In this document: one piece after another, positions 1 through 64,000 of the stretch
Layout of the letters: the number at the start of each line of letters is the position of its first letter
How positions within the stretch are numbered: the stretch's first letter is position 1
From: Rhizoclosmatium globosum
Lineage: Eukaryota; Chytridiomycota; Chytridiomycetes; Chytridiales; Chytriomycetaceae
DNA length: 64,000 nt
NCBI GenBank assembly: GCA_002104985.1
Contig: MCGO01000137.1
Coordinates: 37,017-101,016 of the forward strand
Reading direction: 5' to 3'
Notes under the pieces: model-generated
Database searches by the model: none
What the model was told of the DNA's origin: nothing
Seen by the model: the letters and a program-made list of their open reading frames with translations, nothing else
Translations under genes and position numbers: made by a program

Positions 1-6
1 AACTGA

Positions 7-453
7 CACCCACTCATCTTTTCACCTTTTAAAAACAGAAGCCACAACGCCCCGCCTTTGTCGACCACCGCGGCCGCAGAGTTCCCATTTGTTTGTTTCT
101 CCTCTTTCCTCTTTCCTCCGACTCAAAAGCAACAACTAACTTCACTTCAACCAGTGTCCCTCGCTGAGAAACGCCGCTTCAAAACACGCGCCTCGGCCCA
201 GACTTTCAAAGCCTCTCGCCCGAAGACGCCCGAGGAACGCGAAACGGAGAAGAAGGACAACGAAGCTCTTGCGAAGGCGATTCTGAACATTGCTCGTGAG
301 GCCGGTGTCAAGAGCATCAAAAACCCTGCTGGTTTTGTGAAGGAGTCCAAGGAGGCTCTTCGTATGTTCCTTGGTGGTGTTATTGGGCAGGTGGCAAGAG
401 AGAAGGATGAGTGCCAAATCAGAAGACAGATTGCTCAAGCTGCATTTGTTTAA
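7..453 (+). CDS. Unidentified small basic protein, 5' end not resolved
   Basis: An open frame runs from just after a stop at 4-6 to a TAA at 451-453. The conserved-looking part is a charged, helix-prone C-terminal stretch of about 90 residues rich in Glu, Lys and Arg (for example KTPEERETEKKDNEALAKAI) ending IRRQIAQAAFV. The frame has no ATG before position 364. The start must therefore lie upstream of the window or in another exon, and several pyrimidine-AG sites at 130-155 could be acceptors. I do not recognise the family. It could be the last exon of a longer gene. Coding is supported only by frame length and residue composition. Confidence 0.4.
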   Translation, partial: HPLIFSPFKNRSHNAPPLSTTAAAEFPFVCFSSFLFPPTQKQQLTSLQPVSLAEKRRFKTRASAQTFKASRPKTPEERETEKKDNEALAKAILNIAREAGVKSIKNPAGFVKESKEALRMFLGGVIGQVAREKDECQIRRQIAQAAFV

Positions 454-672
454 TTTCTTATTGTTTGTCTAGCTGTATATTGAAATCAAAATGTATCATT
501 AATGAATCTTAGTTTGTTGATGGACTTCTTCCAAGATGGGACACATTTTCGGACATTCCCCAACAGAAGCCCTACGTTCCTTAAAAAAAATTGAATGATA
601 CAGATATTAACGTTAAAGTGTAATCAACTTGATTTTTCATTACGTACAAGGATTTACAGAAACTTTTTGAGG

Positions 673-1783
673 ATGGACACTATACCCCTGACTACTTACC
701 GCGTCGTTTACACAACCACGGCAAGCATAGTCATACTCTTAAACCTAGTCGTTATTGTCTCATCAATACGAAGCGGCCAAACTCTAAGCCAGACATCCCT
801 AATAACCTTCTGGCTCTGCTGCTTCGACTTTCTAGTCGCATCAACCGACTTCATAATCGGCGCCACATCCCTCTCCCTCCACCAAACAATAGCCAACCAA
901 ACAATACCCCCCTCAACAACACTCCAAATATGTCACATCCACGGATTCCTCCACATCCTCGGCGGATCTACATCCCTCCTCCTCTGCCTCGCCCTAACAC
1001 TCTCCCGCTACTCAATCATAATCCACAAACGAACAATCTCCCGGAAAATAACACTCACCTCCATCGCAATCATCCTCCTCTTCGCAAGCACAGTCGCCAG
1101 TCTCCCTTTCATCATGAACGACCCGAATATATACACGTTACATCCAAGTAACTTGTACTGCGCGACGGATTGGTCACAGAAATCAATCAAATCGCGCGTG
1201 CTTATTTCTATAAACTTGTTGACGGTGATACCGCCCGTAACTTTCATCGGGTTCGCGTATTGGAAAATGTATCACGTCGTGAGTTTGCAATGCCGGACTG
1301 CGAGTGGCGTCTTCCGGGAGGCGAGGTTACGCGCGGAGATGAAGGGACGGTCTGGAGAGGATGACGGTGATTATCCACAGGACTTGTCGATTCCTGTTTC
1401 GACAATGCCGAGGACTTCTTCAGCGACGGTTGTGGAAGTACATCAGGCTATGTCGTATGCGTTGGAGGATGAAGCGTTGCAGGAAGAGCAGAGACTGTTA
1501 CTCCAAAGTTGGATTATTGTCTTGGCGTTTCTGAGTGGATGGAGTCCATACTTGATTGGTCAGTTCAAGAAGACTTCTATCTTTCGAAAATTTTAATTCT
1601 TTTACGGATACAGTTATGATTTACGAAGCGATCACGACGAAATCAGTATCGGCGGAATATGACTTCGCGGCTATTTACTGCACATTGCTGAATCAGGGCT
1701 TTAATCCTGTAATTCTTATTGCTTATAAACGAGACGTTCGAGAGAAGGTTGTGAAAATGATGTCTGGCCAGAGTTTGCTGTAA
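673..1783 (+). CDS. Rhodopsin-family (class A-like) GPCR, copy 1
   Basis: Seven-transmembrane receptor expected in the plasma membrane and signalling through a G protein. Model: join(673..1558,1614..1783), about 351 aa, with a 55-nt GT..AG intron at the end of TM6. Hydrophobic segments are spaced as in class A receptors. TM3 is preceded by a Cys (QICHIHGF) and ends in SRY in place of DRY. The second extracellular loop has a Cys in LYCATDWS, the expected disulfide partner. TM6 ends GWSPY and TM7 carries NQGFNPVILIAY, an NPxxY-like motif. The position of the retinal-binding Lys, six residues before the TM7 Asn, is Leu, so it is not a light sensor of the usual kind. Start chosen at MDTIPLTTY because the paralogue at 2337 starts at the equivalent point; an in-frame ATG at 595 would add 26 residues. 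Ligand unknown. Confidence 0.78.
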
Positions 1784-2336
1784 TTGAAAGTGAGGGGTGG
1801 TTCACTGGCGAAGCATATAAAATATAACATGTTCGTGGTCAACGTAATCCAGTGTACCATCCTGCTAACTTAAAATTCCTAGTAAGCTCATGGCTCCACT
1901 CATTTGAGAATTAGTCTTGAGGATTTTAAAGAATGTATAAGAGTTGTGTTGTAAATATCATAACGATTACAGAATATCCAGAAACCCCCAAACGAGATTC
2001 CAGGGTCATCCAGTACAATTTTGATTACGTGCAAGTCGTTGAGATTTACAAAATGGTCCCATTAGAGTCAGCTTTCATACAAATTAACACAACCAGTGAC
2101 AAAATCAGTTGAACCAATTAGCTTGTTGCTGTCCATTAGAGTTGTCCTTGTTTATAATACGTAAATTTGAAAGAATTTCTCTTCATGGGGGTTCTTAACC
2201 GAACTTCTGTTGTTGTGTGTTTAAATGTTGTTTATTTCGACCAATAGGATAGACTGCATCGGAAATTTCAGAGAAGATAATCCACCACTATTTATCGAGA
2301 TTTACAATTTCTTTACTCCACCGTTGAAATTATGCG
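1784..2336. other. Intergenic gap between the two GPCR genes
   Basis: About 550 bases of AT-rich sequence between the tandem receptor genes. I find no convincing open frame, RNA gene or repeat. It presumably holds the 3' end of copy 1 and the promoter of copy 2. Confidence 0.5.
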
Positions 2337-3418
2337 ATGGAAATCTCAACAGTTGACACCACCCGCATCATCTTCACATCAACAGCGTGCCTTGCCACCT
2401 TTTTAAACATCACAATCATATTCGCAACAATTTGGCGCACGAAAGATCTCACTTCAACGACCCTTATAACGTTCTGGCTTTGTTGTTTCGATGGTCTTGT
2501 CGCGTCTGTCGACTTCACAATCAACGTCTCAACCTTAACCCTCCACCGCGTCATCGATTCCACAACGTTCCAAACCCACACATTAAGTTCAACAATATGT
2601 CAAATCCACGGATTCCTCCACATATTCGGTGGTTCAAGTTCCCTCCTTCTCTGTCTCCTCCTCACAACATTCCGCTACTCAGTCATAATCCAAAAACACA
2701 TCATATCCCGAAAACGCACAATAACGTGCATCGCCCTCGCAATCACAGCAGCAGCAACATTCGCAGGCCTCCCCTTCATCCTCCACGCACCAGAAATATA
2801 CATCCTCCATCCAAGCCAAGAATACTGCGCAACAGACTGGTCCCAACAAGGCCCCAAGCCCCGCGTAGTCGTATTCATAAACATCATGACAGTAATCCCA
2901 CCCGTCTCGTTCATCGGATACGCGTACTACAAAATGTATCAAACCGTATCAAAGCAGTGTCGAAAAGCGAGCGAGGTTGTTCGAAACGCGAGGCTACACG
3001 CGGAAATGAAGGGCCGTACTGGATCTGATACTGAGTTTGAGAGTTCGTATGTTTCGCAGAATAATCAGGGGACGTCTTCGGAGACTGTTGTGAATGTTCC
3101 TGAGTATTCACGGGGTTTGGAGAAGGAGGCGGAGGAGGAGGAGAGACGGCTTTTGAAGCAGAGTGTTATTATTGTTTCGGCGTTTTTGATTGGTTGGAGT
3201 CCTTATTTACTTGGTGAGTGCCTTCCGGCTCTAGATGCTTGTGTCGTTGAATATATTATCGCTCAGTTATGGTTTACGAGGCGATAACAACCTCGTTAGT
3301 GCCGCCAATTTATGATTTCCTCGCCATATTTTGTACAGTTCTGAATCAAGCCATTAATCCAATGATTGTTATTACGTACAATTCTGAAATTCGAAATAAC
3401 TTAATCTTTTGGAAATGA
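2337..3418 (+). CDS. Rhodopsin-family (class A-like) GPCR, copy 2
   Basis: Tandem paralogue of the receptor at 673. Model: join(2337..3213,3267..3418), about 342 aa; the 53-nt intron sits at exactly the same place and phase as in copy 1, showing duplication after intron gain. Shared features: Cys before TM3 (TICQIHGF), FRY at the end of TM3, Cys in loop 2 (QEYCATDWS), a long third cytoplasmic loop rich in Glu and Ser, TM6 ending GWSPYLL, and TM7 with NQAINPMIVITY. The retinal Lys is again absent. The C-terminal tail is very short (about 15 residues after TM7), so few arrestin-type phosphosites are available. Likely senses a small extracellular ligand; identity unknown. Confidence 0.78.
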
Positions 3419-3635
3419 AGCTTTCATAAAACAGTTCTTTCATAATTACGCCAAAAAATATCTAGGTTCTATTATACAAGCACGTTTGTAATTCTTCGGC
3501 ACGACATACTTTATCATCTATGCTGCAGACCATGTATCTGCTATCTCCTATTTTTTCTAGGATCTGTAATTCGGAATATTCATCTGTTCTGAATTTTCGC
3601 CCGAATTTGAAATTCTGCTTGATAACGTGACCCCC

Positions 3636-4524
3636 ATGTCCAACTATCCCAATGCGCCTCTCGACTCTAGACTCAACTTGGGTTTCACCTACGTGAACGA
3701 CTCTCTCCTTTGCTGGACTCCCTTCTACGGAGTCCACATGTTTTTCGCGTACGCTTCCACTATCTCTGGAATCCTGTGTATGATAACTCGACTTCATCCG
3801 CGAATGTATGCCTACCACCACTGGCTCGGAAAAGCGTATATCCTGTCGATTCTCTGGGCGACAGCTTCGTCTCTCCTTATCCACAACAAAGGTCTTCCCA
3901 CTGGTGTGATCTTTTCTTTCGCGTGGGTTATGTTGGGTCTCACGTTTGGATGGCTTGCCATCACGTTGCACACCAAGCGTGTATTCAAGTCGAAATCTCC
4001 GGCCTACGATGGGACGAACAAGTGGTTGCTGATTTACCACCAAATGCTGACTCTCAAGGCCTTTCATGGCTGTCTCATGTTTGTCAGTTGGATTAACGTT
4101 GCAGGTGATGATGATGTTATCTATCTATCCTCAAAGTAAAAGTTCTGAACAACGCTTTTAAACATAAGGTCGACTCTTTGTCACAAAACTTGAACCCGAC
4201 TTTGGATGCTACAGCTACCCAGTTTTCAAACAAGTCTCTTCCAAGGACTACACCTACATCCCTGGATCGCCAATCGAATATCTTCCTGTGCATGATCCAA
4301 ACTATTCAAGAGTTCCATGGGCTAATAAAGAAAGCGCCTGGGCAGCGCAATTGAGTTTGGGACCGTTGGCTTTGGCGTTTGTGGTAAGTTTCAAAAGTAA
4401 AATTACTCACTTTGATTAAAACGCTGAATAGTTTGGATGTGTTTTTGTGGCTTTCCAAAGACCACAAAGATCAGTGAATGAACCCAACGGGAATGTCTCT
4501 GATGAACAATTGATTTCTCAGTAA
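3636..4524 (+). CDS. Multi-pass membrane protein, DUF2306-like
   Basis: Model: join(3636..4105,4169..4383,4432..4524), 258 aa; both introns are GT..AG and keep the frame. Several hydrophobic helices are visible. The first follows FYGVHMFFAYAS, and paired histidines sit near YHHWLGKAY and IYHQMLTLKAFHG. The pattern of a helix ending in a histidine-containing HHWLGK motif followed by repeated helices resembles the DUF2306 / cytochrome b561-like predicted membrane proteins of fungi. The family assignment is from memory of the pattern and is tentative. The C-terminal tail (QRPQRSVNEPNGNVSDEQL) is hydrophilic and probably cytosolic. No neighbour suggests its role. Confidence 0.6.
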
Positions 4525-4558
4525 ACAACAAGGGAAGTAGACATCAATGAGGAATTTA

Positions 4559-5933
4559 GGCCCCGTTCAGTGAGAAAAAATTGCTATTTGTTTGGTGGTG
4601 ATTTATGTGAATTTATCGAAATTTATGGACTGGCTATTTATCAATAAACTGTTTATTAGAAATAAACTGAAAAAGCTGTTTATGTCAAATAAACTATTTA
4701 TCAATAAATCGTTTTTTTCACAAATTCCATAAACAGTTTATCACAATCCATAAATAGCCATAAATTCCATAAATTCCATAAGTAGCTCTGGACCAGCTTT
4801 TGGACCTGTTTATCACCATTTCCCACCAATTCCACCAACAATAAAAAGATGATATAATACATTTTACATTTGTTTATTTGAACACACCAGACAAGAGATA
4901 GTAATATTAAAGGAGAAGGGATTCAAGGAGACAGAAGCTCACACTCGGGGAATCGGCAGTCATCGCTCAATACACTACTCACTGTTACAACACCAATTCA
5001 AGCAGTGAGAAGCATTAGTAGAAGCATTAGTAGAAGCAGTAGAGCGATGCAAAGTTTGAAAGTTGGGTATGGATTGAAAGGGACAGTGTCAGGCACTGAC
5101 AAAAGAGAGATGGTGACAAAGAACAAACATAGAGAGACGTGTGAGGGAAGGGCAAACGGGGAAGAATGCAGCAGATACAGAAAGGGAAAGGGGAGAGGCG
5201 TACAGAATGGTCATTGTGTGTGCAAGATGAGTGAGTTGTGAGCTTGAAGGGTGGGTGGGTTTGGAACTTGGAGAAAAAAAGAGGAGGGAGGGAGGTGGAG
5301 CTCACAGGCAAATTCAAATTGGAAAATTTTGTAACACAGCCACGCTGCCATCTTCATTTCCTCCCATTTTTTCCTTCTCCAACTCAAGTGCCTGGCCCTG
5401 CGCATACCACCAAGTGCTGCCATTGTTGTCTTCACTTTCATTGTTGAACGCATCAACGGCAGACATGTCCCTACCCTCTATTCCGGTCTGCTGGAAGCCA
5501 CTCCCCTATCAGCTCCCCTATTTCTCCTTTCCCTTCTCGTCTCTCATCCACTCCCTACTTCGATTGCTTCAACTTGATACTTGTATTTCGTTTGTTATAT
5601 CCTGGATGGCATTGAATGTTTATTTCATGATTGCTCTCGCACTGGATTTGAATTGAGGGCATTTGAGCCGTGTCTATTGGATGTTGCTCTGTAATCATTG
5701 CTATCTTTCCTAACATTGTTTGAATATCAATAAACCAATTTCTGACCTATGTTACCCTGTTTTTGAATTTATTGCTGTTTATGGCTATTTATGGCCGGAA
5801 TTTATCAATAAACAGCTCTGAGCTATTTATCCATAAACAGGGAAAGCGAATTTATTGATAAATAGGCATTTCAGGAAATAAACAGTTTATTGATAAATAG
5901 GCCAAAAACTGTTTTTGCTCACTGAACGGGGCC
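4559..5933. mobile_element. Non-autonomous DNA transposon (PIF/Harbinger-like MITE), 1,375 bp
   Basis: The left end GGCCCCGTTCAGTGAG is repeated in perfect inverted orientation at the right end, giving a 16-bp terminal inverted repeat that continues imperfectly. Both ends are flanked by TTA (4556-4558 and 5934-5936), a 3-bp target duplication typical of PIF/Harbinger insertions. Each end carries an AT-rich subterminal zone (about 4610-4760 and 5760-5905) packed with near-palindromic TTTATCAATAAA/TTTATTGATAAA motifs, plausible transposase binding sites. The middle (about 4850-5700) has only short low-complexity frames and no recognisable transposase, so it would depend on a transposase encoded elsewhere. 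The superfamily call rests on the TSD length and the GGCC start. Confidence 0.75.
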
Positions 5934-5980
5934 TTATTCTATGGCGTCTTTTAACATGAATTAAATGAGTATCTTGTGAT

Positions 5981-8048
5981 TTACAAAATGAGCAACCCTG
6001 CCAAAGATGCAACGCCGGCAGCAACAAAGCCGGCAGCCCCGCTCTTGGTAGTAGTAGCGGCAACAGGTGCAACGGGGACAGCTCCAGGTTTGGCGCTTCC
6101 ATAGAATTTGATCGAAGCTCCCTTAAATGTTCCAGTTGCTTCTGGGTGGCTCTTGTCGGAAACAACAACAGTCCATTCTCCAACAACTTCCTCATCCCAA
6201 TGAGCAACACTCAACAATTGCCAAGCCTGGAATCCAGTCTTGTCGTCATCTTGAGAACGGCCAACCAAAATTGGACTCACAACTCCGCTTGGACTGATCA
6301 AGTTGATTGAAACATCTCCACGACGTTGGTGGTCAATAGTAACAGTAACAGTAACGTGTTCAAGCTTCAAGAAACTTGCTTGGTTCTTGATATCTTGAGT
6401 AACCTTGACGGAAAGACGCACATCACCTCCTTGTGGAATAGCAGTATTTGATGGGGCCTTGAAACCAGAATCGATGACAGTGACATTGCCGGCACCTCCA
6501 ACAGACTTCCATGTACGAGCCATGTCAAGAGTGCGTCCAGCATCAAGCTTTCCGTAACCAAATGCAGGACTGTACATACGGCCAGCAGCAGTCTTGAACC
6601 AAGATGGGTGAGTCGCGTTCACAACAATGGCGCTATTGATACTGAGATGCTGGTAGTCACGGTAAGTAAGATCTGGACGAATACTGTTGACAAGTGCAAA
6701 GATTCCAGAAGCAAGAGGAGTGGCAGCAGAAGTACCATCAAACTTTCTCTGGCATTGGTCTCCAGAACCAGTAGAAGTCCAGTCTGTTGTTGCAATTCCA
6801 AGACCCTCGGCAGAATCGTCACCACCACTGTACATGGTGATCATTTTACCGGTACAGTTCTCGTCGTAAGTTGGCTGGGCGTCACGGCGATCCAAAGCAC
6901 CAACTGCGATGGTGAAGATGGAATTGGAGTATCCATCGAAGGCACAGTTATCGCCGTTACGTCCTCCGTTACCACTGGCGAAAGTGTAGATACTTCCAAG
7001 ACCACCACGGCCGTTAGTGACTCCGTTCAACAATGCAGCGTTCATCAACTCAGATGGACCGTCCATCGATTTACCGTCATCGCTAGGTCCCCAAGAGTTG
7101 GAGTAAATTTGGTTGAGTTGGAACTTGTAGTTGATTCCGGCAGCTTGGTTTGCTGGTGTGATGGCACTGTTTGACTTGGCATCACCAAGAAGACGGATAC
7201 CGGTGATTTTGGCTTGGTATGCAACACCAACACCACAGACAGAGTTCTTGACTCCGGCGATTTCTCCAGCACAGGCAGTTCCGTGACCTCCTGATTCACT
7301 GAAAGGGGCTGGGTCGGCGGTGTTACGCACAAAGTCGAATGAACCTTCAGCAATCTACAATATGAGATAAATTAATAAAGTTATGGATGCTTGGTTTGAA
7401 AATACTCACGTAGTTATCGGTCAAGTCGTTGTTCTTGTAGAACAAACCGTCGTCAACAACTGCAACGACGGATCCTTTACCGAAGACACCTTATAACAAG
7501 AAATTAAATATGTCGTAAAATATACAAAGTTGAATCACAATACCTTGAGCCCAAGCGGCGCTGATGTTGTGATCATGTCCGATTTGGCCTGGAGTCTCGT
7601 TCAAGATGTGCCATTGGTAGCCAAACTCAGGATCCTTGATATCATACTGCTTTCTCAACTTCTGGATTCCAGGAGTCTCCACGTCAGGAGTTGCCTGCTT
7701 CAAGTACAACTTTTGAGGAACTTGAGTCTCAACCCATTGAACAGCTGGGTGCTCAATCAAATGGTTTTCAACGACTTGGATCGCAGTGAGTGTATCGTCG
7801 CGACGCTTCAAGGCTGCAATCTTGCGGATTCCGTCTTTGGTCTGTGCAACCTGGTAGTACCCAAGAGCACCCAATTCACCAACAGGTCCAACGTAAAGGA
7901 ACCCGAGGGAGTGAGCAACGTCAACAGCGGACTTGGTTGGATCGACTTGAATGACGAGGTATGTGTATTTCTCGTAGTCGTTTGGTGGGACTTCTCCAGC
8001 TTTCGCGAGGAGTGAGAGGGCGAGGGTTGCAATGAGGGAGAGACGCAT
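5981..8048 (-). CDS. Kexin-like subtilisin protease A (S8B)
   Basis: Secretory serine endoprotease of the kexin/proprotein-convertase type. Model on minus: exons 8048..7544, 7489..7410, 7354..5981, 652 aa; introns of 54 and 55 nt. Order: signal peptide (MRLSLIATLALSLLAKAG), prodomain with a KRRDD basic site, the typical mature start DPEFGYQWHILNE, catalytic Asp in VAVVDDGLFY, His in GGHGTACAGE, oxyanion-hole Asn in FASGNGG, Ser in DGTSAATPLASGI, then a P (homoB) domain and a hydrophobic C-terminus (GAAGFVAAGVASLAGLLIL). That end suggests a GPI anchor signal or membrane tail. An upstream in-frame ATG at 8096 is less likely because it would bury the signal peptide. Its exon 3 is nearly identical to that of protease D at 44731. 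Confidence 0.9.
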
Positions 8049-8311
8049 TTTTGAATGGTGATGAGATTTTGAATGCGATAGATTTTTAAGGACCAATTTG
8101 TATGAGGATGGAAAATGGGGCTGGTTCCGTCAAGCCAATGTTCAGCCCCATGTGCAGCGCCTCATTGATTGAGGTTGGAACAGCGGCATGCCAAGGGACA
8201 CGATACTGAGTAACAAACAATACTGAGAGGACATTCTGTATTTGGCACTATCGGTATTTAATTTAGTGCGAGTAAATCTTTATTTTTCGTGACCAAATAA
8301 TTATATACGAA

Positions 8312-9978
8312 TTAATCATTTTGCTCCAAATCAAATTGTTGAAATGGCATTGCCCCCAACTCCAGCTCCACATCTCTAGTCCGACCCAGATTCACTCTCT
8401 TCCTAGCCGCACCTTCCACTTCTCCCTCTAACCTTCGTCTCAAACTACCCCCATGATCCCCCTGCCCACCTCCCAAATACTCTCGTTGACTCCTACTATG
8501 TCCTGTACCTCCATTCGACCCAACACGCATCCGAATCTCACTCGGCAAACACGGATTTGGTCCCTCCCTCCTAAAATACGCAAACCGCCGGGCTTCCCAT
8601 ACATCCACCCTCCGCTCCGGGTCATACACCAACAACGCCTGCACAAGTTCGACAGCTCCATTACTCGCCCCAACACCCAATACAGCTTTCACTTGTGAAT
8701 ACGGGTTCATACGCACGGAATCGATCTTGAATAAGTGATAGAGAGGGAGGTGTGTCATTGATGGCCAGATTTGAGGAGTTGGGTAACCGAGGAGGTTCGT
8801 TATGCGTGTAAGTTGGTCTGGATCGGTTTTTCCTGGGAGTAGAGGTTTTGTGATGAGGAGTTCGGCGAGGATGCAGCCTGTTGACCTTGATTGGGTCTTG
8901 AGTGGTGAGGAGAGATAATAAGCAAAAGCACATACCACATATCGACGGCAGTTGTATATGTTTTAGCGCCGAGGAGGAGTTCAGGGCTGCGGTACCACAA
9001 AGTTACGACACGAGGAGTCATAGGTATCGAGGGTGAGGAAAAGTGGCGGGCGAGACCAAAATCAGCTGCGTTACAGCAGTTCAGAGATGCAATTTAAGAA
9101 CAATCCAGTCTACGCACCGATTTTTAGGATTCCGTGTGAGGTTAAAAGTAGATTTGACATTTTGAGGTCCCTTTGAGACAGCCGTTGTGCACCAAATAGT
9201 ATGAGAGAAAAATATCCCGGCGTGTGCATATAATAGGATCAGGAATAGTTTATAATTGGTGCATGGTTGTCAGAATTGCCATGTGAGAATAGGAATCCCG
9301 CAGACGAGCCAAGAACGAGCGAATGAAGTGTGAAGAAGAAGCGAGCACAAAGTAATAAGCTCCTCTGCATACATGTGAAATAGTACAGAAGCCGCACCTG
9401 TGAATAATGTGACGGTCATGCAAACACTCCAACCCAGCCAATAACTGAGTCATGAGACACTTGACTTCACGCTCAGTAAAACGCGGAGGATTCAATTGAG
9501 TGATAACATTGTCCATGAGTGCAGCCAGATCAATCTCGCACAGTTCCATAACCATAAACACATCTGTCAAAGCTGTCCCAACCACGACCTCCAGCACCTT
9601 TTCGAGTATGAAATAAGCACTCAAAGCAATGAACGAACGCAGTACGTACGCGCACGATGTTATCATGGTCAATGGCCTTAAGCAGCTGAATCTCTCTCAG
9701 AGCAGCCAAGGGAAAGCCGTCCTGTTCACCGGCAAATCGAATTCGCTTCAACGCAACTTTCTCGTTTGTTTCCGCGTTCTTTGCGGCGTCTTTTTGGCCG
9801 GAATTGGATCAGGAACCTTGGTTAGAAACCAAGTATACTCACACACAACGCCGTACGTTCCTTCGCCGACTCGTCCGACTTTTGTGAATCGACGAACTGA
9901 TTTGGAACGCCCAAAGAACTCAGTCGGAACAGATGTCCGGGAAAGTGACACGGAAAGAAGGGCTCCAGGTGTCACCAA
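8312..9978 (-). CDS. CDK10-like cyclin-dependent kinase, 5' end unresolved
   Basis: CMGC Ser/Thr kinase, closest in motif order to CDK10 (transcription or cell-cycle kinase). Exons on minus: about 9978..9843, 9789..9650, 9597..9398, 9170..9118, 9065..8936, 8885..8312; all junctions are GT..AG and phase-consistent. Visible motifs: Gly loop [11 protein letters not shown] Lys in VALKRIRF, a PSTAIRE-like helix ([12 protein letters not shown]), HRDLKMSN catalytic loop, DFGLAR, activation segment [17 protein letters not shown], and DMW. The kinase lobe is followed by a Gly/Arg-rich tail. Intron 3 is unusually long here (227 nt). Exon 1 has no in-frame ATG, so a further upstream exon must supply the start. 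CDK11-type kinases are the alternative. Confidence 0.82.
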
Positions 9979-11379
9979 AAAAGGAAAGAAAGGCAGAAGA
10001 AAGGGGAAGGTGCTGCTTACAAATTTATTAACAAATCTTTCTTAAAATGAGTATTAGGTTAATAAATGAAAGGCATTTGCCAGTAGTAATATTTAATGAG
10101 GAAGTGTTCCGTTTCCATTGGTAAACTGACAATTGTTTTCTGCTCTCCATCGTTTCCCCACATAAAATAAATCTGTCTTTCTTGAAGATTCACATCGTGT
10201 CTCTTGATTGAGATTAGTTAGCACGCGAATCTGTTTTTTGGTGTGGCTGGTAGGGGAGATTCAAGGAAAAAAAGTGCGTGAAAGTTTGATTTTGGACAAA
10301 ATGGACAATATTATTTCTATTCTTCTTGAACAGGTACTTATGTTAACAGACGGAGAAAATGCGAATAGCACATTGTTCCCGAAGTTTATATCTTCATTGC
10401 CTTGTTCTCAGTTCATCTACAAAACATGATTTATCATGAGAACATAGCTGCATGTTTTATTATTGCTCAAGTGGAGTAAACCCTGAGATGAAAGAACGTT
10501 AGAATCGACAAAACGAATTTGAATAGCGTGAAAGGGGTTGTGTCTGAGATGAAAGTCTTGGCGCACTCCAAGCATCAACAATAGAATAAGATTAAGATGG
10601 TGTTGCCGCTTTTTGATGCATCTTCTTATGCGTTGTTATCGGCTGTCCATGTCATTGAGTTCCGTATTCCTTTTGGCGATTTGATTGATGGCTCGCAGTA
10701 CCTCCACCAGTGTATGGGACTCTGCCATAGAGACATTAAGCCTGGAATCTTGTTCTTGTCGATTGATAGGGAAGTTTTGTTTATTGGTTAGTTCGACGAT
10801 AATGATAATATGATAAAACTATTCCCCTTAGTCTGCAATGACTGTGACAAGTTTCAACTTCCTGGGCTAACTTTCCGGTAGAAATAGTAATGCGAGCAAT
10901 TGTGTTGAGGATAAGAGTAGCTACTTTGGATTGTTTTACTGTGTTAACTATAAGTTGCGATTCGTGCACAAGACCAAACGCATCCCACCGCCACAAATCC
11001 AGCATGCATGGATAGTATTAAATTATTCATGATACATTTACCTTTTGATATCTCTTGTTATAGTATGGAGTCTTTGTTATGCTGTGTTCAAGACCAAAGA
11101 CGCGACGAGAGTTGAAGCCGTCTTGCTACGCCATGCCCCGGCAGTATACCGACATTCCATACTTCTTCTACCTCGTCATATGATACGTATAGATATATTA
11201 GTCTATTTGGACGCTTCAGATCATAAAACTTCGCGAATATAATTATATTTATTCTGGGATGAACCACGAAGTAAAAATCGATAAATTTGGTTCATGAACC
11301 ATGAACCACAACCCTAATTTCCCCTCGATCTCTTTTGTTAACGATCGTTGCAGTGCGCCCGCCAAACAAACGACGCAAA
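9979..11379. other. Gene-poor region between CDK10-like and recombinase genes
   Basis: About 1.4 kb of AT-rich sequence with only short frames. The single recognisable item is a decayed kinase fragment at 10643-10791 (listed separately). The 3' part holds a short palindromic stretch near 11294 (GGTTCATGAACCATGAACC) just upstream of the recombinase gene. No RNA gene seen. Confidence 0.4.
10643..10791 (+). pseudogene. Protein-kinase catalytic-loop remnant
   Basis: A short frame reads GSQYLHQCMGLCHRDIKPGI followed by a hydrophobic stretch and a stop. This is the helix-E/catalytic-loop region of a Ser/Thr kinase (YLH...G.CHRDIKP). The invariant Asn that follows KP is missing, where GI replaces EN, and neither the ATP-binding lobe nor a DFG loop is found on either side. 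I read it as a relic of a CAMK/SNF1-type kinase gene; it is too short to place further. Confidence 0.45.
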
Positions 11380-13970
11380 ATGGACACAGAGGTGAATGAA
11401 GACCTACCAACGCCGGAAGCACGAACACAGCGTATAAATCAGAAAAAGACACAAGACCGATTTAAGATTCCCGAAGACCTGCAGTCAAAAGCAAAGGTCG
11501 GAATCCAGGACGCTTTGAAACGGCTCAACCTCACTCAAGCTGCAAATCCAGTAGCTCCTCACGGAAACAAGCCTCTCTCTGAGAATTCGATTGCAGCGTA
11601 TCAGAAGCATATTAATTGTGAGTTCTCTTAAACACATAACTATTATCGTATTCAAATCTAACAACAATAGTAATGAACTACTTCTGCTCCCTTATTGGCG
11701 ATTATGACAGTATGCTCATGCTGTTAGAGCGGCCACCGCAACGACCACCTTCAATGAGTGCTGAAACAATATCGCTTGCCATGAAATTCAAGCGCAAGGC
11801 AGAAGGCACTCCTTTGACAAATTCTGATGATCAACCAGTAAATGATGTGAACAATCAACCAATCCTTTGTCAAGGCGGGTGGAATGATCCAAAAAACTGT
11901 AACCAGCTGCTTTCGAGTTTGGCATCAATTCACAAGGCGCGAGGAGTCGAAGAAAATGAGCCATATTGCGAACCTTGCGACGATTGCATTTTGCTTGATA
12001 AGCAAGGGAACTTTTATGGCTGTAATGCTTGCCGTGGACGGGGCTTTCCTCGATTATGGCGCCGTGGAAACCCTTGCATGAGTGCGATTGTGCAAAACAC
12101 CCTCCGCCAGAGCACAATTGATGCTGCTGGTTACAAAGCACTTGGAGACTCGCCATGGACTCCGCAAGAATTTCTGACTATCCGTCAAAATCTGATGTCG
12201 AAAGGACTTCCTGGTTTTTTGCAATATACACAAGTTCTTGTTGGATCATTCATGTTCAGCCGAGAGGACGAGGTTTCGACATTTAAGACAGACAAGATTG
12301 ACTTGGGAGGAGGAAAGTATGAGTTTAATTGTCTTAATTGGGACATCACCGTTTTCTCAGCGAGTGGTGAAATTGAGGGCCTAGGATTCACAGTATTTGG
12401 AAAGTCTGATAAAGTTCCAGTTAACTTAATTATGTGGCGACTTGACGATTGCCCAATGCTGTGTCCTGTTCGGCATCTTTTGGGTTGGATATTTCTGTCT
12501 GGAATCACAAGTGGATACCTCTTTCCAAGTGCGACTGAATTGTCTCGATTAATGGAGCTGCGAGGAAAGCCAGGAGCTGTTATGCATTGCAAGGAGGCTG
12601 TCTCATACACCACTCTCCTTCAACAAATCAAGCATATTTCAAAAGAATGTATTCCATACAGAGACGGGCCATTTGGCACTCATACAATGCGAAAGAACGG
12701 CTATTTGCTTGCGTATTGGGGTGGTGGTGAGGACTCGACAGTGTTCAAGTGTGCTCGGCACGCCAGTCCAGCAATGGGGGCGAAGTACAAGAGGGATGCT
12801 GAAAGTCTAATGGCCATTGCACAAGCTCGAAACACTGGAGATGCAGAAATGATTGCTCCCAAATGGAGATCAATTTTTGTGGAGGATATTCAACTTGCAC
12901 GCAGCGTGAATAGAAGTCACGATGTGGGAATCCCTGCGGACAAGTCCATCTACTCTGTAGCATTTAAGTTCATCACGCAAGACTGCAGAGTGGCTGTTGA
13001 TAACCCTGTCCTTACTCCTATTTATATCTCGAATGCAATCTTGTCTGCCTCTCGAACAACAAGTCTCATTGATGAACTCAACACTCTTCTTGGCCGTCTT
13101 GAGCCTGGGCTTGCAATCTCCTTCAAAAGTATTATTTCGAAGCTTGTTACTGAGGCTCGGTTTAAGAACAGTGAACATGATCAGGTTGTGATTGAATTTG
13201 CTGCAAATGAAGACGAGACAGAAGATCAGATCAATGAAACCGCGGCAGGTACATAATAATCTGACGTTTATTCAAATAATATGTCACTAAATACTTCGGC
13301 AGAGATTGTTGCAGTGTTGCAAGGACACCAACCAAACCAGCAACAACCACACCAACAACCACTGCTTCCAACATCCGTCCCCACACCAGCTAAAACAATT
13401 CTACCGAATCTAGCTTCGCAGTGCCTTGTTGCAGAATTGACGTCAGAAACTTCATCACCTTCCCAACAACATGCCACCACAACAATCCCGGAGCCTCCTT
13501 CTTCTTCAATCCAGCAAGAGCGTCTTTTGACTCCAGCTCCATCATTGACTGTTGCCGAGTCGAGCGCGGCTGTTCAAGGGGGTCCATCAATTCGACGTTT
13601 CAGCGTCATTATGCCGGCTCCACTCCAATCGATTACAACGCAAGCCGCGATTCCAACAGTAATTCAGCCGGGAAAGAAGAAGCGTGGCGGTGAGAACGAT
13701 ATGAACGGGCGGGAGGTTGTGGCGAAACTGAATGGAGCGGCAAAGGTTAGAAAGATTGTCGAACTCATGGCCAACGCACCCGCCGATGCATCAGAACTCA
13801 CCGAAGGGGCACGCTCGTTCGTTAATCAGTGCCGTCCGATTGTTGGCTGCCTCCGTCTCCACTTTCAGAACGACGTCGACGCTTTTGTCCGCAAACACGG
13901 CAGCATCGCGACATCGTCGTTTAAAGCGAAGAGATGTAAAGGTGGCGATGGTTCGACGTGCCGCGTGTAG
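11380..13970 (+). CDS. Tyrosine recombinase, Crypton-like, with Cys cluster
   Basis: Predicted site-specific recombinase using a tyrosine nucleophile. Model: join(11380..11617,11671..13248,13303..13970), 827 aa; introns of 53 and 54 nt restore frame exactly. Catalytic residues in order: Arg in MFSREDEV (about residue 277), a candidate Lys in the FGKSDK hairpin (about 324), H-x-x-R in THTMRKNG (417/420), His in CARHASP (443) and Tyr in GAKYKRD (452). The H-x-x-R to His to Tyr spacing (23 and 9) equals that of Cre. Before the catalytic core lies a YCEPCDDC plus CNAC cluster (about 179-200) that may bind zinc. The last exon is Gln/Pro/Thr-rich, then basic (GKKKRGG). No TIRs are seen, as expected for a Crypton; a domesticated host gene is the alternative. 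Confidence 0.78.
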
Positions 13971-14321
13971 TTGGATTGATACTTTCATTGTTCTACTTTT
14001 CTTTGTTTTTCTCTTTCGACTAAATACAACCATCATAAGTAAGAAGTCTTCCTTCTCGCCACCGACAACCATCTTGAATAGTCAACGAATAGCGGAATAT
14101 TGCAAGACAGAACCTTTTCATTGTAGCTAGCGACGGCAACTTACTCCCTCCCCTCCACCCACATCACCCACACATCCTTCTAAACCAACAAACGTCCTTC
14201 CCTTCCTCGCTCACCCTTCTCCTCCGATCTCGAGCCATCGCTTGAGTCCTCCTTTCACCCTCAACCACCCTCAACCACCCTGAACCAACCAATAATAGTT
14301 ATATACCTTACAATTGTCAAC
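13971..14321. other. Spacer upstream of tRNA-Arg
   Basis: About 350 bases, pyrimidine-rich (runs of CCCTCCACCC and repeated CCTCAACCA) with no convincing gene. It contains the 3' end of the recombinase gene and the upstream flank of the tRNA. Confidence 0.4.
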
Positions 14322-14393
14322 GCCCGGGTAGCGCAGCGGTAGCGCATTTGCCTTCTAAGCAAGTGGTCGTGGGTTCGATCCCCACCTTGGGTG
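14322..14393 (+). tRNA. tRNA-Arg (anticodon TCT)
   Basis: A 72-nt cloverleaf without intron. Acceptor GCCCGGG pairs with CTTGGGT (three G-U pairs), D stem GCGC/GCGC with loop AGCGGTA, anticodon stem TTTGC/GCAAG with loop CTTCTAA (anticodon TCT, reading AGA), T arm GTGGG/CCCAC with loop TTCGATC, discriminator G. A T-rich stretch (CTTTT) follows directly and would stop RNA polymerase III. Confidence 0.93.
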
Positions 14394-14451
14394 CTTTTGG
14401 CAGTGTGGTCTCAGTTGGATTAATGGTGGTTGGAGTTGGGACGAGTGTACA

Positions 14452-14917
14452 CTATGACAACCACAGTTCGTCAAAGAGCATTCCTTTCCCATACCACTCG
14501 GCAAGCAACGCAAAATCAACGAGCTGATTCATTTCAACTTTGTCGCATTTTCCTGCATATCCAAAGCCAAGAACTTGGGTGAGAAGCACCTCAGCCAGAG
14601 AGAATCAGAACAGCACTAACCACCACTGCCATATAAATAGTAGTTGGAACTTCTTTGAAAGAGCGGTATCTGATACTCGGGTCTGAGCTTCCCAGGTGTC
14701 TGTTCAAGTATCTGAGGGACAGTTTCATGTTCCCAGTCTGATTCAACATCAAAAGCCCATCCAATCTGATAACAAAAGCAAGAGTTAGACAAGTTAAACA
14801 TACATTCATATTGGGGCAAAAAGATACATTTACATTGGTGAAAAGTTTGAACATGACATTGAGAACACGAAACATGTAGTCGCCACCAAGTTCTGCTTTT
14901 GAGATGGCCTCCAGACT
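14452..14917 (-). CDS. Orphan 3' exons of an unidentified gene
   Basis: Three exons on minus join in frame: 14917..14834, 14765..14621, 14573..14452, with introns of 68 and 47 nt, ending at TAG. The product is a 116-residue C-terminal piece beginning SLEAISKAELGGDYMFRVLN and ending LAEWYGKGMLFDELWLS. Acidic, aromatic-rich and free of stops when spliced, it looks truly coding, but I do not recognise the family. Upstream of 14918 the frame cannot be extended confidently and the sequence passes into repeats. This may be the surviving end of a gene cut by a rearrangement, or part of a mobile element. Confidence 0.45.
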
Positions 14918-15726
14918 CTAAAACAATGTTGAAACTGTAGTGGGTGCTACTGGAAGTATTGTCATGTGGACTTTTTTCCCATGACTGCCAATCATAGTGA
15001 AAGCTTGGCCAATGTTGGATCGGGAAGACTGTCAGGAGTTCCTGACAAGGAGTTTGGATAATTTGCATTTCGGCAATTTCGAAGTTTGTCAGAAGGGGTA
15101 CAAGAAGCCAAACCTTTCTTATTTGAGTGTCTACTCAATTTCTTTGAGTGTCAGGACATGTTACTTGATAGCAAATTGGTTTTGCAAAAAGAAAACAGAA
15201 AGTTCCCTCAAAAAGACAACAGTAGACTGTGGAGCCAACAGGTCTCTTTGAGTCATTCCAGAGGCCACTTGTCTGTGGATCATTAGGACATGATTGATTC
15301 AAATCTGGATGCCGGCTGAGGACAACCCGTCCCTAGAACCCAAGAACCTCTTTTCACCATGGGGCTCTTTCCCAAACGGAGGGATAGTACCCTTGGGAAT
15401 TTGCCCAACCACGGCTCCATGGTCAAGGGGATAGAAGACCGGCGTGTGTGAAATCCTAACAAGCACCCCCAACCAGTGGTATGCAAGCCAGTACTACACC
15501 ACTCTCTCCAGAGTCTGGGCTAGGAGAAACCAAGGCGCCAGTCCCTAAAACGGATATACAGAGGCGACTGGTCAAGCTCCTTGGTGCTGATGAGCGAGCG
15601 ATTCAAGCTGTCCAGTTGGGAATGTGTAAAGACCAACCAACTGAGTAGCAAAAACTGCGGTCCCAGGAAAGGATATTCGGGTGGATCACAACAGACCAGA
15701 ACGAGAGCAAGGCGGAATAGAATTTC
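14918..15726. other. Unassigned region, probably repeat-derived
   Basis: About 800 bases with no supported gene. From about 15300 the sequence turns GC-richer and merges into the 172-bp tandem repeat array; short palindromic pieces such as CAGGAGTTCCTG occur at about 15034. I suspect decayed mobile-element sequence but cannot name a family. Confidence 0.35.
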
Positions 15727-16354
15727 CAGCTGTCTGACATGTCACAACCGGCAAGTGAACCGCTATGGAGCACTGCCATGGGTCCAAACGGACTTGAGAT
15801 GTGACACACCAGCCAGCCTGAACAGGAACCAAGTGGACCAGTAGCCTTAAGACACGTCGATCCAGATCAGAACCTGCTCACAAGGGGAATAGAATTCCCA
15901 GCTGTCTGACATGTCACAACCGGCAAGTGAACCGCTATGGAGCACTGCCATGGGTCCAAACGGACTTGAGATGTGACACACCAGCCAGCCTGAACAGGAA
16001 CCAAGTGGACCAGCAGCCTTAAGACGTGTCAATTCAGATCAGAACCTGCTCACAAGGGGAATAGAATTCCCAGCTGCCTGACATGTCACAACCGGCAAGT
16101 GAACCGCTATGGAGCACTGCCATGGGTCCGAACGGACTTGAGATGTGACACACCAGCCAGCCTGAACAGGAACCAAGTGGACCAGCAGCCTTAAGACATG
16201 TCAATCCAGATCAGAACCTGCTCACGAGGGGAATAGAATTCCCAGCTATCTGACATGTCACAAACTGGCAAGTGAACCGCTATGGAACACTGCCATGGGT
16301 CCGAACGGACTTGAGATGTGACACACCAGCCAGCCTGAACAGGAACCAAGTGGA
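15727..16354. repeat. 172-bp tandem repeat, about 3.7 copies
   Basis: Copies start at 15727, 15899, 16071 and 16243, each at CAGCTGTCTGACATGTC or a one-base variant, giving a strict 172-bp period. The last copy is cut off after about 112 bases. Inside each unit ACATGTCACAACCGG and GAGATGTGACACACC form partly inverted sequences. Copies differ by only a few substitutions, implying recent amplification or homogenisation. Confidence 0.9.
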
Positions 16355-16833
16355 TCACTTTTGCATTGGGGGAATCAAAGAGGGCGGAGAATTGTGAAGA
16401 GAGGAGGGGGTGAGGAGAGAGATCTGTTTGGAGAGACAGGCATTGTGGATGAACGAGGCATGGATGGCTTTACATGAATCAGTTGGATGTGGGGGACTCC
16501 TGATGACAAGGAGTATAAGTGACTGACATAGAGAAGCTGGTTGGTGGGTGTTTTTTCTTTCAGTTTTGCTGAAAAGATTTGACTTTTATCCCTGTTTGTT
16601 TGTTTGGGCAAAAAGAATTGTCACCAAAATGGCCGTGCAAAATGATTGGTGGAATTACTTGCACCCCATACATTAGTATCTCTCTGATTTCGTTAAGAGT
16701 TATTTTTTATGTGTGAAAGTGCTTCTTGTGGTTATGAATCTGATTTCAAAATGTTAAAAAAAGATACATTCGAGTTTTGGCAAATTCATCATCAAATAAT
16801 AATAAATAGAAAGAACACCACACCACACACGAA
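16355..16833. other. Intergenic, no gene seen
   Basis: About 480 bases downstream of the tandem repeat and beyond the 3' end of the DNAAF5-like gene. Only short low-complexity frames; nothing I can support. Confidence 0.4.
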
Positions 16834-19800
16834 TCAAAGCACAGCTGAAACAACAGTATCCAATTTCCCCACATTCCTAAACCGTTTCCTCGCCAAATCC
16901 AACTGCTCTACAACAACCTCTCTCGGAGCTCCTCCACGACACACTGCAACTAGTGCAGCAGAAGCAGCCTCAGCAACTTCACTATTCGCATCATCAACAT
17001 GAATCACAATCCCCTTGATCATCTCAACCCAATGCACACTGTCCAGCCGAGTCTCTACATAAACACCGTCAACCAGCATCCCGTTTTGTCCGTCTTGCTC
17101 AGCAGGGTGTTGCGTGTACCAGAATTGAATCGCGTTGGCAAGGGATACTATTCCACCACTCGCTGCGACTCGAACAGAGTCTGAAGCGTCGTCAAGACGC
17201 TTGATGAGATCTGGGTATACCGTTTTGAAGTTTTGCGCTGAAGGATCAAATTGTCAGAATAGTTAAAGAGTAATAACAGGTTCTTAAAAACGTACCAATG
17301 AAGGAAACACCAGCATCAGCACCTCCATCCAACAAAAATTTTAGTGCCTTCACAGCAGTCAGTCGCGTCTCAACTTCTTCCTCGTCTAGGCAAGCAACTG
17401 TGACTGGTAGGTACTGCCCACCTTCAGTCTCAACCAACGAATCTACCACTGCTTTTGGAACGTAACCCAAGAACTCGTTCTTCTGGGTGGTCGCGGTTGG
17501 ATCCAGTAGAGAAACGAGGATACTCATTCCAAGGCCTCGCAATAGTCCCAGCTTTCTACCAGGCTTCCAAATAGCTGATGGCATAACGATACCGTCAATA
17601 ATCTTTGCAGCATGACTGGAGAGCTCGTTTGTAGAATTTAGTGGTGATGCGGATGGCTTGATTAGGTCCAAAAAAGTTGTAAGCAGACTGAGTTTCGGAT
17701 TCAGTTATCATAAGCCTTCATAAAAATGAATACAAACCTCTGCCGAACTTCAAATTCCTTCTCTACAGAAACTCCAACAGCAAAGACATCGACTACTTCC
17801 TTCAGTTTGGCTCCAACGGCTGCACCAGCCCTTTTCAAAAACGTGTCTAAAATCCGAACTTCCAAAGTCGAAAAGCGCGTCCAAGATGCAACATTTTTTG
17901 CAATTTCATTGCTCCAGAACTTGTCAAAGTATCGTTCATAGACATTTCCACCCTCTGCCAGAGATCTCAACGCGTCTTCTGCATTCCCAACCATCTGCGT
18001 CCACCCAGCAACTTTATCACCACCCTTCACACTAACAAGCCGCATCGCAACAACAAACAACAAATACCCATCCTCTCCATCCCCATCCCCACCCACACCC
18101 CCAACCTTCTCCGCAACAACCTTCAAAACCTCCGACACTTCCACTCCAAGCACAACACTCTCCGTCAAACTAACATCCCCCGCCGCCAAAAACCTCGCAA
18201 CAACCTCCCTCTCCGTCTCTCCCACACCAACAGCCCCTTTCACCAGCCCCGCAAGAACACGCAACACACCCGTCAGATGCGTGGCACTTGAATCCGGGTT
18301 AACCCGCGCATGTCCAACCACCAACGAAACCGCAATCTTGGGGTCGACATACCTCCCAACCCCAACCACCGCAACCTTCAAACCTTTTGTGACGGAGGCA
18401 TCGTCGCCGCCGAGGACGCGGTAGAGCACGGGAAGCAGTTTATCCATGTATCCGGAAATGTTTGCTTCTGCGAGCGGGACGACGGCGCCGAGGACGCGTG
18501 CGGCTTGTGCACGTGTGTCGACGGACCAGTCGCCTAGGTCTGCGAGGATGACTTGAATTGTCTTGTCGAGGGTTTCGCGGGTGAAATGTCTGATTCCGAT
18601 GCGTGGTCTGTCTGTTTACGTAGTTTGAGGATTTTGGGGGTGAATGGTACGAATCATTGGTAAACTCACCACTCAAGAGTACACCGCCCCTTCCTACATC
18701 CACGTCAATCTCGTTCTTGACACGGTCTTCCCATTCGACTTCGTATAAGGCACCGACTTGGTCGAGTGCAGAGATACACTTTTTGCGGACGGATGGGTCT
18801 TCATCGACTGTGCCTGCCAAAAGAATCCAGTATACTTTGTGGCCGAGAGACCATCTGTCTGGATGTTTTAAAAGGATGGAAAGTGCGAGGTGGAGGTAGA
18901 GTGATTCACGGACGGATGGAGTCTTGTCGAGTGTGAGTGCTCTAAGGTCTTCTGATTAGTATGGATATTCAGCGTGCTGCACTTGTACTCTCATAATTGG
19001 CTCGTGATGCTACAAACGCGTATTCTTTCGACTGGTTTTCACTTCGCTCACTCAATTCGTTCATTCGCGTATCCACCCGCTCTGACATTCAATCACTCAT
19101 TCCTCGCTCTCACCCGTTCCCCCCTTTTAACTATTCTCTCCTTCCCGCATTCGGCACTATCTTCTCATACACGCGTACCTCAAGAGCTCCTTAACTTCAT
19201 CCAGAGCCTGCGCCTCGACCAGACAAAGCGCAGCAAGGGCCTTCAGCGCATGGGCCCTGACATCCTTGTGCCTGTGCGTCAAACAGCCGCCGAGCTCCTT
19301 CACGAACGCCACGATGCTTGGCTGCACTTCGCGCGGACAGAACTCGCACAGCGCCACCACGGCCAAACAACTCTCCTTTTTCACGTCGGGAAACGGGTCG
19401 TTGAGCGTGCGTCCGAGAATGCGGAGCGACTCGTCGACGCCGGGCCCAAACACTTGTTTCGTGGCGAGGATGAGCGCGCGGAGGAGGGCAACGAGGTGGT
19501 GCCGCACTTCCTCGGACGGCTCTTGGAGGTCGGCCGGTGAAAGCCGCGACGAGAGTGTCGGAAGCAGCGAAGGGAGTACCGGCACTATGTCAGACGACCC
19601 TTCAACAAACCTGTTTCAAAATAAAGTTTTAAAGCATTTCCAATTAAAGGTGAAACAAACCATTTGATTTGGATCGCAGCCAGTTCACGCACCTTTTCAA
19701 TTGGGTCACTCAGCGAAACAAAGAGAAAGGGCCCGATTTGCTCAAACAGTTTCGATGTTTGACGCGCGTTCAAATGCGCTGATTTGCTTTGTTTTGCGAT

Positions 19801-20067
19801 GGATTCAGCGGCTCTTTTCTTTGCCAGTCGATCGGATTGAGACGATGTTAGGACATTGGCATCTCGTTGGAGGCTCTGTTTGGAGGTGGTTTGGTTAAGC
19901 TGAGTGGTGCCTAGTGGTTGTGGCAGTGGTGGCTTGCCTGTATCACAGCATCCGTAGCGAGTATCTCGTCGGCTGTCAAAGGTGGAACTGTTGACATCAT
20001 TTGTTGAGTTTGTCAGAAGAGAAAAGAAGGAAGGTAAAACGAGACAAAGAAGAAAGAGAGAAGACAT
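16834..20067 (-). CDS. DNAAF5/HEATR2-like axonemal dynein assembly factor
   Basis: HEAT-repeat protein expected in the cytoplasm, helping preassemble axonemal dynein arms. Exons on minus: 20067(?)..19661, 19610..19179, 18941..18670, 18611..17738, 17687..17296, 17237..16834; every junction is GT..AG and in phase. The whole product is built of amphipathic helix pairs. Family-like stretches include LFEQIGPFLFVSLSDPIEKV near the N-terminus, NDPFPDVKKESC and HRHKDVRAHALKALAAL in the middle, DEDPSVRKKCISALDQVG, and a C-terminal HEAT repeat. Intron 2 (237 nt) is long for this window. The start is uncertain: 20067 is the first in-frame ATG, but residues before about 19900 do not look like the family, so a short upstream exon may supply the true start. 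Divergent from the GT32 gene. Confidence 0.75.
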
Positions 20068-20164
20068 AAACTCAATAATTAATGTAATCAAATTGTTCCT
20101 TCGTTTCACTCAATTCCTTAATGTTCTCTTTTTTCAAACCTTGTTTAATTTATTTGCCTCAAAC

Positions 20165-21834
20165 ATGAAACTCACGCCTCGAAACCCCCTCCGCCAATAC
20201 CCTCTTGCATGCATCGCAATCATAGCAATCATCCTCCTCTCTCTATGTAAGACCTTTGAAACCGTTACTACCGCATCAAACTCATACTCACACCCTTCCC
20301 ACAAAAGACCAATTTACCTTCCTGATATCAACATCACCCAAACAACAACCCTCGCATCCCTCAAAACGAGATCCATCAGAAGACTCAATACACATTGAAA
20401 ACTTCAAGCCAGGAAACAGACGCATCCCCAAACTCATTCATCAGTCTTGGAAGACAAAAGATGTGCCCTCAGTATGTCTTACTCTATCTTTGGAAACCCC
20501 TTTCTTTCTGGGTGACTCAAATCGGCATTATGCTCATGCACATCTCTGTTTTTTGATTATCCACTAGAAATACCTCAATTGGACGCTTTCTTGGCAGACT
20601 CTGAATCCAGAGTATGAGTATCGATTGTGGACGGATCAAGAGAACAGGGATCTTGTTCGCTTACATTGTTAGTATACTGTTCTGCAGAGTGAAGGAAATA
20701 TCTGAGTGATTGAGCGAAGCTATGATTGTCTAGGAATGAGACTGTTGAGAGAAAGGGGAAGAGTATGTGGAACTCAGTCCTGACGTGTGACTGTAACAAA
20801 CAACCTTTTCCGCGAAACGAGTTCGTTTTGAGAATGATCTCGAACAATCAGACGCTTTCTTAAGAGGCATTGAATTCGGAGTCTGAATATCAACGCTGGA
20901 CGAATCAGAAACCTGTATCTCGTGTGGATTCGTTGTGATTCACGAACTATTGGATGAACTGAATAGGCTTTGGGTGGTGATTTAGAGATATGTTTTCCTT
21001 AAGCTTGTACTAGCATTGAGCGGCTGAGCGAAGGAAAGGAAGTTGAGGATAGTTCGAACGTCACAATAGCGATATCAAGGAATCGAGATTGGAGGGTGAA
21101 TTTTGCCAGAAAAGTCCCGAAATGGAGTGCCTCTTGGATTTAAGAACTGATGAATTTTCATAGATCCATGGTTTCTCGAAACATTCGACGCATTCCCAGA
21201 CCCAATCATGCGAGCTGATGCATCCCGCGTATTTTACATGCACAAATATGGCGGAGTCTATGCAGACCTTGACTTTGAATGCCTTAAACCTCTTGGTACA
21301 TTTTCCCACTTCTATTCCCCCCGCGTCTCCTCCTCTAAAAATACTGTAAACAGACCCTCTTCTCGCATCTCACCATTCAGTCCTCGGCTCCATGTCCGTC
21401 GGCCTGAACGTATTCCTGCATGCCCACTCGATTCCCAACGCATGGATGTCCTCGAAACCGGGACACCCGCTGTGGATGTCGTGTGCAAAGAGAATGATGC
21501 AGAACTCGAAAGGTTCTGTGGAACAAATTACGGGTCCGGCGATGTTGTATCGATGTGTGAAGGAATATAGCAAGTCGAAAGCGAGTCGGTTGGAGCCTGT
21601 TTACGTTGCGCCACCAGGTAAGGGCGAATAATGATGACTCGAAACTGACCACTCAAATCAGAATATATATTTCCGTTCTCCTGGACTCAGATGCAGACGA
21701 GGGAGCTTCTGGAGGCGTGTTATGCCATGAGATCACATGCGTTGAATACGACAAAGTGTTTGGACTATGTGGATCCAGAGAGGAAGGCATTTGCAATCAC
21801 ATATTGGGGGCATTCTTGGGCACCTGCATATTGA
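20165..21834 (+). CDS. GT32-family glycosyltransferase (OCH1-like fold)
   Basis: Type II membrane glycosyltransferase of the DXD sugar-binding family, expected in the Golgi, transferring a hexose from a nucleotide sugar. Six exons: 20165..20246, 20308..20471, 20568..20667, 21164..21295, 21354..21617, 21662..21834, 304 aa, all in phase. A signal anchor (ACIAIIAIILLSL) lies at the N-terminus. Then come RRIPKLIHQSWKT, the acceptor/donor region SRVFYMHKYGGVYADLDFEC with the DLD (DXD) motif, PNAWMSSKPGHPLW, ITGPAML and the C-terminal ITYWGHSW, all in family order. Intron 3 (20668-21163, 496 nt) is far larger than the others and contains a decayed copy of exon 3 sequence. Mannosyltransferase activity is likely but not shown. 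Confidence 0.88.
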
Positions 21835-21970
21835 ACAAAAAAGGGAACTCCAACGCTATGTATATTTGCTACAAATACTCCATACAGTAATACGATAAAG
21901 AAACCATCAGAAAAGATGCATTCTATTTTTATTTTTGTCGGTGTAACACAATTATCCAAAAATCAATCCA

Positions 21971-24185
21971 ATGTCTGATCCAGAGCTGGCAGCAAAGTGT
22001 CCCGGCAGTCTCAACATGCACACCATCTTCCGTCTCCGTGGCGGTTGGTGCAAAGTAGTTCGAGCAGTAAGCACGCAGTCCCTTCACCCTTCAACCAAGA
22101 ACCTGAAACACCAACCCCGGCCATAACCCACGCCTAGGATGACTCCACAGCCTACCACCAAACCCTCAACAAAGTCAAACTAGTCGTAATCCTCGGCTCC
22201 CTCCAACATCAACAAGCCCTCATCGAACGCATGGTTGAAATCGACATGGAAGTAGACAGACTTGAAAACGCCGCCAATCAATCGGATACCTTGAAAGCCG
22301 AAGAGAAGCCCGTCTCTCCAGACGACCCAAACTGTGCCTGGGATGGAATGCTCCAAACTTCAAAGCAAAGACGCATTGCGTTGCTTCGTGCAGAGGGAAA
22401 GACTAGGACTGAGGAGCTTATGTTCATTAGAGAGAACTGCAAGATTGATGACGATGCTCATGATGAAGAAGACGATTTGGAGATTCCGGGTCTGTTGGGG
22501 GGTACGAGACATGCACCTGAAATTGGGTCTTCTGAGGCAGTTGAGTGTTTTTTGGTTGTTATGGATCATAGGGAAGGTATCACTAGATCACTAAAAAACT
22601 GCTGAACAGAGCTCCAGTGAATCAACAGCCATTTCAGACTCAACTACTGATCTTGGTATCCCAATCGGTGAAGTCATTCGAGTTACACATGAAACCTTTG
22701 GTGAAGTGGGAATGATGAGAGAGTATTCAATCAAGTCCAAAGAAAAGCTCTTCCGTAAACCCAAGATTCGTCAATATTTCAATGGTCCTGTTTTGCATCG
22801 AAGCACGCAGGAGATGCGGTCGACTTGGTACGAGATGTTTGTCGACTTGCTGTACGTCGGAATCTTCACGAAAGCCGGCCTCTTTATCAGCAGTGAGCAG
22901 TCTTGGGAATCGTTTACAAAGTTCGTTTTTGTGATGGTACCTTTGATTTCACACTGGCAAAACTTTACATGGTACAACAATGGTGTATCGCATGAGGATT
23001 TATACATGAAGGTGAGGACACCGATATTATCAGCCATTGAACTTAATTTTTGCATAGTTCCACTTCCTGTTCATCTGTATCTCTGCAATGGTCATGGGTA
23101 ACACCTTGGTCAACACTTTCGACCCAAACCCAGAATCCAACACATCTGCCATTTTCCTCCTATCATACATATGTGCTCGTGTATACATTCACTTTGCCCA
23201 GTTTATTGTCTGCTTCGTATTTGATCGTCGTTTCTCAAAGTCAATGACACCAGTCCTCATCTTCCGTGCAATCTCCATAGTGCCTCATGCAATTATTCTG
23301 GCGTTTCCAACCAATGGCACCTCTGAGCGAGACAATACGCGTTGGGGCCTATGGTGGTTCGGCACAGTTACGGAGCTCATCCATCCTTTCATCTCACTCC
23401 CTATAATGAGAGCACTCCCCAACGCAAACTACAGAGTCGCCATCAACATTGAGCATCTCGCAGAACGCACTGGAATCTTATACACATACGCACTCGGTGT
23501 AGTCGCCGTCACATTCCTATACGACACGAAATCTCAACACATCCAACTCGTAATGGGCGTCATGATCCTCGCCCTCATAATCGGAAACAATTTAAACCAC
23601 CTCTACTTCCGCCACGAATCCGGAAACCACTTCAAACACGCAATGCGTCGCGCTTGGTATACAGGATTAGGCTGGACATTCATTCATTACCCGTTAGTCA
23701 TCGCAACACTCAGTCTCGGAGCAGTCATGTCAGTTATGATCACCGTTCGTTTCAACCAAGCCGAAAACATTGTTGACTCTCCCGTCGCCCTCAAAAACGA
23801 GTGGAAGAATATTTACTTTGTCAGTCTTGGCGCTATTTACTTCTGCTTCATGTCCTTGGGCCTGCTTCATCAGAACCAGCCACCGACTCCTAAAAAAACG
23901 ACGGAGGAGAAACAGGCTTTGAAGGATGAGAGTGAGACGAAAGTCAAGACCAAGAAACTCAAAATTCGTACTAGAATGCCGAATTTGTCGCAGGAGAAGC
24001 GGTGTATTGTTATTCTTGCGTTAACCATGGTTATTGTGGTGGTCGGCGTCGCGGTTCCAGAACAATCTTGGAGTGTTGAGGGAATGTTTGGATTCGGTGC
24101 TGGTATAACCTCGTTCAGTGTGTTCATGATGGAATGGGCTATTTTGAAGAAGGCAAAAGGACCAAAGCAGGTCGTCGAGTTATGA
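21971..24185 (+). CDS. LtrA-family (low temperature requirement) membrane protein
   Basis: Model: join(21971..22066,22138..22576,22629..23011,23058..24185), 681 aa. The first 230 residues are acidic and soluble (DDDAHDEEDDLEIPGLLGG). The LtrA-like membrane region begins at STWYEMFVDLLYVGIFTKAG and continues as about ten hydrophobic helices, with the family-like GTVTELIHPF and NIEHLAERTGILY motifs in the middle. A charged cytosolic loop (ETKVKTKKLKIRTRMP) separates the last two helices. The transported substrate is unknown for the family. The exon 2/3 junction uses acceptor CAACAG at 22628; an earlier AG at 22618 would break the frame. It converges on the 7TM gene at 24210 with only 24 bases between stops. 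Confidence 0.8.
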
Positions 24186-24209
24186 ATAAAGTAAGGTCTT
24201 TATTTATCC

Positions 24210-25394
24210 TTATTTTCTTTCAAGACTGGGATCATGACCTTGGAATGATGGATGTCGAATCTGAGGAACGTTAGGGATTTCAGGTTGACTATCTTTTCGC
24301 GTAAGATCTTGAAGCGATCTTTGATGACTCCCTTTTCGCGTAAACTCGTGAATTGAAATCTTACTAGCTTTCCTTGATAAATCAATTTCCGAAAGTGACT
24401 TTTGACTTCCCTTCCGAGAGCTTTGCTTGCTGTCAGCCAATGAGTTATTGCTGCTTTTTCGTGATGGTTTGGACTGATCCATTTGATTTTGGACTGTGCT
24501 TCCCTTTCCTGTAAATACATTGAGTGACCCACGACTTCCACCATCGGAAGCTGCAGATTTCGCCTGTTCTAAATAATTGCGGAACAATGCAAATCGCATA
24601 CTGGTAATTACTAATCCTGTTCCAAACGCAGCCACATCCATCAAACTTCGTATTGCCAAATACGCAACAAACCAAGAATCCGCTTCATTTGAAATAATCC
24701 GACAAGCAAATGCAACGCTGAATAAAATAATAGTTGTTAAGTTCGCAAGGCAACCATAATATCCATATCGTGCAATAATCTTCAACTGCGGATTGATTTG
24801 TAAGTCGACCTCTTTCATGTCTGCCTTCAAACTGCGAATATACAGCGAGAACGACGCCACAAAGAACAAATCCATGAAACACATCAGAAGTCCTCCAACA
24901 CCATACGTCACCAACACATTAACTTCCGTCATGCCCCCATCCCCAGCACTCACAAAAATAGGCGTCAATCCAACAACAACCTGCAAATAGATAAGTATCT
25001 GCAACCCCTTCACAACAACCGGAGACCACTGCCTCTTCAAAATATCTACACTCCTATCAAACGAAAACGCAAGATACGAGTATTCCACCAGCGTCAACGA
25101 AATCGTACTGGCGATCCACATGGGTTTACAAGCAAGCCCATTTACCGTCCATATACTGATTGATGCTGCATCAACGCCACCGCCAATCCACATTAACAGC
25201 AGAAACGTGTTTGATCGCGTAAAGAAATTTGAAAACGTCAACGGTTGATGTCTTCCAGGGAGTTCAACGCGAAGGAGGAATATGATGAATAAAAACAGAA
25301 TTAGAAACGAAAGACCTGAGACGATTGCGGGAATGATGTACGCGATGGAAGAGAAGGCGGATATAGTGGATTCCGAAACTGTCATTGTCGTCAC
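24210..25394 (-). CDS. Seven-helix membrane protein with repeated RKxS tail
   Basis: Single-exon gene, 394 aa. Seven hydrophobic segments lie between residues of about 15 and 265 (IIPAIVSGLSFLILFLFIIF first), a topology like a seven-transmembrane receptor, but without class A signatures such as DRY or NPxxY. The cytoplasmic tail of about 115 residues is Ser/Lys-rich and repeats a basophilic phosphorylation consensus: SRKSS, SRKGS, SRKAS, TRKGS, TRKDS. That implies regulation by PKA-type kinases and fits a receptor or sensor. I cannot assign a family. The start MTTMTVSES precedes the first helix by about 15 residues; an ATG at residue 4 is equally possible. Confidence 0.7.
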   Translation of the reverse strand: MTTMTVSESTISAFSSIAYIIPAIVSGLSFLILFLFIIFLLRVELPGRHQPLTFSNFFTRSNTFLLLMWIGGGVDAASISIWTVNGLACKPMWIASTISLTLVEYSYLAFSFDRSVDILKRQWSPVVVKGLQILIYLQVVVGLTPIFVSAGDGGMTEVNVLVTYGVGGLLMCFMDLFFVASFSLYIRSLKADMKEVDLQINPQLKIIARYGYYGCLANLTTIILFSVAFACRIISNEADSWFVAYLAIRSLMDVAAFGTGLVITSMRFALFRNYLEQAKSAASDGGSRGSLNVFTGKGSTVQNQMDQSKPSRKSSNNSLADSKQSSRKGSQKSLSEIDLSRKASKISIHEFTRKGSHQRSLQDLTRKDSQPEIPNVPQIRHPSFQGHDPSLERK

Positions 25395-25995
25395 GGTGGT
25401 CCAAGTTTTTCTTTGTTCAAAACAATGGAATGGATACCCACACGAGTAATTGGTATATCAATGATAAGCTTTATGTCTAATCATTTTATTCTGAGTGCTG
25501 AGAAATGTCAACTTTCCCTCCCTTTCCTCGAAGCAGAATACTAGCGTTTACTTATGTGTATCGTGTTTTGTTGTTGCGGGACTGTATAGGTTTGACGATG
25601 TGTGTATTTGACTCTACCATGGCCATGTGGTCGCTTTCGAGTGTGGACTTTAGAAGCCATCCCCGCAACAGATTCAACACCTATTAGAGCCAGAGCTAAT
25701 AGTCCAAGTATGTTCATTACAGTCTGGGGCCGCAGTGCGTTCTCTCACAGGCTCAAGTATCTGAAATTGTCACAAAATTGCCATCATAAACACTGAGTTG
25801 TTAAATTTGATTTCTAAATTGAATGCGCTTAGGCCATGTACAGGTAGCAGAAGCCCTTCTTTTTCGTTCATTGAAATAAAATGTTACACAGTTCCACCTG
25901 GAAACTTGGCAAATAAAGCGAGAATATGTTTATACAAAAATTAATTTATATATCCATGAACCCACAATGTCATGAACAACTCGAAAGAAAAATCC
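25395..25995. other. Intergenic, no gene seen
   Basis: About 600 bases upstream of the 7TM gene and downstream of the disordered-protein gene. Short frames on both strands lack conserved features; nothing further can be supported. Confidence 0.4.
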
Positions 25996-28501
25996 TCAAG
26001 AAAACTTCCCTTCCAACTTCATAATTTCACGCATGAGCTGCTTCTCCTCTTCATCCAGTGTGTCAATTTCAAACTTGATCTTTTCTTGATCCATTTCACC
26101 CAAATCCGGCATTTGAAGGTGCCAAGGCTTTACGTCTGCTGGCGGGATAGAAGCTGCTTCAGAAATATTCTTGAGGGAAACAGATGGCTCAGGATCAGGT
26201 TGAGGCTCAAGTTGGACTGATGTAGGTTCAACTGCTTTGGCAAGTGGTTCGACTTCAGTAGTTTCAGTGTGAACGCGTGCCATCAGTTGACTAGTGATTC
26301 CCCTGAACCTTTGTTCCAACTCACTCAAGTCCTCTCGCTTTTTCCCAGTCACGCTGGTGTTGGCAGCTGAGCATTCAACAGGGTCAGCCCGAATTCCTCC
26401 CCGATACTCGCCACCATCACCAACTAACCCTTCTCTTCTTGGTGACACTTGTTTCCACACAACATTGACATTGTCGTTAGTGTTGGCATTGGCGCTAGAG
26501 GCGTCCGAGGCGTTTGAATCCAAAGCTACCACTTTTCCAATACCTTCCTCATGAGTAACAGCTACCACCTCATCTCCATCCTTCTCTCCTGAATCAGTCA
26601 TCTCACCAATTACCACGTCTTTAGGCTCTTTCCACACATTTGCCTCGACTGTTCCCCGAGTCTCTTCGCGCATTGACGCAAACACATCTGGAATACCAGC
26701 TCCCACATACGCACTCTTACTAGAATCCACAGTAATCCCCAAAACCTCAAACGGATCCGGCAACAACCCTCTCCCCACTACTCCCGCCCCACCAAAAACA
26801 GGCAACTTTGTCTTCCCCGCCGATCGCGGACTCTCAACTACAACCGGTGGCGCATACCGAGGAGGTGTTGTCATCATATCGGTTTTCACTGATTCTGCAG
26901 TGACATCCGAGATTGAGCAAGTGTCAGTTCTGCTGCCTGGATTTGCAGAAAAATCAACACCAATACCACCGCCATCTTCAATAACTTCTTGAAACCGATG
27001 CATCAAGTTCCCACCGCCACCAACAACGCCAGCAGCAGCACGCAGTTGACCGCGACCAGGCGTTTGTTGAATGCGACTGGGGGTTCCAAGCATATCCATG
27101 ACAGCCATACCAATATTTCGTGCTTTCGTTTGTTCAAGAACACGTCGCGGGGTATGTAGAATCTGCGGGGCGGATGTAGAAGTGGCGCTGGATGTTCTGT
27201 AGAGAGAGGTAGACGCGACAGCTTCCGTGAAGAGGGTTGAAGAAAGGTCTTGAGGGGTAGGGGTTGGTTGTGGGAGTGAGTTTTGCGTTGATGAATTAGT
27301 TTGTGGTTGTGGATGATGGTTCATTGCGTTGTTGTTTGTAATAGGAACGCGTTGTGGTGGTTTGAGAGGGGTTGGTGGAAGCGGAACTAAACCGGCTGCA
27401 GCTGCGTTGAACGTAGGACGTGATGCTAATTGCGGGAAAGGAGCTTCATTTGAGTAATTATTTATGGATTGATGTTGCTGATGGCGTTGAGGTCCTTGAA
27501 AATGTTGGGACAGCTGACTACTTGTTGAATAATCGTCTACAACGCGTTGTGCAGGTCGAGAAGACATTGAAAAACTCTCTCTATAATTAGTCATGGACTC
27601 GTCTGGTTGTTGGTTCATCTAGTATTGGCATCAGTGATTAGCCAAGCATCCATCAATTCTTATCGCTTACTATCGGTACTGTAGCATTAGTATTCTTCTT
27701 AATGACTCGCACTGGTCCTGCGTAGATAGAAGCGCGTTTTCTGACTGATTCGCCATCCTCTTGCTGCGCAAATCTAGTTAGTGGGAGTTCTGTGCCGATT
27801 AAGAACACACCAATGCTCGGGACTGAGACCCTGCAAATGTAGTGTTTCTTCGACCTGCTCCAGCAACAGGCCTCGATGTGGCTGACGGGTTTGACGTCTT
27901 CAGGGCCGAGTTTCGAGAATCCAAATCCTTTGTTGAATCCGCGCCAAGAATATCGTCCAAATTGACCGTTCCAAAGCTATCGTCCTGAATCTGCGAACGA
28001 GTAGCTACAGACACAGGTTTCCTGGCTGGTGCTTGATTGTTTCTGACAGGATTCTGGGTTGTTGAAGGAGCAGGCCTTTGAATCTGAGTTGAAGAAATCT
28101 GTTTAGACTGAGCAACGACGCGCGGCTTTGCAGAAATTGAAGATCGAAGTGGTGGAGCCGATGCCGTTGTTGAAGTTGAAGTTGGATTTTGGCGTCTCTG
28201 CGAAAAGGGAAGCGATGCGAGTGGGGCAGTTGGTCGTGTTTGTGTTTTTGAGAGGGACGAGTGTGGTTTGGTGGAAATTGAAGTTGTTGAAGTTGTTGTT
28301 GAAGTGGGTGGCTTTGGCTTTGGCTTTGAAGACTGGTTTGGTTTAGAAGAAGGTTGCTCAAGTTAACAAGGGACTGGCACTCACTGCCGCCGATGACGTA
28401 GCACTACTAGTCTTACTGCTGCTCGTATTCTCTTTGCCGCTGTTGATGCGTGTTTTGGTGGCGGTTGCGGTGCGGTGCGTGGCTGATGATGCAAATGACA
28501 T
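25996..28501 (-). CDS. Large disordered protein with KEN motif and C-terminal coil
   Basis: Four exons on minus: 28501..28385, 28332..27811, 27763..27671, 27618..25996, 784 aa, with introns of 47-52 nt all in phase. The sequence is mostly low complexity: Ser/Thr/Pro-rich at the start, Gln/His-rich in the middle, acidic later. Distinct islands are a KEN box in INSGKENTSSS near residue 24, SFGTVNLDDILGADSTKD, and a C-terminal helix (EEEKQLMREIMKLEGKF) that could form a coiled coil. A KEN box suggests APC/C-dependent turnover in the cell cycle, but three-residue motifs occur by chance. I do not recognise the family. The gene is divergent from the LRR gene at 29078. Confidence 0.65.
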
Positions 28502-29077
28502 TTCTTGCTTTCTTTCTGGTTTCGGACAGATTCAGGTCAGGGAAAAGGGAAAACAACGACAGACTGCTGCTCGAAATACACCTAAATACACATTGGTTGA
28601 TAAACGGGACAATGCGCCACGTTTATTGGAGTTGAAGCAAAATAATAGATTCATTCTCCTCGACTATTGCTACTCTGCAAATTGACAATAAGCTATTTCA
28701 ACAACTGTCGTACAACAAAATTCTGGAGCATCAAAAACTAAGGTATTGCCGAGGTTGCTATTTTTCCGTTAATTCTGTCTGGAATATGAGGTAATTGGAT
28801 CTAAAATGTCTAGCTTGAGTTTACAGTGGATATTTTAACCCTTATCGATTTAGACACTGAGAAAATGCCAAGACTTCAATTTACGTGATAACATTGTTGG
28901 GAACAACAAATAGAACCAAGAATTGCAGAACAGTTTCGCCGGAACTACCATGCAACGATCAATTTACATTCAAGTTATCTTTGGTTGATAATATCAGTCA
29001 TATTGAATGAGATGGAGATCTGGTTCATGATTGAAACAAGTTTTCTCCTCAAGCTTCCATTGTCCCGTCCAAGAGAC
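28502..29077. other. Divergent intergenic region
   Basis: About 575 bases between two divergent starts (28501 minus, 29078 plus), so both promoters must lie here. No clear motif, RNA gene or repeat recognised. Confidence 0.4.
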
Positions 29078-32000
29078 ATGAAAACCTTCATGTTGGCAAT
29101 CATCGTTGCGCTTGCAAGGCTTGTTGCTTCAGTAGGAAGTGGCGGATTAGACTGTGCAGTTGCCCATGCGATATGGCCGGAAGTGTTCAATGATACGGCC
29201 AATTGTTGTGATGTTCTTGACATCAACAACGCTAATGCTACAAACGCATATGTTTCTTGCACAAATCAACGCATTGATACACTGTGAGTGGTATGTTCTC
29301 AGCAATGCCGAAGCGTTTACAAATCCTTTCAAGTGTGCTTTCGAACTCTACCCTTCTGTCTCGCGATATTCCCGATTTTACTCTGCTGACAGCTTTAACG
29401 TATTTGTGCGTCATGCCTATCTTATTCAGGACTGTGTGCCTAACATACAATTAAGGAACGTGGCCTACAACAGATTCACAGGCTTTTTGACCACACTTAC
29501 CAATCTGTCCTCCAACATTGAAGTTCTGTGGGTCTTGCTTTTGTTTTTGTAGGATTCTTGCTGATTTTCGGGGTAGCGATGTTTCCTGTAACAAACTAAC
29601 AGGATCTATCCCTGACTGGTCTGTGGGGGCATATTCCAACTTTGCTTACTTGTAAGTATCTCGTTGCACTTGTTTCTGGGTGGGTTATTAATTTTCGACC
29701 AGGGATGTTGAAGACAACGAAATCAGCGGTTCTTTGCCAATGTTTTGGCCTGACTCCCTCACAGAGATTTACTTAAGTAATAACTATCAGATTATGGGAT
29801 CACTTCCTACTTTACCAAGTAACCTTCAAGTGTTGTAAGTGAAATTTGGAAATGGATTTTTTCTGAAAGTAAGGTTTGTCAGCGAATCCGAAGCAACAAA
29901 TCTCACAGGCAACCTGCCATTGACTTTTCCAGTAAATTTGACAACATTTATTGTGAACGACAATCAAATCGAAGGCACAATTCCCTCTTCGCTTTTAACA
30001 TCCAACCTTGACACATTCGAAGTCGCAAACAACAAATTAAGTGGTTCAATTCCAGATCTTCCACATAGCTTAATTCTGTGCTCATGCCAATTGCGACTTG
30101 AAGGAAACTGTTTTACGAATGCTGAAAGTATGGGTTCATCAATTGGACACACCATAGACAATGCGTTGAATTGCCCAGCAATTGAAACTAGTTTTTTATC
30201 TGCAGCTACCGGAACTGCTGCGACAACTATTTTAAACGCTTCAACTTTGTCAACTTTGTCAAGCACATACTCGTATGTGTCAGTGGGAACCTCTTCTAGT
30301 ACCAAATATGTTTCAACGGAAACGTCCACATTGACTTCAACTTCCAGTTCAACAACCCAATTGCCAACAGTTTTGACAACGTCATCCACAAACATTATCT
30401 CGACCGCTTCACATGTAATGACGTCATCTTCTACACTGGCCTCATCTTCTTATAACCCCATTACAACAAAGGCAACTACTACCGCTGCAACTCAACCATC
30501 GCAATCCACAACTCAGGTTTCTTCTTATAATCCCATGACGACAAAGGCAACTACATCCGCTCCAGCTCAACCACCGCAATCATCCACAATTCAGGTTTTG
30601 GCTCCTCTCAGCGCTGATGATATTGCGAATCAAATCGCGGCTGGCCCAATCCCCTCTTATTCCCCCCTCATCCCACTTGATTCCAACACTGCACAGGTTG
30701 TCGTCGACAGTTTCTCGAATCTACTTGGGAAATCAAACAATGGATTGGAGCCTGTGTCTTTCACGAAATCTTTGGGATACGTATTGGGAACTTTGCAGCC
30801 TGGTTTGACTTTCAGTTTCGCTGGATATCCGTTGGCGGGGTCGTCGCAGGCAGGACAGGACCAGAATGGTGCTGCGTATATACTTTCGTTCAGTCAATAT
30901 TCGGTGAGTTGTTTTCTTATTAAATAAGTTCTTGTATTTAAAAGTTCCAATGGTTAGATTAATGATGTGGTAACTTCTTCGTCGCGATCGGGTATCTTGA
31001 CAACGTACAACGCAAGCGCTTTGGAGTTTTTGCTCCCTTTGGAAGTCGCCATTGCAACAGAGTGGATCGGAATGCAATTGTTGGCCAACAGCTCAAACAT
31101 TGTCATCAGCATTAATACAGGACACACCTCGCTTGTGAATTTCAATGTAGCTATATCCAAGTCATCAAGAAAGAGAGCTCCTGGAATTCAGCCATATATT
31201 ATTAATGGTGCTGCACCATTGATTCCTATTTTTCCACCTGCTGTTCCGAATCGGCCGTTAGTGAATGAAACCCATTCGGGTTTGACTGATCAAGACTTTG
31301 TAGATGTTGCAAAAAGCATCATTGTTCCTGTTTGTGCGCGCTCTTGTGAATCACAGGTACTGATAACATTGTGTCAGAAGCATCTAATGAAACGCATCTC
31401 AGATTCCCAATTTTGCTGGATTCCGCGAAAGCGCCACTATTCAGACATTGAATTCAACCTGCCAGCTTGTCACTCACTCCACATTCACTTCATATGTATC
31501 CTGCGCCTCTGCTCAGCCAGCGTGTCAAGTGCCTGGATCCTTTGGTGTTGCCTTAGCCGTGGATTTCGCGAATCGTTTTGAAGTTACTTGCAAAGGGTTT
31601 ATCCAACCAACTCCAAATGTCTTGGCAAAGAGCAAAACTCTCGAATTCAATTTCAATAACACTGCGAACCAACATATCATCAATTTTCAGTACTCTGTGA
31701 CTGATATAACTAATGTGACGACATATGCTGGTCTTCCATACCCAGTGTTTAACGATGTTCGTGCTCGACGCGACTTGATTGACATCACACCACTCAATTA
31801 CGATGGATGTGGATCCGTCATTGCGCACATGAAATACGACATCTGTGAAGGAAACGTGATTGGAAGCAATGTTTGCAACGGAACCTTCACGCCTCACTTG
31901 AAGTTTCCTGAGTATGATTTGACCCAGATTCCAGGAAGTGGATACGATTCGCAGTCGTGCAAGGCGACGTCTGTGGGCAATGGAGGTGGACAAGGCCCTG

Positions 32001-32638
32001 TTACGACTCTGGCGCTCATCTTGGGGAACGAAAATAGTCAAGGGCAAGGACAGAATCAAGTCAAAACTCAATCACTTGCTGTTGTAAACGAACAACCAAA
32101 TTACCAAGTTCAGGTTGCGACGAGTAATAGCAATGCAAATGAAGATGGTGTTGCGCAACGACCAACTGTTGGTGGGGTGGCTGCAAATTCTGGAACTTCG
32201 GTTGTTGTGGGTCAGGGAAGTACAGGAGGCTCTCCTGTTACTGTTCTGAGCAATCCAGGCATTGGTAATCCCGTGATTGCTACTGCTGCTTTGCAAGTTG
32301 ACAATAGCGGCTCATCAGCTATTCAAACCGCGGTTGTACCACAAGATTCTGGTGTATCGCAAAACCAAGGAACAGGCGGGGCCGTTGTTTCGCAGGTCAA
32401 CCTGCCTGTAATTGTCCCTTCTGCAACCGTTGTTGTGGTTGTTCCCGATGCGCCTTTTGTTCCTCAAGTAACTTCAACGCGAACCTCAACGCAGACATCT
32501 TCATTTACTCCAACGCAATCAGCAAGTATCGCGACAGAAACGGGAGTAGGAAAAGCGATTGGATCTACCAAATCCAACGCGTCTAAGCTGAAGTTTATGG
32601 TTGGCTTATTTGGATTGTTCCTTTTTTCATTTTATTAG
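29078..32638 (+). CDS. Secreted/GPI-type LRR surface protein
   Basis: Eight exons: 29078..29283, 29334..29405, 29456..29527, 29577..29651, 29703..29834, 29883..30903, 30958..31356, 31403..32638, 1,070 aa. Order: signal peptide (MKTFMLAIIVALARLVASVG), Cys-containing cap (NDTANCCDVLD), plant-type leucine-rich repeats (LDVSCNKLTGSIPDW, NDNQIEGTIPSSL, NNKLSGSIPDLP), a Ser/Thr/Pro-rich stalk with repeated SSYNP(I/M)TTKATT, a Cys-rich extracellular region with many N-glycosylation sites, a Gln/Val-rich low-complexity segment, and a terminal hydrophobic tail after SNASKLK that resembles a GPI signal. The first five introns are all phase 2 and fall at LRR boundaries. Probably a cell-wall or adhesion receptor without cytoplasmic domain. 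Confidence 0.82.
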
Positions 32639-32819
32639 TTTGACTTAATGATGTGTCTGGTTGTACCAAGACCCTTAGTTGTGGAATATTTGGATCTACC
32701 AAATCCAACGCGTCAAAGCTGAAGTTTATGGTTGGCTTATTTGGACTGTTTCTTTTTTCATTTTATTAGTTTGACTTCATGATATATCTAGTTGTACCAA
32801 GAATTTTTCGTGGAATATG
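32561..32819. repeat. 131-bp direct duplication at the 3' end of the LRR gene
   Basis: The segment starting GGATCTACCAAATCCAACGC at 32561 recurs at 32692 with few changes, a tandem duplication of 131-bp period. It covers the codons of the C-terminal hydrophobic tail, the stop and the following 3' region. The second copy lies beyond the stop codon and is not translated. Confidence 0.88.
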
Positions 32820-33171
32820 ATTGCAAACGCCGCCTCTGATAACACTTTGAGGCACAACCGTGTGATCCCAACCTTGCACGCAAAGAGCAATGAACTTGGT
32901 AAGACACAAGAACTGTTGTTGATTTCCGTCACAGCGAGTCCTGCTGCTGAATCTACTTATCGCATTCAATTGTCAAATTCAAAAAAAAAAGGCTATAGGG
33001 TAGAAGAATTGCGACAGTTATGTTGCTTGATTTCCTAGACTCGGTAGTTGATACTCCAGGAAAGAGTCCGGACGTATTGTTTTTTGTTAAAGAATATTGA
33101 ACAATTGATTTCTGGTTCAAGTAATTTTACTACAATCTATGCAGCTCCCAAAAATATTCTCACAGTTGGCC
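32820..33171. other. Intergenic between LRR and OSBP-like genes
   Basis: About 350 bases between convergent gene ends. No gene or repeat that I can support. Confidence 0.4.
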
Positions 33172-34652
33172 TCATTTAGTTGGAAGCTTTACGACGACAC
33201 CCTCTTTCAAATACGGTTTCCCACGTTCCTTCGCCAACTCCTCATTCAACTCCACATTATCATCATCAGGAATAATCGGCGTTTTGAACGTGAAAAACCT
33301 GCTTTCAAACGGTTCTTTTCTCGCCTTCCGGATACGTCTCTGTTCTTCCTCAATCTCACGCTTCAACTTGGTCGCAACTCCATACTCCTTCTTATGAATC
33401 GCATCCGTTACACCTTTCCACAACTTTCGAGATTCAAACTGATCCATTAGGTCTTCCGGTGGACAAATCTTTTCAGCGGTTGTGCTTGATTGAAGGTCAA
33501 ACAGAAGCCCTTCAGTGTTGGTTGCCACGATTTTAACAAATACTTTTGCATTCCACTGGCCCGAAAGCGTGGCAACAACTTGTGATTCCGGGATTTTCGA
33601 AATATCCGTGAGGGACTTTGTAGCTGCATCGAATCGATACACTTTCCCCTCCACAGCAAACTTTGCAGACCCAAAGAACGGCTTTACATCGCAAAAACAG
33701 TCAGATACACACACTACATAACCAAAAAAAAAACACGATAATACAAACCTCATCCTTATACAAAAAGATACACCGAAGCCCGGACTTCTCACACGTAACA
33801 ACCGTAGTCTCACTCACAGTAATATACGGACTCCCCGTCAACCAACCCCCAACACTCGCCCACGGATACGTCATCTGATACTCCTCACCCCACTTCTCCA
33901 AGTTCACAAAGACTCCAGGGTTATGTTCCCCGGCCCCGAACTTCAACTGCGTCCCGGTGAACTTTGCAGCAACGTGATCGACTCCACGTGCAACAACGCC
34001 TTTTTCTTTACATTCGTAGTAGAATGCGGAGATGGGTGGGTGGTGGATGATTTGTTCGCTTAAGCAGCCAACGCGGATTTTCGGGGATGGACTTGTTGGA
34101 GTGGAGGAGGACTCGGATATGAAGGTGGGAGCAGGTGTGTTGTCGACTTCCCATTCGCATCGGAAGATTTCGCCGAGAACTGGGTTGTATGGCTTCCTTA
34201 AGTCTGGGTTTCGAGATTTCCACTTTGTGTCTTTGCATAGGAACCAACGGAGGCTGTAGAGTAGAGTTAAAGAAGTTAAAGAAGTATAACTGGAGAGTTG
34301 GGAGGGGACGTACACATGAAGCATCCTTTCAACGTCGTTCTCTGGGTCGCCCATGGAAGCAAAGTAATCTGGGCGATCATTGTAGTTCCAGAACTCAAGA
34401 TTAGATCGAGGTTCCATCAAGTTCGCAGGAAGCGAAAGACGCAGACCGCTGAGATCCTTGACCTAAGATATGATTTCAAATGATCAGCCAATTTGACAGC
34501 ATGCCCAACTATATGTACAAACAACTCACAGATCCAAGTTTCTTCAGAAGACTCCAAACAAAGGAAAGCTTGGAGCTGTTGTCATCCATATCAATGGCTT
34601 CGGCAGAGTCAAGATGCTCGTCCGCTACTGGCGCTGATTCAGTTTTTAGCAT
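33172..34652 (-). CDS. Oxysterol-binding protein-related (OSBP/ORP) lipid-transfer protein
   Basis: Short ORP without PH domain, expected in the cytosol and at membrane contact sites, exchanging sterol and/or phosphoinositide. Exons on minus: 34652..34530, 34462..34314, 34253..33749, 33681..33172, 428 aa, in phase. Family features: lid region SLLKKLGS, DLSGLRLSLPANLMEPRS, RKPYNPVLGEIF, and the fingerprint EQIIHHPPISAFYYE (EQxSHHPP with Ser changed to Ile). Further features are GTQLKFGAG and a basic C-terminal helix (KREIEEEQRRIRKARKE). The length is typical of yeast Osh4-Osh7 type proteins. Of the intron acceptors, the one at 33682 (TAAAG) is the weakest. Confidence 0.88.
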
Positions 34653-34854
34653 TGTTTTTTTGGAGTATTTGCAAACAATTCGAAAACCGATTTCAAGTAA
34701 CGTGAAACAACCACTTCATAGGAAGGATCGGGGCGCAAACCCTTAAAAAGGATACATAAATAGAAGTAGAAATGAAAGGATAATTGCCAGATTTTATGCA
34801 ACAACAAAAACACCCCTGACCTTTTCATACAATACGAACTACCTATACTCTTCA

Positions 34855-37248
34855 TCAAGACGAAACCTCTCCATCAAACCCAACAAACCCACTAACCAAA
34901 AACACATGGAAGTAAGGCTTCTTCTCAATCATACTACACCAATTCCAAGCACTCGTCAACCGTCCATCAATACAACTTCCCGCACTGAAAAAGTTGTCTG
35001 CTCCACTTCCATCAAACGCGTGCCTGAAAAAGTCACTGAGAATCAAGAGGCGGAGGTTATCCGGCCCATCGAACGTGTCGTCAAAGTATCTCGAGAGACC
35101 TTCGTTATTGTCAGAGAGGTCCTGGATTGATTCTAGACAGCGGACAATGGGAAGGAGGATGCGGTAGATTTGGGTGTACTTGTCAATGAACATGAGTGCG
35201 TTCGGAACGTTCTGATGATTCAGCAAGAGGTTAAACATGAGTGATGATTCTGCTCAAAAAAACCGAATTGGCTTCCTACCGTGTCTCCCATATGAATCAC
35301 CGAGGATCCAACCCAATATCCAACTCTTTGTTGTGCGCGATGCAGGATTGTATGCATAAGTCGAGAAGTCTTTGGAGCCGCTGTTTCACACCCGAAATCA
35401 ATCATACATTCAACTTAAAAACGTGGCTCATACCTTGCATACGGTTCAAACCTTGTCCAGTATCTCTCAACCGATACGAGTTTGTCTCATCTAGCAAGTC
35501 ACTCTCGGCCAACCCCCAAAGCATAAACATGTCATGCATAATTTCTCTCCAAAGCGTAAGGGACTGCAAGACGTAGTTGTACTGCTTCTTGTGATCATGA
35601 CTGAGACGAGCGCCACCGCGACCGGCTTGGATAGCGAGCGAGTATTCGCCTTCGGAACGGTCTGGGTGGAAGTACTTTTTGAGATATTCGATCATTTTGT
35701 CGCAAGGGTCACTAAACTGATGTTGGTACGGCATATATCATGACTAAGAAAAGAGGGGCATACCGATTGGTTCTCAAGAAAGCGTGGTTATCACCGATAC
35801 TGTATAGACATTGCTTGATGTCATCTGCTGTCATCTAGAAACCACAGTCAGATAAAATACAGTCCACCTCGAATCGAGCAAACCTTTGCATTCGAGTACC
35901 GCCTTCCCAAAATCTCAATAGCTCTCTCTTTCGCCTTGATTTCCTTTTGGATTTGATTTCTACTGCCCCCACCTTCTTTTCCGCTCAGAATTTCCTTGGT
36001 AGCTGCAACGATGAGATCATCCTTCAACAGCTCCAACGCTCCTCCCTTTTCGAGCTCTTTGTAAACGGTTTTGATGGGTCCAACGAGTGAGAAAGACAAA
36101 GTGTCTTGCACTTCAGGGATTTGAGAGTCCTGGAGCATATAAATCATTTTGCCGTACACATTTCTCATCTTTTCAGGGTTCATGATTTTATGGCGACGGC
36201 CCAGTTCGACTGTAATGTTACCATTCAACATCCTTGTGAAGCGAAGCTCATGGAAGAAACTCACAAATATCACGAAAGAATTCCTGATTATCTTCAAAGT
36301 TACGCTCCTTAAATAACTGCTGACCAACTTTATAATCAGCAGCAAGCACAAGTCCAGAGATAATGGAACAGAGTTCCTGAATCTGAGCAACTTGACGACG
36401 AGTTTTGTTGGCATACGTGAGAATATCGATTTTATCCGTGTATTCACTGACGTTGAGAGCAGCTTCCAAAAGACGCAGGTATTTACGTTCCTTGAGGGTG
36501 AGTCTGACAGGAATGAACTTTGCACGTTCAATGTAACAGTCTCCAACCTGTCCAAATGTTTGTAAGAACAGTATAATGTCACAAGAAGAAAGAGAAGCAG
36601 GCACCTTCACATCGCCGGCATTCATCGCCTTTGCAGCATCTGTTCCCGTCAAAGACAAGTTGAGGGCCGAGTCCCTCGCATCGATCATTTCCTCGTCTTC
36701 GTCGTTTTCGTCGTTGTCTGAGTCATCGTCGCTGTCAACAATTGCGTGTTTTGCGGTGTTGATTGACTTCAAAAGCGATGACGCCGCCGAAGCACTTGTC
36801 GCCGCGGCCACTTCGGTTGAACTTGAGCTTGAACTTGTCTAGGGTTCCCTTGGTTAGTCAGGCGGTACTTTAACTGCGAATCAAGGCACCTGCGACACGG
36901 GACCAGAGCTAGGACCAGAGCTAGGACTAGGCCTACTTAGTTTGTGGTGCGTGTGCAGTCTTCGCGAGCCCTTTCGATGCTGCGACGCGTGGCAGACTTC
37001 GCAGTAGTTGTCGCCGCATTCGTTGCAGTGGACAACGGCCGGCTGGTCTGTCAATGAGTTGGTTAACCCTTCAACTCAAATGAACACAAACCTTCACACT
37101 CGATGCAGAACCCACTGCCAACTACTCCACTTCCTCCTCGCAAAGCTGCCTCGTCTTCAAGGCGCATCTGCTCCGCAAACGTGACCGTCGACTCGTCCTC
37201 CATCGCATTTCCATCAGCATCCAAGATTGCTGCCAAGGACTTTGACAT
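34855..37248 (-). CDS. UPF0652 (DUF2009) protein with N-terminal B-box
   Basis: Nine exons on minus (37248..37092, 37047..36890, 36838..36605, 36547..36265, 36209..35884, 35834..35764, 35711..35434, 35380..35280, 35211..34855), 654 aa, all phase-consistent. The N-terminus has a B-box-type zinc finger (FCIECE then HCNECGDNYCEVCHASQH) split by intron 1. An acidic linker (DSDDDSDNDENDEDEE) follows. The DUF2009 domain fills the rest, with RLTLKERKYLRLLEAAL, RRHKIMNPEKMR, RLSHDHKKQYNYVLQSLTLW, QQRVGYWVGSSVIHMGD and NVPNALMFIDKYTQIYRILL. The family is widespread in fungi, plants and protists; its function is not established. It lies head-to-tail 200 bases upstream of the OSBP-like gene on the same strand. 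Confidence 0.85.
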
Positions 37249-37295
37249 TACAAACGAGAGTTTCTTTTCCAACAAATAATATTACACAGATTTAA

Positions 37296-39335
37296 TTATG
37301 ACCATAACTTCCAAAATAATCGCCAACTCTCTTCCCCTCTTCCCCTCCACCTTACCCCTCCTGCAACCTCCAATCCAAGCAATCCCAGAAACGCCCACGG
37401 TTCCCTTACCTCTTCCGCCTCCATATCCGCTGAATCCCCACCCTCAACTAAAGAAATAACCTTCATCCCTAAAACCAATTCTTCATCTATCGCAACCCCA
37501 ACTCCAGCCTCGAAAGTATCCATCTCTCCCATCATCGCCTCCATGCATTTCCAAATCGGAACCATAGCTCCACTCCTCGTCCCTTCCCGCTCCCCAACCT
37601 TCTTCACAAACTGCACCATCCCCGCAACACGCCCCCTCAACACATCCCGTCCACATCCCCCTCGATTCACAACACCCCACCACGAACCCTGCATCCGACA
37701 CTGCACGAACCAATACACAATCATCGCCTCAAACACCGCATACACAGCATACACCCCCGGCTTATAAAACACGTGTTTCCCAGGCGGAAGTCGACTCGTC
37801 GCTGCCCCCTCCGACACATCCAACGCAAACGAAAGTATACACGCGATTCGATGTGCAGATTCAAGACTCTGATTGATTGCTGCGCTCATGAGGTACGTGG
37901 ACTCTGGCGTCATGTTCTGGGGCACGCATTTTGGTAAGGCGGAGAGAAAGAGTTTCGGGCGGTGCAGGAGACTGATTGTGGCGAGGGCGTTGAGGTTTAG
38001 GTTGAGTGTGCGTTCGATTTCTTGGAAGGGGATGTGGGAGAGTTGGTTTAGGAATTTTGTGTAGTCTGTAGGGGATAGGGTTTCTGGGGTTGTAGAGACG
38101 AGGAGCATGTCAGTGGGGAGTTTGGAGTGGACGGATAAAAGTAAATTGGTTAGGTTTGCGCCTGATTCGGAGGTGAGGATGCATTGTGGAGTGCGAGGAG
38201 GCTGGGCGTGGTGTTTCTTGATTTCCCAGATGAGAGAAAAGAGTTCGCTTGCTATGACTGCGGAATCATTGGATGCAAATATTGGATTCGGGTCGTTGAC
38301 TTGACTGGGCGGCTTTATCCGATCCGCTCTCAAATCCATTTGAATCGCGTCCGATGAAACCGCTTGCTCCCACTTAAGAAAACTGTAACTACACCAAAAC
38401 GATCGCCGTCGATCCTCCTTCTGCCTCTCTGATAGCCCTAAATGTTGCAACCAAGGAGAATAGTCAGGATCGACATTGAGTTTCAGTTCCACAATCATGT
38501 CCAATGCTTGTTTCAAAAACCGCTGTCCGACAACAGGCTGTCCCTTCCATAGACAAAATATATATAAATAGTTGTAAGCTTGTACAGTCTCTAAATGCGG
38601 TTTCTGCATCGACGCCTTGATAACAGCCTTCCTCGCGCGTTTAAAATACGACAAAGCAACCCTTTCCGGGACAGGCGGCGTGACTCTCAGTGCCGAAACC
38701 GCTGCCGATATTAACCTGTTTTTTGCCAAGACCCTTACTATTAGTCATGACAAACGAACCTAAAACTCACCGCAACACAGCACTCTGCCCAAAATAATGC
38801 GACACATGATACTCCCCATCCATAGCCACCATCAACGGCCGACAAGTCCCATTCTTCGTGCAGTACCGATACACCAAATCCCAGTCTTCCCTCGTGGGCA
38901 TCAAGTCCGGATCCTCCATCGCAAGTTCATCCCCCTGGATCAACGGCGTCTCGAATGCATTCATGATCTGTGTGAGGACGGGTTGTGACGGAGGCGGGGT
39001 TGTTGAGCCAGACTGCCGATCAAACCAATTTAGTCCTGCGTCGGCTAATGTTGGAGTATTCGGGCTTTTGTTTTGGTCTGGGGCGGTTATTGGTGTTGTT
39101 GTTGTGTTGAGGAGGAGCGGGGTGGTGGGAGTGGGAAGGAGGGGGTTGTTGGGGTTATCAGTTCGTGTGAATGTGAGCATTCGTAGTCTACGCCGATGCT
39201 GTAGCATCTTTCGCAGGCTCCTGAAACTCGAGGTGTACATTTCTTTTTGTGGTTGCGGCAGCGGAGACAGGATGCTCTTGCCTTTGGCTGGATTTGGGGG
39301 TATTGTTGCTGAGCGGGGTAATGGGCGAGATTCAT
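37296..39335 (-). CDS. Zn2Cys6 fungal transcription factor, apparent frameshift
   Basis: DNA-binding regulator of the fungal zinc-cluster class. Exons on minus: 39335..38771 and 38715..37296, intron 55 nt. Near the N-terminus the six-Cys cluster runs CLRCRNHKKKC, then ACERC and YEC. The second exon is a fungal-specific TF (middle homology) domain of about 470 residues, with HLETVQAYNYLYIFCLWKGQ and RRRSFWCSYSFLKWEQA. The zinc cluster and the downstream part lie in different frames: after YEC at about 39183 the frame must change by one nucleotide before about 39090, and no GT donor exists in that stretch to allow an intron. Either this copy is mutated or the sequence has a one-base error. Confidence 0.75.
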
Positions 39336-39656
39336 TTCAACGAAAAATCAACGGAAGTCAGCAAGGTTGTGTCTCGGAGAACTTCTTTCTTAGCTATCAT
39401 ATTTATGTGTCTCCTGTTGTACCAGGTGGCAGCTCTCGCAAACCAAAACAAGATAAGGATTCTTTTTCCAACTGCTCCATAATCTGGGCAAGAGAAACTG
39501 GCAGCACAACTCATAGCGTAACTGCATATTTTGTGATGAAAATCGATAAGGGACTTGTGTTTACCAGCGTACATAAATATTAATACGATGTCGTCAGATA
39601 ACCAGATTTTACGTCCCACCATCTGAAACACCGTTCCTAGGTCCCAAACGAAAAAG

Positions 39657-39738
39657 CGACAACGGCAGGACTTGAACCTGCGCACTCAGAGAGTAACAGA
39701 TTTCTAGTCTGTCGCCTTAACCGCTCGGCCACGTTGTC
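39657..39738 (-). tRNA. tRNA-Ser (anticodon AGA)
   Basis: An 82-nt class II tRNA on minus. Acceptor GACAACG pairs perfectly with CGTTGTC, discriminator G. Anticodon stem ACAGA/TCTGT with loop CTAGAAA gives anticodon AGA. A long variable arm (TACTCTCTGAGTGC region) and T loop TTCAAGT follow, as expected for serine. No intron. Confidence 0.93.
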
Positions 39739-39990
39739 GTGTATACCGAAATGAAATAATCTTAAAGTTTGTAAGTTCCAATTTTCTTTAGTAATTTCAT
39801 TAACACAGATACCGAATGCTGATGCTGATGCAATGGGCTCCATAAGATAAATATTTTCATGAGTCTATTTGGTTGATGAGGAAATCAAGAGGTGATCGGA
39901 GGTTGAAAATTCGGAGCAATAAAACCCGCCCCAAAATTCAGCCTCGTTGAGACATCTAACTTCCCAAATTGCATCCTCTTCCAAATTGAA

Positions 39991-42137
39991 ATGCACTTAT
40001 CTCTAATTGTGCCTCTTGTATTTGCCCTCCTTTGCAACACTGTTGATATTCTCGGAGAAGTACCCCACAACGATCATGACCATTACACGTACCTTGTCAT
40101 TCAAGTCGATCCCGATTTGACCTTGCGTCCTATTGATGTAGCTCATGGTCTTGGTTTCAAGTACGTCGGTCCAGTTGGTGAACTAGGGAATCAAGGATAC
40201 CACCAAGTTGCGCAGACAAAAGAAGCGATCCACAAACTCGCCGCTGTGCATCGTCGTGACAATAGTCAAAGTGATGCTCAAGTTGTTGAAAGCCACTTGG
40301 TTGGTCATCCTGCCATCAATTGGGTTGAAGTTCAAGTTCCTCACAAGATCAACCTCAGACAAGCAGCGGGTTCAGTTGAGACCACCGGTATCCAAAAACT
40401 TCGCAAGCAATATGACATCAAGGATCCTGAGTTTGGCTATCAATGGCACATCTTGAACGAGACTCCAGGCCAAATTGGTCGTGACCATAACATCAGCGCC
40501 GCTTGGGCTCAAGGTAAATTATGATCAAGTATCCTATATTTTTCTTATTCCTGCGATAGGTGTCTTCGGGAAAGGAAGCGTCGTCGCCGTTGTTGATGAT
40601 GGCTTGTTCTACGAAAGTAAGGATCTGGCGGACAACTATGTAAGAAGCTCATGTGGATGAAGACTTTAACTTATTTTGAACATCTATTTTGCTGAAGGCT
40701 CGTTTGATTTTATCCGCAATACACCTGATCCACGTCCTTTTGAAACTGCAGGTGCACATGGCACACAATGTGCTGGCGAAATCGCAGCAGTTAAAAACTC
40801 TGTTTGCGGTGTTGGTGTTGCTTATGAGGCCAAAATCAGTGGAATTAGATTGCTCGATAGCACAAAGGATAATCTAAATACCCATGCTCTTGAGGCTGCT
40901 GCCATTAACTACAAGTTCCAACAGAATCATATCTACTCCAACTCTTGGGGCCCTTCTGACAACGGTGTGACTATGGAAGGCCCATCTAAACTTTTCAATG
41001 AAGCTCTTAAAAATGGAGTCAAGAACGGACGCGGTGGACTTGGAAGCATCTTTGTGTTTGCTAGTAGAAATGGAGGAGAGAATCGTGATAACTGTGCCTT
41101 TGACGGGTACGTAAATTCGATTTATACAATCGCAGTTGGGTCCCTTGACCGTAACGATGATCATCCACAATACGGCGAAAGAGGTACAGCAAAGATGATT
41201 AGTATGTATGGAGGTGGAGATGACGATGCCATAAATGGCATGGGAATTGTAAGTTGTATCAATTCCACTGAACAATATTCTTATGATGTTCCAGGCATCA
41301 ACAAATTGGACACCAAGCGGTTCAGGTGAACAATGTACTCGGAATCTGACAGGAACCTCTTTTGCGGCACCTTTAGCCTCTGCTATCTATGCTCTAGTGA
41401 ACAGCGCTCGTCCTGACCTCACTTGGCGTGATTATCAACATCTTACAATCAAAAGTGTCAGTGCTGTTGTTGTCAATGCCAGTCACCCATCGTGGTTCAA
41501 AACTGCCTCTGGTCGCCCATTCAGCACCGTTTTCGGATATGGAAAACTTGATGCTGGTAGAATTCTGGACATGGCTCGTACTTGGAAGTCTGTAGGAAAC
41601 GCAAATACGTTCATTGACGCCCCTCGCCAAAATCCAACTGTTTCTTTGATACCTGAAGGAAGGAACAACTCTTTACAAGTATTGTTCAACATTACAGAGG
41701 CTGACAAGCAGAAGGCTGGACTATTGAAACTTGAGCATGTTGTTGTGACTGTGTGGATTGACCACGAGCGCCGCGGAGACGTTTTCATCTCGTTGATAAG
41801 CCCAACCGGAGTTGTGAGCAGGATTTGTGCAGGTAGATCTCTGGATTATGAGAAAGATGGCTTCCAGGGATGGGAATTAATGACTCTTGCACACTGGGAC
41901 GAGGAAGTTGTCGGTGAATGGGTTGTGTCTGTTAGTGATTTGTTTATTCCTGAATATTCTGGTCATCTCAGAGGTGTTGCCATCCGATTCTATGGAAGCT
42001 TGAAAGATGGTACTGTAGCTCCAGGAAATAATGACTCTTCGTCAGTAAATTCTTCCAACTCAAAAAGCGGAGCGGTTAGGTTGTTCACTGGGATGGTTGT
42101 AACCGTGGCTGTTATATCTGCGCTGTTCTTGCTTTAA
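39991..42137 (+). CDS. Kexin-like subtilisin protease B, one splice acceptor lost
   Basis: S8B paralogue, first of three in a cluster. Expected exons by alignment to protease A: 39991..40513, 40560..40639, 40688..41248, 41295..42137 (668 aa if spliced so). Catalytic Asp (VAVVDDGLFYES), His (GAHGTQCAGE), oxyanion Asn (FASRNGG, where A has FASGNGG) and Ser (TGTSFAAPLAS) are present, followed by the P domain and a hydrophobic C-terminus (MVVTVAVISALFLL). It has one more intron (41249-41294) than A. The acceptor before exon 3 should end at 40687, but the bases there are TAT rather than TAG. The only nearby AG (40697) is out of frame. The rest of the gene has no stops, so loss is recent or splicing is non-canonical. 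Confidence 0.75.
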
Positions 42138-42443
42138 TTTTCTCCTAATTTTCATATTATGTTCTTCCTCATCAATTTTATAATTAAAAAATGGTAAATA
42201 TGCGATGCAATATGAAAGATGCCTCTACTTGGAATTTTTATTCTCGATGCATCGCCGCCTTCCTTGATGGCTCATTAAATGTCCAAAGGATTTGCTTTTG
42301 CATATGTGTTCTGCTTAATAGTCTATTTCATTGCAGTGATCGGATGAAGATCGGACAAACCAGCCTCGTTACCAGCCACGTTACCAGCCATTCCTTTAAT
42401 AAAGCCCAATAACATTTCAACTAAAAAAACTGCTTCAAACAAG

Positions 42444-44592
42444 ATGCAGCTTTCCCTCATTGCATCGCTCGCACTATACTTCATCAGTGTAACCAAAGCG
42501 CATGTCCCCAAGCGCGACTTTGACACTTATACGCACATTGCCCTCAAGCTCAGCCCTGGTGTGACGCCAGAACAAATTTACGATTCACTTGGCCTGATTC
42601 CAGTCTCGCACATCGGGGAACTCCCACCTGAGTTCCACGAATTTGCACTTCCAAACGATCAAGTTCTCAGTCGTGCCCAAGCCATTCGCCGCCGTGACAC
42701 CTCTCTTGAAGGATCGGACGCTTTTATTGTAGCCCATGAAATTGAGGCGCATCCAAGTGTTGTCTGGAGTGACGTGTTGATTCCTGGGACGGGGAGGTAC
42801 GCCCTAAAGCAGGCAACAGCACCTTCGGTTGAAACTGCCGGCATTCAACAGTTACGAAAGCAATACGACATTAAGGATCCTGAGTTTGGTTACCAGTGGC
42901 ACATTTTGAATGAAGCTACTGGACAGGTTGGCCATGATCCCAATATTAGCGCTGCCTGGGCTCAAGGTTCGCTAATTGTGATTAATTTAAAACAACGTGA
43001 GTAACTCTCGTGTACGTATATTTGGAAAGGGTACCATCGTTGCAGTACTGGATGATGGCTTAGACTACAAAAATAAGGATTTGGCTGACAATTATGTATG
43101 CTCTTTTTAATTGCGAAATCGATTTTACTCACGTCTTACTATCACGATTAGTATGCAGAAGGCTCTTATGACTTTGTTCGAGGAACCACTGACCCAGCCC
43201 CGTTTAGTGAATCCGGTGGCCATGGAACTGGATGTGCTGGTGAAATCGCTGCTGTCAAAAATTCAGTTTGTGGTGTTGGAATCGCGCATCAAGCAAAGGT
43301 TGCTGGAATCCATGTTATTCCAGACGCAAAAGCGCCTTCTGTCATGACTGCCGCAGATCAAGCTGCTGCGATGAATTATAAATACCAACAAATCCACATT
43401 TATTCCAACTCTTGGGGTCCTCTGGATACTGGTAAAAATCTGGGTGTCGTTTCTGATCTCATGAAAGCGGCTTTGGAAAACGGAGTCAAGAATGGAAGAG
43501 GGGGTCTTGGAAGCATCATTTTGTTTGCCAGCGGAAATGGCGGTTTATCTGCAGGTGACAGCTGTGCTTTTGACGGCTTTTCCAATTCCGTTTACACAAT
43601 TTCTGTTAGTGCTATTGACCGTTTTGATAACCACCCTCATTATGGAGAAAACTGTACTGGAAAGCTTATTTCTATGTATGCCGGCGGAGACGATGCTACA
43701 ACAAACACAAAGGGTGTGGTAAGCCTGCATACTTAAAAATATGATTTGCTCAGAGCATTTCCCAAATAGGCAACTACTTACTGGACGGCCGGATCATCGG
43801 GAGATCAGTGTACAAGGCAATTTGACGGAACTTCTTCCGCAACTCCCATGGCGTCTGGAATTTTCGCCTTGGTAAACACCATCCGCCCAGACCTCACCTG
43901 GCGCGATTACCAACACATCAGCATTAACAGCGCAATTGTTGTGAATCCCACACATTCATCGTGGATCAAAACCGCGTCTGGTCGTAGGTACAGCACCTCC
44001 TTCGGATATGGAAAGCTTGATGCAGGATTGACCCTGGACATCGCACGTACGTGGAAATCTGTCGGGGGTTCAACAACATGACATTTATTGAAACTGGAGT
44101 AAAGAATCCTATCAACGGTGCAATCCCACAAGATTCTGGAAAAGATGTCCGCCTCACTTTCACTGTAAGTCCAGAAGCTAAAACTCAAGTGGGGCTCTTG
44201 AAGCTCGAGCATGTAACCGTTACAGTCTGGATTGATCATCAACGTCGTGGAGATGTTTACATCAATTTGATTAGTCCAAACGGAATAGTTAGCCCTATTT
44301 GCACTGGTCGTCCACTCGATGAAGAAAAGGACGGATTCCAGGGATATCAATTCATGAGTGTTGCGCACTGGGATGAAGAAGTTATTGAGACTGGACTGTT
44401 GCTGTTTCTGATCACAGCCACCCCGAGGCAATCGGAACTTTCAAAGCAGCGTCTATGAGATTCTATGGAAGTTTGAAGCCAGGAATGGTTTCACCTGTTG
44501 ACACAACGTCAAAGTCCACGCCGACTAAAAGTGGAGCACTTAGTTCTGCCATTGGTTTTGGACTAACATTTTTCGGCTTGTTGGTATTTTAA
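42444..44592 (+). pseudogene. Kexin-like subtilisin protease C, degenerate
   Basis: S8B paralogue with all four catalytic residues readable: Asp in VAVLDDGLDY, His in GGHGTGCAGE, Asn in FASGNGG, Ser in DGTSSATPMAS. Expected exons 42444..42966, 43016..43095, 43152..43718, 43770 onward. Three defects are visible. The intron 1 acceptor at 43013-43015 is TAC instead of TAG, with the only nearby AG out of frame. A one-base frameshift lies at about 44070 after WKSVGG next to a G run. A second frameshift follows at about 44387 after DEEVI. Beyond each break the P domain continues in another frame to a hydrophobic end (FGLTFFGLLVF). The prodomain is the most divergent of the four paralogues. Confidence 0.8.
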
Positions 44593-44730
44593 CCGATTCA
44601 ATTTCTCACTTGTCCGAATAAACGCCTCTATTAATACTTTTCTTTCCGCTGCTATCATAAAAAAACAGAGCGTCAATTAGTGCCAACCCCATTGCACAAA
44701 GAATTTATTTTATCAATCAATAATCTCAAC

Positions 44731-46820
44731 CTACAACACAATCATGAATCCAGCCAACAATGCAACTCCAGCAGCAACAAAACCTCCAACAGCTCCGCTC
44801 TTGGTGGTGGTAGCAACGGCAACAGGTGCAACGGGGACAGCTCCAGGCTTCGCGCTTCCATAGAATTTGATCGAAGCTCCCTTGAACGTTCCAGTCGCTT
44901 CTGGGTGGCTCTTGTCGGAAACAACAACAGTCCATTCTCCAACAACTTCCTCATCCCAATGAGCAACGCTCAACAATTGCCAAGCTTGGAATCCAGTCTT
45001 GTCATCATCTTGAGCACGCCCAACCAAAATTGGACTGACAACTCCACTGGGACTGATCAAGTTGATTGAAACATCTCCACGGCGTTGGTGGTCAATAGTA
45101 ACAGTAACAGTAACGTGTTCAAGCTTCAAGAAACTTGCTTGGTTCTTGGCATCTTGAGTAACCTTGACGGAAAGACGAACATCACCTCCTTGTGGAATAG
45201 CAGTGTTGGCTGGGGCCTTGAAACCAGAATCGATGACAGTGACATTGCCGGCACCTCCAACAGACTTCCAAGTACGAGCCATGTCGAGAGTGCGTCCAGC
45301 ATCAAGCTTTCCGTAACCAAATGCAGGACTGTACATACGACCAGCAGCAATCTTGAACCAAGATGGGTGAGTCGCGTTCACAACAATGGCGCTGTTAATA
45401 CTGAGATGCTGGTAGTCACGGTAAGTAAGATCTGGACGGATGCTGTTCACAAGCGCAAAGATTCCTGAAGCTAGAGGAGTAGCAGCAGAAGTACCATCAA
45501 ACTTTCTTTGACATTGATCACCAGAACCAGTAGAAGTCCAGTCTGTTGTTGCAATTCCAAGACCCTCGGCAGAATCGTCACCACCACTGTACATGGTGAT
45601 CATTTTACCGGTACAGTTCTCGTCGTAAGTTGGCTGGGCGTCACGGCGATCCAAAGCACCAACCGCGATGGTGAAGATGGAATTGGAGTATCCATCGAAG
45701 GCACAGTTATCGCCGTTACGTCCTCCGTTACCACTGGCGAAAGTGTAGATACTTCCAAGACCACCACGGCCGTTAGTGACTCCGTTCAACAATGCAGCGT
45801 TCATCAACTCAGATGGACCGTCCATCGATTTACCGTCATCGTTAGGTCCCCAAGAGTTGGAGTAAATTTGGTTGAGTTGGAACTTGTAGTTGATTCCAGC
45901 AGCTTGGTTCGCTGGTGTGATGACACTGTTTGACTTGGCATCCCCCAAGAGACGCATACCGGTGATTTTGGCTTGGTATGCAACACCGACACCACAAACA
46001 GAGTTCTTGACTCCGGCGATTTCTCCAGCACAGGCAGTTCCGTGGCCTCCTGATTCACTGAAAGGGGCTGGGTCGGCTGTGTTACGAACAAAGTCGAATG
46101 AACCTTCAGCAATCTACAATATAAGATAAATAAATTAAGTTATGATTGTTAGTTTCGTAAGTACTCACGTAGTTATCGGACAAGTCGTTGTTCTTGTAGA
46201 ACAAACCGTCATCAACAACTGCAACGACAGATCCTTTACCAAAGACACCTTATAACAAGAAATTAAATGATGTTATAAAGATAGAAAGTTAAATCAATCA
46301 CAATACCTTGAGCCCAAGCGGCGCTGATGTTGTGATCATGTCCGATTTGACCTGGAGTCTCATTCAAGATGTGCCATTGGTAGCCAAACTCAGGATCCTT
46401 GATGTCATATTTTTTTCGCAATTGTTGCATGCCAACAGTCTCAACATCAGGTGTGGCCTGTTTCAGGTAGATCTTTTGAGGAACTTGAGCCTCAACCCAC
46501 TGAACAGCTGGGTGACCAGATAAATGACTCTCAACAACTTGAGCATCAGTCTGGCTTCCGTCACGACGGTGCAAAGTAGCGATACGACGAATTGCTTCCT
46601 TTGTTTGTGCAACTTGATGGTAGCCTAAAGTGCCAAGTTCTCCGACTGGTCCGACGTATAGGAACCCAAGGCCATGAGCAACAATAGCTGGATCAAGGCT
46701 TGAAGTTGGATCAACTCGAATAACGAGGTATGTGAAGCGCTCGTAATCATTTGGTGGGACTTCTCCTGCAAGAGTGAGGAGTGCGAGGCTGAGAGATGCA
46801 ATGAAAGAGCTGAAGCGCAT
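44731..46820 (-). CDS. Kexin-like subtilisin protease D (S8B)
   Basis: Intact paralogue on minus: exons 46820..46307, 46248..46169, 46113..44731, 658 aa, introns of 58 and 55 nt. Signal peptide MRFSSFIASLSLALLTLAG, prodomain with HRRDG basic site, mature start DPEFGYQWHILNE, Asp/His/Asn/Ser catalytic set as in A (GGHGTACAGE, FASGNGG, DGTSAATPLASGI), P domain, and hydrophobic C-terminus GFVAAGVALLAGFMIVL. Exon 3 is almost identical to that of protease A 38 kb away, whereas exon 1 differs at many positions. Likely a secretory-pathway or cell-surface processing protease with dibasic preference, by family. Confidence 0.9.
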
Positions 46821-47234
46821 TTGAAAGACTGTTTTTTGGAATGTTTTCCCACTTTGTGTGATGCCTGGTTGTGACATGAAGGCTGAAAAATTTTATAATG
46901 AGGCTGGTACCCGCACAGCCACTCACCGTTGGATAACACTTTCCAAATGCGTCTTTCGAGATCTATCGAAATGCGAAGGATTTATTGACAAATATGTCCA
47001 AGACATTGCAAGGTATGTGCTCGTGTGGGACGAGCGTTTGTATGTACAACCTTGCTTTTAAATTTAAGAGATCGCATCTTTAAAGTCAATTCACCAAGGA
47101 ATATTGACTAAGGAGGACTCCTGAAATACGTCGGAGATTACTTAAAATGTAAAAACTAAAAACTTTCTTCAGCAAAGATACATTTATTCTGAGGAACCCA
47201 AACGTAAAAATGGTTTACATATACATGCATAAAA
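46821..47234. other. Intergenic between protease D and carrier gene
   Basis: About 410 bases holding the promoter of protease D (reading minus) and the 3' flank of the carrier gene. No gene supported. Confidence 0.4.
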
Positions 47235-48557
47235 TCAGTCCAAAAGTATCGAGGCAGCCTTCTTCACTTGTTCACTGAGAGAAAAAAAGACATATCAGAA
47301 ACCTAGGTCCAACAATAGGAACGAAACTTACAGGAAAACAAAAGTCAAGATAGTATGAGGCCCAATTCTAAAGTAGTGGGCGGTGAATCCCTTGTATAAA
47401 GCAGAAACACCTTCCGTCCGTAAGGTTTTCGTGATACAGTCACCCACACTCGAATAAAGGGCACCCTTTCCGTCAGCCCCACGATGTTGGTTGTACATTC
47501 TTGTACTAACTACATCGAAAGGATTCATGGCGATACAGACAAACAAACTGGTGAAAGCACTGGCTGCAAAGTGAAGACCAATACCCCCTTCTTTCGGGAA
47601 CCAACCGCTTTTCGCTAAAATTTGCTTGCTAGCGTCGTATGTGGACAGCTGAACCGCAGATCCAACACCTTAATGGTTGTTGTTAGCGTCGGACTACAAG
47701 AGTGATTCTGACTGCACTTACCAGTTCTCAACATGGAAGCATCGGCTCCTCTCCACAATCCAGCAATTCCTTCCGTTTTATAAATGTGCATCAACGACTT
47801 TCTGAGTCCTCCCAACACATACGAATGTTGGGAACCAACAGCAAGTTGTGGAGAGTAACTCTGCATTCTGGGAACACAGTGTTTAGTATACCATAGAGCG
47901 ACTATTTAACAAATCTGACCTTGTCTTGACCAAGAACAATGGAGAAGCGATAGCAGCGCCAAGAATTCCGCAGCCAGCACCGCTAACAACCATACTAATA
48001 CCCTTTCCAACACCAGTGGTTCCAACACCCTTCCCAGCGACAGCATCCACAGTACTCATAACTAAATCTCTCACTGGATCATAGAATCCCAGTCTCGTTC
48101 CATTCATCAAGATTTGATACAAGTACGCAGGAGCAAGACCCTTTTGGATTCCACGGAGACCTTCATTTCGAGTGATTTTGACGAATGCAGAGAAAGCACC
48201 GTTGTACTGTTTTGCGTGTGGAGTTGCGGAACGGGCTTCAAGTTCACCTTGGAGTTGGAGACGGGTCTTGACAACCTTTAAGGAACGGAAGGAGTCGGGT
48301 CAGATTCGGGTGTAGGAAAGAATGATCGGGATAAGGGACTAACCTCCATAGGATTTGTGAGGGTCACGGCACCTTGTTGAGGTTGTTAGTAAGGTTCTTA
48401 GATAGGGTGATGATTGTGGGAGATAATTGGTAAGAGGAAGGAGTAAGGGTAGGTAGGTGCTGAACTCACAACATGCTGCGATTGCACCAACAGTGAATCC
48501 TCGTAAGTGTGTAAGGAACTGTGATTGGACTGTGTTGGGATTGCTTGTTGACGTCAT
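47235..48557 (-). CDS. Mitochondrial carrier (SLC25), OAC1/SLC25A34-35-like
   Basis: Inner-membrane solute carrier with the three-fold repeat. Six exons on minus: 48557..48470, 48372..48344, 48275..47920, 47867..47722, 47668..47332, 47274..47235, 331 aa, all in phase. Carrier signatures follow each odd helix: NPMEVVKTRLQLQGE (P-x-E-x-x-K), SPLFLVKTR and NPFDVVSTRMYNQ. LYQILMNGTRLGFYDP after repeat 1 is typical of the oxaloacetate/sulfate carrier group (yeast Oac1, animal SLC25A34/35). Substrate is inferred from that resemblance only. Exon 2 is just 29 nt and the last exon 40 nt. Confidence 0.85.
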
Positions 48558-48716
48558 CTCTCTCCTTTGCGGGTAAAAAACAAGGGAAGAAGATCGAGAC
48601 AGAAATACGATATTAAAGGGACTATATTAAATAAATGTGTATGCAGAGAGCGTAAGATTGGTTGCTATTCTTCTGAGATAAGAGGTCAATTCTTCCACTC
48701 AAAACACAACAGTCCA

Positions 48717-49071
48717 ATGGCCAACGCTCAGATTTGGGAGTCAGGCTTCCTCGGAAATCGCTACGAGCCACAAGTAAGATCAACTTTCGAAGCTTATCCG
48801 GGCGCCATCAACTGTGCATGCGGAGTAACTAACAGTTACCCACTCAAACAGCACGACCTCGGCCAAGGAGCATACGGAATCGTCTGGTACGCAGTCAATC
48901 TGTTCCTATTGCTAGTTAGCTGATGTGTTGTACGACAGCGCTGCCAAAAACCGAGAAACAGGCCATCCGGTTGCAATCAAGAAGATTGTGAAAGTCTTTG
49001 AGAAGTCCATTCTATCCAAAAGAGCCCTTCGTGAAATCAAACTGCTCAAGCACTTTAATGGACACAAGAAC
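48717..49071 (+). pseudogene. MAP kinase 5' fragment cut by the retrotransposon LTR
   Basis: Exons 48717..48773, 48852..48886 and 48939..about 49071 join in phase. They give the N-lobe of a MAP kinase close to the cell-wall-integrity (Slt2/Mpk1) type: HDLGQGAYGIVCAAKN (Gly loop), HPVAIKKI (ATP Lys) and [20 protein letters not shown]. After HKN the sequence GTTGGTCTTTTCG could be an intron donor or the next codons. At 49093 the LTR begins. No catalytic loop, TxY motif or C-lobe occurs anywhere downstream; beyond the element another kinase gene starts instead. The fragment cannot make an active kinase. Confidence 0.82.
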
Positions 49072-49092
49072 GTTGGTCTTTTCGTTTGGTCT

Positions 49093-50129
49093 TGTAACAA
49101 GTAAGGGTTGCTTCCCCTTTCCAGGTTTCAATCCTCGCTACCATCCTACAACACTCGCTCCTAGGTCTACGCTTACTTGCCAAAAAGCACGGTACGAATC
49201 AGTACCCTGGTCCCTCCTCCGTGGCTCCAATGATTCCAGGTACTGTCTGAAAGACCCAAGGTCTTCGCTCGCTAAGACACTAATCCCAGGCTGACGTAAA
49301 TAAAGAACAATAAAAGAAATAACACATCGCTACGCTCTACCACTCCCTCCTAATGTTCCAGTAGTCCGTTACCGTTACATCATCCACTCCGCTCATCCGC
49401 TTGTTACTCCCGAGGCAAGATCCGTTACCCCCGAGAGACCCGACTTCGCTAACATTCCTGAACGCCTCGGTGCGCCACCATAGCCCTTATGTCCATAGTG
49501 TGGAGTCTACGCTGATAGTTCCAGTCGCCGCTGGCTTTCCACCGCTTCCTCTGTGCAACAGATCCATGGGTCAGCGTTCAAGCCTACAACCCATGGCAAG
49601 GCACGTGCTCCGTGGCCGGAGGAACCTGGGGTGCTCCACACACGCTAGCCCCAGCCCCCGCCATGCACACGTACCCCACACATCCAGCCTACTCGTTCAG
49701 TCCAGAGGTAGCCCACTCCTCTCTTCGATTCGTCCCCTGCTACCTCCTTTGGTTCGCTAACCTGTAGTTCGCTAATCCGGCATCGGACTCCCTAACTCGG
49801 CCTTTCCCTTCGGTCGAGGTGACTTGTGTCTCGCTGATCCAGAGTACTCGCTCCGGCGCGTCTACCGTGAAACCGGCCTATGGTGGCGTCTCCCTAAGAG
49901 CGGCCACGCCCGTCTGTTACACGTCGACGCCGTCGCTCGCTCGAGGTCCGTCTCGCTCTGGGCGACCTTGATCGACTCGCTCGCCTTTCAATTCGCAACA
50001 ACTTTTTATTCCAATAATAGACACTGTTCTAATCTAAAGTCCCCAACTAAAATTCCAAAAATAGATAAAGAAAACGTGTCGAGTCCAAGTCCGAACCAAA
50101 CCCCAGAACGTGCGCCTGCACACGTTACA
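49093..50129 (-). repeat. 3' LTR of the retrotransposon
   Basis: 1,037 bp, bounded by TGTAAC and GTTACA. It matches the copy at 62235 throughout, except for one extra C in a CCCCC run near 49430, by direct reading. Relative to the element on minus this is the downstream LTR. Confidence 0.95.
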
Positions 50130-50150
50130 GTAGCCTCTTTTTTAACTATG
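50130..50150 (-). promoter_or_regulatory. Candidate polypurine tract
   Basis: On minus, directly before the 3' LTR, the sequence AAAAAAGAGG stands four bases from the LTR start (TGTAAC). This is the expected place for the plus-strand primer of an LTR element. The short CTAC gap is slightly unusual. Confidence 0.55.
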
Positions 50151-50277
50151 TATCCGCCCCTTGGATACACAACTGGTTCCAACTTTTCCTGACTTCTTGA
50201 ACTGGGTATAAAAACTCCACCTTGAAGAAAACTATCTAGCCCCAAAAGTCACAACTCCCTATTCTCAATCAAAAACC

Positions 50278-53200
50278 TCATTCCTCCTCTTGTGTTTGTT
50301 CACCTCCTAACCTACTACTTCTCCGAGGCCTTTGATTCTGACCTCCCCCTTGTCCTTCCACTTGTTTCCGCCTTTTCTCTGTTCTCTTAAGCTCTGCTGC
50401 AGCTTTAGTTATATAAGTGCCAACAGTCACAGGTCCCAACAGAAACTCATCGTCAGGTACAATGTCTCTGGGTAAGTCATCCACTCCTTTATACCGATCA
50501 TCAATCCATTTCCGATAAACCGTGTAAGCCCTACTTTTTATCTGTTTCTGGTATCCCCAGAAAATCTTTAATGTTTCCTCCGGTAGTGTATCGTCGGTAT
50601 GCATTTGTAATTCTCTTACACCTTTCAACTTTACCACATAAAAGAATCCTGTTCCTTCTCGTCCCACATGAGTAATGGCCAAAATTTTATGTAAAGGATC
50701 TGTGTCCTCGGTATGGTCATACTCTTCCATCTTTCTTCTCAAAGAAGGGTGAGTCGCAAACAATGGTTCGTGAGAGTACAAAGGTCTCCTCGTTAGGATA
50801 CGCCCTTGTTTCTTCCACGCAGCTATTTCAGCTTTTAACTCCTCTTCTTTTGACACTTGTCGCACTGCCCTTTCAGCTGACTCTATTGGTCTCCTATGAA
50901 CATAGGGTCTTAACCTACTCACATGTGCTTCACGTTGAACAACTTCTCCCCCCGGAAAAGTTTCCACCACTCTAAATAAAGTTCCTGAATCACCTTTAGA
51001 CTGATCCATGATTCTTACAGGTCCAACCCATCTAAAGATAAATTTCTTTGGAGCTTTCAATCTCTGCATCTCACTTTCAAGAGGTACCGCTAACCAAGCT
51101 CTGTCGCCGATCTCAAAGGTATGAGGTGCGCGGTCGTTTTCTAACGATTTTTCCCTAAGGGCCTCTTTTGCCTTGGCCACCTTTTCTTTTATAACGCTCT
51201 GAGCTGCGTGAAGTCCTTTAAGGATGTACTTCATAAACAGTTTACGCCGCTCCTCATCCTTGAGTTTTCTAGTATCGACTACGGGTCGATCAACTGCCTC
51301 TTCTAACTCAACTTCCTCGTCAGCTTCTTCATCGACAAAAACTTCAAAGATATTCCCTCGGCTCTCTTCGAATACGAAGGTCTCGGTCGACTTTACTCCC
51401 ACTGAATATTCTGGTGGGTTTATTATCCAGAATTTTCCTGCCTTGTCCCAAAGCGGTTCAGCACCAAATAAATGTAAATCTCTCCTTCGAGGATCAACAA
51501 GACTAACAGTTTTGTCTAAGTATTCCTCTTTCTCGTACGAACGATAAGTGCACTTCACGACTCCGACACCTTGTTCGCGTCCTAAGGTTACAACCGGTCT
51601 GCCATCGTTATACTCAAGATCTTCAGGCGAAGGTCCAATCTCCAAACTATTCGTTCGGCTATACACGGCCACAAGTCGAGAAACAGGTACCTTACCCATT
51701 CTTTCGTCAAAACCGTTCTCCTTCCCCGGGCTCAAACGATACACCGCGTCCCGTAAGTCAGCTCTCGATCCATCTCTCAAATAAATACAATTTGGGAAAG
51801 GACTAACTTTTGACTTCATTTTAGGATCGTACACTAAACACAACACATCCAAGTCGTGTCTTTCGAGGATGTCTCTTAGCATCATCCACAAAGGTTGATC
51901 GTCTTTGGTGTATCCGTACAGGTGTTTGCAACACTTATCTTTAAACTGCTCAACACTAACAAACTGGGCAACAGAAATCCTAGGAAGCCCTTCCCGTTTC
52001 CTATTGCTTTCCGCGTTTCCCTCGATATGTATGTTCGTTTCAGCTTCAATCCTTTCGACAGCCGCAGCTTCTTCTTCGTAAACCGCGTCATCAGGGTTAA
52101 CGTCCCTGGGACTAATTCCAACGAACATATCCGTAGGTAGTCTCGCGTCTCTACCATGCCATGCAAAGTAGGGTGTCTCGTTAGTGGTTCCATGTGGGTG
52201 CGTTCTATACGCAAACATTACAAAAGGGAGTATCTCTTCCCAATCGTTAAACTTAAATTTATCAATATACGCTCTTATCTCCTGTGATAGAGTTTTGATC
52301 ATCCTTTCGGCAGGTCCATTTGCTCTCGGCCAATAAGGCGCGGTAAAGGTCTTTTCGAATCCCAACCATCGGCTCAGTTGATGCACCAATGTACTATCAA
52401 GCGGCGGTCCTCCATCAGTGTGTAAGAAGACAGGTATTCCGTACCTACAGAATATCTGAGTCACTAATGCTTTACAAACAGTTTCCCCTGTCAAGTCAGG
52501 AATAGGGATGGCTTCAGCCCACTTCGTAAAGCTATCTACCCACACCATTATATAACGGTTTCCATTAGGGTTCTCTTTTCCCGTATCCATAAAATCTAGG
52601 AACGTTCGCTCCATTGCAAACTCTCCCAAAGGTATTGGATGTAAGTAACCAGTTTTCGTATGAAAGTCCTTAGATTTATTACAGGTTTCACACGATTCCA
52701 CGTGGTTCCTCAGATCTTTAACGATATCTGGCCACCAGAATCTATCCAACAACACGGGTAACACCTTCGCATGGCCGAAATGCCCTGCGTAGATATCGTC
52801 GTGGTGCCTCTCAAGAATTGTTCTCTTCAAAGAGTCAGGTACGCATAAAGCTATTCTTCCTGATGCCCTCCTAACCACATTTGTGTTTAAGTCCGAAACA
52901 AAGAACAGTAAGCCATTCAAGTCCAAAACCATTCGCTTTGATCTTGTAGCCATAGTTTCAGCATCCAAGTCATCGGGTATTTCGAACTTCTCTTTGAAGC
53001 GAATAATGGGTCCTAAATAAGGATCCTCCAACTGCTTCTCACGCCATGTTTTCAAGGATTCTCCTTGAGTGAAGGACATAACTCCTAAATTAATCTCCAA
53101 TTCTTCCTCACAGAGTTTTATTGATTCCATCGCAAATGTTGAAAAGTCCGACGTTGTCTTTCCATTCAGCCACTCTGTGGTGTCTACTAACATTTCTTCT

Positions 53201-56200
53201 CCTATTTTAGGGAATCCCTTCAAACTCGTGTGTAATTCGACTCTCAAGTGGTCACTCCCACTCATGTCTGCATCGATTCGAACGTCGAATCCTTCCTCTT
53301 CGATTCGCTTATCTATTAACACATGGTCGATTCTCCAAAAGGGATATTCCGTCTTATTCTTAGCCTTCAACAGCCAAGTCGCTCCCAAGTCATCAGGATG
53401 TTTCACTCGAAAACCATCATGATAGTTCTCAGTCATTCTCTTGAACCATTCCTGTTCTTCCTTACTAATAGTTGAGGGGAATCGGTTCACCAATTTGTCT
53501 TCTAATACTATCGGCGAAACATCATTCATTGTCGGCGCAATATTCATGTCTCCCAACAAGATTACAAGGTGATCTTCTCTCAAGTTGTCACAGTGTGTCT
53601 TGAGGTCGTCTAAAAACTTCAATTTATACTCTTGGCGCTCTGAGTGTCTCATTCCACTCGGTACATAAGTATTTACTATTGCTACATCTCCAAGGATCAG
53701 GGTTAACACTCGTCCTTTATCTCCATCGTAGACAAGTGTCTCTCCGCCCTTAGATGTCTCCATTCCTTCGATGGTCTTGGCTTCTACTTTTCCGTAGAGT
53801 TCCTTCCTCCACAAGATTGCGACTCCTGCGTATCCTGTTTCTGAATCATTCAACGAACAGTTCCAGTTCGGAAGCTCCTTTAAAGCAGCGAATAACTTCT
53901 TACTTTTATTATTCGTACCCATTCGTGTTTCCTGTAGACAAACGATACTACATCTCTGTGAATTTAAGAAATGTTCGACTCTTTCTGTCAAAGGTAAGAG
54001 TTTAAGGTCGTGTTCTTCGTCGTATTTCTTCAATAAACTCCGCAATCCGTTGATATTCCATGTTGAAACGTTTATACTCTTCGAGATTGGCATTGTCTCA
54101 GGTTTCTGTCTCGGTACTTTCTGCACGTCTCTCAAGCTTTTCAGGCGCTTATCTGTTTTAGACTTATTCATAAGTCTCGTTCCTAAGTCGGTCATAAGAT
54201 CGTTCGTGCTCTCAGGTTCAGCTGCTTCTGCAACCTGATTCGAAGTATATGTTTCCAAGAACAATCTACGGTGTTCGCTCTTTGCGAACTCTCTCTGTTT
54301 GTCAGTCGTAGCATATTTATTATACATGTATGTTTGGTACAAAGTTTTTAAAGGGGTATTCTCGTTCTCCCTTCCAGAATCCCCGGTCTCTTGACCATCA
54401 GCCTCTTTTTTAATCGCGTGCTTCACTCCTGTGAAGTCAACTCTTGATAGTGTATCTGGTACAACCTGGTTTTTTCCTGGTACGTGAATGATTGACAAAT
54501 CATAATCTGAAAGGGCGTAAGCCCATCTCGCGAATCTTCCTGTCAAAGCACCGCTTTTCACCAATTGTACAAGAGCTGAATGATCAGTTTCGATAGTAAC
54601 TGGTCGATCGAAGATATACTTATCGAAGCAGCCACAAGCCCATACTACCGCAAGACCTTCTCGGTCTGTGTTCGAGTACTTCTGTTCCACTTCGTTCAGC
54701 GTTCTCGAAATGAATGCAACAGGTTTTCTATCTGCTCGAGTTCCTTTCGGTCCTTTTGCGTAGAGTGCACCGCCTAAAGCCGTGCCAGAAGCATCACATT
54801 CGATGATATATTCTTCGTTATCTCCCGGTAAGTATAATATTTTATCGTCACACAAAGCTGCTATTAATTTCTTAAACGCTGCTTCGCATGCTTCTGTCCA
54901 AACCCACGATTTATCTCCTTTCAAGAGCGAGTACAACGGCGCTGCAATAGACGCGAAATCTTTAATGAATCTTCGGAAGTAGTTTCCAAAACCTAAGAAA
55001 GACTGCAATTGTCTAATTCCCGTTGGTACAGGCCAGTTTCTCAATTTAGAAATCTTATCTGGATCTCTCCTTAAACCGTCCTTCGAAATAACATGTCCCA
55101 AAAATGGTAACTCTTGGTGGAAGAGTGCACATTTCGACGGTTTTATTTTCAAATTATACAAGTACATTCGCTCCAGAACCTTCTCAAGGTGTTCAAAGTG
55201 TTCTTCCTCTGTCTTCGAATAGATTATAATATCATCCACGTATACCAACGCGAAAACAAATTTATACCCAGCTAACACTGCGTCCATCATTCGTTGGAAT
55301 GTTGGTGGTGAGTTTGTAAGCCCGAACGGAAGAACCTTAAAATGGTAAAGTCCTTGTGACGAGATAAAGGCAGTCTTCTCTTTACTCTCTTCGTCCATAG
55401 GAATCTGCCAGAATCCACTCATCAAATCCACTGATGAGAAATAATGTTTTCCCGAAACCATGTCAAAGGTCTCGTCTATTCTTGGTAGAGGGTATCTGTC
55501 AGGTATCGTTATCTGATTTAGTTTCCGAAAATCAGCACAGAATCTCCAATTACCATCGGCTTTCTTCGCCAAAACCACTGGAGCGGCATATTGAGACGTT
55601 GACGGTTCAATTACCTCATCTTTCAACATTTTCTCAATATGTTCTCGCAATATCTGAGTTCGACCCGCCCCTTCCGGGTATGGGTGTGAATGAGGTATGC
55701 GAGCTCCTGGTTTCAACTCAATTTTATGTGCAGGGACTCTTTTCGTTCCTGTCACTACATCACTTTTAAAGACATCAATATATTTTCCAATTAAGTCCAG
55801 AAGCCTCCTTTTTGTGTCTGGGCCATAAAAGTCGGAGTCCATATGACTCAAGTCAATCTTATTAAAGATTTCTTCGTTCGACTTATACTCTTCAGGCATG
55901 TAATCTCTTTTATCCTCTTTTGTGATATCATGTCCTGGTGTTGAATTCATGATTGGGTCAGGATCCAATTCCGATTCTACTATCTTCGTGTAGGTATAAG
56001 GGTCAAGCGTCTTTAAATCTTTAATAAATCTCGGATCGCGAATAGAATCTATCCATTCAGCGCGTCTTTCACGTATTCTTCGCTTCCGACGCGAAGTTTC
56101 ATCTTCTAATTCATATTTCTTGTCAATCTTCTTTGACAATTCATCGACGATGTCCTCTATATGCAACATCACCGCTCTGAACTCTTTATGAGTACGGGGT

Positions 56201-58881
56201 TTCTTCCTTCCTACTGATTGTAAGATCGGGTCGAGGAAGTCCTTTTCTTTAAACAGTTTGTTCACTGAGGTAGGTTTCTGTTCAAGCACAGACTCGAAGA
56301 AATCCTCATCTAATGAAACGTAAAGTTCTATCCGTCCTTCCGTTTCGTAGTCGGCCTCGTCTGACTCCTTCTCTGAGTCTTCGTCGGAATCCTCTTTATT
56401 CGGTGGGTCGACAAAGTCGAGTTCGTCAACCAGTATAGGTTGGACCCTAACCTCTTCTTCTAAAGGCGTTTCGGGTGGTTTGTCCTCCATTAAACAGCTA
56501 AGAAACGCGATGTTATTCCCTGGATTATGCATTTTAGCCTGTAACGCCATTTCGATCATCATTGATTGATCGTTCACGTCTATACTTTTAGGTACATCTA
56601 ATACAGGTACGTCCCCACATTGGACGGTTGCTAAGCATATTCCTTCATCTAATTTTAATTCCTCCGATCCCACATAAGTCAGTTGCATTTTAACTGCTTT
56701 CGAGTTGACATCTTCAACCCGATATATCGTATTTGCTACAAGAATTCCTCTGCTAGCCATATCAGGGAAACCTTGAAGTAAGCAATTTTCTTGGTTGTTG
56801 GGTAGCTTTCTATCCAACTCTACTAAAACTATTCTTCCTTCCATTGGTTTCAGGAGTATATTTTCTTTAAGAACCATCGTCGGTTTCTCTTCTGGAACAT
56901 ACTCTTCATAATATTTTAATGGTACACTCAATCGTTCTTTATTGTGTACTAGTTCACCATTTTTCGTGTAGAACGAACGTGCTTTCATTCTGGGACCATA
57001 GAATAGCCTATCGATTGAAAAGCACAAGTCCATTTCAAATAGTTTAATGGCTGGTGTTCCCAGTATTATTGGTCTTGGCAATCCTGGAACCAGCGAAAAC
57101 TTCACTTGTCTTTTGTATCCGTTTCTTTCGCCAATGCAAACGTCGGCGTAAAAATAACCTATCATGGTCATTGATCCCGCTATCCCCTTCGTTGTTCTCA
57201 ACGAATCATACTTGAATAGTCGAGGCCGTACACGAAATGACTTGTAAAATTCCAAAGAAGCCGAATTATGGTTCGCTCCGGTATCTACAAGTGCATCTGA
57301 AAAGTGAATCATCTCCACGAACAGACTTATAGTCGTGATTCGAAAAACTCCATCCAACATGGAATAGGTCGCAAGTTCCACGTTTATATCTTTGTAATTG
57401 GTTCCTGGGACATCGGATACTCTCGCCGTAGCTATTGATCCATCTTCAAAGACAGCGGTGAGTTTTTCTTCGAACTCAACGTTCTTTCGAGTTTTACAGA
57501 ACGTTTTTACCTTAGGTGCAAGTTCATTCTTCTTCTCACGTCCTTTCTTATTCAGAAAGATGGGGTTTTTAAGGATATTCCTTGAGGGTATAACCTCTCG
57601 GTGATTTGTACCAACTTTGGATTCTAACTCACTTATAGGTACAGCATTCCATTCGTACCTATGAATCGGCGAAATCTGGGCGTCGAATGCTTTTGAAAGA
57701 GGGTCAATCGACTCCTTCGACGGTATTTCCAATTCCATTCTTTCTTCATTCGACTCCGTTCCTTCTTGAGTCGATTTTCCAGTATGCATTCTCACATCAC
57801 TACTAATTAAGATTTTATTTTCAAAAGCTAACTCTCCATTATTAGAGGTTTCAACAGTAAGTTCAGAATCATTATTACACGTAAATTCAATAGGCACTTC
57901 GAATTGAGAAACATTATTAATTAAGTTTAAAGGTTTGTCGTTGTTGTTTGTTGTTTCTGTCAAAATGTTAATTTCATTCACAGTCTCCTCCTGTTCTGAC
58001 TCACATCTGTCGCCGGCTCGTTCAGCTTTCACCGCACGGATAGCTTTCTCTACTACGTCAGCATACGGACAGTCAGCGGCTCGATGGCCTTCCTCCTTAC
58101 AAGTGAAACACTTCTGTGGCATAGGGCGATTCGAGACTCTCCAATTCTGACGTTGATCCGTACTCATATTGAAGGTGTTTGCAATCAATTCGAACTTCTC
58201 GTCCCAGTTTTGAGGGTTCGTTTCCTGGTTCACCTGCATCAAAGCCGTGTGTAAAACCTTTTCCATGTTCGTATTAGGTCCGATTCCTTGACCATAGCGG
58301 CGTCCTTCCGACGGCGCACGGTCACGATCTCTTTCACGATCATTCCGGTGACGACTCTGTTCTCGTTTACGCTCTTCCAGGAGCACCTGAGTCAACTTTC
58401 CAATATCAGCTGATGTCTGCGCTTGTTGAAGTGCCACGTGTTGTACTGCGGTTTCCAAAGACGAAAGTCTGCTATCTTCGCGACTAGACTTCTTGTTACG
58501 TATTTCACCGTTAAAACCTTTCTTGTACAAGAATTGAGCAACCATGTCCATAGTTACACGTGAATCAGTGTACTTGACTTTCGAACCAGCCACTACAAAG
58601 TCGTGGTCATGTAGACGTTGAATTATACCGTCTTGCGTCGATTCTGGAATTTTAGCAATGAATGTATCCTTCAACGTTTGTGCGCTAACTGCTTTGTCAC
58701 CCAACAGATGATTCGCATTCTTACGCATTTCGCTTTCCTTCAGCGCATTGTTCGAACTCCATTCCCCATTAATCAAGGCTTGAGCTGCTTTAAATTGGAC
58801 AATCGACGAGGTAACCAAAGTCTCCCATGCCCAATTAAAGTTATTAAACGTAGGGTCTCGACGCAAAAGATGCCTTGAACG
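50278..58881 (-). CDS. Pol polyprotein: knuckle-PR-RT-RH-ExoIII/APE-IN
   Basis: Uninterrupted frame of about 2,865 codons. Residues counted from the first codon at 58866: zinc knuckle CFTCKEEGHRAADC (253-266); aspartic protease LVDTGANHNS (526-535); reverse transcriptase about 1060-1260 with ALVYVDDIIIYS; RNase H about 1350-1475 (ECDASG, TDREGLAV, ETDHSAL). Then an ExoIII/APE1-type endonuclease about 1598-1880 with NVSTWNINGLR, CLQETRMG, NTYVPSG, GDMNIAP, WRIDHVLID and SGSDHLRVEL. Integrase about 2010-2260 has HHCC (GHFGHAK, CETC) and DDE (LDFMD, HTDGG, GPAER; 35 residues between last D and E). An acidic extra block about 2290-2480 and the integrase C-terminal FEIGDRAWL domain follow. A chromodomain-like ending (GTGFFYVVKLKG) is possible. 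No ATG opens the frame, so it is probably reached from gag by frameshift or splicing. Confidence 0.93.
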   Translation of the reverse strand, partial: RSRHLLRRDPTFNNFNWAWETLVTSSIVQFKAAQALINGEWSSNNALKESEMRKNANHLLGDKAVSAQTLKDTFIAKIPESTQDGIIQRLHDHDFVVAGSKVKYTDSRVTMDMVAQFLYKKGFNGEIRNKKSSREDSRLSSLETAVQHVALQQAQTSADIGKLTQVLLEERKREQSRHRNDRERDRDRAPSEGRRYGQGIGPNTNMEKVLHTALMQVNQETNPQNWDEKFELIANTFNMSTDQRQNWRVSNRPMPQKCFTCKEEGHRAADCPYADVVEKAIRAVKAERAGDRCESEQEETVNEINILTETTNNNDKPLNLINNVSQFEVPIEFTCNNDSELTVETSNNGELAFENKILISSDVRMHTGKSTQEGTESNEERMELEIPSKESIDPLSKAFDAQISPIHRYEWNAVPISELESKVGTNHREVIPSRNILKNPIFLNKKGREKKNELAPKVKTFCKTRKNVEFEEKLTAVFEDGSIATARVSDVPGTNYKDINVELATYSMLDGVFRITTISLFVEMIHFSDALVDTGANHNSASLEFYKSFRVRPRLFKYDSLRTTKGIAGSMTMIGYFYADVCIGERNGYKRQVKFSLVPGLPRPIILGTPAIKLFEMDLCFSIDRLFYGPRMKARSFYTKNGELVHNKERLSVPLKYYEEYVPEEKPTMVLKENILLKPMEGRIVLVELDRKLPNNQENCLLQGFPDMASRGILVANTIYRVEDVNSKAVKMQLTYVGSEELKLDEGICLATVQCGDVPVLDVPKSIDVNDQSMMIEMALQAKMHNPGNNIAFLSCLMEDKPPETPLEEEVRVQPILVDELDFVDPPNKEDSDEDSEKESDEADYETEGRIELYVSLDEDFFESVLEQKPTSVNKLFKEKDFLDPILQSVGRKKPRTHKEFRAVMLHIEDIVDELSKKIDKKYELEDETSRRKRRIRERRAEWIDSIRDPRFIKDLKTLDPYTYTKIVESELDPDPIMNSTPGHDITKEDKRDYMPEEYKSNEEIFNKIDLSHMDSDFYGPDTKRRLLDLIGKYIDVFKSDVVTGTKRVPAHKIELKPGARIPHSHPYPEGAGRTQILREHIEKMLKDEVIEPSTSQYAAPVVLAKKADGNWRFCADFRKLNQITIPDRYPLPRIDETFDMVSGKHYFSSVDLMSGFWQIPMDEESKEKTAFISSQGLYHFKVLPFGLTNSPPTFQRMMDAVLAGYKFVFALVYVDDIIIYSKTEEEHFEHLEKVLERMYLYNLKIKPSKCALFHQELPFLGHVISKDGLRRDPDKISKLRNWPVPTGIRQLQSFLGFGNYFRRFIKDFASIAAPLYSLLKGDKSWVWTEACEAAFKKLIAALCDDKILYLPGDNEEYIIECDASGTALGGALYAKGPKGTRADRKPVAFISRTLNEVEQKYSNTDREGLAVVWACGCFDKYIFDRPVTIETDHSALVQLVKSGALTGRFARWAYALSDYDLSIIHVPGKNQVVPDTLSRVDFTGVKHAIKKEADGQETGDSGRENENTPLKTLYQTYMYNKYATTDKQREFAKSEHRRLFLETYTSNQVAEAAEPESTNDLMTDLGTRLMNKSKTDKRLKSLRDVQKVPRQKPETMPISKSINVSTWNINGLRSLLKKYDEEHDLKLLPLTERVEHFLNSQRCSIVCLQETRMGTNNKSKKLFAALKELPNWNCSLNDSETGYAGVAILWRKELYGKVEAKTIEGMETSKGGETLVYDGDKGRVLTLILGDVAIVNTYVPSGMRHSERQEYKLKFLDDLKTHCDNLREDHLVILLGDMNIAPTMNDVSPIVLEDKLVNRFPSTISKEEQEWFKRMTENYHDGFRVKHPDDLGATWLLKAKNKTEYPFWRIDHVLIDKRIEEEGFDVRIDADMSGSDHLRVELHTSLKGFPKIGEEMLVDTTEWLNGKTTSDFSTFAMESIKLCEEELEINLGVMSFTQGESLKTWREKQLEDPYLGPIIRFKEKFEIPDDLDAETMATRSKRMVLDLNGLLFFVSDLNTNVVRRASGRIALCVPDSLKRTILERHHDDIYAGHFGHAKVLPVLLDRFWWPDIVKDLRNHVESCETCNKSKDFHTKTGYLHPIPLGEFAMERTFLDFMDTGKENPNGNRYIMVWVDSFTKWAEAIPIPDLTGETVCKALVTQIFCRYGIPVFLHTDGGPPLDSTLVHQLSRWLGFEKTFTAPYWPRANGPAERMIKTLSQEIRAYIDKFKFNDWEEILPFVMFAYRTHPHGTTNETPYFAWHGRDARLPTDMFVGISPRDVNPDDAVYEEEAAAVERIEAETNIHIEGNAESNRKREGLPRISVAQFVSVEQFKDKCCKHLYGYTKDDQPLWMMLRDILERHDLDVLCLVYDPKMKSKVSPFPNCIYLRDGSRADLRDAVYRLSPGKENGFDERMGKVPVSRLVAVYSRTNSLEIGPSPEDLEYNDGRPVVTLGREQGVGVVKCTYRSYEKEEYLDKTVSLVDPRRRDLHLFGAEPLWDKAGKFWIINPPEYSVGVKSTETFVFEESRGNIFEVFVDEEADEEVELEEAVDRPVVDTRKLKDEERRKLFMKYILKGLHAAQSVIKEKVAKAKEALREKSLENDRAPHTFEIGDRAWLAVPLESEMQRLKAPKKFIFRWVGPVRIMDQSKGDSGTLFRVVETFPGGEVVQREAHVSRLRPYVHRRPIESAERAVRQVSKEEELKAEIAAWKKQGRILTRRPLYSHEPLFATHPSLRRKMEEYDHTEDTDPLHKILAITHVGREGTGFFYVVKLKGVRELQMHTDDTLPEETLKIFWGYQKQIKSRAYTVYRKWIDDRYKGVDDLPRDIVPDDEFLLGPVTVGTYITKAAAELKRTEKRRKQVEGQGGGQNQRPRRSSRLGGEQTQEEE

Positions 58882-61307
58882 TCATGATATCGCTATCAGT
58901 AGAGTCCATGGGCAACGTTTGAACAAAGTTCTTGATGAACTCATCATCGGTCTTGTACCTCTTGTCTTGACCCACATAATCAGCTTTCAAGGCGTCGACG
59001 GCTCTCTTCCATGTTTCACGAGTATCCTTGTTCAAAGGTTCATTATGGAAGGACCTGACTCTTGTATCGAAGTTATTGTTTCCATACAATACACCCGTCA
59101 GTTTATCGGCAAAATCAGTGAAACCTGTCATGGTATTCCGAACCAATGTCAGAAACAGCATTATTGAGGCTCTTAACTTGTAAGCCAATTCCGGAAACTT
59201 CTTGGTTTACTGACTCCGTCGCTGTAGCTAGACGTTCACTGTGTCTTGCAATCAAGTTTGCATGACCCTCAGCTTTTCTGTTCGAATGAACCAACTCATC
59301 CAACATAGTTCTCGGACCTTCTTGTTCTGGTTCCTCTTCCTGGTCTTGAGGTTCATCCGGGATAATTTCTACCGGCGTCAATGCATTATTGGGATATGTT
59401 TTTCCCAACTCATTCATCAGTTTGCGATAGTTATCATGGCTGTACGCTCTAACTCGAGTACCAGTCCTTGCTTCAAGGTGTTCTTTAACTTCCTTGAAGA
59501 TTTGGCGAAGGGTTACGTCACTGGTAACCTCAATGTTATCTGGGATCCGGAGGGTACCGAAGTCTCAGTCCAAGAGTAAGATACTCCGTTAATACTGAAT
59601 TGAATCATGATTCTAGGTGTTGTATTGTTAAACCAAATCCATAAGACACCAACGATCAAGGGTGTCCATAACAGGGACATCATAACACTCACGGGAACAA
59701 GATAGGTTGAGGACCAGCCATCAATACTCGAAATACCGGTCGTCGGTTTAATTATAGAAGCAACTATCAAGTTGAAGAGGAGCCGATTCTTGGATCTTTT
59801 TGAAATACAACCTCTCCTCCCACCGCTTCTTAAAACTTCATCTCGGGTCATTTTCAAGCAATTATTATTCAAATAAACTCGATTAAACTCATTAAATGAT
59901 GTAGATTCAACAACACACTTCAAAGAATAAAGGATTACTTCAGAAATAATGAAAGTAACAAATTCAGTTACGCTTGTAGGATCAGCTTCGCTAGTTCCTT
60001 TCGCGAGAATATCTTCCTCCAGAGGATGAGTAATTTGGACGTCCGCGGTTTTGAGGGACGTGGATCCCATTCACCTGTTCGAGAATGAATCCTTGATCAC
60101 CTCTTCCTTCAACCTCACCTCTGTGGTCGTCATATTCGCGCTGTCCATAGCGATTACCTCTCATACGGTTATTACGGTTATTTTTCTTTTGAGCTCGATT
60201 GGCTTTTCCGAATCCTTTTGCTGGGCCAGATAACCTCCGATCTGCGCTCCAGTCAATGCCGGCAATTCCGATATTGTCTTTTCGTAAGTGGCGTAGATGC
60301 GGTAATCCCCGATTGGAGATTAATTCCGGCCACAACTTTCTGAAGGTTCGAGAGCTCTTCTTCTCTCGCCTTTTTCAAGAAGAACGTCTTTCCTACAGAA
60401 AGAAGGACTTAGAATAATCATATAGTCCCCTCCAAGTCGAAACTTGGGTACGCAGATATAAAAATCTGGAAATTCCTACAACAACGCTCCACAACTCACC
60501 CAAAATAAAGTCAACTTACTTTCATCCCATCCGTGGTTCCCGATTGTCCTTTCCTTGGGCACGGATCCAACTGGCTTGGTTCGCATAATCCAATTCTTCT
60601 TGAAGAGTATTGACGTTACGCCACGCGTTAGTCAGCTGTTCATTGAGAGAATCGATTTGTTCTTTAAGTCTGAAAACTGTTCCTCGTTGTTTACCATAGC
60701 ATCGGCTCCTTCGGGAGGAGTCGACCCTGTAGTCACGGTTAGTTTGGCCTCGGCTTCCTTCAAGCGCACTGAAAAGTATCGCATTGCTTTTTGTGATGGT
60801 CGCGACGACCAGTCAAATGCTTGCAACGGTGTTCCAATTCAACAACCTTATTCTTGGCAGCTGTGTACTTGGTAACCGTCTTGTCAAGTTGCTCCATAAT
60901 CAAATCGCGATCTTTCTTGACAGTTTCAAGCTCAGTCGCAGTCTCAATCGCTTGGTCTTGAACCGCAATCAAATTGTTTTGGACAGCGGTAAGCTTGGCA
61001 CGCAAGTAGGTTTCGGGAGTCGTTGCCAACGGTTCTCCCATGTGAAGTTTCTTGACAGCCGTTTCCAAGAGTTGTCTTGGTCAACGTCAATTACCATGGT
61101 TGCACTTGGCAAGGGAGAGAGTTCATCCACAATCTCGTCCTCGGCCGTAGATGCCAAAGTGGACGCGCTTCCTTGAGTTTCAACAAGTTCTAATCACAGT
61201 TATTCAGTGTACCTTCGCAACAGTATACAAACTATTGGTCTTGAGATCACACTGTCCTCAATGTCGTCAAAGTCGTAATCAATAAGCTCTTCTTCCGTTT
61301 GGCTCAT
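58844..61307 (-). CDS. Gag-like region in overlapping frames, with a spliced 5' intron
   Basis: Coding-like stretches follow one another in changing frames. Start MSQTEEELIDYDFDDIED at 61307, then a 63-nt GT..AG intron (61252-61190) that joins in frame to a segment rich in Glu and Ser. A coiled-coil stretch (AVQNNLIAVQDQAIETATEL) lies about 61068-60760, an Arg/Gly/Asn-rich basic stretch about 60335-59991 (NRNNRMRGNRYGQREYDDHR), and a frame with one hydrophobic helix (SVMMSLLWTPLIVGVLWIWF) at 60070-59513. Next come DVTLRQIFKEVKEHLEARTG on to 59115, and a last frame to 58844 with ETWKRAVDALKADYVG. Junctions near 61070, 59560, 59125 and 58860 are one-base shifts with no intron signals. They could be programmed frameshifts, mutations or sequence errors. 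Confidence 0.6.
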
Positions 61308-61512
61308 GTTTTTAGGGTGTTTTTTGTTTTGCACTGAACAAAAAGAAAGAAAGTCTTTTAAAGTTTCTAAATCAGGAACGTGATTCTGAGAACGTGCCCT
61401 TTAGGTTGATTGTGATTGGTTGGTTTGCAAAAAACATGTCAGTGTTCTTTTATTAGCTTCACATCTCACGTCAAACAACACGTGTATACTCGTCATTACG
61501 GTTCTGGACTTC

Positions 61513-61944
61513 TTAATCGTCCTCATTATCCGAAACTAGGTCTGGCATTGATGTATCATCAGAGATGTCAACAAGTTCTGGTAAATCGTCCAACGTTGCC
61601 AAATCTGGTGTTGATAGTTCACAGTACAATGCTAAAGCATTCTGTAGAAACTCGCTTGGCGAAGTAGGAAATCCATATCTTGTACTCTGTACTTGATACA
61701 GGATCAAATCGTCTTGAATCCGAGTTCCACGAAAGTATTGTAGTGTTCCCAACAGCTCCTGTTGTTCCGGTGTGAGGGACTCATCGACGACTCCGGTTTG
61801 TTTGTCACAATCCCTCGGACAAGCTACTGCTTTCTCGGCCTCTGTCAAGGATGACAAGGTCAACGTCTTCGTCATTCGCTGAGTTTCCAGAATGTATCCG
61901 CGAATCCAAATTCGGAAATCGATTTTCACATCACTTATGGCCAC
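61513..61944 (-). CDS. First frame of the retrotransposon, function unknown
   Basis: A 143-aa frame, the most 5' coding candidate after the leader. It is acidic, with CPRDCDKQTG (two Cys) in the middle and ending DDTSMPDLVSDNEDD. It has no similarity that I recognise to gag, env or known accessory proteins. It may be a separate small protein or the first exon of gag, since the next start (61307) follows by about 200 bases and both have acidic ends. Confidence 0.4.
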   Translation of the reverse strand: MAISDVKIDFRIWIRGYILETQRMTKTLTLSSLTEAEKAVACPRDCDKQTGVVDESLTPEQQELLGTLQYFRGTRIQDDLILYQVQSTRYGFPTSPSEFLQNALALYCELSTPDLATLDDLPELVDISDDTSMPDLVSDNEDD

Positions 61945-62214
61945 GCAGTCATCTAAGTGATATCATGTTTTGTTATTTGTTCATGCCGTTGAACCCAAAA
62001 ATCCATTCCAACTAAATAAGTCCAACTTTAAACAAAGTACATCCTTTTACTTCGATTTTAAATTGTTTATTTATACATAGCTTCTCCAATAAACTAGTTC
62101 AGCTCTCACTAAGAGAGGCCTCATGTTTTAAACTACATGGAGTCTCATGTCTAATACATGGTACTACACACATTCCCGTGTGGTCAATCTCACTCACAAC
62201 TCTAGGTTGTCGCT

Positions 62215-62234
62215 TTTACGTTGGGCCCCCATTC
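62215..62234 (-). promoter_or_regulatory. Candidate primer-binding site
   Basis: On minus, immediately after the 5' LTR, the sequence reads GAATGGGGGCCCAACGTAAA. The TGG near its start is common in tRNA-primed elements, but I cannot match the rest to a particular tRNA 3' end. Self-priming, as in Tf1-type elements, is an alternative. Confidence 0.35.
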
Positions 62235-63270
62235 TGTAACAAGTAAGGGTTGCTTCCCCTTTCCAGGTTTCAATCCTCGCTACCATCCTACAACACTCGC
62301 TCCTAGGTCTACGCTTACTTGCCAAAAAGCACGGTACGAATCAGTACCCTGGTCCCTCCTCCGTGGCTCCAATGATTCCAGGTACTGTCTGAAAGACCCA
62401 AGGTCTTCGCTCGCTAAGACACTAATCCCAGGCTGACGTAAATAAAGAACAATAAAAGAAATAACACATCGCTACGCTCTACCACTCCCTCCTAATGTTC
62501 CAGTAGTCCGTTACCGTTACATCATCCACTCCGCTCATCCGCTTGTTACTCCCGAGGCAAGATCCGTTACCCCGAGAGACCCGACTTCGCTAACATTCCT
62601 GAACGCCTCGGTGCGCCACCATAGCCCTTATGTCCATAGTGTGGAGTCTACGCTGATAGTTCCAGTCGCCGCTGGCTTTCCACCGCTTCCTCTGTGCAAC
62701 AGATCCATGGGTCAGCGTTCAAGCCTACAACCCATGGCAAGGCACGTGCTCCGTGGCCGGAGGAACCTGGGGTGCTCCACACACGCTAGCCCCAGCCCCC
62801 GCCATGCACACGTACCCCACACATCCAGCCTACTCGTTCAGTCCAGAGGTAGCCCACTCCTCTCTTCGATTCGTCCCCTGCTACCTCCTTTGGTTCGCTA
62901 ACCTGTAGTTCGCTAATCCGGCATCGGACTCCCTAACTCGGCCTTTCCCTTCGGTCGAGGTGACTTGTGTCTCGCTGATCCAGAGTACTCGCTCCGGCGC
63001 GTCTACCGTGAAACCGGCCTATGGTGGCGTCTCCCTAAGAGCGGCCACGCCCGTCTGTTACACGTCGACGCCGTCGCTCGCTCGAGGTCCGTCTCGCTCT
63101 GGGCGACCTTGATCGACTCGCTCGCCTTTCAATTCGCAACAACTTTTTATTCCAATAATAGACACTGTTCTAATCTAAAGTCCCCAACTAAAATTCCAAA
63201 AATAGATAAAGAAAACGTGTCGAGTCCAAGTCCGAACCAAACCCCAGAACGTGCGCCTGCACACGTTACA
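62235..63270 (-). repeat. 5' LTR of the retrotransposon
   Basis: 1,036 bp, TGTAAC to GTTACA, matching the copy at 49093 except for one C. On minus this is the upstream LTR, so it should carry the promoter. Confidence 0.95.
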
Positions 63271-64000
63271 CGCCAACCGCGCCTCGTCGCAGCCAACGGC
63301 CGCCCAGTCCGCCGCAACTCTCCTCGCAAAACAACAACAACAGCAACAGCAACAGTTCTCGCCGCAGCAGCAGTACAACGCCATGGTCGCTTCTGGCATC
63401 GTCCCTCTCTCCGCCGTGCCCCAGGCCTACTCCTCGCAGTCCGCACAACAGCAACAGCAACAAACAGCTCAGAACCAGCCTCAGATCATCGGCTCGCAAC
63501 AGGCCACCTCCTCGTCCTCCTCCTCAAAGAAATCATCCCTCAGTCACAATGTCGTTGGAATGCATTACAAGGTTGGAAAGAAGATTGGTGAAGGATCTTT
63601 TGGAATGGTATATGAAGGTACGTCCTCAATCTTCACTTGTCGGCAATGATTGGAAGTTCTAACGTTTTTGGGTTTTGTAGGAGTGAATGTGATCAATAAC
63701 CAACCTGTTGCCATCAAGTTTGAGCCAAGGAAAACGGATGTTCCTCAGTTGCGTGATGAGTACCGTACGTTCAAGATTCTTGCTGGATCAGGTACAATGG
63801 TCTTTGTTTTCAATGGCGCCCAATTTTTGTCGCAGCCACCACACCTTAATTGGATTCAGCTGACCTTTTTTGCACTTTTAACATTATAGTGGGTGTACCA
63901 AACGTTTACTACTATGGTGCTGAGGACTATACAATGTTCTTTGCTCGGATATGTTGGGACCTACCCTTGAAGATATGTTTGATCTTTGTAAACGGAAATT
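63271..64000 (+). CDS. Casein kinase 1-like gene, 5' end replaced by LTR, runs off window
   Basis: Exons 63271(?)..63617, 63681..63791 and 63890 onward join in phase. The first is a low-complexity N-terminus with poly-Gln and poly-Ser, followed by the CK1 N-lobe: YKVGKKIGEGSFGMVYEG (Gly loop), QPVAIKFEPRKTDVPQLRDE (ATP Lys), then VGVPNVYYYGAED. From about 63917 the frame must shift by one base to continue as MLGPTLEDMFDLCKRKF, the expected CK1 sequence. This copy therefore has a frameshift or the sequence has an error there. The frame is open into the LTR without a start codon of its own before it, so the true 5' end is missing. The catalytic loop lies beyond the window. Confidence 0.8.

What the first reader, a model, noticed from the sequence alone, without database searches (positions are those of the whole stretch)
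50278..58881. LTR retrotransposon pol carrying an intact ExoIII/APE1-type endonuclease between RNase H and integrase
The sequence shows, in one uninterrupted frame, Ty3/Gypsy-order protease, RT, RNase H and DDE integrase with a complete endonuclease-exonuclease-phosphatase domain (pol residues about 1598-1880) inserted before integrase. Residues matching the APE1/ExoIII active site are all present: Asn in WNING, Glu in LQET, Tyr in NTYVPSG, Asp and Asn in GDMNIAP, Asp in RIDH, and His in GSDH. APE domains are the integration nuclease of non-LTR elements, while LTR elements use integrase; having both in one polyprotein is not an arrangement I know. It could repair abasic sites in cDNA left by deaminase and uracil removal, nick the target, or process cDNA ends. 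The ExoIII-like motifs look closer to DNA-repair enzymes than to LINE APE, suggesting capture of a host repair gene.
Basis: partly seen in the sequence, partly recalled or inferred. Interest (0 to 1): 0.93.

Follow-up and report, generated by a model that had tools for sequence, protein, structure and literature searches.

The report
Jumping gene carrying a DNA-repair nuclease
A retrovirus-like jumping gene in a chytrid fungus carries, inside its main protein, an intact-looking nuclease of the kind cells use to repair damaged DNA, which is unusual because such elements already bring their own integrase and appear to insert with it.

Summary
Window 49093-63270 (minus strand) is a young Ty3-type LTR element: 1037-bp LTRs with one gap and no mismatch, and a pol frame of 2862 codons. 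Between RNase H and integrase it carries a complete ExoIII/AP-endonuclease domain (residues 1598-1880). The domain scores above NCBI's curated exodeoxyribonuclease III cut-off (136 vs 99 bits); a LINE nuclease of the same genome does not (71). All eight APE1-type active-site residues are kept. The genome is that of the chytrid Rhizoclosmatium globosum (216 of 216 residues of a named protein). Of 63 integrase loci examined, 48 have the domain beside them: 41 directly before integrase, 7 upstream of RT. They fall in two well-separated Ty3-type branches; within one the domain has changed place. In five pairs of subject-lineage copies it changes less than the neighbouring linker and 1.07 to 3.2 times as much as RT. 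Integrase residues look intact, and copies of all three lineages have 4-bp target duplications (not the window copy), so integrase most likely inserts the element. Best reading, unproven: the nuclease works on the cDNA (3'-end cleaning, AP-site removal). Accessory domains in LTR elements are known, and Exo_endo_phos is reported 'sporadically' in animal Kuafuorterviruses. Hence a new variant of a known kind.

The parts
62235..63270 (-). 5' LTR (TGTAAC...GTTACA ends)
   Evidence: 99.9% identical to the other LTR, one gap and no mismatch
49093..50129 (-). 3' LTR
   Evidence: termini
62217..62234 (-). primer-binding-site-like stretch just inside the 5' LTR; primer not identified
   Evidence: a 13-mer of it occurs 7 times in the genome, each time just inside an LTR of this family
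50134..50143 (-). polypurine tract AAAAAAGAGG just inside the 3' LTR
   Evidence: read by eye
50278..58866 (-). pol open frame (with a zinc knuckle near its start), 2862 codons; frame open from 58881
58066..58116 (-). CCHC zinc knuckle (residues 251-267)
   Evidence: Pfam PF00098
57268..57285 (-). protease active-site motif DTGANH (residues 528-533), motif only
   Evidence: no Pfam protease hit
55087..55566 (-). reverse transcriptase (residues 1101-1260)
   Evidence: Pfam RVT_1; Ty3-G pol E 1.4e-75 in PDB search
54502..54900 (-). RNase H (residues 1323-1455)
   Evidence: Pfam RT_RNaseH / RT_RNaseH_2
53227..54075 (-). ExoIII/AP-endonuclease (EEP) domain, residues 1598-1880; catalytic N1604 E1646 Y1734 D1773 N1775 D1847 D1872 H1873
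52330..52842 (-). integrase: H2C2 zinc domain 2009-2066 and DDE core 2090-2179, D, D and E present by eye
   Evidence: Ty3-G E 1.4e-21
51457..52083 (-). about 200-residue insert between integrase core and C-terminal part, no family found
   Evidence: no hit above cut-off; limits by eye

Best explanation
This is a recently active Ty3-type LTR retrotransposon family whose pol polyprotein has acquired and kept an exodeoxyribonuclease III/APE-type nuclease. Shown: intact domain and active site, constraint at protein level, presence in most relatives of this genome, integrase-type target duplications at several copies. Inferred: the nuclease works with RT in the virus-like particle or pre-integration complex on the cDNA. 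It would clean blocked, mismatched or damaged 3' ends and cut at abasic sites, so that RT can extend and integrase can use the ends. The element inserts with its own integrase (4-bp stagger), not with this nuclease. I put about 0.9 on 'functional ExoIII-type domain kept by selection', 0.85 on 'integrase does the inserting' and about 0.45 on the cDNA 3'-end/AP-site role.
Against: No activity was measured, and conserved residues do not tell AP endonuclease from 3' exonuclease or another EEP activity. Lineages B and C have Phe, Met or Ala at the W280 position, and two of the sixteen ExoIII/APE rows also lack Trp there, so this residue is a weak guide. The domain changes more than RT in all five pairs, up to 3.2 times in C130 vs C257. 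Pfam reports no rve for the one C and two B pols scanned, only the H2C2 domain. Ten loci of the same genome have RT and integrase without any hit to the domain, so it is not needed for this way of life in general. One lineage-A copy (C384:149040) has lost it by deletion, though that copy also has a stop codon and a frame change. The window's own copy has no target duplication.
Confidence: 0.6

Rival explanations
1. Target-nicking: the EEP opens the target DNA, as the APE domain of LINEs does, or steers integrase to damaged or AP sites.
For: EEP domains are the target nuclease of many LINEs (recalled). Its place next to integrase in lineages A and B would put it at the target.
Against: Lineage C has it upstream of RT, far from integrase. 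LTR ends are precise (TG...CA) and duplications are 4 bp at copies of all three lineages, as expected of integrase alone. The domain is ExoIII-like rather than LINE-like by score.
Confidence: 0.12
2. RNA-DNA hybrid work: the EEP supplements RNase H, removing tRNA primer or polypurine-tract RNA or degrading template RNA, as bacterial ExoIII can do on hybrids (recalled).
For: In lineages A and B it directly follows RNase H in the polyprotein.
Against: An RNase H domain is present in the pols scanned of all three lineages, so the need is unclear; nothing in the sequence tests this.
Confidence: 0.15
3. Counter-defence: the EEP clears uracil-derived AP sites or uracil itself made by host deamination in the cDNA.
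For: The best structural match, Mth0212, is called a DNA uridine endonuclease in some entry titles.
Against: Five sister copies show no C>T/G>A excess. That would also be seen if the EEP works well, so it is weak evidence. No host deaminase was looked for.
Confidence: 0.12
4. Passenger domain: an inert captured piece without function.
For: Some accessory ORFs of LTR elements show no clear benefit (PMC5408684, passage). The domain changes faster than RT.
Against: Catalytic residues kept in 15 of 16 rows; amino-acid change below that of the RH-EEP linker in five of five pairs; kept in 48 of 63 integrase loci.
Confidence: 0.05

Closest known systems
Ty3/Gypsy (Metaviridae) LTR retrotransposons
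   Same: PR motif-RT-RH-IN order, RT E 1.4e-75 and IN E 1.4e-21 to Ty3-G, LTRs, polypurine tract, short target duplications in the family
   Different: carries an ExoIII-type nuclease between RH and IN, and an unknown 200-residue insert in the integrase region
Kuafuorterviruses (animals; PMC11673190, parts 1 and 2 of 3 read; its supplement not seen)
   Same: LTR elements in which Exo_endo_phos was reported by HMM scan
   Different: there 'only present sporadically', in animals, a different RT lineage (IADD/VADD/LADD; here YVDD); position and active site not described in the text read
Bdelloid LTR elements with DEDDy exonuclease ORF3 (PMC5408684, passages)
   Same: nuclease captured by LTR elements and shared between retroelement types
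   Different: other nuclease fold, separate ORF3 rather than inside pol
LINE APE endonuclease (e.g. L055 in this genome)
   Same: EEP superfamily; L055 has the same eight catalytic residues
   Different: L055 scores below the xth cut-off and lacks the W280 equivalent; LINEs use it for target-primed reverse transcription, without integrase (recalled)
ExoIII/APE1 repair enzymes (Mth0212, B. subtilis ExoA, human APE1, plant ARP)
   Same: fold, active site, family score
   Different: stand-alone enzymes; here fused inside an LTR polyprotein

Membership tests
Ty3/Gypsy LTR retrotransposon | two direct LTRs with TG...CA ends | tested here: met
Ty3/Gypsy LTR retrotransposon | RT-RH-IN order with Ty3-like RT and DDE integrase | tested here: met
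Ty3/Gypsy LTR retrotransposon | short target-site duplication | tested here: inconclusive
   4 bp at C324, C416, C184 and the C76 solo LTR; absent at the window copy, C135, C372 and C101: 4 of 8 testable places (C293, also tried, is a contig-end piece and not testable)
Ty3/Gypsy LTR retrotransposon | tRNA or self primer site | tested here: inconclusive
   no exact genomic match outside the family's own copies for a 13-mer
Exodeoxyribonuclease III (xth, TIGR00633) | score over curated cut-off 99.05 | tested here: met
   136.2 (window), 131.3 (lineage B, L041), 121.8 (lineage C, L039); LINE L055 70.7
Exodeoxyribonuclease III (xth, TIGR00633) | N, E, Y, D, N, D, D, H active site | tested here: met
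Exodeoxyribonuclease III (xth, TIGR00633) | AP-endonuclease or 3'-exonuclease activity | not testable with these tools
   needs an assay
LINE APE endonuclease | groups with LINE nucleases | tested here: inconclusive
   tree keeps it apart from the LINE rows; A+LINE p-AU 0.035, A+B+C+LINE p-AU 0.091; one of four LINE rows has a very long branch and the LINE rows themselves do not form one group
Kuafuorterviruses | IADD/VADD/LADD RT motif | tested here: not met
   YVDD at residue 1209; motif rule from PMC11673190

The most novel reading that the evidence does not exclude
Chytrid Ty3-type elements form old groups in which an ExoIII-type nuclease is a standing part of the replication machine. It is present in two deeply separated RT branches, has moved between two places in pol, and gives the reverse transcriptase its own 3'-end repair or proofreading partner, a function that I do not know for LTR elements.
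Probability: 0.3. Interest if true: 0.82.

Novelty: new variant of a known kind. Interest (0 to 1): 0.66.

Why it matters
LTR elements are thought to rely on RT, RNase H and integrase, with host enzymes doing any repair of the cDNA (established view, recalled). A conserved repair-type nuclease inside pol, in several families and in two positions, suggests that the element itself manages cDNA damage or end quality. The domain is compact and ExoIII-like, so its activity can be tested in the test tube.

Tried and rejected
Chance or nested LINE: rejected (one frame, full domain, ExoIII score, directly before integrase in 41 loci). Single oddity: rejected (one search lists 61 match pieces; four loci have domains 100% identical over 283 residues). 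Hypermutation or RIP of sister copies: C324 and C184 first looked mutated (RT 62-94% in pieces with stops), but their DNA has only 2 to 14 mismatches per fetched stretch of 3.7-4.1 kb besides many small gaps, with no C>T/G>A excess (five sister copies C324, C184, C135, C372, C416); probably assembly errors. Other species: a protein search for long proteins with this domain found none for the window pol (1203 candidates) and only a bacterial-type RT-ExoIII fusion for the lineage-B pol (2327 candidates). The domain alone found the Rhizoclosmatium piece P0001 and then ExoIII-type proteins (146 hits, 120 listed). Viral contigs: no relative (one scan). Other fungal genomes could not be searched, so distribution outside this species is open. 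Single origin of the domain: A+B+C group at 69/71 support only, not settled. Primer tRNA: not found. The integrase insert, the region upstream of RT apart from the knuckle, and four short ORFs upstream of pol: no family above cut-off. dS could not be estimated (saturated), so no dN/dS is given.

Literature: ten searches. Searches found 0 papers; one search listed 20 of 22 and 20 of 197. Among the titles and abstracts listed and the passages I opened, none describes this arrangement. On re-check I opened the other Exo_endo_phos papers: locust retroelements (the domain is in non-LTR elements), ERV-K (a name in a motif list) and camels (Exo_endo_phos_2 counts of 60, 39, 5 and 10 in a table of the LTR section, beside L1-type domains; not explained in the passage). 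Subscription journals and Repbase reports are not in that library.

Full report
What is in the sequence. On the minus strand of the window lies an LTR retrotransposon from 49093 to 63270. Its LTRs (49093-50129 and 62235-63270) differ by one gap and no mismatch over 1037 bases, so it inserted recently. A frame open from 58881 gives an ORF of 2862 codons down to 50278. Pfam finds, in order, a CCHC knuckle, RVT_1, RNase H, a full-length Exo_endo_phos domain at 1602-1873, Integrase_H2C2 and rve. A protease is seen as a DTGA motif only. RT and integrase are closest to Ty3-G among solved structures (E 1.4e-75 and 1.4e-21). The 3.3 kb between the frame and the 5' LTR holds only short ORFs; the four scanned have no family above cut-off, so the rest of gag is not seen in one frame in this copy. 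Related copies have frames of 3901, 3609 and 3275 codons that hold RT, EEP and IN together.

Whose genome. P0001, a 216-residue protein named as Rhizoclosmatium globosum BCR33DRAFT_739933, is 100% identical to C257:84767-85414 of the window's genome, which has 56.9 Mb in 420 contigs. The host is therefore this chytrid or something very near it.

How widespread in this genome. Rows of the EEP, RT, IN and PF03372 searches were combined. Of 63 integrase loci, 39 have RT-EEP-IN and 2 more EEP-IN with RT not in my list; 7 have EEP-RT-IN; 11 have RT-IN with no hit to the domain in its place (10 plus one lineage-A copy, C384:150523, which the script misplaced); 4 show integrase only. Lineage A, the subject, includes families from 100% to 44% identity in the domain. 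Lineage B (C13, C203, C383, C90, C387, C397, C54) has the same order in pol frames of 985-1523 codons. Lineage C (C368, C412, C301, C383, C146, C347, C411) has the domain upstream of RT. Pfam scans of one C pol and two B pols confirm both orders; rve was not reported there, only the H2C2 domain. The one lineage-A copy without the domain is 97.6% identical to C257 up to about the domain's start and then lacks it; it also has a TGA and a frame change.

History. In the RT tree B and C form one branch (100/100) apart from A and the four EEP-less elements included (100/100). In the EEP tree A is a clade (100/100) and B+C a clade (97/99); A+B+C together has 69/71, so one capture or two cannot be told. 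Held together, A+B+C with LINEs is not rejected (p-AU 0.091) and A+B+C with ExoIII/APE is not rejected either (0.356), so the tree alone does not prove ExoIII origin; the family score does the work. Since B+C is one branch and has two orders, the domain has changed its place in pol there. Origin from a host gene is not shown: one APN2-like host gene was recognised by eye (L072, C113), but it was read only exon by exon and left out of the tree.

Selection. Synonymous sites are saturated between families. pN for domain / RT-RH / RH-EEP linker: window vs C214 0.101 / 0.068 / 0.200; vs C113 0.331 / 0.261 / 0.531; vs C114 0.254 / 0.238 / 0.552; vs C401 0.256 / 0.237 / 0.553; C130 vs C257 0.177 / 0.055 / 0.227. 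Window vs C214 also gives IN 0.049 and EEP-IN linker 0.137. So the domain is constrained in all five pairs, but less than RT, and in C130 vs C257 it is not far below its linker.

How it inserts. Integrase D, D, E and HHCC residues are present in the three lineages by eye (alignment). Nine places of the subject's family were looked at. Exact 4-bp duplications are at C324 (CGCC), C416 (CGCT), C184 (AACT) and the solo LTR C76 (ATCC); none at the window copy, C135, C372 and C101. The ninth, C293, is a contig-end piece with LTR and primer site and not testable. So 4 of 8, where a chance match of 4 bases has odds of 1 in 256 at each. The window copy and C135 share C324's right flank, and C372 shares C184's, which points to assembly joins or recombination between near-identical copies. 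Lineage B elements at C90 (LTRs 100% identical) and C13 have CTAC and CTGG; lineage C at C301 (LTRs 99.7%) has ACGC (boundaries read by eye). This is what a DDE integrase leaves, so the nuclease is probably not needed for insertion.

What it probably does. ExoIII/APE enzymes cut at abasic sites and clean or trim 3' ends (established knowledge of that family). Inside pol the domain would travel with RT and integrase, and the cDNA is the DNA it meets first. I therefore favour cDNA 3'-end cleaning or AP-site removal. This last step is inference; no tool here tests it. The lack of a C>T/G>A excess between sister copies neither supports nor excludes a counter-defence role.

Known or new. Seen: passages of PMC5348765, PMC9926174, PMC3248453, PMC8778642, PMC5890265, PMC5408684, PMC5718144, PMC10799480, PMC3441728, PMC3391268, PMC6058741 and PMC8605555; part 1 of 4 and passages of PMC6338049; parts 1 and 2 of 3 of PMC11673190. 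The nearest precedent is the statement in PMC11673190 that Exo_endo_phos is 'only present sporadically' in Kuafuorterviruses; its supplementary table was not seen. Accessory domains in LTR elements in general are known (PMC6338049, PMC5408684). In what the ten literature searches listed I saw no paper giving this architecture as a fixed feature of Ty3-type elements. I call it a new variant of a known kind.

Noticed in passing
P0119 (467 aa) and P0121 (954 aa): Reverse transcriptases (RVT_1 with group-II-intron-type Pfam domains, names recalled) with an N-terminal ExoIII domain; P0121 also has an HNH-like stretch read by eye. A possible unrelated prokaryotic RT-ExoIII fusion.
   Followed up: no
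63271-64000: The window copy has no target duplication. The first 90 bases of its right flank equal those right of the copy on C324 (90 of 90) and, but for a small gap in a repeat, on C135; probably a chimeric contig end or recombination between copies.
   Followed up: partly
L039-L044, L089-L099: Two further Ty3-type lineages in the same genome with ExoIII-type domains, one with the domain upstream of RT; their relation to named clades was not worked out.
   Followed up: partly
51457-52083: About 200 residues between the integrase core and its C-terminal part with no recognised family.
   Followed up: partly
595-1596 and 2337-3287: Two rhodopsin-family 7tm_1 receptor ORFs near each other in a chytrid (Pfam).
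   Followed up: no
5981-7330, 41283-42137, 44731-45957: Subtilase plus proprotein-convertase P-domain genes; a 2-kb stretch is 90% identical between 5994-8035 and 44747-46804.
   Followed up: no
15708-16354: Tandem repeat with a period of about 173 bases (self comparison).
   Followed up: no
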